Assembly: GCF_000264995.1 (NCBI RefSeq)
Contig: NW_006767445.1
Coordinates: forward strand, 566,084-630,083
DNA length: 64,000 bases
Reading direction: 5' to 3'
From: Punctularia strigosozonata HHB-11173 SS5
Taxonomy: Eukaryota; Basidiomycota; Agaricomycetes; Corticiales; Punctulariaceae
Shown: piece after piece, positions 1 through 64,000 of the stretch
Layout of the letters: every line of letters starts with the position of its first letter
How positions within the stretch are numbered: position 1 is the first letter of the stretch
Position numbers and translations under genes: made by a program
Notes under the pieces: model-generated
What the model saw: only the letters and a program-made list of their open reading frames with translations
What the model was told of the DNA's origin: nothing
The model's database searches: none

Positions 1-2919
1 ATCCCAGAAGGTGGATCTCAGATATCGGAACAGAGCATTGCTCGCACCATGATCATCGTTCCAGAAGGCGCGGTACGTAGCCAGGAACGTCCACCGGAAA
101 TCCACATCTGTCCCGTAGACTCAGTTCAGTGCACACTGACGACCGGACCGACGAGGGTACTCATACCTGATACGTCCGCAATCAATTTGATGCACAAACC
201 ATCCAATGACCCGTAAGCGATCGTCCCGTCCGGGTTCACGTGCAAAGTGAGAGGCTGACTGCTGGGTGACGGTAAAGATTGCAATGCTAGTGCTCCCATA
301 TGCGGAGACTCCATGAGAGGCAGGCTATCCATGCCCTCTGGCGAGCTGCACGGTATGGCCTCTTTGTCGGCCGGGGAAACCGAGATCGAAGGAAACCGCA
401 AGTGGTTCGGTTGACCGTAACCCACCGGAGCCGGCGTAATCGAACTATAAACCCGGGCTTCCTCGGAGAAGTCCGGAAAACTATCATGTTCGGTGGATGG
501 CCTACTTGGTATTTTGATTGGCAATGTGCGGTTGTCTGTTCATCGCGAAGATAGGTCAATAGCAATTACTGATAAAATGTTCGCATACTGGCAGCGACCT
601 GGTGCGATGCAGCGATGACGTGCAACTTTGACTTAATATTGCGAGCAGCTGGGCGCGAGGGTGGATCCTAGAGAGAAGAGCGTATTAAGTCATATCAACT
701 AACATCAAGGAAAAGACAAGATCATCATACCAGATTCCAGCAGTCCTCCATGAGCGTCCAGAGTTGGTCGGAAAGCCATCTCCGCGCTGCCAAAGTGGCA
801 GGTCGGGCAGGTAGCTGCTTGTTCTGGCCAAGAGCAATCACGACTTGGAAGTCGTTCATGTCCGCATATGGCGGCTCCTCGGTTATGAGCTCCAGGCATA
901 GCATGGCGAACGAGAAGACGTCGGTGGCGTTGGACGGGAATACAGGGATCTCGCTGTACATCAGTTCCGGGGCCAGCCATCGATAGTTTGTCAGCCCTAG
1001 GCTGGACCTCGCGCCCCGGCTCAGCTGCCGTGAAGAGTTTTAGAGCCAGTTGAAAGGGGACGCCGCGTGAGCGCATACCTCTTGGAGGACCTTGCTGAGA
1101 CCGAAGTCGCAGAGCTTCGCTTTGCCCTCCCGGTTGATGAGGACATTCGCCTTCAAAGGACGGATAAATTGTTAAGTTGAAAGCCAGATGTATGGGAGAG
1201 TCACAGCTCACCGCCCGCAGGTCTCCATGGACAACCTTATGTCATAGTAAGCATGCGAGGATGTCAGGTTGCTCGTGGACAAACCTTCTGAACATGGAGG
1301 AATTCCATGCCTACAAGATTCTGCGTGAGAAACGATGCGAATCAGAGTTAAGAACTGCTAACCGGAGGTGACGTCTTCAAGAAGGCCCAGACGATTAGCG
1401 TCAGGCGTTCTTTTTATGTACTCCAAACATGGGCCGTTATCCATCCATTGCGACACCTATGGAAAGATAGGTCATGGCTGCCCTAAGACTGGCGCACAAA
1501 GGGAGAAAGCATACCGAATATATGAAGTCGCCCTCGAAGGCGATCCCGTAGAACGGCACGATGTCTGGATGTAGAAGACGACTCCATAGCGCAGCCTCTT
1601 CCAGGAATCTCTATAAGGAGTACTCAACCATGCATCATGTGGCGCCATCCATTCTCTGACTTACTTCCTTAGCTCGAGGGCTAGCGTTCATTGATCTAGG
1701 GAACTTGAGCGCAACCTTCACGTTATCGAGCCAGATCCCTGCAGCACGTGTTAAACCAGGTATGGTCTCTAGCAGTGACGCACGCGCCTTCGTAAACATC
1801 GCCATTTCCCCCGCTGAGAACAGCCGGGAATTCGTGTCTCTTGCGGACCTGCCCAGTCACTGTGGCCATCAGCGTGGTTTTTCACGATCACACTCGTGCA
1901 CATCAAGGCGTACAGTCGAGATTCAGGCCAATGTCGTACAATTTGCGGCGCAAGGGGTGTTCCATCTCAGGAGGTGTAGTTCCATCCTAAAGCAGATTCG
2001 GTATTACGCGTTTTGACCTGCTGCGTGCACGTTACTCACCTCCGGGATACCGTGCGTATGAGATGACGGTAATGATGATATAACCTGGGTTTCCTTCGAC
2101 ACTGAGCTACTGGCACTAGGAGTAGCCTGAAAACAACGATGAGACCTTGTTCAAAGTTCCACCGGATGCGATCGACTGCTTACCTCTGGTGATGCATGAG
2201 ACGTAAGTGACGGAAGCGACAGGGAGGCGTCGTTCTTTTCGCTAGCTCTCCTTAGAGCGCGAAAGCTAGCATTATCCCTCTGAAAGGCTATGGCAAGATC
2301 CAGCGCAGTTCCGCCAAACTTGGGCGGTTGAATCTATGAATCATCTCGATTGATGTCTGGGATCGGAAGAGAAAGTAGAGGGGACGAACATGGAAGAGAT
2401 TTTTGATCTGTTGTAGTGTAAGGAAACTGTCGTCAATCACTCGTTTGGCGTCCGCGCGCCCCGTAAGACTCCGACGATGCCCCCACCCGGCCAAGTCGCG
2501 AAGTCCCACGTCGATCTTCTTCAGAGCGCTATGGGAGTGGAAAATCTTTGGTGTGCGATGACCGAGTTTGAGAAGGATATCCTTACACGTCGATCTCCTC
2601 TGCAGCATGTCCGGCGCGATGTTCGTCCATAAACCCCCTTGAAGTGTGAAACCCTAACACTGTAGCCGTGCAGGCTTTGCATAACTCCAGCGCGTGGGCC
2701 TGGTGCAGGATGAGGATGTGTTATAACCAGCAACAAGATCGCGCGCGCCTTCCATATTTTCAGACTCTGTGCGTGGTTTTCTATACTTTTAACTAGGCTA
2801 TGTCAGACGAACGCCATAAACGGAGTGTATGCGGTGCACATACGCAACTCCAATGTCGCGCTTGTGATCCCGACCACCTCGTCGGCCACTACGGCATCGT
2901 GCAAGATCGCTGCAGACAT
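1..2919 (-). CDS. Protein kinase (TKL type) fused to RasGEF N-terminal domain, 3' end outside window
   Basis: Signalling protein, predicted cytosolic. The minus strand shows kinase motifs in order: VALKFPR with the ATP-binding Lys (about 1701-1716), HPDIVPFYGIAFEGDF (about 1530-1570), catalytic loop HGDLRA (1212-1229), DFG (1100-1108), a WLAPELMYSE activation-loop end and a final CWNLDPPSRPAARNIK block. Introns of normal size (for example 668-730 and 536-588, the latter GTATGC..AACAG, phase 1) splice the kinase end in frame into a Pro/Ser-rich linker. A further intron near 108-166 leads to TFLATYRAFWNDDHG, which resembles the RasGEF N-terminal domain. The catalytic GEF domain would lie left of base 1. 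I chose the ATG at 2919 (MSAAILHDAVVADE), but exon joins between 2300 and 2900 are uncertain. The kinase is confident; the RasGEF reading rests on a short stretch. Confidence 0.72.
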
Positions 2920-3290
2920 GACTGACGGAGGGGGGCAGAGCGAGTCAGGTTATGAGGCTGGCGAGGCGGCCGCGCTGTCCAGCAATCGGCTGTACATGTA
3001 GACGTGTGCCTGCAATGCACCGGGATGGACTAGTTGCGGGTGACCTGTCCAGATAAGCGCCCGTTGGCGACTGCGGTCCTGCGAATCACAAGACTTGTAG
3101 CGCTGATGCACCAGGCAAGACCTCTCCTTTTGTCGCAAGCCGAGTGGCATGGGTGATACGATTGCGATCGCACTAGCTCGAGAGCCGCGCTGAGCCGCGG
3201 CGACAGCGCAGTGGTGGCCGCTGTAAAGCTCGCCGGACTCAGGTTAATTAGGTCAGAATTTCACAGGACTTCAAAGAGGTCGACGCCATT
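2920..3290. other. Divergent intergenic region
   Basis: About 370 bases between the kinase-RasGEF start (-) and the F-box gene start (+). It presumably holds both promoters. No clear TATA box or repeat was seen. Confidence 0.4.
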
Positions 3291-5233
3291 ATGTACGCGC
3301 TATGTTGCAGTTACACCATGCTCGATCGCCTTTCGCCGGAATTGATTATTGAGATTCTGTCTTACGTTGCACTACGGAACATTCATGCAGTTCAGGCCAC
3401 AAACAGGACACTCGATGCAGTGATACGAAACGAAGCAAATAGGTCTACATTGTACCGGCAGGCTGCGTACTACCATGGCTTGGCGTGCTCGCCGAAGATT
3501 CCGCTACCGGACGCTTGTCATGCATACGCTCCTGATTTCATGAGGGGGACAAAAGATTGGCGGGACTTCTGTACGTTAGGTTCCCCCAACTCTCATATGC
3601 TGTTGTAACCAAGTACGGGTGTCAGGCATGCGCCGCTTGGACATTGAGAGAAGGTGGTGGGGAGAGCGTCCCTCTGCTGCGAAAACCCTACCGAGATCTA
3701 CCGGAATCGACGTGCACCGGATCAAGATAGATGCCGATGCCGATTTGGTGATCCTATCTCAAGGACGAAGGACGGATTGGCGACAGAACGGCATCGCTGC
3801 CATCCAGATTCAGACTGGTATAACACTCTGGGCTCTTCCTCAGGTAATCTGCAATGGGCATTCCGTCAGCAGATGTTGACGTTGGCGACATTGTGTAGGC
3901 GTACACTAACCAATATCCGCACGTAGAATATGATCATGGTTTCCTGGTATTCAACGTACCAAGCGGCCACAAAGACGTATGGAGGCGATCCAACGACTTC
4001 CCGAATGACCTTTCACTACGGGAAAACACTGCCAGGCCAGCCTTCGACCAGGAGGAAGTGGCCCAAGAAGCTGCTCATACGTATCGAAATGTATGTCCTG
4101 GCGGTTATTTCCAACCTTGGTGTCGACTCTTGATGCCTGAAGACGCCCGGGCTTTCCGCTTTGTCTACCCGACACTGCTCGTCGCGAGCCATACTAGGGC
4201 CTACCTCTGGGATATACCTTCTGGCCGTTTGATTCAAACCATCGAGGGCATCCAGGAACTCAACGAAGGCACCCTCCTCGGCGCTATACACTACGTGGAA
4301 CTGAGCGAGCGGCATGTTTATATTTGTGGCAGGAGTCAACTGCGGGTGTTTTCCCGCGCGGAAAATGGCAAGCTACTCCTCGCAGTTTCATCTGCGCCAT
4401 GGACGAGCCGCCAGCCCACGTATCAGACTCAGACCATCATCGACTATGGGCCGTCGAATAATGATGAACATGCTGGCGTCCTGGAGCGCATGGCGTTGTC
4501 TCCTCCCGTCGTTCAATCGCCTATTTTTCTGTTGCCCGCCATGTTTAACGCAGGTCTGTGCTTCCATGTTAACGACCAACTCATAAACCTCACCTATTCG
4601 TGGTACAGCACACGTGTCCCCATGCGGGCGACACCTGGCAATCCTCACCTCAGACTCAAAACTGCTCCTGGTTGAAGATCTCGACCGCGTCTTAACCGGG
4701 AATGTAACCTTCGACCAAGCTGTGACCAGTATCGCTCTGGGCTCGGTGACATTTGCAGGAGGCATCTACCTGGCGTACGGGAGAGGGCGCGTGGCTGCCG
4801 CGACCGTAGGCTCTCTCTTTGTCGCTTTGTGCCCGCCTTTGGATAACGGATTTTACAGGCATCGGGTGTGTTCGTACTCACGCTGAACGCTCGCCGCTGC
4901 TTTGACGGTGATCCCGATGCGTCCTCATCCATGGACCCGACGAGGCCGTCGTTTCCCCACGTTCGGGTTTCCCGTGTGATAGACATTGACGACGTTGGTA
5001 ACCTCCGGGACATGGGCTGCTTGCAGCTCACAGATCTTGGCGTGTGGTTTGCTTGGGGACTACCATGGAAAGATCTCAATATCCCGGCCGCATCTGAGGT
5101 CGACGATGCGGATTCGGATTCGTCGGTTAGCGAGCACGAAACAGGTAGTACGTTCTTTGATGAGGTCAGCATGGATGTCACTAACAATATCTCAACGGAA
5201 AAGACGAGGCCGATCCCGTCAAGAGCCGCTTGA
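3291..5233 (+). CDS. F-box protein with WD40/beta-propeller-like body
   Basis: Probable substrate adaptor of an SCF ubiquitin ligase. An F-box starts the protein (LSPELIIEILSYVALRNIHA). The rest reads like a degenerate propeller, with blades such as TRAYLWDIPSGRLIQTIEG, SERHVYICGRSQLRVFSR and HVSPCGRHLAILTSDSKLLL. Introns can be placed near 3569-3628 (GTACGT..GTCAG), from about 3842, at about 4552-4609 and at 4808-4859; each keeps the frame. The C-terminus is acidic and Ser-rich and ends in PIPSRAA. The start could be ATG 3291 or ATG 3318, the latter placing the F-box at the very N-terminus. Fungal F-box proteins of this kind are numerous and diverge quickly, so no substrate can be named. Confidence 0.75.
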
Positions 5234-5690
5234 TGTGGGTCGACATCGGAGCGACGCATATTCCAAACTGAGGCTGTCATGGTACTTCCTGCTTCGTGTG
5301 GCACCGTACCGGTACCATCCCTCACAACAACGTCAGTTAACCACCTGTAACGATATCGATTCCCGTTCGAAAACCGTCTCCGTGGTCATTGCCCCGATAG
5401 GTTGCCGCGTCTTGTCGCGGAACAATAAATTCGGCAAGAAACTGACGAAGCGATAGTAATGGAGGACATGCCGGGTTTTCAATATTTAAGAGCAGTTGTT
5501 CGCGATGCGGGGCAACATGATCTATAACGGACGGTTACGGACATCGATTGGCCAGAAGCCGCTTGCTGTGGATCACTGTCAGAGTCTTCGTGGAGACTCC
5601 CTGTGTACTCATTCCCCAAAGTGAAACAGGGGAAGCTATTTCATTAGAACGGCAGAATACTGTCTGGACGGCCTGTGGGTATGGATGATC
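5234..5690. other. Convergent intergenic region
   Basis: About 450 bases between two gene ends that face each other. No gene, repeat or RNA was recognised; it probably holds the two 3' untranslated regions. Confidence 0.4.
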
Positions 5691-7606
5691 TCACAGGTCC
5701 CTCAGTATCCTTCTACAGGTCTCTTGATTTCTATCCCACACGGATTGCTTGTATTGCCGGGTAACTGATGGTTCACGTCTCCAACCACTCCTGGCCATTT
5801 CGTCCGCCTCTCGCGCTGTTCGCTGTGATATAGCGGTCGCCGAACTTCCCGATGAGCTGGGAGACGATAACCAAGACGTGTTGCCTAGTCGCAAGGTTTT
5901 CAGCGCTTGTACCTCGCGAATGCCGGACGGCCGTGTGATCACGGCACGGTCATCGTCGATGTAAGTGTAGGCTTGTCTCATGCGACGAGTCGCGAGTATC
6001 GGAACCTACACGGGATTAATAAACCAAGCCCGCGAGCAGAAGTGTGCAAACGTACATTGAGTTCCACGGCCAATGCCACACTAGAGCTCGCCTGGTAGTC
6101 GTAGTCTACAAGAGGGGCCAGACTCAGTGAAGGAGCATCGCATGGCGATGTTTATGGGGACTTACATCCTCCATCCGGAGCGAAACATGGCACAACGATG
6201 TCCGATCCGGCGACGAGCTCGTAGAACTCGCTATAGCGCAAACCGCGATGAATTGTCACCATCCGGCTTAGTTCCGTCGGCACCACGATCTCGCCAGACC
6301 CGACTAACAGAAGTTCGAATGGGCTGGACACCGCCGGATCTGGGAGAAATAATCCGTCCACGGCGTGCAGATAGCCCCATGCTCCAGGATCATCTGGCGG
6401 AGGGTGATCAGTTACTTGCGGCGAGAGCTCGCCCGGCGCTACACACCTTGTAAAGACGAAATCAGTTCGGCGAAGAACGCTGGGTAGTCACGCCGGTCGG
6501 ATGCGAAGCTTCCTTGGATGACCGCCCGCGAGAGGACACGGTCTACAGATGGATCCTTTGCAGGCAAATCGGAAATATCTAGTATGGGCACATGGGTATC
6601 GATGGGCACGTAACTGAGTCCAGCGCTATATAAGACAGGGTCCGCGCTTTCCGCTCGTTCGTTGAGTTGCTTTCTGAATGTGCGCCCTACACTAATCCGA
6701 TAGATATCGTTCAGAATACCACATGCAGAAATGAGAACTTCGAGTGATTTCTCACTGTTCGGAGATCGGCAGTAGCCTGATCGCATCGCGTAGAGACCAT
6801 GCGGGCATGCGGTCTTGCCAATCATGCTGCGCATGGTGCACGATGCAAACTAATTTAAACTTGTGAACGTCGTCCCTCGTGTCCCATGCATCCAAGAGCT
6901 CGTCGTGCCAGCGCGGCATGCTAAACGTCAATAAGCCCAAGTTTCGAGGTCGAGACAGATCTAACACAGCTGAACCACTCACTCACTCGATTTCACATGT
7001 CCCAAGGATGACTAGGTCAATATCCCCCTTGTGCACGTCCTCGATCAGCTGGTCCGGGTGCAAAATGACGCCCTTGTACAGTTCGAGCCTGTCCGCAACC
7101 TCCTCAAACCCGTATAGAAATGGCGGAGCATACACCTGCACGCTAGGCGTATCAACGCCTCCTTCGAAGGCCAAGTGCTGGTCAGCCGCCATGACTTTCT
7201 CCAAGGTCCCAACGAGGGCCATGTACACATCGAAGTGGGCGCCGAAAACGGACGCGACGGCGACGCGTTTCCGGCGCTGCGGGACAAGTGCGAGATCATG
7301 AACGGGTTCCGTAGAGGGATCTGCCCATGGTCCCACCGGGACCGCAGTACACAACGGCCGCTGGAGGGCAATGTTCGACGCGAAAGTTATCATGGAGTGC
7401 CTCGCGCGCTCGTGGAACATCGCGGGTAGCGTGATCAGCACTGTGAGGGCGACCACTGAGCTGATCAGCATCGAACGATGAGAGAGGTGACCCATAGCTA
7501 GTGGTAGCGCCAGGAACGTAGGGTCATCGCCCTGCAATCGGAGTATTTGAGCAAGATCGTGGAGTTCGCGATAGCGCCGCGCTTGTGTCAATTCCAATAT
7601 AGACAC
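5691..7606 (-). CDS. Glycosyltransferase-like membrane protein of unknown function
   Basis: The first exon (7606 down to 6983) carries one hydrophobic helix, SMLISSVVALTVLITLPAMF, suggesting a type II membrane protein. It is followed by RVAVASVFGAHFDVYMALVG, VQVYAPPFLYGFEEVADRLE and HPDQLIEDVHKGDIDLVILG. Later exons give FKLVCIVHHAQH, SRAVIQGSFASDRRDYPAFF, FELLLVGSGEIVVPTEL, GSDIVVPCFAPDG, DYDYQASSSVALAVELN and AYTYIDDDRAVITRPSG, ending at 5691. The pattern (first half, then VIQGSF, LLLVGSG, YQASS and LAVELN) resembles GT-B glycosyltransferases. I recognise it as a recurring basidiomycete family with no known substrate. At least five introns are needed. Transferase activity is inferred. Confidence 0.65.
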
Positions 7607-8676
7607 GAGAGCGCGCCGAGATCATCGTGCATAGTGTTCCAGGATGATATTGCGATATGCGCGGTGACATAACCGTGGCTTCACGGGCGCTGCCAAGAGA
7701 CATCCAATGCGATCCAGCACCCAGGAACAGACATCGTTCACAGGCTAGCTCCCGCACCCTCTAAAGGGCGCGCCAGATCAGGGCGAGGATCTCGCATAGG
7801 ACAGAGTTCAGCATAAGAGCGAGCGCATATGGAAATGGTACTGCGACGCCGCTGAACAAGCACGCCCCGGGCGCTGCGCTACGAACGCGCTACGTGCGAC
7901 TGGCCCCACAGCGTGGGTGCTCCTCCTTGGCTAGTATATATGTACGGCATGCGCCTACTGCCAGAGAGCGAAGTACGTGGCGGTCCTGCGCACCGATCGC
8001 GGGAGGGTCAACATTACCCGGGGCTTGCGAGTTCGGATAGGATTATTCTTTTGTTGGAGGAAGTCCACAGAGCAAGGTCACATACCCTTCGCATTCCATT
8101 TTTTAGATGAGATCGGCTCCAGATCTCATAAGCGTTGTGTTTTCAATTGAAGGTTTCGGCAACGCCTTCGAACGTGCAATGGCACCTCGAACGGACGGCA
8201 AGGCTCGGCTGGTACTCGCTTTGCGTATTGCACTGCCTGAGATATTGCTGACGTATGCCAGATACCATCGGTTTGAAGGTCGGCAGATATTCTCGTAGAC
8301 AAGACAAGGCTCCCGTAGTGCAGTGAACGTGTTGGCTATGCAGAGATGTAGTTCGAAAGCGGGTAGGTAGGTAGGTATATTTCCGGCGCGGGCGGGAACG
8401 AGATGAAGCGCATCCGCCGTTGTAACCTGTTGTAACCCACCTCCAGTCTTCCAGCGGGCACACCAACCCACTTGGATTGCTACTTATCTCATGGCAGTAA
8501 ATAAGCTTACTCATCTTATTGCCCAGCTGGCGCGTCCTCGGCGTCGTTAATCCATGAATGCCAGAGGGATACGCGTACCTTCGGCGACTCATCGACGATC
8601 TCTATAAAGATGTTCAGATGACGAGTTTGCGATGAACTCAACGTTCATCTTAAACTAAGACAATCGGCGGCATACC
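7607..8676. other. Divergent intergenic region of about 1.07 kb
   Basis: Lies between the glycosyltransferase-like gene (-) and the aldo-keto reductase (+). It contains a short GTAGGTAGGTAGGTA microsatellite near 8366-8380 and a TATA-like box near 8603. The open frames here match no family and lack splice-supported extension. Confidence 0.4.
8603..8609 (+). promoter_or_regulatory. TATA-like box of the aldo-keto reductase gene
   Basis: TATAAAG lies about 70 bases upstream of the ATG at 8677, a usual distance for a fungal TATA element. Position and sequence are the only evidence. Confidence 0.4.
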
Positions 8677-10080
8677 ATGTCTTCCACCAAACCGTTCCCA
8701 ACGCGCAAGCTTGCCGGCGAGGATGTGTCTGCTATCGGGTACGGTGCCATGGGCATTGGAAACATAGCATACGGTACCTCGCAGTCCGAGGACGAACGTT
8801 TGAAGGTACGATTCCGTCCCACCGTCTTATCGCTACGCGGGCTCACTATCTGGAAAGTTCCTCGACGCGCTTTACGAATCTGGCTGCACGTTCTGGGACA
8901 CCGCCAACATCTACGGCGACTCGGAAGACCTGATCGGAAAGTGGTTCGCAAAGACGGGGCTGCGCTCGAAAATCTTTTTGGCCACCAAGTTCGGTATCGG
9001 CTTCGAGTTCGAGAACGGTGTATGCGGTGCGTGCTCCCATGCGATCGAACAGGATTTAGCTCCATTCATAGCCATTATCATCTCTTTAGGTAAACCGGAG
9101 TATGCTCGCCAAAGCTGCGAAACCTCTCTGAAGCGCCTCGGGATCGACACGATTGACCTTTACTACTTACACCGTCCGGACCCCACCGTTCCCATCGAGG
9201 AGACCGTCCTTGCCCTGAAAGAACTTGTCAAGTAGGCATACACTCAGCCGTCTCGACCTCGGGTCATCGAAAGCTGACAACGTCCTTATGAATCGCAGGG
9301 AAGGCAAAGTACGGCACATCGGTCTTTCTGAGCCCTCTGCCGCGACACTTCGACGTGCGCACGCGATACACCCAATTGCGGCTGTCCAGGGTGAGAGTCA
9401 TGAGCACCTGGCTCGTGGGCAAGCGTCACTGAGAACTCATTTGCTGCAGTCGAATACTCTCCGTTCACACTCGACATCGAGGATCCCAAGATCAACCTCC
9501 TCGCCACTGCTCGTGAACTTGGCGTGAAGATCATCGCATACTCGCCGATCGGGCGGGGCCTCCTGACCGGACGCTACGTGAGCATGACCGACAGCTTCTC
9601 TTGACTATTTCATGTCTCTGACCTGTGTCCCGAGGTAGAAATCCCCCGATGACTTCGAGGAAGGTGACTTCCGTAAAATTGTCGCGCGCTACTCCGCCGA
9701 GAACTTCCCCAACATCCTCCGGCTCGTCGACGGCCTCGCGGAGATCGGGAAGCGACACGGCGCGACCGCCGGGCAGGTTGCGCTTGCGTGGCTGCTTGCG
9801 CAAGGCGAGGACGTGATCCCCATCCCCGGAACAACCCAACTCAAGGTGGGTTTGGTGTGCTTTGCGCTGCTTGCGATCGATGACAGACAGTCATTGACAC
9901 GCTTCCTCCCAGTATCTCAAAGAGAACCTTGGAGCAGTCGATGTCAAGCTTACGCCGGAAGAGGTCAAGGAGGTCAAGGAAATCGCGCATAAGGCGGACG
10001 CGACGCAGGGCGATCGATACCCTCCTTTCATGATGAAGGCCCTCTTCGCGGACACGCCAGAGTGGAAGGGCGCGGCGTAG
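8677..10080 (+). CDS. Aldo-keto reductase (NADPH-dependent oxidoreductase)
   Basis: Cytosolic (alpha/beta)8-barrel oxidoreductase that reduces aldehydes or ketones with NADPH. Starts [20 protein letters not shown]. The catalytic set is visible: Asp and Tyr in [16 protein letters not shown], Lys in [10 protein letters not shown] and His in [13 protein letters not shown]. Cofactor-binding segments include [15 protein letters not shown] and VIPIPGTTQ near the C-terminus. About six short introns interrupt it, near 8804-8855, 9026-9090, 9233-9298, 9390-9450, 9577-9640 and 9846-9912. The last exon ends [11 protein letters not shown]. The fold resembles the AKR13/YakC-like group common in fungi. Substrate unknown. 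No cluster partner is evident nearby. Confidence 0.9.
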
Positions 10081-10589
10081 TGACGATTTGAGTCGAGGAT
10101 GAAGCATCGATGAAGGATGGGACTTTGTAGTCGAACAGATGCGCGAAATCGAACGTGCACACGTATATTCTTCTTCTGGCGAGCAACCCTATAGCGATGG
10201 ATGCAACCGTGAATGCATATGATACCGATGCGACTTCACCGCTGATCTGCGGAGTGAAATATAAATATGACATGCCACGTGGGTAAGATGGTGGTCACCA
10301 TCGCAGTCGCCATGCCTTCCCCATCCATCAGTCCGCACCGCTCGTAATAATACCCCTTCCATACCCTCGGTTGACCCAGTGTTTATTCCTTGCGCTTCTC
10401 CATTGACGTCCTCCAGGCTTGCTTGCTCGGACGCGGCTTTATACCGTGCTCATTCTGTGTACACTCTTTGCTCATAACATTCTTTCATTCTCGGATTCGG
10501 GCTCGGCATGATCTCCTCGTTTGGAAAGAAGCGTTACTACGCGTATGGTTCGTCAAATCTGCTAGTACTGCTCTGCCTCTGAGAATAAC
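10081..10589. other. Intergenic region
   Basis: About 500 bases between the aldo-keto reductase and the MARVEL-type gene. It includes ATATAAATATG near 10256 and a pyrimidine-rich stretch around 10430-10500. The downstream gene may begin in a small unresolved exon here, for example at ATG 10509. Confidence 0.35.
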
Positions 10590-11383
10590 ATGTTATACGC
10601 GGACGTAGCGGCGACTTTGCTGGTGGACATCATCGTCCTCGCTCTCTCTGCACGGGTGAACGAGTTCCAGGAGTTCTTCTGTACGTGGTCCATTGCTGGC
10701 AGCGACACGAGGGACTCCAAGCTCACGATTTCTTGTCTAGTCGTGGCCGATAAATTCCCTTTGATCATGTCCATCATCACCCTCGTCACCCTGACCTTCA
10801 CGTATGCCCTGCCAGTTGCCGTCCTTTGTCCACCTTGGGTTAACCCTATGAATAGCATCCTCCTCGACGCCTCCCGCGAGAACTCCTTCTTTGGTCGCGC
10901 TCCATTCCAACTTTCCTGGCTCTTCATCCTCAGCGTGTTTTGGCTCGGTGCGTCCGAACTTCGTCTTAGACCTCACATGCCATTAACCGCAGTGTCTCCC
11001 AGCTTTCAACGCGTTCTCGACCTCTCGCTGGCGCCACGTTCCCCTTCAGTGCGATGCCATCCCCGCTGGGTTCGCATCGGAAAAGGCTTGGTGCAAGGAT
11101 CTTCAGGCGCTCAAGTCCTTCGTCTGGGTGGAGTGGCTTCTCCGTGAGTGACCTCCCCCAACCACTGTTCATGGTCTCTAATTACGCCCACGTCGCTGAT
11201 TGTATGTTCCCCTAAACAGTCTTCCTCAACTTCGCCTTGACCCTTCGCTACACCATCTCCCAGTCCACGCACGGCCTGAAGCACGTGTGGAGCACGTCGC
11301 TCTCGCGTTACACTCCCCAATCCGGCATGGAGCACGCCTTCGACGACCGCATGAGCTATGGACAGCCATCGGGCTACTACTGA
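10590..11383 (+). CDS. MARVEL-domain-like four-helix membrane protein
   Basis: Small integral membrane protein. Four hydrophobic segments can be read: VAATLLVDIIVLALSA, FPLIMSIITLVTLTFTYALP, LSWLFILSVFWLGA and FVWVEWLLLFLNFALTL. A Cys-bearing loop (HVPLQCDAIPAGFASEKAWC) lies between helices 3 and 4, as in fungal MARVEL-like proteins. Introns lie near 10735, 10947-11001 (GTGCGT..CCCAG) and 11143-11219. The tail is soluble and Tyr/Gly-rich (DDRMSYGQPSGYY). I used ATG 10590; an upstream exon is possible because the frame is open back to about 10558. Its role is unknown; related proteins act in membrane apposition and vesicle traffic. Confidence 0.6.
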
Positions 11384-11734
11384 GCGAAATCGATAGCGGT
11401 TTGAATAAGATGGAGGGAGCCGAAGTTGTCGGCGAAGATCTCCACCCATGGGTTGTGGAACGATACCCTTTCCTCCGTACTGTCTCGCAATTTTGTATTC
11501 TTAGCGTTACGGTGTATACCACTTCCCCGCTGGAAGGGCATTTTCCGTGTTATGATGTCCCCAAAGCGCGCGCGTACGCAACAACAGGCCCTCCAGCTCA
11601 CCGGTATCATTGCGTCGTCCGGCACAGCCACCTTCATCCTGGTTTCGTCTTTCGGCGAGAGCTGCGGCTGAGGTTATACGGGACCTTACCATCTCGGCTT
11701 TGCTTGCCTTTGATACCTGTAACGTGCGCCCAAG
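11384..11734. other. Intergenic region upstream of V-ATPase subunit E
   Basis: About 350 bases that must contain the vma4 promoter. No distinct motif was identified. Confidence 0.35.
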
Positions 11735-12904
11735 ATGTCGAACCGGCCGCTGAACGATGAGGAGGTTATCAACGAGATGAACAAGATGGTACGCTGCTGT
11801 CCCTATTCATCGCGCCGCAGCCTGGCGCTGCGTGCCTGCTCGCAACCTTCTGTGGGCGATGTGAAACGTGTAGACCAGGCTGAACTGCGATTGTATGTAG
11901 GTGGCCTTCATCAGGCAGGAGGCTCAAGAAAAGGCGCGCGAGATCAAAGTCAAGGCCGACGAGGAATTCGCGATCGAGAAGGTCTGACGGTGCATAATCG
12001 TTCCGCCCTCCACTTCGTGCTCACGGAGATATGCACAGGCCAAGCTCGTGAAGCAAGAACAACAGGCCATCGACGCACAATACGAGAAGAAGCGCAAGGG
12101 TGCCGAGGTTGCACAGAAGATGTGCGTCGCATTCACGGCTGTATCCTCTCCGACCGGGACTTTGCTGACGGTCTTGAAATATAGCGCGCAGTCGAACCTG
12201 ACGAACAAGTCACGGCTAAAGATTTTGCACAAGCACGAGGAGCACGTCCAGGATCTGTTCGCCACCGCTCGGGAAGAGCTCGTCAAGCTGTCTCAAGGTA
12301 ACGTCTCCATCATTCAAGCCGTTTCTATCCTCTAATGGCATCGATGGCACAGACAGCGGCCGCTATCAACAATTCCTCGAGGGCGTGATCGTTCAGGGAT
12401 ACCTCCAGCTGCTTGAGCCCGACGTTACAGTTATCGCCAGGGAGAAGGTGACGTTCATTGCCTGCTTTCGGTGCTTCCACCCATGAATCTGCCTTCTAGG
12501 ATATCGAGACGGTGAAAACGGCTGCATCAAATGCGGCTGAGCAATACAAGGAGATCAGTGGAAGGGAGGTCAAGTTCGAGGTTGAGGGCGGTTTGGGGAA
12601 CGAGAGGTAAGGGCAACCTTTGCCCAACATCTTCTTCTGAAGCTCACGGCTGACCGACACCCTCGCCTATCTTGTACAGTGCCGGTGGCGTCAAGCTTAT
12701 CTCTGGCACCCGGCGGATCACGCTCGACAACACGCTCGATGAGAGGCTCAGGCTCCTCGAAGATCGCGTACGTTCCTCCACCTCACATCCTAACGGTTCG
12801 GATGATTTTCTTCTGCAACGCTGATATATCGTGTGCTTCAGATGCTCCCCGAGATCAGAGCAGACCTCTTCGGCCCGAACCCGAACCGCAAGTTCTACAC
12901 ATGA
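11735..12904 (+). CDS. vma4: V-type proton ATPase subunit E
   Basis: Peripheral-stalk subunit of the vacuolar V1 sector, which with subunit G holds the catalytic head during ATP-driven proton pumping. Exons read MSNRPLNDEEVINEMNKM, then FIRQEAQEKAREIKVKADEE, AKLVKQEQQAIDAQYEKKRK, KILHKHEEHVQDLFATAREE, FLEGVIVQGYLQLLEPDVTV, EISGREVKFEVEGGLGNE, GGVKLISGTRRITLDNTLDE and LPEIRADLFGPNPNRKFYT. The N-terminal half is a long charged helix and the C-terminal half the globular head, as in the family. About seven introns of 45-70 bases. The start is supported by the conserved EVINEMNKM block just after the ATG. Housekeeping gene. Confidence 0.95.
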
Positions 12905-13289
12905 GTGAATCGACGGAGAACTCCATAACGCATACCTTAATCACTCGACGTGTATACTCGACATGAACGGCGGACAATGATGCCACGTATTGAACTTGTT
13001 AACGGCATCACGCGGTGGACACGGATGGCTGGATGAATCATACCGTGTCGATCTGAACACCCGATGGCCGTATGTCTATTGCTGCGTCAGAACGATCGCG
13101 ATCGGTATGTACGCTGAGGGCATTTGGGTCACGTCCGCTGTGCCGTTCGTTGATTCGCAAATGAGTCCGTGGTTATTTGTTGCCATATTGATACACAAGA
13201 AATCACAGGAATCTCTGGTACATATCCTATGATTGTTTCCACGTCACATCGATCGCCCTCGCCCACCACTACCTTCAGATCAATTCATA
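12905..13289. other. Convergent intergenic region
   Basis: About 385 bases between the 3' ends of vma4 and the GH95 gene. No feature was recognised. Confidence 0.4.
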
Positions 13290-16200
13290 TCACAGCACCT
13301 TAACTTTCGCACCGCTGCTCGTTCTGAACGATTTCAGAGTCTTTCCCCCATACACGATCCGCACGTTCCGCGGCGTCACGCCCCCGTCCACCGTGACGTT
13401 CGCGTGGGTGAGCTTTCCGCCTGACCACGCAAAGTCGAACGTGATCCCGCCGCGGAGGCGGGCGCCAGTGATCGAACCCGTAGGCCAAGCGCTCGGGAGC
13501 GCGGGAAGGAGCGTGACGACGAGGGTGGCGTTGGCCGTCGGAACGTCGGGCGCTTGAATGAGCGCATTCTGAAAGAGGTGATCGATGTCAACCTCGAGAG
13601 GACGTTGTGGGAGAAGAGACCACGTATGACGCACCAGTACGGCGGCGGGGTAGCCGAGGTTGGCGTCGATCTGGAAGATCGGGTCGGGGTCGGCGGGATC
13701 GTACAGGCTGAACAGGTTCGGCCCAAAGTCCTCCGAAAGCGCGTACTTTTTTTCCCCCACCCGCTCGTCAACGATCCGCAAAACGAGCGACAGATGACGG
13801 ACCGAACGGGACGCTCACCGTCAGCTCGTGATAAAACCCGGTCGCGTTGCCGAGCTGTGCCCACGCCGCGGCGCGCCAGACCTTCTCCCAGCCCGCGTCC
13901 GCGTCCGGGCCCGTGCCGTTCCCGCGATGGATGAGCGACGTCGTCGCGGCGGCGATCACCTCGTCCTTCGTGTAGTTCGCCTGGTCGGCGTAGGACGCGA
14001 CGGCGTAGCCCGGGTAGAGTCCGATCAGGTGCGAGAGGTGGCGGTGGGTATCCGTCGGCGAGTCCATGTCGACCTTCCACTCTTGGAGCTGGCCCCAGGA
14101 CCCGACGTGGACGCCCTTGTCCATCTGCGCCTTCTTCGCCTTGACCTCTGCGGCACGATCCGTCGTCGGTCGTTAGCTGGCGCCAAGGCCGAGATCGTGT
14201 TGGGGGAAACACCCACCGGCGAGGAAGGCGGCGTCCGTGTCACCGGACGCGGGCCACCCCTTCTCGATCGCGTTGAGCAACATCCAAATGAGCTGCTGCG
14301 AATGCGCGCAACCGAGGGTGATGGGCAGCTGCTCGGGCGAATTGCAGGGCGCGACGACGAGCGTCGAGTCGTTGAAGTGCGCGTCCGGAATGAGCTTGCC
14401 GAGGTGGAACCGCGCGACGCCCTATTGTAGTCGACAAAACGAGCGCGGTGTGTTAGGAGCGCGGCTGGCGGCGCGGGAAGGCGGGAAAGGGAGCGCGTAC
14501 CTTCAGGAGCGGGTAGCCCTGGCTCCGGAACCAGGCCACGTCGTGCGTGTAGTCGAAGTGGTCCCAAACGTGGAGCATCTAGGAACGGACGCGCCGTTGA
14601 GTACTAACCATCTCGCCTGTCGGGCTGAGCGTACCATCCACGCGTTAGACTCTGCACAGTACAGATCGCTATCAGCCTATCGGCGACGCGACGACAAGTC
14701 CGCGATGCACCCGCTCACCTGGGTAATTCGCCCACTGCGCGCTGCCCGTGCCGCCGGCCTTCATCCCGGTATGCCCAAAGATCTACCCGTGCAAATAGAC
14801 AGTCGTCAGCTACAGGACGCTATCATGAACCCTACACGGTGTACGTTGGCTCACGTTCATCTCGTTGTGAGTGACCCATCCGGTCAGGTTGTACAGCACG
14901 TTGGCCGTGTACGCCCCGCGCGGAGCCCACGTTTTCTGTTGCGGGAGACAAAGTGCATTAGCATATACTAAAACGACCGAGCACGCAAAAACAAAAAAAA
15001 TAAAAAATGTTTACCTCCATGTAGTCCCACAGGCTCTGGGTCACGTCTAGGTTGGTCATCTCCGCCGCCCAGTAGTTCATCTGCACGTTGATATTCGCGT
15101 CTAGCGGGACAAGAAACAGACGCGCATCAGCATCCTTCCTCCGAGTGCTCCAAGACGCGCCAGCGACGTACGATAATCTACGGGGGGGAAAGGGCACACC
15201 GTCCCAAGTCAGCACCCAGGTCGCCGCATCAAGGGCAGGCCCCCCAAAAAAAACGCACCGGCCGACCAGGCGCTCGCGTACCCGTTCGCCCATTTTCCCT
15301 GGAGGTTGGCGGGCAACGACCCGCGGGCGCTCGACAGGAGCATGTACCGCCCCAGGTTGAACGCGAGCCACTCGAGGTACGGGTTCCCCGCGTCCACCGC
15401 GTACGCCGCGCGCAGCTCGTCCGTCGGCGTGCCCAGGTCCGACGCGCCCCACCCCGCGCCCAGGCGGAGCGCGAACTTGGAGATGGAGCCGGCGAAGTCG
15501 GCCGTGTGCGTGTTCAGCGCGGACGAGAAGGAGGAGGAGGGAGAGGAGGAGGAGGAGGAGGAAGGGGAGGGGAGGAGGGCGAGGAGGGCGGGGTGCGGGT
15601 CCGCGCCGGCGAAGGAGAAGCCGTGTGCGGCGTCGCCCGCGGAAAAGTCGTAATTCGTGCCGCCGACCCAGGTGAACCACGCCTCGGAGGCGCCGTGCAC
15701 GGTGATCGTCGCGTTCTGGCCCGGGCCTGGCTCCGAGATTTTTTTATTAGCTTGCGCCCACCGCTCAGAACGCTATATGTGGGACCGTCCTTACCTTGAG
15801 TAGAGGCGGTGGACGAGACGGGGACGGACGAGCAGCTGACGGTGGGGTTGGAGCCGCCGGCGGTTTGGACGCGGACGAGCAGCTCGTAGAGCATCCCCGG
15901 CGCGCTCACGAGCCCGCGCACGCGCAGCGTGCCGTCGTCCTCGCACGTCACGTTCGGCAGGAGCGGCACGTCGCTCTCGGAGTAGTTCGACCACGCGAGC
16001 GTCAAGGTCGGGAGCGCCGCTTTCGTCTTCTTCGATGTGGAGGAGGCGGAGAGGTGTTGCACGCACGCGCGGGCGGGGTGCGAGCAGAACGTCTGCCGGG
16101 AGAACGCCGTGCCGTTCACGGTGAAGGTGCTGTGCGCGACGCCGGCGTCCATGTCGAGCCAGCGCGCGTAATCGGTGTAGGCGGCGGAGGGAAGGTCGAG

Positions 16201-16826
16201 CGTCGCGAGGAGGTAGCCGGCGCCGGCGTAAGACCCGTATGCGCCTGCGTCGGTCTGCAGTTCGCTGATTTCTGTGCAGGGTCAGCACGAGCTGGGGGTG
16301 CGGAGGATCCGAATGAGGGGAGTGACCTTGGATGGTGCCCGTGGGCGACTGCATGATCTCTTGCCGGTAGGTCTGCATCCATTGGGACAGCTCGGCGGTG
16401 TCGTTCGGGAAGTCGTTCCCGCCGTTATACGTCTAAGAGAGGGCGAATTTCGTGAGCGGATGGGAGCGACTCGAGGCGGATGTAGTAATGCGGTCGCTTA
16501 CGGGATCGGCGAAGGGTCCGCCCGACCAGAGCGACTCTATGTTCAGCTGGACGGCTTCCTGTGCGACACCGCCGTTGACCATCGCTGCATGCATATACAC
16601 GCCCTCGTCAGCTCCGTCCCAGTAGGTTACGGTAAAAAAAACGGAAGAGCTCACCGGCTAGGTACCCGTTTCCGACGGGGAGCCATTCGCGGCCCCAGGC
16701 GACGCCGGGCGTCGTGAACCACAGGCCGTTTCCCGAGCTCGGGAACCCGGCTGGCGCGGCCCCGGCGCGCGATTCGGAGAGGGCGAGGGCGGCGGTGGTG
16801 AGCGCACTGAGACGGCGCCAGAGCAT
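13290..16826 (-). CDS. GH95 family alpha-L-fucosidase-type glycoside hydrolase
   Basis: Secreted enzyme expected to release alpha-linked fucose or related sugars from plant cell-wall polymers. The ATG at 16826 begins a signal peptide ([20 protein letters not shown]), followed by the family start [20 protein letters not shown] and [15 protein letters not shown]. The middle carries [18 protein letters not shown]; the Asn-x-Asn pair is part of the known GH95 catalytic site. Later come [30 protein letters not shown] and [14 protein letters not shown] Ser run is encoded at about 15520-15580. Introns are consistent with the frame, for example one from GTGGGT near 14219 to GCCGCAG near 14150. The gene looks intact and is very GC-rich compared with the flanks. 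It lies in tandem with a broken GH28 gene, which suggests a former cell-wall degradation pair. Confidence 0.9.
15520..15580 (-). repeat. Low-complexity GGA/GAG run coding for a Ser stretch in GH95
   Basis: Purine-rich triplet-like repeat on the plus strand. On the coding strand it gives a run of serines between [14 protein letters not shown] and [10 protein letters not shown]. It probably forms a surface loop and may vary in length between strains. Confidence 0.6.
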
Positions 16827-17388
16827 GTCGAACCCGCTCGTCCAGTCGTAGATCTTGGTGAGACAAGGAGGGGGAGAACGAGAACGAGAAGGAGACGGTC
16901 CGATACGTGGAGCGTATTAGCGAAGAGATTCCTTATAAGAGGCGACGATGCCCCCGAGCACGGCGGAGGAAATGCGATGGATGGATGGGCCATGATGGAA
17001 CGACGTACGAATGTGATCAGCTCGCGGGCGGCAGCCACGGGCAGCGGCGGGTGCGGAGGCCACATGACGCGAACCCTGTGCGGTCCTTTGACTGCAGCGT
17101 TCGGCGCAGACCCGAGGCGGCCAACTCAATTGACCCGAAGAGGCTCCAGCGCGAGGCGAGGCGGCCCGTCGGTCGTATTCGAGGCGACGGCGTGACCAGC
17201 GGCCAAGTGCGGGGGTGGCGGTGTGGGTGTTCGCCCTCGGATGGAGGTCGCGCCTCCAAGTCGGGCTGTAGCTTTGCAATTTGGTTCGAGCAGCATCGCT
17301 ATTGAACTCGATTGGGTACGCTATTCTCGCTATGAGTTTACAGATTCTTATGTGTTTTTGTCGTTTCACATCCTTCGCTCATCACCGG
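16827..17388. other. Intergenic region between GH95 and GH28
   Basis: About 560 bases holding the GH95 promoter and the end of the GH28 relic. A TTATAAGAGG sequence near 16932 could act in transcription, but on the minus strand no clear TATA box at a usual distance was found. Confidence 0.35.
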
Positions 17389-18939
17389 TCACCGGTTGTT
17401 CTCACCCCACGGCGCCCCCGTGCAGTTGAACCCGACCGGGTCCACGACGCTGTCGCACAGATACTGGCTCGGCGCCGTATTGTTCACCGTGTCCAGTATA
17501 TCGATGATCCCCTCGATCCTCATCCCCGTACACGGGCTCGCCGCGCTGCACCGCAACGACCCCACGACGTCGCTCACCGCCGTGCCCGTCCCAGTTCCGG
17601 AGCGTGAAAGTCGCGGAGGTGGAACGGCGGCCGTGTCGCAGTTGCCCCTGCGCCCCCCGTTGTACGACGTGCACTGCGTGAATCCCGAAAACGCCGGACG
17701 CGTTGTGAAGGGCAAAGTCGGAGAAGGTGACGTTGGCCGCGTAGCCGAGGCCGCCGCCGCCGCCGTTGGGCGGGTAGCCGGTCGAGACGCCCGTCCAGGT
17801 CTTGACGTACGCGCCGTAGCGCATGTGGTGGATCGAGATGTTCCGCGCCGTCACGTTCTCGATCGTCTCGAACGCGCCCTCTGTTTTTTTTACAGATCGT
17901 GTGTCTCAGCACGGCTGTCCGTTCTTCTTTGAAAAACCGGGGGCGGGGAGTGGCACTGACCGTACTGCCCGATGCTGCCGATGGCGACGCCGAGACCGGT
18001 GTAGAACGCGCAGTCCTCGATGAGGATGTTCGTGCTATTCGCCTTCATCGCGATCGAGTCGTCGCCGTTGTCGACGATCCATCGCCGGAACGTCACGTTG
18101 TTCACATATACCGTGTCCACGCCATCCGTCTGCACCCAAAACGTGAGCGAGGCCGTAGAAGCCGCCTCACGACGAAGAAACTCACGTTGAGAGACGAAAA
18201 GTCAAACCCGACGGCCTGCTTCGCGTCCGTGCTGTTGACGTAAATATCCTCGAGCAGGACGTTCTCCGAATGGATGATCGTCGTCGTCCTGTCCTCTCGC
18301 CCGTCAGCGTCTCCCGTACCCCACCATGCCCCAAGAAAGCCACCACTACCCCAAACACTCTCCACATCTGCGCTCTGCACGAACCGCACGCCTCTTCACC
18401 GCCGCGTTCTCGATCCCCGTGAACGTGATCTGGTGCGGCCTCCCGGGATTAGTTATTCGTCCCGTTCACGAAAGTCGTACCAGACCTGGCCGTTTGCCCG
18501 TCCAGCGTGCCGTTACCCGTGTCCGTCCACGGTCACGTTCTCCCCGCCCGAACAGCCACGCCGAGGGACTGGGTTCTGGTTACCCGGACGGGCAGGGAGT
18601 GGGGCGAGCCAGTACCGGGATGTCCGTGTCCCAGAGCAGGGTTCCGCGGAGGGTTCGACGTGGACGTTTGGACAGCCCGGGGGTGTTTCATGACGGACCG
18701 GACGGGGTAGGGTGCGCGTTGAGGAAGAGGACGGTGCGCGGGCGCGAGGAGGACGGGTTGTGCCCCCGCATCGGCGGAAGGTGGAGAGGATGGCGGGTGC
18801 GGCGTCGTGTTCCGTGAGGAGGTAGGGGCACGACGCAGGCGGGGTCGGGCGCTTGCCCGCCGTGGTGGGAGGCGGCGTGAGGCGGCCAGGCGAAGAGCGC
18901 CGTCGCCGTCGCCCACGCTGCAAATAGCGTTCTGAGCAT
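17389..18939 (-). pseudogene. GH28 (polygalacturonase-like) gene broken by several frame changes
   Basis: Starts with a good signal peptide at 18939 (MLRTLFAAWATATALFAWPP). The centre is intact: NVLLEDIYVNSTDAKQA, then an intron (GTGAGT..GTGCAG) giving the N-T-D-G motif, RRWIVDNGDDSIAMKANSTN with Asp-Asp, FYTGLGVAIGSIGQY and YGAYVKTWTG with Lys. The usual catalytic Gly-His-Gly is replaced by GLGVAIGS, a variant I believe occurs in one fungal GH28 branch. In both ends the family blocks jump between frames without splice sites: NVHVE, RGTLLWDTDIP, ENVTVDGHG and TLDG followed by VWYDF-like and FVNGT pieces (18650-18440), and ASGVFG versus FTQCTSYNGG (about 17690). At least five single- or two-base shifts are implied. 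Neighbouring GH95, equally GC-rich, reads cleanly, so decay is likelier than poor sequence. Confidence 0.75.
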
Positions 18940-19628
18940 CGTTCTCTCGAGTCGGCTGGTCTAGAGCTGAATAAAGAAAGGGTAAGTATGGGAGTCGAAG
19001 CCTGACGAAGAGGTATCGTGGGCTCGCCTTTTGCGAATTTATATACCCCCCCTCAGCATTGGATGGAACCTCTTGGCCCGATGACATTATGGGTCGGAAC
19101 ACCGGACCCGTTGTCCGTATCGCCCGTCATACTTCTCGTCATCTCCCGACGTCGGCGAGCGTGCCGCGAACGTGCGCGGAGGATCCTGGGGGTACGCGAG
19201 ACCGGGTCAAGTGTGCGGGGAAGCAGGTCGCATTGAATGGATTTGGCGCGGTCCGGAAGGTCCGAGCTTGCGTCCGAATGGCTGTGTCGCGTTTTGAGTT
19301 TGGGCGCTTATGACGACGTTTCGCCTCGAGACGGTGTGTCGAATGCACCATGCGCGTCCATGGATCCGATCGGTTTGTTCAAGTTGAAGAGCTGGATCGT
19401 CCTGTTTGGTATAGTACCGGCGACCACGGATGCTGCAGTTTTTGCTGGAGAGAGAGCGGGGAGAACGACGGGGAGGACGTTACGCGCCAGGCAACAGCGA
19501 TACCTATATCACGATTCGCAAAGATGGGGGTTATTGAATGACGGCCGCACGGCATAGAGCTTGATGGGCAAGTATAGAACGTTGGTGACTGGGCAAGGTG
19601 CTGCAGCGAATTCGAGCGCAACGGGAGA
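18940..19628. other. Upstream region of the GH28 relic
   Basis: About 690 bases with a TATA box at 19038-19045 and no coding region that can be supported. Confidence 0.4.
19038..19045 (-). promoter_or_regulatory. TATA box of the GH28 relic
   Basis: Read on the minus strand this is TATATAAA, about 100 bases upstream of the GH28 ATG at 18939. It matches the fungal consensus well. Confidence 0.5.
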
Positions 19629-19636
19629 GGCTAACC
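19629..19636. repeat. Left target-site duplication of the hAT element
   Basis: GGCTAACC directly abuts the left end of the element and recurs exactly at 20029-20036. Confidence 0.85.
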
Positions 19637-20028
19637 TAGTGTTGCCGCAAGTCAAGCTGAGTCGAGCCGAGTCGACAAAATTGCAATAACTTGATTATCA
19701 AGTTACGACAAGCCAATTTGTGAGTTCAGCTTGCGAGTCGGCGGACAGTTTCCCACCCTGCGACCGGACCTAGCGGCGACATTGAGCTGTGGCAAGTCAA
19801 TGTTTGGCACCCTGACAATCAAGCCGTTCAGCCAAGGCCACGTTTTCATCGTGTGAACCAATTCTCTGCATGGACCAATCGGTAGTGTCGCTGAACGTGG
19901 GATAACAGCAGTGCCAACTCGCAAGCTCACGCAAGTCCAACTCGAGGCCCACAAGCCAAGTTGAGTTGTCGTTTTTGCAAGTTGAGTTGAGTTGGAATTG
20001 ACTTCAACTCAACTTGGCGGCAACACTA
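19637..20028. mobile_element. Non-autonomous hAT-superfamily element (MITE-like), 392 bp
   Basis: The ends are inverted repeats: TAGTGTTGCCGC at 19637-19648 is matched by its reverse complement ending at 20028, and the match continues imperfectly (AAGTCAAGCTGAGTC against CAAGTTGAGTTGAAG). The termini fit the hAT end pattern, and the perfect 8-bp duplication GGCTAACC is diagnostic of hAT insertion. Inside are repeated subterminal motifs of the AGTTGAGTTG / CAAGTTGAGTTG kind (about 19960-19990), GAGTCGAGCCGAGTCGAC on the left, and a perfect palindrome at 19687-19705. There is no transposase reading frame, so it would depend on a helper elsewhere. Undamaged ends and duplication suggest a fairly recent insertion. 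Confidence 0.85.
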
Positions 20029-20036
20029 GGCTAACC
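20029..20036. repeat. Right target-site duplication of the hAT element
   Basis: GGCTAACC, identical to 19629-19636, directly follows the inverted CAACACTA end. Confidence 0.85.
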
Positions 20037-21764
20037 GATGCGTAACCCTAACCCGAACATTGCGCCACGTCTATCCCTGACCACCACCAGTGGATAGTCA
20101 GCGCTCTTCGAGGAATGAGTCCATTTCGGTTCGAGACTCGCGACTCTGCTCGGTCCGTTCGAGGAAATCTACGTGCCAGAGCATCTGAACCTGATAACAG
20201 GCCCCGAGCACAGCTGATAACTTGACCTTCATCTACGCTTCTTGTGGCTGCCGCAGCGCATGGTTGGCGCGTCTTCTTGACTTCCCGACCTTATGCCCGC
20301 GATTCTTGTTTGTCTCATACAGAGGAACGGCAACTCAACACTGGTCAACCTCAATGGTCTCGGTGCTTTAAACCTCGGCGATGAACCTATCTATATCCGC
20401 GGATGGGGTCACGACGACGAGCGGTCTTGATGCAATGAAACCAACCTAACCTTCCAGCTGCTCATCCCCTTCATGGGCGGAGCCTTATCGGCGTTATCCA
20501 TGCGTCGCCTGGGTCGAAAAATCCCATGCCCGATCCAGTGAAATCGACCGCATACGTCAGAGGGTTTCCCCCTTCCAAGGGCAGTATGACACCCCGGCCC
20601 TCGGCCTCTCCGGGTGCCTTCGTATGTCCGTTTTTCAACCCTTATCTGAGGTCTATTTTGATTGATGGTTGGGATGTAGGCCGGCCCCGCGTATTTCCGG
20701 GGAACCGGGTCTCATGCCTTCCCTTTCCTCCATAGCTTCCACCGGAACTGAATCATCCATATCGGACTTTGAGAAGCGATTGGAGAGCCTCTCCCGTGCT
20801 AGGGTTTTGTTGGCCGTTGCCCCCGAGCTCAACGTCTCGTGACGGCTTCACCGCCAGCTCGACCCCTCGAATCAAGTATAGCTCTCGGTGGAATGCCCGA
20901 TAAGGTTCGCATTGAAGGACTACCGACGAGGATGAGCCGCGGCTTCACGTCGCTGGACGTACGCCGAGGTCTCGACGCGCCTTGGTGCTATTTCTGTTCT
21001 CGCAGATCGATACGCACGGCTGTGACCAGATCCCCGACCGGACTTATCCTTGGCTATCGCGCGCACGTCCCCAGTTACGCATCGCTCCCGGAACCCTGCG
21101 CGCGCTTCTCCGACCGTCCTTCCCCATTATGCGAGTATCGAGAGACAATCCAATCTTGCCGCTTTCGCGCGCGGCAACATTCACGTCAAAACACATGCGG
21201 GCGGGAGGCCTCAGCATCAGAGTTCGCGCAAAAGCCGACCTTCCAAATCCTCTCTTCCTGCACCGGATAGCGCGCGCCTCGCTCATCGATTATACCTCGC
21301 CCGAACCCGCGAGCATCCTGCATTCCGACCTTCCGCGCGTGACCCGCCGCCGGCCTTCGACCATGCTGCTCGCGCTGATGCGGCATGGCCACGCTCACGA
21401 GATACGGAACGCATCGCGACGTCAAATTCGACGAGATACCAGGGGGGCCGGGTACAAAAGGCTCGCAGTCCGTTCTCCCGCCGACGCAGTGCGAGAGCGA
21501 GAGCGCGGTCGCCCCGGACTGAAACCGAGACATCCGCCCGACACCCGACACTTCGACATCGCGACGTCGAACTGACGTTTGACATCCCGTACACCCGAGA
21601 CACATTGCTCGTGCGCTCGCATCAATTCACTCTACCCTCACCATCTCACTCATCCTATCGCCCTCACCCTAGCCTCCCCTTCCCACCTTATCCACACAGT
21701 CTACCATCAGTCTATCCGTCGACTGATTACTGCACCCTCAACGTTCTCGAATCCGACGACAGGC
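20037..21764. other. Long intergenic region upstream of the chitinase
   Basis: About 1.7 kb without a gene I can support. Open frames here (for example 20839-21270 and 21050-21868) are rich in Arg/Pro/Ser and match no family. The last 150 bases before the chitinase ATG are pyrimidine-rich, typical of a fungal core promoter. Confidence 0.4.
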
Positions 21765-24110
21765 ATGGTTTGCACGCGAGCCCTCGTTTGTCTCGGCCTC
21801 GCCTTCACGGCAGCGGTGCAAGCTACCGAGGTCATGCGCCGACCGGACAACTACAAGAGCGCGCCTAACGTCTTTCCCACGGAGAACGTCACGCCGCATG
21901 TCATCCACAAGCGCGCGACGGCGAAGGTGCAGGCAGCTTACTTCACGAACTGGTGCGTGATCCGCGGTGTCCCCGTTGCCACGAGCTGATCGCGTTCCAC
22001 CGGAATCCAGGGGGATCTACGGAGCCAATTTCCGTATGTTACCTATTCCACTTTGCCGCGAACTCTGCTGACGGCCTTCAACAGAACCTACGGACATCGT
22101 TCCGGAAGACCTCACCCACATCATCTACGCGTTCGCTGATGTCCAGCCGGACACGGGCACGATTGTCCTCACCGACTCGTACGCGGACGAGCAGGTCGGT
22201 CCTTCGCTCCATGAAAGACTAGGTCAACGATCTGACCGATCCCGTACTACAGAAACACTTCGACGGCGACAGCTGGGATGACACGGGCAACAACCTCTAC
22301 GGTTGCCTGAAGCAGCTCTACCTCATCAAGCTCGCGAACCGTAACATCAAGACGCTCCTCTCCATCGGCGGATGGACGTACTCGCAGGACGGCCACTTCT
22401 CGTTCGTCACCGACGCCACGAAGCGTGCCACGTTCGTCTCCTCCGCGGTTTCCATGATCCAGAACCTCGGGTTTGACGGCATGTGAGTGGAGGGATCGGA
22501 TGAACGCGCAGCAGGCATTGGTACTGAGGCGGAGACGGTCTGCGCGCAGTGACATCGACTTTGAATACCCCGCAAACGCTGCCGAGGGACAGGGATTCGC
22601 GGATCTCCTGACGTCCCTGCGGTCCGCATTCGATACCCTGGCCACGCAGAACGGTGACACCGTGCCGTATCAGCTTACGGTGAGTATCATAGCCGTCATG
22701 GGAGAACGTATTGCCCACGCCACTATCAGGCTGCTGTCGCCGCTGGTCCCGCCAACTATCAATACTACGTCGTCCCTCAGATGGACAAGGCACTCACATA
22801 CTGGAACCTGATGGTAAGCGTTTACCTACTCGACAGCTAGAAGCTGCCCTCATTTATGAGGTGTCCGCTGCAGGCTTACGATTACTCTGGCTCCTTCTCC
22901 AACATCGTGAGCAAGCGCGATTTTGCTGCCCTCCGACCATCAACTCACGTTTTCCACGCAGACCGCTCCTCAAGATAACGTTTACGGTGGTGCCCTCACC
23001 GGTTTTAGTACCGACGCGGCCATTCAGTGGTACTTCGCCAACGGGGCTACTCCGTCGAAGATCAACTTGGGCATGCCTCTGTACGGCCACGCCTTCGAGA
23101 ACACGGCCGGCATGGGCTCTCCATACGACGGCGTACGATTTCACCCGACTGGAGCCCATTAGCCTGATTGCTCACACCCTGATGTAACCTCAGATTGGCC
23201 CTGGCTCGATCCAGGCGGGAATCTACAGCTACAAGGACCTGCCCATCGCCGGTGCCCAGGTCTTTGAGAACGTCACGGAGATTAGCAGCTACTCGTACGA
23301 CAGCAGCAAGAAGGAACTTGTATCGTACGATACTCCCGACATCGTCAAGCTGAAGACCCAGTATGTCATGGACAAAGGCCTTGCGGGCTCCATGGTGAGT
23401 GCTTCCCCTCACTTCAGGCATTTTTTCAGTGCGTTGATTGCTTTTCAGTTCTGGGACGTAAGTCGTGTCCGCCAGAACCTGGTCTCTGGTGATGCTGAAC
23501 TACGGACAGCTCTCGACGGATAAGGTGGGCACCGACTCTTTGGTGGGAACCAGCCACCAGGCCTACAGTGCTCTCGACCAAACTCAGGTACTGTCCCGTC
23601 CATCGAGATGATGCCGCGAGCCTGCGCTGATGGTCAATCCATTCATTATCGTAGAATCACATCAAGTGAGACTGTCTTGTTTTTTTCATGAACCACGGGA
23701 TGGTACTGATCTCTACGCCACCAGCTACCCCGACAGCGAATGGGATAACATCCGTAACAACATGGCCGGGAGCACCACTTCTACTACCGCCGCAACCACC
23801 ACCGCGCCCGCAACCACCACCGTTGCTCCGACCACCACCACGGCCCAGACCACCACCCCCGCGACCTCCACGACGTCGTCGACGGGCGGATCGCTCACCT
23901 GCGCCGGCGTGGCGGCGTGGAACAGCGCGGTCGCCTACACCGGAGGCCAGTCGGTCACGTACGGTGGCTTCCTCTGGACCGCCAAGTGGTGGACTGAAGG
24001 CGACACTCGTAAGCGCGGAAATCGAACCCGTGCAATGAAAAAAATATCGACTGATCAACTTTCCAGCTGGTGGGGCCGCCGGCGTCTGGACACAAGGGGT
24101 GAGCTGCTGA
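21765..24110 (+). CDS. Secreted GH18 chitinase with Thr-rich linker and CBM5/12-type C-terminus
   Basis: Hydrolyses chitin, either in wall remodelling or in feeding on other fungi or insects. A signal peptide starts at ATG 21765 (MVCTRALVCLGLAFTAAVQA). The barrel follows: VQAAYFTNW, DLTHIIYAFADVQPDTG, IKTLLSIGGWTYSQDGHFSF, the catalytic motif FDGMDIDFEYP (DxxDxDxE, Glu as acid), QAYDYSGSFSNI, INLGMPLYGHAFENT and AGSMFWD. A linker of Thr/Pro/Ala (about 23765-23890) leads to CAGVAAWNSAVAYTGGQSVT and LWTAKWWTEGDTPGGAAGVW, the Trp-rich pattern of CBM5/12. The final intron (GTAAGC near 24009 to CCAG at 24066) gives the end VWTQGVSC. About ten introns; no frame problem was seen. Confidence 0.93.
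23765..23890 (+). repeat. ACC-rich repeat encoding the Thr linker of the chitinase
   Basis: Imperfect ACC/ACG triplets encode Thr with Ala and Pro between catalytic and binding modules. Such linkers are usually O-mannosylated and vary in length. Confidence 0.65.
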
Positions 24111-24359
24111 TGGGAGGAGCCACATATTGGACGCATATCAACATGATCTATCCTTGCTGCTTTCCTTGGGTTCCGAGCTCATCATGTATGTACCAACATC
24201 GCTAGAATGGACCAAAGGCATAGTCAACCCTCTCGAGGAATGCGCTGTTTACACATGCCCATTTATGCCTTGAGTCCCCCCTAGATGCATACAGCCTGTT
24301 GTGCGCCAGGCCCTCACGTCCTGGCCCGAGCATACACGATGATATCCGTGAGAAATGGT

Positions 24360-27300
24360 CTACAAATACAATGACGAGCAGAATATGACTGAATTCGGGC
24401 GTTCGAGCATCTCGGATGCCTTGTCGAACTTTTCTTGGAGCTCGGTGTTCCCGATGACCTTGGCGGCCTGGTTCATCTGGCGCAGCAGCTCCTGTAGGCG
24501 CCTGAACACTCGGATCAAGCTGCCTTCGAATTGGTCCGTTAGCTATAAGCAGAACCGGCATTAGTGTGCGTGTCGTAGGGCGATGGCGATCATTCAATCA
24601 CCTTCAGGATGTCCGAGAACGACGCGCCCCGGCACCACTGCACTACGGCATCCATTAGCTCGACCTTGAAGGAAGAAACGTATTCGTCTTCGACCACGGG
24701 AAGCTTGGACTCTTGTGACACTTTAGCTATCCGTCTCGCGATCTCCTGCATGACACGCAACGGCGCGGCCAACTCTTCCTTCAACTTCGTCACTTGTTCG
24801 CTCTGAGAAACCACGTCAGCTCTAGTGACGAACAAGGATGGATGGCTCACACCTTTTCAGTGAAGACAAAACAGCTGAGCAGTCCGGCGCACTGCTCAGG
24901 AGACAGCGGGTTGAAGACACCGTTGAAGATGAGCTCCGTCAGGAGTAACTCGTCCCCAGTGCTGATCTCGCAAGCAACACGTCCTTTCATGTCCACGATA
25001 TCGGCCGAGTTCGTGAACCCTAGCCTGCGCAGCACCCGTTTGCGGCACTTGAGCTCCTCCAGTTGCAGCACGTCGTTCGTCGCCTGTATGCGCTTCTTGA
25101 GGGCACGTATCCGCTCTCGGGCTTCCTCCTTCTTGGCATACGCCGAGTAGAGCTGGGGTAACCGCGGATCCTTGTGGAGTGGGCTTGAAAACATCTTTTT
25201 CTCGAGCGTGTCGATTTTCTGAGCACCGAGCAGACATTAGTTCATGAACAATAACAAGGTGACAAGGTCGTTTACCTTGATGAGTTCCATGAACTTGGCG
25301 TCGTCAATCTTCATGTTCTCCACTGGATCCAGCAGCGGGATACCGTCTGGAAACCGCTTCTGCACCTCCAACACGCTTTTCCAAGTGGTCTCCCTTGCCT
25401 GAGGCTGGCGTAAGTCCTTTGGTAGGTATATGCGCAAGTGGCTAATCGCGTCGATGGTGCTGAGGAGGACGGGCACAACGAGCGCTTCACTCTTCTCGCC
25501 GGATTTACAGGGCCGAATTCCTCCGGGAGTAGAGGTGGTGACGGAGGACTTGTCTTTAGGGAGGGAGGAGGCAGAGCCAGTAGCGCAATTGAGAAGCACG
25601 TCCAGGATGTACTGCTCGTGCGGAGGAATTTCTTCGGATTTGGGCATTGGTCGGTTCTGTGAGCGTGATAGCAGTTCAGCATATGGTACACCGGAAGTGA
25701 CAAACGTCAATTACCTTGGGCGGGAGACGCTTTTGATAGTTTATGATGATTCCCCAACCGAAATCGAGGTCTTTGTGTTTGACCTTGACCAATCGCCCAG
25801 GCTGGAGGAATGGTAGACTGTACGTAGGATGCGTGACTACCTCCCGGAAGTCGGCTGACATCTGGTCAAGCTGCTGCCTACACTGGTAGTATTCGGCAAT
25901 GGCCTTCTCATCCTCCACCACAATTGCGTCTCTCGCTTCTTCTTCCTTCTTCAGTTCTACGGTCGGGGGTTATCATGTAAGATCGATGCTGTACGCCAGG
26001 TGTAACTCACGATCTTCCAACATCGGAACACCTGCCTGGTTCTGGAATTGGAAGAAACACCGCTCGAGCATGAACTCCGGGCTGATGCCCTCGACCTTCA
26101 TCAAGTTCAGCACCATGTTGTACCCCAGATGGAACGCCGAATCGAGCCTGTCGGCCTCGCCTTTGATCATGTTCTTCGCCGCCGCAGGCTCGAGCTTCTC
26201 GTCGCACATCATGATGACCACACCGCGATCGTCGAGACCTCGTCGACCCGCGCGACCCGACATTTGGATATACTCTCCAGACGACAAATCCCGAAATTCA
26301 CGCCCGTCGAACTTGCGTGTTGCGGTGAAAACGACCGTCTTCGCGGGCATGTTCAAGCCGATGGAGAACGTTTCGGTGGCGAAGAGCGCCTTGATCAGAC
26401 CCTCTTGAAAGAGAATCTCAATCACTTCCTTGAGGATGGGCAACAGGCCTCCGTGATGGATACCGATTCCTCGCTTGAGCAAAGGTAATAAATTGGTGAT
26501 CTGCGGAAGGGAGCGATCGGCGGGCGCAAGGTTCTCGATGGCGTTATTGAAGATATTTGTCACTAGGTCCTGCTCGTCCTGGGTGTTGAACTCCTGTTTG
26601 CTCAGCTGCAGCGCGAGAGCCTCACATTCGCGCTTGCTGAATGCGAAGATGATGACCGGGTTGTAGTTCTTCAGCATGATCATCTTGATGATCTTTGAGA
26701 TATCCGAAGGCCCTAATCTGCCGGTCAGCGGGTCGCGCCTCTGTTACCTGGCACACCTACGCACCTTTCTTGTCTCCACCTTTCTTCGTCTTTCCCTTCC
26801 TGCCTTTTCCGCCACTCTTCGGGTCTGCTGGATCCTCGCCCTGCTTTTCGGCCAACGTGCCCATGGCCTTGCTAAAATTGTCCTCCCTGAACTCGCCTTT
26901 CTCGTTCACCACGAGATATATGCCCTCGCCGCCCGCCGGGAATAGGTAGTGTTGTAACGGTGTAGGTCGGAAGTCTGTGTAGACTACGTGACAGGGTTGT
27001 TCATGGCTCTTCGCAATCCACTCAGCGAACTGCATCGCATTCGGTATCGTGGCGGATAGGAAAACATATCTAACATGGGTAACACGTCAGGATGATTTAT
27101 AAATACGAAAACCACGAGGAAAACGCACCGGACGGAGTGCGGAAGTAAGATGATCGTTTCCTCCCAGACGACACCTCGCTCCTTGTCGCGCATATAGTGA
27201 ATTTCGTCGAAGATGACCCATGCTACTTCACGCATTATCTCGGAGCCACGGTAAAGCATCGAACGCAGAATTTCGGTGGTCATAACAAGACAGGTTGCGG

Positions 27301-28102
27301 AAGGATTGATGGTCACGTCGCCCGTCATAAGCCCCACGTCCCCAAATTCCGCAAGCATTTCACGGTATTTCTGGTTACTGAGCGCCTATACGCGCGTATT
27401 CAAGCTCCGTTCGGATACTAGATTGGGGTCATCGTACGTACCTTTATAGGACTGGTGTATATAACCCTCTGCTTCCTCTCCAAACACTGTGCGATCGCGT
27501 ACTCGGCAACAACTGTCTTCCCCGCACTAGTGTGGGCCGAGACGAGTACACTCTCGTTTCTCTGTATCGCGTGCACCGAGACCTGCTGGAAAGGATCCAG
27601 CGTGAATTTGTAGGTCCGGGCAGGCTTGGCGGGTGGGACATGTTGTGAAATGGGAACGTAGGGATATCCTGGGGGCACAGCAACTTGATGCCTGACCTAG
27701 GCACATGTACAACGGATGGTATGAGCTCATGTTGGAGTGAATAGTATTGAGAGTAATTACTTGGTGCCGCAACTCAAGCCGCGATCCCTCCTCAACACTA
27801 GCACCCGTCAACCCCGCACTGGCGTCAACCTCGCGCTTCGCCTCCGTCTCGAACTCGTCTACGACCACCGGCTTTGGAGACGCTAGACGTGGTTTTTTCG
27901 GCGGTATCTCATGGGCCGTCCGGGATTCCGGTGCATCGCCGTCTAGTTTGCGTTTCGCGCCCCCGTCCGGAGAAGCGATCCGATCAATTTGCATTGCATC
28001 GTGCTCGCGTTCCTGCTGCTCCTCAAGATCCTCCTCTACCTCGTCGACTTCAGGCTCCTCAGGAGCTCCGTCCAGAAAAGAAAACAGGTCGTTGGAGTTC
28101 AT
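24360..28102 (-). CDS. mtr4: Exosome-associated RNA helicase Mtr4 (Ski2-like DExH)
   Basis: Nuclear 3'-5' RNA helicase of the TRAMP/exosome pathway that unwinds rRNA and aberrant RNA for degradation. N-terminus acidic with basic patches ([20 protein letters not shown] ... [12 protein letters not shown]). Then [20 protein letters not shown], Walker [37 protein letters not shown], Walker [38 protein letters not shown] and motif [19 protein letters not shown]. The arch region follows ([20 protein letters not shown]), then the helical bundle with [20 protein letters not shown] and [12 protein letters not shown]. It ends SLYL, as Mtr4 proteins do. The ATG at 28102 is preferred over an in-frame upstream ATG at 28171. 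About nine short introns. Confidence 0.96.
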
Positions 28103-28965
28103 GGCAAGTGGTGGTCCAGAGTAAAGCGCCGAGCTAAAGTCGTGCGGGAAGTTGGTGGAGTATCGGCTCAAATATGTGTGGTTGCGTCTTGGTGCAGTAT
28201 TTCAACGAATAACAGGACGGTGAGCCCCAAACCAAGAGTTCAGGATCTTCGCTCAGCTTGAATCCAGCGGATTCGAAAACCGGGCGGGTGGCTATGCTAC
28301 TTTTAGGTCAGGTGCAGTTCGGCGTTCGCCGAGATCCGGTAGCTTCCGGTAGCGAACAACAACCGTTGAACAACGTCGTCCTTGTATTTCGTCGAGTTCA
28401 TACTTACTTGAGCCCTGGTTCGTTCTCGGCCTTCGTGAGGCAGGGATGGCTCACGGTGACGATTATGGAAACGGTGGCTTTCACATCGGACAAGTGAATC
28501 ATAATCGCGAGCGATCGACCCCGTCGCTCCCGGTATGCGTCGCTGCATGCGCACAGCTCACAATCCGAAGCTCTCACAGGCCGTGAACGTGTCTGCGCAC
28601 AATCAGTCTGCAGGAATACACTGCTTGCTCAATTCTACGGCTGTTACCGTGGTCCGTGGTATTGCGTTTCACTAGCTTTCGGCATCGGATTGATCTACGC
28701 GTCTTTGTACTGGTCTCCACGCGATTCGTCTCCGGAGCCAGCTCCCGTCGCGGCCTGGTGCTCATCTCGGAAGAAGAAGGCACAGGGACGTTGTGGACTC
28801 TTATTGTCCGCCCGAATCTGGACATCGTACGCCTTTCTTGGCGGATCTGCAACGCCAACGACGACCAAGGGCTCGCCGTCTCATACACAGACGCCCACTA
28901 ATTATGCCGCTCATGGGCGCTTTGTTCATGTAATCACTCATCGGCGTACTTATATCGTAGGAGTC
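28103..28965. other. Divergent intergenic region
   Basis: About 860 bases between mtr4 (-) and the single-module gene (+). No supported gene or repeat. Confidence 0.4.
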
Positions 28966-29013
28966 ATGATCGACTGGCACTCCTCATATCTCGTCACAAC
29001 GCTCCTCGCCCCC

Positions 29014-29935
29014 ATGTCTGCAACTCGTCAGGAAAGAATCAATTTCATCGAGGCTCACCGTATTTTCCTTGAAACCATCGATCTCATCGAGGCCAATATC
29101 GACATCTGGAAGGTTCGTACGATCCAACCGATGTCCACTCAGCCTCTTTCTGATTGCTCCTTTTTTTTACTTTCCCCAGAGGGTCAGGAATGACCATTCA
29201 ATCAAAGAACCCAAGATCGCCTCCTCTTATATTCGCATGCCTGACGGTCTACCGAGGGGCCCAGAAACCATTGGAAGAGCTGCATTCTGGGAGATGATTG
29301 CCCGCCCCGAGGCCCCATACTGGCATCGCGTGGAGTCGCTTCAGCCTGCTTCGCCGCAGTACCGTTGCGAACGGGACCGCGGTATCTTCCGACATGTTGC
29401 TCGTCACGCGCACAGTCTCTTCCGGCACTACGGCGATAGAGGTCAGGAAAGCCAAAAGAATAACCAGCTAGCGCTTATGGCGGCGGCGGCGGCGACCTAT
29501 GGATTGATGATTTGGCGTGACAAGGTGGATGCGCAGCCCGAGCGCGCGTATTGGAGAGGGACTGACGAGGAGGTGCGGGACTTGGCTCGTGAGTTGTGGG
29601 AAATCGAGGCCGCGGTGAATGAAGATGCGGATGCGGATGAGGATGAGGATGCGGATGAGGATGAGGATGAGGATGAGGATGAGGATGAGGATGAGGATGA
29701 GGATGAGGACGAGGATGAGGACGAGGACGAGGAAGAGGAAGAGGGAGAGGGAGAGGATGGTAGCAGCACGGATGAGGATGAGGATGCGGATGTAGATGTG
29801 GATGAAGATGAGGATAAGGGTGCTGTAGGTGAAGAGTACGGGCTGAGAGATGGTCAACAACGTGAGGAGTGGTCGAGCTACATGGACGTCGGGCCCATCT
29901 GTGTGCAGCCTGCCGCCGCACTGTACTATCAGTAG
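29014..29935 (+). CDS. Single-module protein of an unrecognised family, Asp/Glu-rich tail (about 284 aa)
   Basis: I do not recognise this family. Exon 1 (29014-29112) encodes MSATRQERINFIEAHRIFLE and TIDLIEANIDIWK. A clean intron (29113-29179, pyrimidine-rich end CCCCAG) leads to exon 2. The module core is ETIGRAAFWEMIARPEAPYW, which matches the pattern I-[GA]-x-A-[AV]-[FV]-W ... P-x-W seen twice in the next gene. After a helical region (LALMAAAAATYGLMIWRDKV and LARELWEIEAAVN) comes a tail of about 65 residues of Asp/Glu. No signal peptide or membrane helix; nuclear or cytosolic location is likely. An upstream in-frame ATG at 28966 would add 16 residues. The acidic tail suggests binding to basic proteins, but that is inference. 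Confidence 0.6.
29621..29820 (+). repeat. GATGAG/GATGCG hexanucleotide-like repeat encoding Asp-Glu
   Basis: Nearly uninterrupted GAT-GAG units in frame produce the acidic tail of the single-module gene. Purity is highest around 29640-29710 and decays to the right, which suggests slippage growth. Confidence 0.8.
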
Positions 29936-30736
29936 ATACGTATATTCATTACCAAGTACTTAGTCTACCGTATTTAGATCACTCGATCGTAATTATAATT
30001 GACTCCTGCTGCTTAGATCTTGTGTCCAACACACAATTCACCTCATTGACGCGTCTACGCGGGCCCTCGCGTCATGAACCGAGGGTGGCTAGTTCTTGTC
30101 GCCGCATTTGGCAGTGTTTGTCTCGGCCGGGCCCTTCTGCTTCCGAAGTCGTCAACGCAGCTGTTTTCATCGATGTATGGAGACGCGGCTCAGACGATGT
30201 TCAGTCACTTATCAGCTTCAGGATCTGCTCATGAACTCCGATGATGTCGCGCGCTGTTAGTCATGGCGATAAGCAACCCAAGTTGACAACGCAGCCAGGA
30301 CCTGCTTCGAGGGACAAATCGGTATGTAGTCAGTTTATACCCGACGTACAAGCCATATACCCGCCGCATACTGAGGCAGTTATCCAGACGCAGATATGCA
30401 AGCTCTATGGGATTTGGGCCATCCGTGGTGCTTTCGCTCCACGATGCTCTCGCGTTATGCGGCCAAGCCCGAATCCCTCTTTGTTCGCCTGGAAAGGAAT
30501 CGGGACGTGCGTCTCGGCTGGTCATAGATACTCTGTGGGTCCATGTTGCACCGTCGCGCACACAAACTACAGCATCATACGCTCCTTGTTCACCCATGGC
30601 TCTTCGTCACGCACGCGAGCCGTAGCGTTGACAAGTTCCTTGTTCAGTGCAGGCCTTAAGTACCGCGACTGTTCAGGACAGGTATGAAGTTCGAAGCCAT
30701 AGAATCTGCCGGTACCGTTCTGCCTCTGCTGCCGTG
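29936..30736. other. Intergenic region between the two modular genes
   Basis: About 800 bases. The only item worth noting is a small frame with a signal-like start at 30074-30244. No further module copy was seen. Confidence 0.4.
30074..30244 (+). CDS. Possible small secreted peptide (56 aa), weakly supported
   Basis: Short frame starting MNRGWLVLVAAFGSVCLGRA, which has the shape of a signal peptide (short basic start, hydrophobic core, small residues). The rest is LLLPKSSTQLFSSMYGDAAQ and a short tail to TGA at 30242-30244. No homologue is known to me, and a 56-residue frame can arise by chance. It lies alone between the two modular genes. Confidence 0.2.
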   Translation: MNRGWLVLVAAFGSVCLGRALLLPKSSTQLFSSMYGDAAQTMFSHLSASGSAHELR

Positions 30737-31939
30737 ATGACGTACAACGCTCGTATCAACGACGCAGATTGTATACAAATCTTCATGGAGTCCATGCGAG
30801 ACCTGGAAGACCGTGTCGAGGAGATAGTGAGTGACGCCGCCCTGCGCCGTATTTGGCAAGTACCAATCACGTTTTAAGCCGCTATGGGACGAATATCTCG
30901 CCAAGGATCACGAAGAAGCTGCAAGGTTCTTCCAACTAACATGGAACGCCAAAGGCGTGGATCCAGAGGATATAGGCATGGCCGTCGTATGGGACATGCT
31001 TGCGGGCCTCGACGAACCGCCTTGGCGAGCTCTCGTCAACGGAGAAAGGCATCTCTACGCAGACATTGCCTATCAAACTAAGGAGCGCTGGTTGTCCCAT
31101 GCCGATGTCGCGTATAGGACACTCGAAGATCTCTGCGAGGCACTTCAGGCCGCTGCAGCCTCAACCTCCGCATTCCTTCTCTGGCACCGCCAACTCCGTA
31201 TCCTTCCGTACCCTCCTCTTTCAACCCCGCGGGCAGAGGCCGGTAGGCCGGTAAGAGTATTACCTACTTGCTTTGAAGCAGCATACGATCCATTCTCCTG
31301 CCATATAGGAATTCCGAGATCACGCTGATTACGACTACCTCTGCCACGTTCTCAATAGTATCGACAACGATGCTGTCCAGTATGCAGTGAGTGCTACTCG
31401 TTTGATGACCGCTTGCGCAAGCATTGAACCATCTTCGATAGCGTGTGCCACAGTGGGATACATGTTATGCCCAATTAATCGAGAGGGTTTCCTCGATGCT
31501 TTCCAAGCCGAAGCGCTCCTTTGGGTCACAAGATATAGCAGCAGCCGTCGTATGGCGCGCGCTCGTTAGCGAGAACGCGCCTCTATGGAGGCAAGCTCAA
31601 CGCTTGAACCTGGTGGCTTGGCCCGGATCCATATACCACGACGAGCGTCGCAAGATCTTACACGGGCTTACGGCGAGGACGCTGCATGTATTCAGCGAGT
31701 GCGAGGGGACAGACAAGATGTGGAATCGTTACTACAAAACCTTAGATGAGGTTGCGTACATGGCGTATTCCTATCTGCGGAAGGAGGGCAAAGTACCTTC
31801 TACCCCGACTTGCGCCGATTTCTGTGGGACATACGACGACATCAACGTTGCTACGAAGAACAGAGATCAGAAGAGGAGGATGGAGGATGTTCCGGACTCC
31901 AATCGCGCGATCAAGAGGAGATTCATTGCGGGTGATTGA
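30737..31939 (+). CDS. Double-module protein of the same unrecognised family (about 347 aa)
   Basis: Four exons join without frame loss: 30737-30826, 30861-31250, 31309-31386 and 31454-31939. Module A has MTYNARINDADCIQIFMESM, then after an intron YQSRFKPLWDEYLAKDHEEA and PEDIGMAVVWDMLAGLDEPP-WRAL. Module B has EFRDHADYDYLCHVLNSIDN, then after an intron WDTCYAQLIERVSSML and QDIAAAVVWRALVSENAPLW. In both modules, and in the neighbouring gene, an intron follows the first helix-like segment, so the unit seems duplicated with its intron. The intron between modules (31251-31308, GTAAGA..TATAG, phase 0) removes what would otherwise be a stop 78 bases later. The tail is basic (RNRDQKRRMED ... AIKRRFIAGD) and could be a nuclear signal. 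No function can be assigned. Module B could instead be a separate gene whose start is hidden, but no ATG in frame supports that. Confidence 0.6.
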
Positions 31940-33003
31940 AGACTCCTTTTATGATATCCGATGCACGCTAACGCATTATATCGGACAGTACCTCCTCAAG
32001 TCGAACATTCTTCGCAAGATTGGAACGCGTACCATGGCGTGGTCGCTCGAGGTCCTGCGCAGGTCAGGCATGTCGCGCGGTTGACGATATGACGTCAGCT
32101 GAGAGTGCATATGAACGATACTCTACGTCCAACGAAGACCGAATTCCTGGTATGATCATTCCCGATACCAGGACGAATAGTGATACCACATTGTACATTG
32201 CTAGCTTACGTTGTACATCGGTTTGCCCAGGTCAAGCTGCCTGACCCTCGATGTCCCTACCGATATCCTATATACCATGTGTATACGTACCTATCCTGAT
32301 CGTTATGAACACGGCTTGAAATTGTTAAATCAAATGTATTCAGCTCGTATGCAAGCTCTTTGCGAGATGCATAGTCTTCATAAACGCGCCTTCCTTTTCC
32401 CCGTGCGGATATTCGCAGGGGAACTACCCGCAACCGGCAGCCCATGAGGTATTCCTTAGGTGCTTACTACGAGTACAAGAGGGTGCAGTATTATCCGAAT
32501 GGACGAGGAAAGTGGGACGCAATGTGGATTGAACGTACTAGGTACGAGTGAAGCCATGTAGGGGAATAAATGACGTGGAACACAAAGCGGATGGGCGGTC
32601 GGAGGAGGGGATTGAAGCTGAACATAGCTAAGATGAGGGGTTTCTAAAATTAGCGATGCAAGGGACGATGTGGCGAGGGATGCGATGAAAACCAGCGAGA
32701 CAGCAAAGCGCGAGCAACAACACGAAGACATGGAGGCAGGTAGGGTATGACAGTCCGTTCGGGCTGATGGGATCGAGTGGAGGCGAGGGACGAGAGGTCT
32801 TCGGCAACTTGCTCGGGCCTCAGTCACCTAAGATGTTGGGCGGCGATTGGACGCGCATGACAGTGCATACAAGACCCGCTCAGGAGCGAAACGGGAGTGT
32901 CTGGGCTGTGGCAGCGTGCCGCAAGAACCAGGAACGCGTCGCATTCCGTCTACCCACGTCAACGGTGTGGAGGCAGGATGACAGACTCGCAGGTTCCTAA
33001 CAC
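31940..33003. other. Convergent intergenic region of about 1.06 kb
   Basis: Lies between the double-module gene (+) and spg1 (-). Several small frames, none matching a family. No repeat seen. Confidence 0.4.
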
Positions 33004-33887
33004 TCATACATCGACGTAGATGAGTATGGGCTCCCCGACACCTTCGATCTCGGGGATGACGCATTTGAGATCGAACGCCTTCGCAAGCACGATCTTGAAG
33101 ATCTTCTGTACATTGATTGACGCCGAGGTTGAACAGAAGATCAGTGATGCATGCATCGCCTTCGCGAACCGTTTCGCCTGAAGGGTACGAGTTAGTGATC
33201 GTAACATAATCAGAGGAAGATGAGACATGCCTGCTTCGTGATTTCCTCCTGCTCATCTCGCGGGAAGGTAGCGAAGGTGTCGAACTTGGTACCAATGAGG
33301 AAGGGGATGGCCGTCTGCAGTTTCGATGATATGAGCAACGTGTATACAGCAATCAAGGAAACGCGTACCTTATTGAAGCCTCGTGCCTGCCTATACCACT
33401 CCTTCACCGAGTTGAGCGTCGACTTCCGCGATAGGTCAAACATGAAAAGGATCGCCACCGCGTCATTGCACACGAGTGGTAGCATGTTCACGAATTCGCG
33501 CTGGCCTCCGAGATCCCATATCGAGAACGTGATCGTCGTTCGCCGCACGCTGATGGTCTTCTCCATGAAGTTCACGCCTGTATGGCGTGAGCTAGTCGAT
33601 AGGAGTGAGGACGAAAAATGCGCATACCAAGTGTTTGAATATAATCCTCGTCGAAGCTTCCCTCCACATACTTCACCATTAAGCTCGTCTTCCCGATTTG
33701 CGAATCGCCTACCATCCCCACTTTGATCACCACGCTGCTGCTACACGAACATGTAATCAAAACGTGCGACGTTGGTACCAGTGCGATGTGCGTACTTATT
33801 CTTATCATCGGCAGTATCTACAGCCTGTCCGTTCTGCGCGGCGGTCGATGACCCAGCTGCATTAGATGAAGACGCCAACGCGGACAT
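33004..33887 (-). CDS. spg1: Septum-promoting Ras-like GTPase Spg1/Tem1
   Basis: Small GTPase at the top of the septation initiation / mitotic exit network, acting at spindle poles. After a variable start ([20 protein letters not shown]) an intron leads to [20 protein letters not shown] (P-loop), [19 protein letters not shown] (switch I), [20 protein letters not shown] (DxxG), [39 protein letters not shown] in the guanine-specificity position, [20 protein letters not shown] (SA-like) and [16 protein letters not shown] at the end. There is no C-terminal CAAX, as expected for Spg1. The [20 protein letters not shown] block separates this group from Ras and Rab. Four introns. Confidence 0.96.
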
Positions 33888-35039
33888 GCTCAAGGCGAGG
33901 TGCTCGACTAGTCGTCTTCGACCGGTAGTACTCTGGGCGCTTCAAAACAAGCTTCAAGTCGCGCCTCAGTCGCGTTGATTAGAAGCCGTTACGTGGGAGG
34001 ACCTTGTCCCTGGGACGAGTAATTGGAAGATATGAAGAGATGAAGGGGGTAAAGAAAGGACGCGTTTTGGCTCGCTGGCCGCTCAGGGATGCCCTATAAA
34101 GCTCTGACGGCGCGCTCGGTGACGAGCGGGCCTTTTGCAGTGGCAGAACAGACCCGCGGCTACCAGCGAGTGAAGGCGAGGAGAGGCTTGCTGGGCGCCT
34201 CTGCCACATGTGCCCCGATGAGCACGTGGCAAGGATATTCGTATTTTCGACAGTCGAGGCGAGGCGCTGGTCCTCCACTGTTGTGCACCGCGTCCACATC
34301 CTCCATGCCCGTCCACACCATCGCTGAGAGACGCGCCCTGGTGCCGAAGCCCGATAAGCATAGGAAGCAGAACGCTATCTCCAGATGATTCAGATGAAAC
34401 TTGGAAGTCTTCTTGAAGCTATACCCCCGACTATGACTTCAGCTCGGTCAGCAAGAGGCTGATTGCCATACAGAATGTTCTTCATTCAAACAAGCTCATG
34501 GTATGCTTGTTTTCATCCTGGTATATACGGAACCGGTCTCAATGTCGCCTCAGACAGGTGCTCCGTTGCAATACCAAAAGTCGGACATAGATCGGTTCAT
34601 CCTCGCCGTCGGTCGTAAGCTTCGTCTGAGTCCTTCGTCGCGTTGCGATCCGGCAATATGAGGAATCCGAGGCACGCGACTGGATCCCGGGAACCGCATT
34701 AGGACACCGACTTTTTCTCCCCGCTACACATCAGTCCTTTAACCTCGGGGATTTTCGATAGTAGCTTGACTTAGGCTTAAATGTGGTCACGCGTGGTAGG
34801 TACATCCCGACGTGCTTCCGCTAGTACGACGACTCAGCGGTACGCGTTCCTAGGTTTCTACTCAGACATCATGTTGTCTGGTCTGAGAGACTCCGAGGTT
34901 TCTCGGCTTCACCACATGAGTGCGAAATGATGCAGTGGTCCTGCTCCGGATGTCGGGGGTTCCGAATCGTCTTTAAAAGCGAAGTGGTGGCGGGGATTTG
35001 TTCTTGACAAACCCATCCTTCTGCTCATTCCGCGTCACT
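33888..35039. other. Divergent intergenic region between spg1 and the CDH gene
   Basis: About 1.15 kb. It carries the CDH promoter, with a TTTAAAAG box at 34972-34979. No gene is supported in it. Confidence 0.4.
34972..34979 (+). promoter_or_regulatory. TATA-like box of the CDH gene
   Basis: TTTAAAAG about 60 bases upstream of the ATG at 35040. Confidence 0.35.
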
Positions 35040-37798
<2,759 letters not shown>

Positions 37799-38111
37799 GC
37801 GAGCGATACCAAGCTATTACTCGTATCGTATCGCTGGGTTCATCTGTACTTTTAGTTAGTCAACAACCACAAAAGCATCGTTCGTACTTCAGCTGTGCGC
37901 GACTTTGGCTACGCACTGCGGGTTTCAGCAGCACGTACAAATTCGCCGAATATCCACCCTCATCCCATTCGAAAGCTGTGCAACGCAACAGCGCGTTTGG
38001 ACCACGTCACATCCAGATTCCGCTGGCTGCCCCGCATCCTTATAATACTACCGTTCACTTTCTCCTTTTCGCTGGATCGTACATTCCTTTGACCACCCGG
38101 ACACCTCTGGC
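37799..38111. other. Intergenic region
   Basis: About 310 bases between the CDH and mannosyltransferase genes, both plus strand. Nothing specific seen. Confidence 0.35.
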
Positions 38112-39399
38112 ATGCAGCCCCGCTCAAGACCTGCGGGAAACCGCGCCTTGTCCATTATACGCTACGTGATACGCCAACGCACGTTCCAGCTGGTATCCGG
38201 TTTCCTATTGCTATGTTTCATCTATCTCTACCTGTTTGCCGGCGGGTCCAGCACCTACACTCCACCGCATACCGGGCACGACGATGCGGATCCGACGAGG
38301 AACACCATACATGCTAGCATCATAGTGCCGACGTATCATGAACGGGACAACATCCGACCGCTAGTCACCAGAACCTTCGCTGCACTCACCCAACCCACTG
38401 TGACGGAGATTGTCATTGTGGACGACAACTCGAGGGACGGGACTGTGGAGGAGGTGGAGAAGCTGCGGGAGGAGGGCTACAACGTACGAATAATCGTACG
38501 GACGGATGCGAAGGGCCTATCGTCCGCGGTGCTGAAGGGCTTCGAGGAAGCGAGGGGAGGCAGCTTGGTGGTAATGGACGCAGACCTACAACACCCACCG
38601 GAAGCCGTGCAACGTGTCATCGACGCACTGGACGATCCGACCACTCCATTCGCACTCGGAACGCGATATGGTCCAGGAACCCATATGAGCGAGAACTGGC
38701 CTATATATCGCCGGATTATCTCCTGGGGAGCTCGAATCCTCTCTCGGCCCCTCACGACTGCAAGTGACCCTATGACGGGTTTCTTTGGCATCAGGAAAGA
38801 ATTTGTGAGTCCTGTTACCCGTGTCGACGTCACAAGTCTCCCAGCAGACATTATGCACGATGCGGGCGTACCTACGGCACCCGTTGACCGCCTTCATACC
38901 TGGCATAGCCTTATCCGCAGCACACTCGCTGATACCTCCATAGTTCCTTCGCACCGCTCCCATCAACCCCACAGGATTCAAGATTGCCCTCGAATTGCTA
39001 CTGAAAGTACCACTGCCGCCCAATGGCATCGCTGAGGTGCCGTACGACTTTGGCACAAGGACAGTGGGCGAATGTAAGTAGTTACATACTTCATACAGCG
39101 CCAGGATTTGCTTGCTCAGTTGCTCCCCAGCAAAACTTTCCTCCAAAGTCATTCTGCGATATGTCGGCCAGCTAATCAGCTTATACTACTGGTCATGGGG
39201 TCTCATCTTCCCCATCGTCTCCGGGCTCATCGTTGGCTGCGGCATTGTGACGTGCATGTTTGCTTACGACGTATGGTAGGTGCAGGATCCCAGCCCCCTG
39301 GGACATAATACAGGGCTATATCTCATCCTATTCTCTAGGCAAGAGCGCCGATTGAGAGCGCGATACAGCCGAAGGATGAAGCTCAAGTCGGAGGTGTGA
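38112..39399 (+). CDS. Dolichol-phosphate mannosyltransferase-like GT2 protein
   Basis: Predicted ER enzyme that moves mannose from GDP-mannose to dolichol phosphate, the donor for N-glycans, O-mannosylation and GPI anchors. The GT2 domain shows ASIIVPTYHERDNIRPLVTR, EIVIVDDNSRDGTVEEVEKL, VRIIVRTDAKGLSSAVLKGF and SLVVMDADLQHPPEAVQRVI with the DxD-type site, then ALGTRYGPG and SDPMTGFFGIRKEF. After introns near 38805-38942, 39075 and 39277 come INPTGFKIALELLLKV, VPYDFGTRTVGE and a hydrophobic segment ISLYYWSWGLIFPIVSGLIV. An N-terminal helix (LVSGFLLLCFIYLYLFAG) is also present, so the protein looks anchored at both ends. It ends RMKLKSEV. It could be a DPM1 paralogue rather than the main enzyme. 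Confidence 0.82.
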
Positions 39400-39991
39400 A
39401 GCTTTTCATTTCTTGCTTCTTCTTTCTACAGCCATGCATCCCTGCTTTCTCATTCATACTGTAACCCTGCTGTGCGAATGGACGGTCTCATTGGTTGTGC
39501 TTTCTGTTTTGCCTGTAGAGAGCGAGGGCCCGATAGAAGGCGAATAAAACGAATGCATGACCGACCCCAACAATCAAGCCTGCGAATTCACGGTCGACAC
39601 GCTCATGAGATAGCGTCCACACATTGACGAAGCTAGCACGCAGAAGACGAACACGGGCGGACATGAGTCTCAAGTTGCGAGTGGGGACGTGCGCCAAAAG
39701 CGGAAGGGTCTTCGCAGGGATACCACATAGTTATTATTCTATATAATTTATTTCACGCAATGTTTGGAACGCATGTTCTACCCGTCACGAACTGAAGGGC
39801 TGGATCTCAAGCGCTAGCAGTACTGCCTGAGACGGAATACAATGCACGCGAGTATGGTTGTAAGTAGTCGACGTTTCGTGGCGAGAAGTGTCTGGTACCG
39901 TGAGACCCTATGACATAAACTTGCAAGCCACCTGCACATTCCGCCTGTACGCTCACGATCTCCGCATCTTCAAGACCACTCCCAATACAAA
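39400..39991. other. Intergenic region upstream of rpl23
   Basis: About 590 bases. It includes an A/T-rich patch near 39730-39760. No gene supported. Confidence 0.35.
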
Positions 39992-40843
39992 ATGGCCGCT
40001 CAACGAGGTGCGTGCCGTCGTTGCAGAGACACATGCCACAATTCTGACGCTAACATGTCTTGTTCTATCCAGGTTCGTACTGATTCTCGATCCCTCGACA
40101 ATATATGCTCACTTGACCAGGTGGAGGCGCTTCCGGCAACAAGTACCGCATGACCCTGGGTCTGCCCACCGGCGCCGTGCTCAACTGCGCGGACAACAGC
40201 GGAGCCAAGTCGCTCTTCGTCATTGAGCCGTTCGGGACTGGCGCGCACTTGAACAGGTTGCCCGATGCTGGTGTTGGCGACATGGTTGTCGCGTCTGTGA
40301 AGAAGGGAAAGCCTGAGCTCAGGAAAAAGAGTGAGCTTCGATCCTTTGTCGTGTTTCATCCTTCAGTGTGGAGGGCGTCGGATGTCGGGAAGCGGGCGAG
40401 GAGGGAGGAAGATTGGCCGGTTAAGCCAGCGCGGTTGAAAATGTGGCTGATGGTATACGGCGCTTGTGTTGATGGATACGGACGGGGCTCTCGTTTAATA
40501 TCGTCCCTCACTACTTCTGATACTGATTGTTTGTCTACTCTAGCCATGCCCGCCGTCGTCGTCCGCCAACGCAAGGCCTGGCGCCGGCGAGATGGCGTCT
40601 TCCTCTACTTCGAGGACAACGCCGGTGTCATCGTTAACCCCAAGGGTGAAATGAAAGGATCTGCTATCACCGGGCCTGTGGCGAAGGAATGCGTGAGTGA
40701 TCTCTCGTCTCACCCGCCGTTGTTACTCTACCCTCGTCTGCTACCTGTTTGTTTGTCAAGTTCGGACCGCTAACTATACCATATCCTGTTCACAGGCCGA
40801 CCTGTGGCCGCGTATTGCATCAAACGCGGGCACAGTCGTATAA
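39992..40843 (+). CDS. rpl23: 60S ribosomal protein L23 (uL14)
   Basis: Component of the large cytosolic ribosomal subunit near the factor-binding face. A very short first exon encodes MAAQR. After a long first intron (to about 40121) comes [60 protein letters not shown] and GKPELRKK. A second long intron (about 40331-40542) precedes [20 protein letters not shown] and [21 protein letters not shown] third intron (about 40694-40795) precedes [15 protein letters not shown] at the end. Introns longer than the neighbours' are common in ribosomal protein genes. Confidence 0.97.
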
Positions 40844-41055
40844 ACCGTTGTTTTGCTATCCTCTTCTTCTCTACTGTATTCATGGCATGCTCTACGATTC
40901 CACTGCATATGACATGCGTTTCACGATGGGACATTCACATTGCTTCGATGGGAATCGCTCATATCGCACTCGGCCCAGTCGATGTATTGCATCGGCAATG
41001 GTAACATGATCGGCTCGAGGCTGCGAAAGACAAGATCTGCTACGGCAATGGTTTC

Positions 41056-42333
41056 TCACAAGCCTATCCACCGCAGAACGTCTCCGGCGACGTTAGCCAT
41101 GATCCCCTTCCACTCCTTTGCACCGGGTTCATTGCTCGCAGAATGCGCGAGTTCGAAGGGTATCCCTGCGTCACCGCTGGTGCTCACTCCTGGGACAAGA
41201 GGGAATTCGCCTAGAACGGGAATTCCGAGCCCTAATACGGTTTGGCGGAAATGTTCGGGAGAGCCGAAAAGTGGGTGATGAGTCGAGCAAGAGGGACATA
41301 TGAAGTGTGACTGGTTAAGTACTACTCCGGCTACCTAGACGTACATTTGGAGTCAGTAGCAACATCGGCGTGAGGTACAATTCCTCACCGGTACGGACAC
41401 CTTGCGGAACATTGCAATCCCCTTGCGAACGTCGGATAAAGCAACGTCCTGCGGGGTGGATACAATGACCGAACCTGTTACCAGATATCAGTCATGAAGT
41501 GTCTCTGCATAGCGCGTATATGCATACCGTCCACCTGCACAAGCTGGCCCAATGTCAATGGGACATCACCGGTCCCCGGAGGCATATCCACCACCAGGAC
41601 GTCCAGTCCGGGCCCATGCGTATGCGCTTCGTTTCCCGCGTCCGCCCGCCAGTCCACATCGAAAAGGAGCTGTTGGACGGCCTTTTGCACCATCAGTCCA
41701 CGCCAGACGATAGCTGTATCCTCAGACGTGTCTCCTGACGGAGACCTCGGCAGGAGGAACCCCATGGACATGCATGCTAGACCATGATTCACCATAGGTA
41801 TCAGGGCCCCACCTACGCAAACCGACTACATGAGCGATAGTCCTTGAGTCGTGAACAGTAATACGGACCAGCGGTCAAATGAGGTTCTTCACTGCGCTCG
41901 AGTCCCATGAGCTTGGGTACCGACGGTCCAAAGATATCGAGGTCTAGGATGCCGACTCGCAGTCGAGCCTGCTGCGTCGAGGGTCGATGTAATGCAAGCG
42001 CCATGGCGAGATTTACTGGACCAATTGTCAACTTCCCTGAGTTGTCTCTTACGAGGGCGATGTATACCTGCCAATGTGCTTTTCCCAACGCCTCCTTTGC
42101 CACTAGCCACCACCACCACTTTTCGTACATGGGGTATAGCCCGTTTTTGGATGGGACCTCCGCGTCGAGGTATCTGAGGCGCGCCCGGCCCTGCGGACTT
42201 GCGCGGCAATCCCTGGGAGAAGCTGAGCCCTCGTTCAGAAAATACGCAGGAGGGGCAAGCCTACTAAAGGGTTTTCATGTCGAAGCCAGACGGAGGTGGT
42301 GAACAGGCGATGTTGGAGTCGCGTCCAAGTCAT
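41056..42333 (-). CDS. ind1: Mitochondrial Fe-S scaffold P-loop NTPase Ind1/NUBPL
   Basis: Mrp/Nbp35-family protein that delivers iron-sulfur clusters to respiratory complex I. The first exon from ATG 42333 encodes a mitochondrial presequence ([20 protein letters not shown]); an intron (GTAGGC..CCCAG) joins it to [20 protein letters not shown]. Then [17 protein letters not shown] (Mrp-type P-loop), [69 protein letters not shown] and [18 protein letters not shown]. The last exon has FICPSC, the CxxC cluster-binding motif, and ends DVLRWIGL. The presequence and CxxC separate it from cytosolic Nbp35/Cfd1. Divergent from the next gene with 181 bases between starts. Confidence 0.93.
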
Positions 42334-42514
42334 CCTGCTCAATCCTGCGCTCGCGCCCTTCTTGACTCGCGCGGCCTCCTGCTGCAGCCGTCAATCCCCT
42401 CTTCACCTGCTACATTCACCACGCAATGATCACTCGAATACTGGCCTTTTACACCCTCCAGCAATCACTCCGTCAATTAACTCGATTATCTGCGTTATAC
42501 TGAGTACCTAGTCA

Positions 42515-44127
42515 ATGTTCGGAGAGGAAGTGTCGGAGAGCCCGCGCGCTCCCTCGCCTTGGAACAACCTGGTGGCCACCCCTCCCGCCTCTTCGCCGCA
42601 CCTGAAAGCAATAACTGGCGGGGAACTCACGCGGATACCCAAACTGATTCCGGAGGTCGAAGAAGGGAATGTGGAATATAAGTTAAAGCTCTGTACGTCA
42701 AAGATCCCCGTCATCAACGAACTCAGCGCTAAACCTCGTATATCCATATATAAGTGAATCCGACAGCTGCGCGCTTTGCGCGACTCGTCACGCAGCTTAA
42801 GTGGAGGCTCCTTGAAGGCGGCGGCCAAGCATATTACGAACTCGGTGCGCACAAAACTTTGGTTCGGAATCTCTTTGAATGATACTCATGTCGCCGCTTA
42901 GGGGTTGCGGACTCGGGAATGCTCGTGGGTCTCTCCCGCGCCGATCTAGAGGCGTCATTAGAGACGCTTGAAATGATGGCGGGCGAGATTGGTGCGAGCG
43001 TCATCGTCGTAAAAGAGGTTGAGGTGCCGCGTGCCATGGTCGAGATCGCGGAGAAGCTGGCTTTGCGCGAGCGCGACGACTCGGGTACCAGCGTGGAGGA
43101 CGATGGCTGGACTATGATGCGCATGGGTAGCTGGGAGAGCCGCGCCAAGAAGAAGTCCGGCGGTTCGCCACTGCTCGAGGCCGCTTCATCGTGGACGCCG
43201 GGATCAGAACCCGAGTCGGAGGAGGATGTTGTCTATGGTTCAGCCAGCCTTGCGACTATCAAACCGGGAGATTTCGATACGCTGCCTACACTACGACTCG
43301 AGCCTCCCCCGGAGAATGGTGATGCGAATCCCCTATTCTCGATGGATCCAGAATTGGAGGCGACCTCGTCGGAGGTAGACCTTAGCTCCTCTGATGTCGA
43401 CTCGGACGCGCCTTCGTCTCGGCAGTTCGACATCGACCTTGCCATAGCATCGGTGTTCAAGCCTCGGCCGATCCGTCGCCGTGTTCAGGGCACGGACGTT
43501 CAACAGGGTTCGAGGCGAGGCAAGGACAAGGACAGGCCAGCGAAAGTCAAACGTAGGGGCGCGCCGCCTTCGTTAGTGGACTCCTCGACATCCTCCGACC
43601 CTAAAGCTCCGCCCACGAAAGCCGAGGCTAAGGCGCTGAAACGTCGAGCCGCGCGGGACAAGCGTAGAGACGAACGGCGCAAGGCGCTGCTTGGTCAGAA
43701 CGGTGACGTTGTCGATACGCAGGACGCAGTCGGTCCTGCGGCCATTGCGGACACGACGTCATCCGCCAATGCTGCAGACGATCATGCTATACTCGTTCCA
43801 GAACCGATGGTAGATCCTGTTGCGTCGGAGGCACCCTCCCTTGCGGCCCGACTTGACGGTCTGCACGTCTCACATGAGGATGCGCCGATTTTGCCGACCA
43901 GTGATCGCTCACCGAGCTCGATCGACGATGGCAACAAGGAAGACAAGGAAAGCGACCGTAACAGCGGTGGCAGTGGTTGCGAAGCTCCCGCCGGCAGCAA
44001 CGTCAGGGCTTTGAGACACCCCGTTGCAGCAGCATATGAGCCGCGATTGATCGTGGAGGCGCTCGTAGTGCGTAAAATGTCTCTGGAGGAGGGGTTCCTG
44101 GATTTTGAAGGCTTCGAGGTCGTATGA
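42515..44127 (+). CDS. Protein resembling the N-terminal region of GTPBP1/2, without a G domain
   Basis: Exon 1 begins MFGEEVSESPRAPSPWNNLV and reaches IPEVEEGNVEYKLKL. Exon 2 gives VNPTAARFARLVTQLKWRLL, EGGGQAYYELG, and the long last exon (from about 42905) VADSGMLVGLSRADLEASLE, TLEMMAGEIGASVIVVKEVE. These blocks match the segment ahead of the GTPase domain in GTPBP1/GTPBP2-type translational GTPases. Here they lead into a long disordered Ser/Asp/Lys-rich region with basic patches (KDKDRPAKVKRRG, KALKRRAARDKRRDERRKAL), and no P-loop GTPase follows. The C-terminus is RLIVEALVVRKMSLEEGFLD. It might regulate ribosome rescue or mRNA decay; this is inference from the family. Confidence 0.65.
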
Positions 44128-44673
44128 TACTTGTTTGTAACTACGGCCCTCCTGTCGCAGTTGGGCGTTTATACTCACCGTTGCACGCGCTGAGTGCATG
44201 ACCGCTCATTTCACTCTGCCGATATCCGAGTGCGTGATATCTGAAAGCTTGACTGAGCTTCAAATGGATTGGGAATATGTCTCGGAAGCCGCCTCAACCC
44301 GAACGGTCGCACAGTTTGATGAACGTGGGAAGGGGGCGAGCGGACATGACTTCTCCCGCACTCAGGTCCCGTCGAAGAATGATCAAATCGCATCCAACAA
44401 AAGCCCCACATGCCAGCCTCTTTATGCTCCGAACCTCCATGTCTGCGCTACTTTAAGCAACCCTTAGGACACCCTCGTCCAGCTTCTACGCCCTTCTCCG
44501 CCTGCCCAAATATCGTGGAAGAGGCAGGCTTGCTTTGTTCCCGGGGATGCTTGCTCGTTGACCCAGCACGTACGCTACGGAACATCTGAGGTGGTGTGGC
44601 GACCGAGGCAAACGAGCCACAGCATCGCACATAGTTAGCAAGCATTTCCCGTTCTTATCATCTTGCCGGGGGC
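44128..44673. other. Intergenic region
   Basis: About 545 bases between two plus-strand genes. No gene, repeat or RNA recognised. Confidence 0.35.
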
Positions 44674-46727
44674 ATGGAGACCGACGTGTCGGGCTCTTCC
44701 CGCGCGTTGTCTTCACGTTACGGCATAGAGGGCCAGCAATCCCCTGCAAATTCGGATGATCTGGCCGACTTGATTCAAGCTGTATCCGACTCGAGGATCG
44801 TCTCGTATTCGCTTGCTGCCTCCATCGCTTGGCTCTTGTATGACATATTCATCACGTTTCCACAAGAGGTTAGCGGCGTCTCTTGTATACATATCCCAAC
44901 ACGCTGACAGCGTGCTCGCGCCATTTAGTTGACTCTCATTTGGAGGTAGTCCTAATTATATCCGAAGACTCTTCATCGTATCTTATGATCTGTTGAAGGC
45001 GGAAGATGACGGCTCACAAAGCCCTGTACATTGTCACGAGATACTATACCCTGTTGATACTCTTGTGCGCGCACTTTCTCTCCCCCGGGGTTTCGATCTG
45101 ACAAACGATATGCCATAGAATATGTTTCAAATGTACGCCCTGCCTAACAATAAACCGAGTCCACGTCTGACCCTAATACCAGACTCAGTCGACATTCATG
45201 TGAAGACGCGGGTAAGTCCCCCTGTACTGAGATGTGCGACGAACGATTGATCGCGCCTACGTCTTTTTAGACGAGATTGTAAACCTATTTCCATGTCGTG
45301 AAACGCAAGCATGGGTCTGACATGAGGATCAAATCAGTTGTCATGTATATGTTTGGTTCGAAGGCTTCCATACCTCAGTCTTCCCGCTCGCCGCGGGCGA
45401 CCTCATGCTTGCCATGCGGGTCGCAGCCTTATACCGGCACAACGTTAAAGGTCTGTGTACGATCTTTACACTGTTTTTCTGCTGCCCGCTGATAGCTGAT
45501 AAACATGACAGTGCGGCTGCTGATCGCCTACCTATACCTATGTGAGTGAGCAAGCCGACAAACTACCGAGCCCATCTGAGCTAAATCGCATGCCGCGCTA
45601 GCCACCGTATCCGTGCGTCATCCCTTCGATTGCTGCCGTAGACTGGTCCGTCTGAAATGTGTACCAAGGCCTCGATATTCGCGTGGGCGTATAATCTATC
45701 GACGGTGCACCCGTTGGCGGTACCGCCGGAGGTTCCTATTCCCGGCTGTGTCATCACCGCGCCGAAACACTTGTTTGCCGCGGTCGGATGCAGGTGAGGA
45801 GTCTTTCGCAGCATACCTTGCGTTGCTCTGGCAACCAACAGCATCCCACAGCATATGGAACATTATCACAGCGTGTGAGCCGGTTCGGTCTACCCTGTTG
45901 TGTGCGCTCCATTCTGACGCTCGCTTGCTCGGGGAAGGTATGTTGGTCGGCATGACCTTTTACAAGACGCATCAGAACGAAAACGCGAGTCTCGGGTTGA
46001 GCTATCGCGACCGACGGAGATTGATGCCCAACCTGGCGCTCATGGCACGGGATGGGCTTATCTGGTTTACGGTGTACGCATGTTCTGCTATGGCGAGACG
46101 TAGGGTCGTACTAATACATGCACTCTTTCTCTCTCTTCGCAGGGTCATATGTGTGTTTCTTTGTTCATATCCGAAAAGGTGATACCCACCCCGGTACAGG
46201 TGTGCTCGGCTGCACCGTCGCCGTGATGTTCGTGTGGCGGACCAGAACGCTCTCCGGGATCTATTTTGGGTAGGGTTTCTCCGTCTACTTTTCCTGCCGA
46301 CCGGTTTCGTAGCTCATGTTGTCCGAACGTTCAGGTTCCTGCTGAACTCGTACGCGACCGCGGTCAGTGTGACTCTGTTACCCTGCCCGCTCGGATATCA
46401 GACGAACTGAAACGACGGCGTCTTTCTCTCCCCTCCCAGTCGTGCCGGTTGCTCCTTAACCTGAGAGGTTCCATCTGGGGCGCGCCTGGCGTACCGTCCG
46501 ACGTCGATGTGGACCTAGAAGACGTCCCGCTGCCGACGGACCCCGCCAGCCGACGGTGGTTGGATATGCCGCACCCGGAGTTGGATTCACACGAGGGAGC
46601 GCAGGGGAGCGGGACGGGGACGCCGATGCCGAGCAGCGCGTCGAGCGCGCCTGGCGAATTCGAGCTCCCTGCGCTGGACGTGGGTCGGAGAGCAGACGCT
46701 TGGAGTATAGAACTGCAGAATAGATGA
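44674..46727 (+). CDS. DUF6533 multi-span membrane protein
   Basis: Basidiomycete-specific family of about seven-helix membrane proteins of unknown role. Exon 1 begins METDVSGSSRALSSRYGIEG and contains IVSYSLAASIAWLLYDIFIT, followed across an intron by QELTLIWR, the diagnostic W-x-x-Y-D ... E-x-x-x-I-W pattern. Next readable pieces are YIVTRYYTLLILLCAHFLSP, NASLGLSYRDRRRLMPNLAL and MARDGLIWFTV. The soluble tail reads SCRLLLNLRGSIWGAPGVPS, DVDVDLEDVPLPTDPASRRW and ends WSIELQNR. Many short introns are needed between 44870 and 46300 and I could not fix all of them. The family is expanded in Agaricomycetes and often called GPCR-like, without proof. Confidence 0.7.
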
Positions 46728-47019
46728 AAGAAACGAGACTCGCAGGGGGTCGGGAAAAAGTGAGCGGAAAAACGTGCATGATAAATAAAAGGTGGGCGAG
46801 CCCGCCCTCGTCGCGGAAAGTAATTACCGCCCACGTTGTGTCTTGGGAGATCTCTCGGAGCCGTGCCGATCTTTTTCATCTCTGAACCATGTTTTCTCAC
46901 TATTCTGTCCAAAAGTGTTACTCGTACATCACTCCGTGCCCTATTGGCCCCCAACCCCCCCCCCCTTTACCTCATCCTCTTCCCCCTTGCTCTTCCCCTG
47001 GTCGGAACCCGGCGACAGC

Positions 47020-47797
47020 TCAGTTACCGGTAGCGCCGTTGTTGTTGCCAAACGAGTTCTGCGGGTTGGAGAAGCCGTAGTAACCGTTGAACGTCGCGGG
47101 CGCGGCGGCGGTCGGGCTCCTGACCATGTTCGTCGTCGGCATGTGGACCGCCTCGTCCTCGTCGAGCTGGGCGACGTAGCTCGAAGCGATGATGCACCCG
47201 TCTACGCGTTGAAAAAAACAAAAACGAATGGTATTCAGCATGAGCGCGGGCAGGGAATGGGTAAAAAAGCGCGGGAAAAAGTAAAGGGTAATAACACGCA
47301 CAGAGTTCCAGGAGCCAGACGACGACGAGGACGGCGACGACGGCGGCCTTGGTCTGGTGCGTCGCGCCGGATCCTGTGGCGTCCTTGAAGAGGTGGTAGA
47401 GGAAGAAGGCGCCGGTGCCGATGGTGAAGCCCCAGTGGATCCAGAGCGCCTGGGCGTAGATGCCGACGAGGGCGCGCTTGCGCGCGGCGGCGCCGGCGAA
47501 GCCGAGCGCGGAGACGAGGGCGAGGAGGGTGTAGAGCACCGTTTGGGCGATGAGCGCGCCGCGCTGTTGGGGCGAGAGGGCGGCGGGGCGCTGGTGGACG
47601 TGCGCGAGGGTGATCCAGCCGAGGACGGCGATGGCGCCGCCGATGAGGACGCCGAAGGTGCTGGAGGGGGGGTGGAGGTTAGCGGGTGGGACGATGTGTG
47701 TGTGTGGGCTGGGGGAGAGAGAGGGAACGTACGTCATGGCGAACACCCCGAGGCGGACGGGCAGGCAGCAGAGGAACTTGTGGTTGCGGTAGCCCAT
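47020..47797 (-). CDS. Four-helix membrane protein with CCLPVR start (paralogue A)
   Basis: Small membrane protein. MGYRNHKFLCCLPVRLGVFA leads into helix 1, GVLIGGAIAVLGWITLAHV; helix 2 is TVLYTLLALVSALGFAGAA; helix 3 GFTIGTGAFFLYHLFKD; helix 4 AAVVAVLVVVWLLEL. After an intron the tail reads GCIIASSYVAQLDEDEAVHM and ends in Asn/Gly-rich NNNGATGN. The whole plan matches the gene at 61432-62248, including the Cys cluster, LALVS in helix 2, and SSYV-QL in the tail. Vicinal cysteines near the membrane may be palmitoylated (inference). Function unknown. Three introns. Confidence 0.75.
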
Positions 47798-48372
47798 CTT
47801 GGCGGGGGGGAGAAGCGGGTTAACGAAAGGAAGGGCGGGGTTGGGGCACGAGCGTGAGCGGGGTTTTCGAAGAACGTTGAAAACGGAAACGAGGCGGAGA
47901 GAACGCGGAAAGAGCGAGAAAACGTGAAGCAGTATGGTCAGAGACGTCAAGGAGGCGCAGCCTGAGGGACCGTGGCTCGAGCTCGACGGGCTTTATGGTG
48001 CAGCGTTGGGTGCCCCGGTTGATGGGCCATCAGGCCATGCCGATCTGGGTCTCCAGGTAGGTTCCGCTTGGCTACCGGATGGACCTATCTGCCATGGTAT
48101 GCATGACGATTCCGTTGTTCTTGGTAGCCACGAGCGGGCATTGTAGGTTGTCTGTAAGTAGCTTTTGAGAGGGAAAAGATGAACGCCGGCGCTAAAACAG
48201 ATCGTCAATGCGCGGAACCAAAATCAGGACAGAGAGCAGGGATGGGCACCGCCACCAGACGTGGTGATGACGTCCTGGGTCGCATGCATCCTGTGCGGTG
48301 CGCAGAGCCAGCCCTCTCTCTCCCTCTATCGCGTTCCTCCACGTCTTCCCTCCTCCGCGTATACCCCCCGCC
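47798..48372. other. Divergent intergenic region
   Basis: About 575 bases between the four-helix gene (-) and ykt6 (+); presumably a shared promoter region. Nothing distinct seen. Confidence 0.35.
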
Positions 48373-49217
48373 ATGAAGGTGTACTCGCTCTCTGTCATCC
48401 TGGCGCCGCCATCGGGCCCATCCACGATCCTCAGCCAGGGCACGGACCTCTCCCAGTTCTCGTTCTACCAGAAGGGCTCGGTCGCCGAGTTTATGAACTT
48501 CATGTCCAAGACCGTCGCCGAGCGGACGCCGCAGGGGCAGCGGCAGAGCATACAGGAGAACAACTACACCGCGCACGTGTACAACCGCGGCGGCGCGGAG
48601 CAGCTCGCAGGTACCGATGCTTTGAACAGAGAGAGAGAGAGGCTAAAATGACGGTTGTTTGTGTTGTTGTTGTATAATCAGCGGTGATCATCACGGATAT
48701 GGAGTACCCCGTCCGGCCGGCGTTCTCGCTGCTGTCGAAGGTGCTGGATGACTTCATCGCGAAGGTGCCCCAGTCGGCGTTCGGGAACCCGAGCGCGATC
48801 TCCTTCCCGGAGATCACGGCGTACGTGCAGAAGTACCAGGACCCGCGACAGGCGGACAGCATCATGCGCGTGCAGCAGGAGCTGGACGAGACGAAGATCG
48901 TCTTGGTGCGTCTCTCTCTCTTCGTAGTTATCGCGGCGCTTCCGACGACCGACGTTCCGGGATTTACATGTGTTTTTTGGATATGCGTGTAGCATAAGAC
49001 GATCGAGTCGGTGCTGGCGCGGGGCGAGAAGCTCGACAACCTCGTGGACCGGTCGAACGCGCTCTCCGCGCAGAGCAAGATGTTCTACAAGACGGCGAAG
49101 AAGGTGAGCAAAGTGCCTCCGCTTCGCGTCGTGTCCGTCTTGTTTCGCGATCGAGACCGCTTCTGACCCGCTTTCCCGTGCCCCTCTTAGCAAAACTCGT
49201 GCTGCGTGATCATGTAG
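48373..49217 (+). CDS. ykt6: R-SNARE Ykt6
   Basis: Lipid-anchored SNARE in ER-Golgi, endosome, vacuole and autophagosome fusion. The N-terminal longin domain starts [20 protein letters not shown] and includes [40 protein letters not shown] and [17 protein letters not shown]. The SNARE coil is [20 protein letters not shown] and [20 protein letters not shown], with the central Arg in LVDRS. The end is QNSCCVIM: a CCxxM box with one cysteine for palmitoylation and one for prenylation. Introns near 48610-48681, 48906-48992 and 49104-49189. Complete. Confidence 0.97.
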
Positions 49218-49871
49218 AGCTTCCCTGCCGCGACGGCGTCTTTTTCCAATTGGGGGGAGGGGGCGTCGAGAACTGCTGCCTTCGTGCCGTTTTTTACTTA
49301 TTTGGGTAGAGGCACCGCGCGTCCTTCGGCGGCTTCCCATCCCGCGCACCTTTCGGACTCCAGCCCTGACACGGCGCAGTTGTACCGCCGAGGGTAGACA
49401 TTGTATATACTCTGTATACGCAACACATACAACGCACATCGCGATGCGCCCGCGAGATCTAGACATGGGGCTTCGATGATTGTGCTCTGCAAAGGCTACG
49501 AGCATCGTCCAAGGAGGCTGATTCCGCGCTCGATGGCCATAAGCAGTCAAATGAGGCGGTTGATTCCGCGCGCGCATCATTGCCCTCAGATCACCGCACG
49601 CTCGTTATCTGACGGCGCCTATCTGACGGCGGGGAGCCACGGCGTATTGCTTGACAGGCCTTGGCTATGAATTACTGTAATGGAACCCGCTTTGCTCTCA
49701 GGAACAGGAGGTCGCAGATTGCCATCCTCCGATGACGGCTAGAAGTGCGCGTACTGCCTGACACCGCAATCGCCATCGAGCTATATATCCCTCCTCACGC
49801 CCCGCCTCGTGCAGATAAAATCAATCGTGATTCATCGCCGTCTGCCCAACTCCACTCACATCCGACCGACC
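49218..49871. other. Intergenic region upstream of the Ppo gene
   Basis: About 650 bases with a TATA box at 49782-49788. No gene supported. Confidence 0.4.
49782..49788 (+). promoter_or_regulatory. TATA box of the Ppo gene
   Basis: TATATAT, about 85 bases upstream of ATG 49872. Confidence 0.5.
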
Positions 49872-52800
49872 ATGTCCAGCCCCAACCTCGTCTCCGGCGT
49901 GCTCAAGGGCCTCGGCGACGTCACCGGCAACCTCCACAAGAGCTTCGAGCCGTACGACACCGACGGCGCGCGCCCCGTCCCGGGCCCGCTCACCCGCCAC
50001 ATCGACGACCTCGCGCAGATCGCCGAGCGCGGCTCCGCGTTCACCCCCGCAGACCTGGTGCGCATCCCTCTGGCGCGCGCGCACGTCGCGTTGCTGATTC
50101 CGCGATCTTGCGTCGTTAGCCGGCGTACGTCGACGCGGTGAAGAACCTCAACGGCGTCGGCCTCGATGACCGCAAGCTCCTCCTAGAAAAGCTCGTCACG
50201 CTCATGTCCCGCCTCCCCGACGGCAACCTGTTCGGCAAGAAGCTCCAGGACTTTGTACGTCGCGCCTCCGCTTCCTCGACGAGAACGCGGCTTTGTGACT
50301 TCCCGTCCCCTCGCAGTTCATCGACACGCTCTACAACGACCTCCCGCACCCGCCCGCCGGCTACCTCTCCCTCCCCGCCGCCGGCTACGGCGCAACGGCG
50401 CTCCCGCCCCAGCGCGTCCCGTACGCCTACCGCTCCGCCGACGGCTCCAACTACAACCCCCTCTTCCCGGACATGGGCAAGGCCGGCACGCCCTACGCGC
50501 GCTCCGTCCCGTCCAAGATCACCGTCCCGCGCTCGGCGCTCCCCGACCCCGGCCTCGTCTTCGACACCCTCCTCGCCCGCCAAAAGTTCACCCCGCACCC
50601 GGGCGGCATCTCCTCCCTCTTCTTCGCGCTCGCCAACCTCATCATCCACTCGTGCTTCCACACCAACGCCCGCGACTGGACGATCAACGACGCCTCCTCC
50701 TACCTCGACCTCAGCCCGCTCTACGGCTCGTCCGACGCCGAGCTGGACCAGATCCGCACGCACGACGGCTCGGGCCGCATCCACCCGGACACGTTCATGG
50801 ACAGCCGGATCCTGTTCATGCCGCCCTCGACGAACGCGCTGCTCGTCCTCTTCAACCGGAACCACAACTGGATCGCGTCCAAGATCCTCGCCATCGACGA
50901 GTGGGGCAAGTACGCCCCGCCCGCGAGCCTCGCCGACGCCGCCGCGGCCGCGAAGCGGGAGGCGCAGGACGCCGAGATCTTCCACCGCGCGCGGCTCGTC
51001 AACACCGGCTTCTTCATGCAGGCCATCCTCCGCGACTACGTCGGCGCCATCCTCGGCTGCGTCCGCGACGGCTCCGCCTGGCGCCTCGACCCGCTCGCCG
51101 CCTTCCGCGACCTCTCGCACGAGGTCTCCCCGCGCGGCGAGGGCAACGTCGTCTCGCTCGAGTTCAACCTGCTCTACCGCTGGCACGCGACGTCCTCCGC
51201 GCAGGACACCCAGTGGACGGAGGCCGAGTTTGGGAAGCTGTTCGACGGCAAGGATTTCAGGACGATCACCGTCGACGACTTCCGCCGCGCGGCGATGACC
51301 AAGCTCGACCCGCGCAAGCTGCCGCCGTTCACCGAGTGGACGTTCAACGGGCTCGAGCGCGGCGCGGACGGAAGGTTCGCGGACGACGATCTCGCCAAGA
51401 TCTTGCAGGCGAGTGGGGATTGGGTTTTGTGAACGAGGAATCGGGGGCGGTTGCTGACGAATAAAAAAATAAAAAATTGGGATACAGGATGCGACGGAGT
51501 GGCCCGCGGGCGCCTTCGGAGCGCAAGGAATCCCGGACGTGCTCCGCGTGGTGGAGATGCTGGGGATCGCGCAGTCGAGGACGTGGGGCGCGTGCAGTGT
51601 AAGCGTCCGGATTGCCGTCGTCCGCTTTTTTGCTCACGCCCCGCGCTAATACGCCAGATGAACGAGTTCCGCGAGTTCATGGGCCTCAAGCCGTATTCGA
51701 CATTTGCCGAGTGGAATCCCGATCCGGCCGTTCACGTAAGTTCCCCCCTCCCCCCCCGCGCGAGGCGTTCGTCGAGTATGAGGTTCCCCCTGACGTGATC
51801 GTTCACAGAAAGCGGCAGAGGCGTTGTACCACCACATCGACAACCTCGAACTTCATGTGAGCCAGCTCTATGTCACTCGGGTGGTCGGTGATCTGGGTAC
51901 TGAGTCTCGCTTTGACAGGTCGGCATTCAAGGTTCGTCCGTGCTGCGCTTTTCGCGCTGTGTCGACTGATCGAAACTGGTTCAGCCGAGCAAACGAAGGA
52001 CCCTATGCCCGGCGCCGGCCTCTGCCCGGGGTACACCATCTCTCGTGCGATCCTGTCCGACGCCGTCTGCCTGACACGAGGAGATCGGTTCCTCACAGTT
52101 GACTTTACTCGTACATGCGCTCATCCTACTCGTCGTCGGCCAATGCTGACCCGTTCCGCCCAGCCTTCAACCTCACGTCGTGGGGATACCAGCACTGCCA
52201 AGCCGACGGCGACGACGGCTCGTACGGCGGCACCCTCGCAAAGATGCTGTTCGCTCTCCTGCCCGAGCACTACCCCGCCGGCTCCGCTTACGGGTGAGTG
52301 CGCGACCGGCTGGTAAACGCTCCTTACCGACGGCCGCTCGTTCCGTTCCAGTCACTTCCCGTTCATGGTGCCGGAGACCATGCGCGGCTTCATGAAGGAC
52401 CGCAACGACCCGGACGTCGACAAGTACACTTGGTCGCGCCCGTCGGTCCCCGTCCCGACGGCCGTCGTCGACACGTACGACGGCGCCAAGCTCGTGCTCG
52501 GCAACCCGCGGCTGTTCGCGTCGACGTACGAGCGGCACCTGTTCAACGTCGCCGGGACGTCGTCCGAGGCGGCCGCGCTCGTGAACTCCGTCCTGACGTC
52601 GGACGATATGACGCAGCAGTGGAAGCGCTCGGCGTACGTCACCGCGGTGTCGCTGATCCAGAGGAAAACTTTCGAGCAGGTCAAGTCGACGGCCCGCTAT
52701 GTGGACGTGGTGAAGGACGTGATCAACTTGGTGCCCGTGCACCTCATCGCGAACGAGCTAGTGCGTGTTCACTGCCTCCGTCGCCTCCTGCTGTGCTGAA

Positions 52801-54072
52801 CGAACGCCCTAGGTCGGTCTGCCCATGAAGACCGAGGATAACCCCCACGGAGTCTACAGGGAAGACCAGGTACGATTATCTCCCGACGATCCATCGTGCG
52901 CCGTCCCCATCTCAACCTCCGAACAGCTGTACGATCAATTTGCGGAGGTCTGCAAGTGAGTGACTTGGCTGGTTGTATGTAGAAACTGCCTGTTGACGCT
53001 GGACCCAGTTACGTCTTCGTCGACGCCGACAACTTCGTCGATTGGAGGTTGCGCGAGCACTCGATCGCGACTCTGAAGGACGTCCTGGACTACGCCAAGG
53101 GGCACTTCACCAAACTCACCAAGGGTCTCGTAAGTTCTTGCCCAGTGCATCGCGATAGACTGTCACTAATCATCGGAGCAGCTATCTTTCGGCGGCCTTT
53201 CCGATACCGTCGTTCAATACGTCGCGGGGCGCAACGATAACTCGGAGCGGTTCCTCCGGAAGCTTCTGGATGGTCGCCGGGGCCTGTCGGACGACAGCCT
53301 GGCCGCAGGCCTTGCGAGCATCGTAGCCACCGCCGCTCACTTCTCCGCCGCCTTGGCGAACGTGGTGGACTTTTACCTTGATGATGGCCAGCGCGAGGCG
53401 CGGGACGACATCGTCCGGCTCGCGAACGTGCACAGCGTCCAGGCAGACCATCAGCTCCTTCAATACGCGCTGGAGGCGCTCCGCCTCAAACCCGCGGTCG
53501 CCGCCGTCTACCGGACCGCTTCGGCGAATGGCCAGGTCGGGACCACGTCCGTGCAGCCGGGGCAGAAGGTCTTCGTTAACGTGACGAAGGCAAATCAGGA
53601 GGTGCGGGCGTCGCGTTCTTGTTCGCGGCATGGATGGCTCATCCGGCGGTTCCAGGCTTCGCACGGTCAAGAGCCAGGAATCTTCGACGTCGGCGAGCAT
53701 GGGTAAGGCACGATCTTGTCTTGTTCATTTACGAGTACTCAGTATATCCTAGCTTCATGAGCCAGAAATTCTTCGAAGTCGTGAGTGACAGTCGTTCTGG
53801 CGGTCGCACCAGGGATGTTTACCGAGACCTCACAGGCCGCTCCGTCCGTCCTGCGGGCCGTGTTCAGGCTCCCGCAACTGAAACGTGCGCCAGGGCTTTC
53901 GGGCGTTCTGAACAGGCGAGTCTTCCATCGCCGTACGGGCGCCGAGCATGTAATTGACTATAGCCCTAGCTTCACCGAGACCGTTTATGATACGCAGATC
54001 ACGTCGTACATCAACAGCAAGGGCGAGACCACTCCCTTCCCGCCGTCGCTGGTGGTTCATTACTCGTTGTAG
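49872..54072 (+). CDS. Psi-factor-producing oxygenase-type fatty acid dioxygenase, P450 half without heme cysteine
   Basis: Two-domain enzyme that oxygenates linoleic or oleic acid to oxylipin signals. Dioxygenase half: MSSPNLVSGVLKGLGDVTGN, SSLFFALANLIIHSCFHTNA (distal His), YLDLSPLYGSSDAELDQIRT, FNRNHNWIASKILAIDEWGK and EFNLLYRWHATSS, the catalytic Tyr and proximal His of YRWH. P450 half: PGAGLCPGYTISRAILSDAV, VPVHLIANELVGLPMKTEDN, HQLLQYALEALRLKPAVAAV with the ExxR motif. The heme-binding stretch, assembled across an intron from GTAAGG to CCTAG near 53697-53755, reads GEHGFMSQKFFE: the family's Cys is replaced by Phe or Met. It ends TPFPPSLVVHYSL. At least 12 introns. PpoC-type enzymes also lack this Cys, so a pure dioxygenase is likely. 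Confidence 0.93.
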
Positions 54073-55058
54073 CAGCTGCAGACCGGAAACAATGTACAGT
54101 ATTATCACATATAATGCTACCCTTGACTCTGGACCACCAACTGGAACATAGAGAACGACATCCCCTACGAAGACGACTCACCTTCACGCTGTTGAGATAC
54201 TCCGAATCGCGTGTCCTCCGCGATCGTCAAATATAGCGGGGACACTAACATATTGCCTTCAGAATCATCTGGGCACCACGCATCAGTGAACACGAATTGA
54301 ACTCGCATTCGGCATGTGTTCTCACAGAAGTCCTTGACAGGCCTCGTCAATCGGTTGAAGCCATATCATCGTTCCGTCTGTCGCAACAATGACAGAGACG
54401 ATGCTGTACTACACTCTACTGTTCGGAAAATCCGTTCAGGCGCGGGAGGCATTCTAGATCTTCCCCCTCATCCCAAACCGCAATCACATGGACTTGACAT
54501 CCTCATAAGCTCTCCGGTGTACTGATCAAGTACATGTGATTCGTCGCCTGAATTTCGAGATATCGTCGTACCTAGCGCGTACGGCGAGCCCAAAAATCAC
54601 GTTATTGAAGACGGAGCGGTAACAAAATATCCCGCCCGGCAATCGACAGATGTTGCATAGGATGTTTATCCATCGGCTGCGGTCCGTAGACGCTCGCATG
54701 ACCAAAAGCCGACGACGCACTGAACACGCCGCAAGTCCAACAACTTCCGGCGGACGGCCTGCAGAGACCCTTGACCAACTACTTAGCAAGTCCTAAATAT
54801 GCTACCGATCCGGTTTCGGACTGGCGTGATGGCTCCTTCACGCCACCCAGACATACTTGGCCGCCGAATCCCAGTGGTACTAATACTTCGCATGTGTCGA
54901 ATCGGCGATCATCAAGTTTCGATCGTCTCGCCTGACGCAACATCGATACGAGGCATCGAGCACGTTATAAGTCGGCCGGGCAAGACCTTGGAAGTCGGAA
55001 CGCGTGGTTGGAACGTTCTTGGTCCGTTTTGACTGCGTTCGAAAGCTGCATAGCTAAG
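54073..55058. other. Intergenic region of about 1 kb
   Basis: Lies between the Ppo gene and the SET-like gene, both plus strand. Several small frames on both strands, none with a family match or consistent splicing. Confidence 0.4.
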
Positions 55059-55792
55059 ATGAACAGCACGCACCAGCCATCGCATCCGGGCTTGTTCCGC
55101 GTTTGTTTCGTTCCCGGCGAGTATCGTTCGTACCTGCAATCAGAAAAGGTGCGATATTCATCTTTTTTTCAAACGTCGCCTGGTCCAACCATCTTACTAT
55201 GGGTGACTCCAGAATCTCAAACCAGGGGATGTGGTCACGTACCTGCGCGGACTCACCAAAGGCGCAAAGGCTTATTCGTCCGTGCAATGCGGACCAGGGC
55301 CGGAAGACCACGTCGAGCTCAATTCCGACCTGCTTTACAGTGAGTGCAGCATTCGTCTCTAGAAGGACGACAGTGCACGACACTTATTTGCCGTCCAGTG
55401 AACCACTCTTGCGATCCAAGTGTCGTCGTAGATCTTTCTTCAAAAGATCCTTCCTTGTGGCAGATACGCGCAATAAAGCACATCAACGCGGGCGATCCCC
55501 GTAAGCCACATATCTGTCAGACACAAAAGCTCGCTGATGTGTTGCTTACCACTTCCCACTAGTAACGTTTTTCTACCCTAGCACGGAGTGGGTCATGGCT
55601 CAACCATTCGAATGCAACTGTGGATCACCGGTTCGTCCAGCTGAGCCGTGACCATAGCACACTGACTAAAGGCATCACCAACAGAATTGCCTAGGTCGTG
55701 TCGAGGGTGCATTCAGCTTGTCCAAAGCTCAGCTCAAAGACCGAGGATTCATCAACCCTTGGATTTGGGATCTAAAACTTAGCAACGCATGA
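55059..55792 (+). CDS. SET-domain-like protein with post-SET cysteine motif
   Basis: Small protein of about 160-170 residues, close to a bare SET domain. Exons: MNSTHQPSHPGLFRVCFVPG and EYRSYLQSEK; then NLKPGDVVTYLRGLTKGAKA and YSSVQCGPGPEDHVELNSDL; then, after an intron (GTGAGT..TCCAG), MNHSCDPSVVVDLSSKDPSL, the NHSC block of SET domains; PLTFFYPSTEWVMAQPFECN; and C-GSPNCLGRVEGAFSLSKA, giving a CxCxxxxC post-SET zinc motif; end INPWIWDLKLSNA. The N-terminal half of the SET domain is unusual and short. It may methylate a protein or be a non-catalytic relative. Introns near 55149-55213, 55341-55399, 55500-55559 and 55630-55685. Confidence 0.8.
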
Positions 55793-55964
55793 TGATATAC
55801 CTATCAAGACGCTCAGGGTCAAGAGACTCACGATGAAGTCACCTTCACTCCTTACTGGCGGGTATGTGCATGCACGCGATGTTGGGGCACGAGATATACC
55901 TTCCGTGAATGACAGAGCATCTATATGATTGGGGGTGTACCAAGTAGATCAATTATATGAATAT

Positions 55965-58900
55965 CTATTGAACCTTCTTTTCGGTCTCAGCAGCAGCAGC
56001 TTTGGCTGCCTCCTCTGCCTTGACCTTTTCCTGCACCGCTCTCCTTTGCTCCCGCCGTTCGCGACCCCGGGTGACAAGCGGCTTCGGCTCAAGATCTGCG
56101 AAGAAATACTTGCAGACCTTTTCAATGATATAACAGCCAACGAAGTCAAGGGCCATCGACACGGAGAGCCTGAATTTGAACTGTGGCGGATATTCAGCAA
56201 TGCATACCGCCATAAACCAAGTGTTGCTTACGAAGCCTGGCATCTCCACAATCTGCAACCAGCGGTTGAGTTCCGGCATGAAGTCGGTAGCACCAGAGAC
56301 CGCCACGGATTGGGCACCGACCAAGCCCCAATACAGGTACTTGTTCTCCCGGATACTCTCGCGGAATGGGCGACCCTTGGATTGCGCATTAGCGATTTGA
56401 CAATCATTCGGGCTGCAGGGAGCCGTACCTGGTAGTTGATGGCAAAGGTGGATACTTGCTGTGACAGACCGAGGAGGTAAATGGCAGTGTTGAGAAGGCT
56501 GGGCTCGAATTTGGCATCAAGGTCGATAGGACCACGCCTGTGGGAGTAAATTCTCAGAATGTTAACGGTTAACGGAGCTTCATTGTGTACTGACTCTTCA
56601 TTACTGTGAGCGAGATTTGTGATGTATACCATCGTCACGATATGCAGAGCAAATTGCAGCAAGACCGAGAGCAACACGTAGAAGTTGAAAATGTTCCCTA
56701 AAGGACGCTCCCGGGATAATTTCTCAACGGGCTGGGCAAGCAGAGTCAGGGCTGCTATTGTGGGGATGATGGACGGTGTACCTTAGCTCGTGAGATGCAC
56801 AAGAAGCATACCGACATTAACATGCCAGTGATGGTGACCTGGTAGTCCCCATACTTGATGCCATCAAGATACTGCACGCTGAGACTGTAGGCAGTGATGA
56901 GACAGTTCAGGGCAAGAATCTTGTACATCTGAATCGTGGCCACAAGGGTGCAGCGGCCCTGCCGGATGATACTAGTAACTGGAATAGGGTAAGATAACTA
57001 AGTCGAAGCTGAAAACGAAGCCGGGTCTTACTGGCAGAGACGTTGGAGAGCTTGGACGTGAAGGGTGCAGCACAGCTGGCGTCACCCAACTTGATCTTGG
57101 GTACATCTTCCTCGTCCATCTCCGACATCTTTTCCGTGAGCGCGCTCAGGTCGAACTAGTTTTAAGCATTCAGTGGTAGGTAGTATCCCTCTGATGAACG
57201 GCGAACGGACTCTTTCCGCAGGATTTCTCTGTCTCGCTACCTGAAGGTCCTGCGCGACCTGCTGCTGCGTCTGTACGAGCTCGGGGAATGCCTGAGCGAG
57301 CGCGGGCGGCACCGGTGGCGGCGGTTGATTGAACCGCTGTGTCAGCTTCAGTTGGCTCTCGTACACCTTCTTCATGCGTAACAGCCGTTGATGCTCCGCA
57401 ATCTTCTGCAGATCCTCCGGAGTGCCGTCCAAGAGCGCAACACCGATATGCGCCTGCTTGAGAGCACCGACGTCGTTCGTTCCGTCACCAGCCATAAGCG
57501 TTGTGTATCCGAGCACACGGAGGGTGTTGAGTATTAGCTCCTTCTGCGAGGGAGATACACGCGCGTATACCCATGTATTCTGGACCAGCTGATGCAAGCT
57601 CTCCTCGCGATTCTCGTATTGTTTGAGCGCTGGGCCAGTAATGCAGACATCGTACTCGTCAAAGAGGGAGGTGTCCAGCGGTTCAGCAGGGTTGACGGGG
57701 ACGCTCTTGCTATCATCCACGGTACGCCATACCAGGTCTGGGCAAGGGTTAGCGAAGAAGCTCGAAAAGGCACCGGCAAACTCACCTGATTCGCTGGCAG
57801 CGTTTTCTTTCAGGTCGAGGATAAGCGCGTCCCGATCCACAATCTCAACATCCTTCGCTACATGAACCGCAGTGAGAGGGTTATCACCAGTGATCATGAT
57901 GCACTGCAAAATAATTCATCAGATTCTGAGAACCAACGGCTGGGGGAGCCACGCACGCGATGTGACGAATCCGCGAGCATCTGCAGGGCTTGCACAGCAT
58001 CCGCCTTAAGTGGGCAATGGAATACCAAGAAGCCAGCGAACGTCAACCCGTTCTCTACTTGATCCCGAGGCAACTTGTTGATCTTCTCTACGCTCATGCT
58101 ATCGCCCTCCTTCACACCGAGAGCGAGCACTCGGCTCCCTCGGCGGGTGAACCACTTGAAAGTATCGTCGTAACCCTCTGGCACCTTACTCAACATACCC
58201 TTGATCGTTTCCGGCGCGCCTTTCACTGCGATAAGGGTGCGCCCGTTTGGAAGCGACGAAACCGTCGACATGCGCTTCAAAGCCGAGGAGAACTGGAAAC
58301 GGCGCCTGATGCGGATAGCGGCAGACGTGTTCGTAGCAGCCTCCGGGGAGACCGTGTCGCCTATATACACAAGCGATGGACATGAGTTAGGTAGAAGGGA
58401 CAAGAGGACCACTGCTTACCTTTGTCGACCTTCCATTTGAGCGCTTCCAGTGTTGTCTTCTCCATCGGGTCACCCACGACCGTTCCATCATCCAGCCTCA
58501 CAAGCGCGTGCGCGGCGGCCAAGCACAGGGTGGTTTCCTTGGTCGTTTCCTTGACGTCTACAAGCTTCAAGGGGTCCTTCACGCTGATTCACGGCACACT
58601 TATCAGCACCTATGTAGATCAACGATAGCAACGCGTGAAGACCTACTCGACGCCAGCGACACCCTCAACGACCAAGTTCTCGGCAGTGATCGTGCCAGTC
58701 TTGTCAAAGCAACACACATCTACGCGGCCAGCGAACGGAATTCTGAACGGTTCCGTGCAGAATATAGCTAAAGCATGGCATGTCAGTCCCCATTGACCCA
58801 CGAGCGGAGTGACACGACCTACCGAACTTAGAAAGCGCCACGAGGGACGCATTCACGGCAAGCGATAGCTCCATCGGCAACTCGGGCGGCACGACACTGG

Positions 58901-60486
58901 TTACAATCAACACGCAGTCCAACAACAGCTTGCTCTTCTTCAGCCCGCGTTCGATACCTGGACACATCACTTGTCATCATAGCATCTCGGAAGCCCAATG
59001 TCATGTACGGACCTTTAACCCAGACATACCAGCTGGCGGCAATGGCGAAGATAAGCAAGAATCCGATGAAGAGGAACGACTCCAGGTTGTTTGCGGACAC
59101 GCGTTCAGTAGAGAAAATCATCGTGCGCACGAGCTGGCCCTGCGCCGTACCAAAACCAGTCCGGAGCACAACGCCGAGGCAACCACCGTCGGGAGTATCG
59201 CCTGCGCATCCGTAATGAGCTCGGGCACTCGAAGACGCGAGACGAGGCCTGTATGCACGAGCAAACGCACCTCCGGGAGTAGCCTGGAGCACCTTCGTGC
59301 CAGAGAACAGGACAGCATTGCGATGCTGGCCATCCACGTCGAGCTTCTCGTCTCCTTCCAGCAGCTGTATCGATTCCTTGAGTAGGGGCGTGGACTCGCC
59401 GGAGAGCATGGCCTCATTGACGATGCAGGAGCCCTTGACGAGGAGAATATCGGCAGGAACCGAAGTCTCGTTCTGCTGGCGAACTGCGATGGCCATGTCA
59501 GACGTCGTGGTCACATGAGCGGGAGAACTGTGAAGGTGCAACGTACCGATGGAGACAACGTCGCCTGGAAGCAGCTCGTCGGTCTGAACGACAGTCCACT
59601 GCGCATTACGCAGGCACTGGATCGGGAAGGGGGTAATGGACATTGTTCGAAACTCTTTGAGCGTGTTGAGGCGCTGCATATATGCGTCAGTCATATACGC
59701 GAGCAATCGCACCACGCCGAGCGTACCTGCGTGACGGTCGTGCACTCGAACACGACGAGCATGAACAACGTGAAGAGACTATAGTACCAGTACTCGTCCA
59801 GGCACCATAACGCGACGCAGAAGATCTGGAAAACGAAGAACGGCGCGGTCGCGTGCTCGCCGAACAGTTCCAAGAAGCTCGGTACCGGGATATTGAACTC
59901 GTTCTTCCCGTACAAGCTCGCGGCGGAGGCAAGCTCGGAGGAAGTCAGGCCCTTCGGCACCTGATATGTCGATAGCGGCGGCTTGCGTGAGGATGGGTAG
60001 GGCAGCTTGCCGAAGGTGGTACTCGGCGGCGGGGTTAGGAGGACGTAGGTGTCACGCTGGTAGTTGAACGAGTAGGAGAGCGGGTCCGAGGGGACCTTCT
60101 TGACGAGCGAGACGATCTCGCCTTCACCGCGGTGAAGGTTGGGGATGATCCGAATGCAGTCGGCTTGTTCAAGAGATTTAGCCTATAGGAGCAATCGTCA
60201 ATATGAATGCATTCCCGTGACACGAGCCATGTCCACCCTGGAAGACAAGAGACGAAGAGAGAGCAAAACTTACGGCTTTCGTGGTCACCCATGCCTTCGC
60301 ACCCGCATTCCAGCGCGTGACCAAGAAGCTGAGGGCGTGTCCAGCACCAAGCAGGACACAGCCCACGAACGTCCACTCTTCACTCTGTATCCAGGTATCA
60401 TATTTGATGAAATAGGCGTACGCCCAAAGAGGGTAAAGCGCAAGGAATGGGGCAGCGTAGAGGTGTGTCCAGAATGGCAGCGCCAC
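55965..60486 (-). CDS. spf1: P5A-type ATPase Spf1 (ER transmembrane-helix dislocase)
   Basis: ER membrane P-type ATPase that removes mis-inserted transmembrane helices. Order on the minus strand: [80 protein letters not shown] (TGES-like actuator), [20 protein letters not shown] (the P5A PPELPME signature), [20 protein letters not shown] (phosphorylated Asp), [40 protein letters not shown] and [20 protein letters not shown]. The C-terminal membrane helices follow, and a Lys/Ala/Glu coil ends EETEKKVQ-like at 55965. About 16 introns. The true start is in an unresolved short exon between 60486 and about 60600, since the frame continues upstream as [20 protein letters not shown]. Confidence 0.94.
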
Positions 60487-60599
60487 GCGAAGAGACGCAG
60501 CGGCAATCTCTGGAGATTCGACGCTGACGGACGCCCTTCAGATAAGAAAACTATCGTCAATCTTCATGTTATCCGGATATACGAAACCCAGAAGACGAG

Positions 60600-61431
60600 T
60601 GATGAGTATGCTATGGACACGTACATGGTGGCGAAACTGGGGCACTTGGAGGCACAACCAGAATATTACAGCCAAAAACTCGGTTTCTGCACGACAAGAC
60701 GTATCCTCTGTCGGTGCAAAAGACGGAGACAAGACAGACAAGACCGGCAAGACCGGACAGCGAAGCGGAGCGGAAGGAGCTGGCGAAAGCAGACACGCGT
60801 AGTGGCTGTGCTATTTTCATCAGAACGAGCGCATCTGCGATTCTCAACCTCCTCCGACTCTTTCAAGGGCTAGGTCAACTACTTAGGGATTGGGCGTTGC
60901 GCCAAATGTTGTCCTCCCTAACTTCGGGAACTGGGATATGGAAAATCAACACAACTTGATATTACTGCTACAAGGATGGCGCTAGAATATCACTTCAACG
61001 CAGCGCGAACTCAGTGTGCACTCAGACAAGCAACGCAGCAGTCCTAGGTTTTTTTATCCCTCTGACCCACTTTTTGGATAGCACACCTTCTCGGGTCCTT
61101 TTCTCTCCTCCCTCTCAACTCGCACCAGGTTAAACAGTGGTCCAACCCAGGCCAAGTCGGGTGATCCGAGGCGGTGCAAGGCAGACACGCCCGACTGACG
61201 ACTGGCATCAAAACATCCGGATCGGCGATGAAACCATCAACGAAGGGCGGGGACATGGCTGGGATGCAGTCGAAGCTGTCATGAACTAGCAGGATATATA
61301 TAGCGGCTCGATGGACGCAGCAACCCTAGGCTGCGCCTCCCTTCGTTCTTCACCTCGCCGATTGCTTTCTTGCCGTCCGCCTATACCTTCGTAGCTTTCC
61401 CGAGCACCGATACTTGCGCGACAAGCACATC
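60600..61431. other. Divergent intergenic region
   Basis: About 800 bases between spf1 (-) and four-helix paralogue B (+). TATATATA lies at 61295-61302. No gene supported. Confidence 0.4.
61295..61302 (+). promoter_or_regulatory. TATA box of four-helix paralogue B
   Basis: TATATATA, 130 bases upstream of ATG 61432. Confidence 0.45.
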
Positions 61432-62248
61432 ATGGTTTACGTTCGCTCGCAAAAGTTTTGTTGCTGCCTACCCGTCCGCTTCGGGGTGTTTGTAATGACC
61501 CTCGCCGGCACGCTTTTCGGTGGCTTCGTTGCGATCGCTGCATGGATTGCGTTCTCCAAGACGAACCAGAATCCCCAAGCCTATGATCAGGACCAGAAGA
61601 TCGGCATAATTATACAAGCGGTTGCATACACCCTCCTTGCACTCGTCTCTCTCTTTGGGTACGTCCACCAGCACATACGCATAGATCCATGCACTGGCTT
61701 ATATTTTTTCCCTAGATTTGTGGGCGCATGCGCTCGCTCGCGCGTCCTCGTCACTGTATACTCGATCACCTTGTGGTTCGTCTGGGTCCTTGCCGTCTCC
61801 ACCGGAATTTTCTTCCTTGCAAAGCTCTGGCATGCCTCGGATCAGGCCTCTGTCGACAAGTGCGTCGCGGGTAGCACAGACGACATCAAGAACACTGTGT
61901 GTGACAAGGGCGTTGCGGTAGTCGAAGGTGCCGCCAAGACTGCGGTGACCGTCGTCCTGGCCATTCTATGGCTGATCGAACTTTGTACGTCTCATTCCGT
62001 TGCTTTTTATTCGTGGACGTGGACATTGACTGACATGTTTATGCCGTGCAGACGGCTGCGTGATCGCGTCTTCGTATGTCTCGCAGTTGCGCGAGGAGGA
62101 GGATGCCGAGTTATCGAAGCCCGTCACCATTGTGCAGCAAGCGGCACCTGCATACCCGGTTGCGACGTACAGCGCACCGTCTCCGGCAAACAACACTTAT
62201 GCGTTCTCGCAGTACCAGAACTCATACGGTCAGAAAACGGGGTACTAA
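61432..62248 (+). CDS. Four-helix membrane protein with CCCLPVR start (paralogue B)
   Basis: Starts MVYVRSQKFCCCLPVRFGVF. Helix 1 is GTLFGGFVAIAAWIAF, helix 2 AVAYTLLALVSLFG, helix 3 WFVWVLAVSTGIFFLAKLW, and helix 4 VTVVLAILWLIEL. Between helices 3 and 4 lies a loop with two cysteines (DKCVAGSTDDIKNTVCDKG), which paralogue A lacks. After the last intron (GTACGT..TGCAG) the tail reads GCVIASSYVSQLREEEDAEL and ends in Tyr/Ser/Gln-rich QYQNSYGQKTGY. Introns near 61659-61717 and 61985-62050. The match to 47020-47797 covers the full length, so the two are clear paralogues on opposite strands 13.6 kb apart. Function unknown. Confidence 0.78.
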
Positions 62249-62470
62249 GTGCGGGGTTCGTGCAGTATTTGTGGGCGTCGGGGTCTTATTCTCGTCGTCT
62301 TGCGAGTTGAGTCGTAATATAGCTCGAAAGGATAGGAATGCATGTATCGTAGGATGAAGAAGTAGTAAACGCCTGAGGAAAGGGATCTGCGAGCATTCAT
62401 TCCCACGCGAATATCGGCCTGTTAGCTTCAAGCGATTGCGCTCATCGCAGAGGGCGACCATCCTCCTTGC

Positions 62471-64000
62471 ATGAGCCTAGGGGCCTTCAGCGTCTTAGTA
62501 GCACTCCTATGGATTGTCGTCGGTGTCCACAGGAGATATAATGCTCGTCCCCGGCGTGCACCATCCAATACACCCTTCGCATCTCTCAGTCATCGCTCCT
62601 CGAAATATTTAGGTCGGTGGACGGTCCAGCACGGCTTGCTACGCGTTCAGTGCCATACCTCGGCCTTGAACAGGGCTCATGATAGGCTTTCCGAATATTT
62701 CGCATCCCGCTCCCGCCTGCGGGTCATTCTCAATGCGGTGTACGATGCAGGGTGCATCTTTTGTGCCGTAGGCCTGGCAACTTCCTTACTCCTGCTGGCC
62801 TGGACCTTCTTCACCCTCGCGAAGGGCGTCATTGGCTGGTATCCAGACAGCTCCGCGGTACTGCAAGCTACCGTCCTTCCGAAGCGCGATGCAATGCCTG
62901 CGGAACTACCTGGGACCTCGTTCAATACGAACACGCAGTCAATTCTGATCCAACCGCTTGTAAGCTACTCTGTGCATTAGTGTCTTGGGTTGCAGGACTT
63001 ACAATGACATATAGATACCTGGAGTAACCGTCCCATTATCACATCTTCTCCCCTTATTGTTCTCCCTCTTCCTTTGTCAAATCATACACGAGGCTGGCCA
63101 TGCAATATCCGCTGCACTGTAAGTCCCTGCGGCGAACTCTTTGGGATGACAATCCCTAAAATCTTTCGCACATAGGGGTGGAGTGTCACTCCACTCCATC
63201 GGCGTCTCTCTTTCCTTCGTACTCCCCTCGGCGTTTGTTGCTCTCGACGACGTGGACCTACAGTCGAAGTCATATCGCACGCGCTTGCGCATAGTGAGCG
63301 CGGGAGCGTTCCACAACATCACATATTTTGCATTCCTCCTGGCGCTTGGGCATGTGTTCCCTCCGTTGTGGCCTCTCCTAGGCTACGAGGATGTCTCTCG
63401 ATATGGGAGAGTCGTTCTCGGCGTTGATGAGGTATGCCTTACCACTACAAACAATGCCCCTAGCTCTCACGGAGCCTTCCCCAGGATTCAGTCCTCAAGT
63501 ACCATACGCCGCCAGGTGCCCTTATCACCGCTTTAGACGATGTTCCCCTCGGCTCCTCCGCCGGGTCTTGGGACGAAGACATCTGGACCTCTTACCTCGT
63601 GAATCACCGTTCACCTCCAGGCGAAGTACCGCTAGGCTGGTGTACGCCAGTGGGCTGGCTCTCCAGTGGGTGCAGCGAATGTAGTCTGCGATTGGCCATT
63701 CACGTTGTCGTTAGATCAGCCCACATCGTGCTGCAACACCCTCCGGAAACCAGTGGCACCTCCAGAAGCTCAGCTATCTTGTTTCGTCACGTTGGAAGAT
63801 GCGTCAAAATCCAACATTGACGTCGGCCATTGCCTGGATCCTACCAAAATCATGATCCCTTCGAGTAACCCGGAAACGGACACTCCCGTGATCGAGTCGC
63901 GCTGTAGCTCAGCATCTCCTTGTAAAGAAGGGCGGCTATGTCTGCGTCCGAGCGACGCGGAACAGCTCATTCGTCTGACTATAATCCTTCCCGATTGGAT
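62471..64000 (+). CDS. Site-2 protease (S2P), intramembrane zinc metalloprotease, 3' end outside window
   Basis: Golgi membrane protease that frees membrane-bound transcription factors such as the sterol regulator SREBP/Sre1. ATG 62471 gives MSLGAFSVLVALLWIVVGVH. A second helix region is CAVGLATSLLLLAWTFFTLA. After an intron comes SLFLCQIIHEAGHAISAALG: HEAGH is the HExxH zinc site. Next are IGVSLSFVLPSAFVALDD, AGAFHNITYFAFLLALGHVF and a PDZ-like region (LKYHTPPGALITALDDVPLG). The lumenal Cys-rich segment reads TSCCNTLRKPV, LEDASKSNIDVGHCLDPTKI and SPCKEGRLCLRPSDAEQL. The second zinc site (NxxPxxxxDG) would lie right of 64000. Introns near 62959-63016, 63119-63176, 63431-63485 and 63661-63716. 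Confidence 0.9.

Follow-up and report, generated by a model that had tools for sequence, protein, structure and literature searches.

Two tandem predicted genes of Punctularia strigosozonata carry three diverged copies of a module from an unnamed family

What do three similar stretches of coding-like DNA, lying in a row on one strand, encode, and do they descend from one ancestor? This question is raised by the + strand of region 29014-31939 in the window, that is, the whole stretch of 64,000 nucleotides from contig NW_006767445.1 of Punctularia strigosozonata HHB-11173 SS5 that was analysed. An earlier note on this DNA had described three copies of one module there, referred to below as m1, m2 and m3. 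The region is predicted to hold two genes, and both reading frames are open. The spliced model of gene 1 encodes 284 aa and that of gene 2 encodes 345 aa (Table 1). Each of the four predicted introns is in phase 0, measures 52-67 nt, begins with GT and ends with AG. We propose, with a probability of about one half, that these are tandem genes of an unnamed family, whose modules would be soluble, helical and intracellular, perhaps nuclear, and would bind protein partners. The bulk of the weight behind this reading comes from the homology demonstrated among the modules.

Table 1. Modules and predicted exon-intron features of the two genes
Feature	Position	Strand	Gene	Basis
Module m1	29014-29620	+	gene 1	
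Module m2	30737-31250	+	gene 2	
Module m3	about 31309-31840	+	gene 2	
Exon 1, 33 codons	29014-29112	+	gene 1	ATG-started open frame; similarity to m2 exon 1
Predicted intron, phase 0, GTTCGT...CCCCAG, 67 nt	29113-29179	+	gene 1	sequence and frame
Exon 2: bulk of m1 (as far as about 29620), then acidic tail and stop	29180-29935	+	gene 1	open frame; homology with m2 and m3
ATGAGG hexanucleotide array, coding for Asp/Glu tail	29619-29819	+	gene 1	Tandem Repeats Finder
Exon 1, start of m2	30737-30826	+	gene 2	ATG-started open frame; similarity to m1 exon 1
Predicted intron 1, phase 0, GTGAGT...TTTAAG, 52 nt	30827-30878	+	gene 2	sequence and frame
Exon 2, core of m2	30879-31250	+	gene 2	open frame; homology; frame test
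Predicted intron 2, phase 0, GTAAGA...ATATAG, 58 nt, m2-m3 junction	31251-31308	+	gene 2	sequence and frame
Putative exon 3 (26 codons) beginning m3; the least well supported exon	31309-31386	+	gene 2	open, phase 0
Predicted intron 3, phase 0, GTGAGT...CGATAG, 55 nt	31387-31441	+	gene 2	sequence and frame
Exon 4: core of m3, C-terminal tail with KRR-x11-KRR, stop	31442-31939	+	gene 2	open frame; homology; tail motif

Three open modules were found where the earlier note had placed them, each with I-[GA]-x-A-[AV]-[FV]-W followed by P-x-W. A module is about 130-160 residues long, and the signature reads I-[GA]-x-A-[AV]-[FV]-W-x2-[LI]-x5-P-x-W; the invariant columns of the three-way alignment include I, A, W, P and W. 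Smith-Waterman scores of the full modules (BLOSUM62) were 101 for m1-m2, 66 for m2-m3 and 54 for m1-m3, and exceeded those of shuffled sequences by 13.0, 7.0 and 4.8 SD for the three pairs. None of 1000 shuffles scored as high for m1-m2 or for m2-m3, and 4 of 1000 did for m1-m3. With BLOSUM45, no shuffle of 1000 reached the score of any pair. All pairs of modules are therefore similar above chance. Identity is nevertheless low; m2 is 24% identical to m1 and 17% identical to m3. The copies would have arisen by an old tandem duplication and have since diverged to about 20% identity overall.

This similarity resides in the predicted protein. When the main exons were compared in six frames, the claimed frame gave the strongest signal (z 10.9, 6.7 and 6.0 for the three pairs), and the DNA-level z values were 1.8, 2.4 and 1.4. 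The 15 other frame comparisons gave z of -0.9 to 3.5, except for one m2-m3 antisense frame, which gave 5.3. Because antisense frames reached 5.3 in the main exons of m2-m3 and 4.2 in the first exons of m1-m3, a single z of 4.2-5.3 is no proof. Since the main-exon signal lies in the claimed frame with little in the DNA, the main exons look like old coding paralogues, duplicates under protein-level selection. Furthermore, when one module was omitted from the profile, m2 (E 8.4e-5) and m3 (E 0.0013) were each recovered as the best non-training ORF, and m1 came second (E 0.042), after an ORF at 19382-19630 (E 0.016) that probably matched by chance. The common origin of the modules, proposed in the earlier note, thus stands in shuffle, frame and leave-one-out profile tests. 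In a profile search of the 1587 stop-to-stop ORFs of at least 25 aa in the window, six exceeded the inclusion threshold, and all of them were known exons. The next-ranked ORF, at 19382-19630 (E 0.11), was considered as a fourth copy and was taken as a chance match; it shares little beyond the motif and looks non-coding.

Codon use gives no support for coding, because the synonymous codon scores of the three main exons (-0.036, -0.012 and -0.092 per codon) are near the stop-rich null (mean -0.089, SD 0.057, 95% point 0.005). Housekeeping stretches scored 0.038 to 0.161; the same stretches trained the score, which biases their values upward, and training used a small set of just 640 codons. This weak codon preference, together with the low identity of m2 to both m1 and m3, would fit pseudogenes, that is, decaying copies of a once larger gene family. 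However, the frames are open throughout both predicted genes, and similarity peaks in the claimed reading frame. We therefore consider decay quite improbable.

The predicted intron interrupting each module agrees in phase (0) and in distance to the motif among all three, as had been claimed; it precedes the Ile by 30 residues in m1 and by 31 in both m2 and m3. The claim of a shared first exon was borne out for m1 and m2, whose first exons show a modest similarity (9 of 10000 shuffles were as good, a figure that became 27 of 10000 with anchoring at the intron), but not for m3. No similarity was seen between the first exon of m3 and either of the others; 4705 of 10000 shuffles scored as high against m2 and 6441 of 10000 against m1. 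For exon 1 of m1 and m2, the frame test gave a z of 4.2, which one m1-m3 antisense frame equalled, and the evidence from exon 1 is therefore weaker than that from the main exons.

Are m2 and m3 parts of one protein? The intron proposed to join them has a donor/acceptor pair, and the predicted spliced frame is open. In the frame of the first exon of m3, a TAG stands immediately before 31309 and no Met precedes the exon's own donor. This exon can therefore be reached only by splicing, barring a non-ATG start, and, if it is real, an upstream exon must be spliced to it, an argument for the fusion. Thus, a two-module gene is most likely, judging from the predicted splice sites and frames. Two variants should be mentioned: m3 could instead start at Met 31496, and the stretch 31309-31386 might not be an exon and be skipped in gene 2. 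A different arrangement would consist of three single-module genes, in which m2 stops at 31326-31328 and m3 begins at Met 31496 or elsewhere. Both frames are indeed open without splicing of the joining intron, and the dissimilar first exon of m3 also fits this arrangement. However, if m3 began at Met 31496, it would lack the P-x-W-D beginning to which m2 aligns, and m2 would run on for 25 residues that have no counterpart. In addition, the GTAAGA donor and the in-frame 58-nt intron fit a splice well. Three separate genes are, in our view, unlikely, and we prefer the two-module gene.

The two-module gene had been attributed to an internal duplication, and this was not supported. Similarity between m1 and m2 is greater than that between m2 and m3, which speaks against gene 2 being the product of a recent internal duplication. 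We infer either that old copies were joined or that an ancestral gene had two modules and gene 1 descends from its first half.

No named family was recognized, in agreement with the earlier note; searches of Pfam-A, NCBIfam, PHROGs and PDB sequences gave no match passing threshold. With hmmscan against Pfam-A at E up to 10, m1, m3 and the two-module protein matched no family and m2 alone matched two weak DUFs (E 0.089 and 0.21), in a search whose query excluded the far end of gene 1 and whose HMMER filters discard most matches with E beyond about 0.1. NCBIfam gave one weak match, to m2 only (E 0.014; its score was 14.4 bits and the cut-off is 370), and PHROGs gave matches for none of the three modules. 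Among PDB sequences, the module profile had one weak match (E 0.16), m1 had none and m3 had two (E 1.2). The three-module alignment gave 18 pattern matches in viral contigs and 249 in prokaryote genomes, and none was confirmed. Likewise, the main exons of m1 and m3, used as single queries against viral contigs, gave four matches and one, respectively, none confirmed. The m1 main exon also had one weak partial match among plasmids (E 0.05, 36% covered). This absence of relatives says little because the collections searched were viral, prokaryote and plasmid, none of them of fungal genomes. The family is probably specific to a fungal lineage. In the literature, no title among the papers listed pointed to such a module family, as judged from titles and the opening parts of abstracts. 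Scanning the window for tRNAs and Rfam families gave nothing.

An origin from a mobile element was also considered and rejected; no inverted repeats of at least 18 nt were found in 28100-33100. Apart from the hexanucleotide array, the direct repeats in this interval are 18-29 nt only. A short direct repeat (23 nt, 83%) lies inside exon 1 of gene 1 at 29032-29093 on the + strand.

Structure models were made for the main exons of m1 and m3, with exon 1 excluded, using AlphaFold2 and a three-row alignment as input. Both models are essentially helical and of low confidence, with a mean pLDDT of 60.7 for m1 and 46.2 for m3. Their helices are at matching positions, although the two models come from the same three rows and are hence not independent. 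A helical layout of the module is therefore suggested at low confidence. Foldseek comparison of the m1 model with the PDB gave 28 matches at E up to 10, none below E 4, and comparison with a viral structure library gave 73 matches at E up to 10, with a best E of 1.4. By hydropathy, no membrane-like segment was found in either protein (maximum 19-residue Kyte-Doolittle mean 0.88 and 0.94), which agrees with the earlier description of the proteins as lacking membrane segments.

Could the modules be extremely diverged HMG-box-like DNA-binding domains? The module spacing W-x2-[LI]-x7-W equals W-x2-L-x7-Y of yeast NHP6A, with an aromatic residue 11 places past Trp in each case. HMGB proteins have acidic tails, and gene 1 encodes one. 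However, no HMG family was reported by hmmscan against Pfam-A at E up to 10 (most matches above about 0.1 being dropped by the filters). Against NHP6A, the sole member tried, hhalign of the three-module alignment gave a probability of 0.2% and did not align the motif. The hydrophobic residue that precedes Trp is 6 places away in the modules but 8 in NHP6A, and the 28 PDB matches of the low-confidence m1 model include no HMG structure. A diverged HMG box was rejected as unsupported, despite the Trp spacing, and we regard it as very improbable.

The tails that had been described for the first and third copies were supported only in part. Gene 1 does encode an acidic stretch, in which 57 of 82 residues are D/E, but this stretch is not the terminus, since a non-acidic end follows it. 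It is encoded by an ATGAGG array of 33 copies with 83% matches. Nuclear proteins with acidic tails exist, and by analogy with them the acidic tail of gene 1 may be functional, or it may be a by-product of microsatellite growth. The tail of m3, which had been called basic, is only mildly so, since the final 60 residues of gene 2 comprise 12 K/R and 9 D/E. It contains KRR-x11-KRR, which we take to be a bipartite nuclear-localisation-like pattern. Such a motif also arose in shuffled sequences, 100 times in 5000 when the whole gene 2 protein was shuffled and 77 times in 5000 when only its last 60 residues were, and it is therefore suggestive only.

The cluster lies between conserved genes. To its left, on the - strand, pieces of an MTR4-like exosome helicase occupy 25976-27385, with Helicase_C and the MTR4 stalk in the ORF at 25976-26743 and DEAD in that at 26987-27385. 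To its right, also on the - strand, is a piece of a Ras-family small GTPase (33213-33740), presumably Spg1/Tem1-like. Neither neighbour suggests a function for the module. Further along the + strand are pieces of a GMC oxidoreductase (36594-37442), a family 2 glycosyltransferase (38046-39032) and ribosomal protein L14/L23e (40117-40770). Elsewhere in the window, an ORF matching a carbohydrate-binding module of family 5/12 lies at 23612-24202 (+ strand), and a Glycosyl hydrolase 65 N-terminal-like domain lies in a G+C-rich stretch at 15517-16281 (- strand). Two ORFs at 57085-59778 (- strand) carry E1-E2 ATPase and HAD-hydrolase pieces and probably belong to a single P-type pump gene. The gene content and the style of the introns suggest fungal DNA.

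How might the two proteins work? Gene 1 would supply one module with an acidic tail, and gene 2 two modules with a short tail carrying the bipartite nuclear-localisation-like motif. The module may be intracellular, perhaps nuclear, and may bind protein partners. The two modules of gene 2 may bridge partners, and the acidic tail of gene 1 may contact basic partners such as histones. A more specific proposal is that a new all-helical domain of a fungal lineage forms a tandem nuclear adaptor, in which one paralogue has an acidic tail mimicking histones or DNA and the other has two modules and an NLS. This proposal is a long shot. At present, the cluster is one small tandem group, a real but modest finding whose function is inferred only. 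If the family is widespread in related fungi, it would deserve a domain entry, and its motif would help to annotate some of the many fungal genes that lack a named domain.

Two kinds of known systems can be compared with these genes. HMG-box proteins are helical, as the modules are according to their low-confidence models, and share the W-x2-L-x7-aromatic spacing. In contrast, the modules have no HMG profile match, differ in the spacing before Trp, and are neutral to acidic (pI 7.1, 4.6 and 6.2). The second kind is a general class, the unnamed gene families that are specific to fungal lineages and carry no Pfam domain. Like genes 1 and 2, their members are small, intron-bearing tandem paralogues with no named domain, lying between conserved genes. 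What is known to distinguish genes 1 and 2 within this class is the Trp motif and the probable fusion of two modules.
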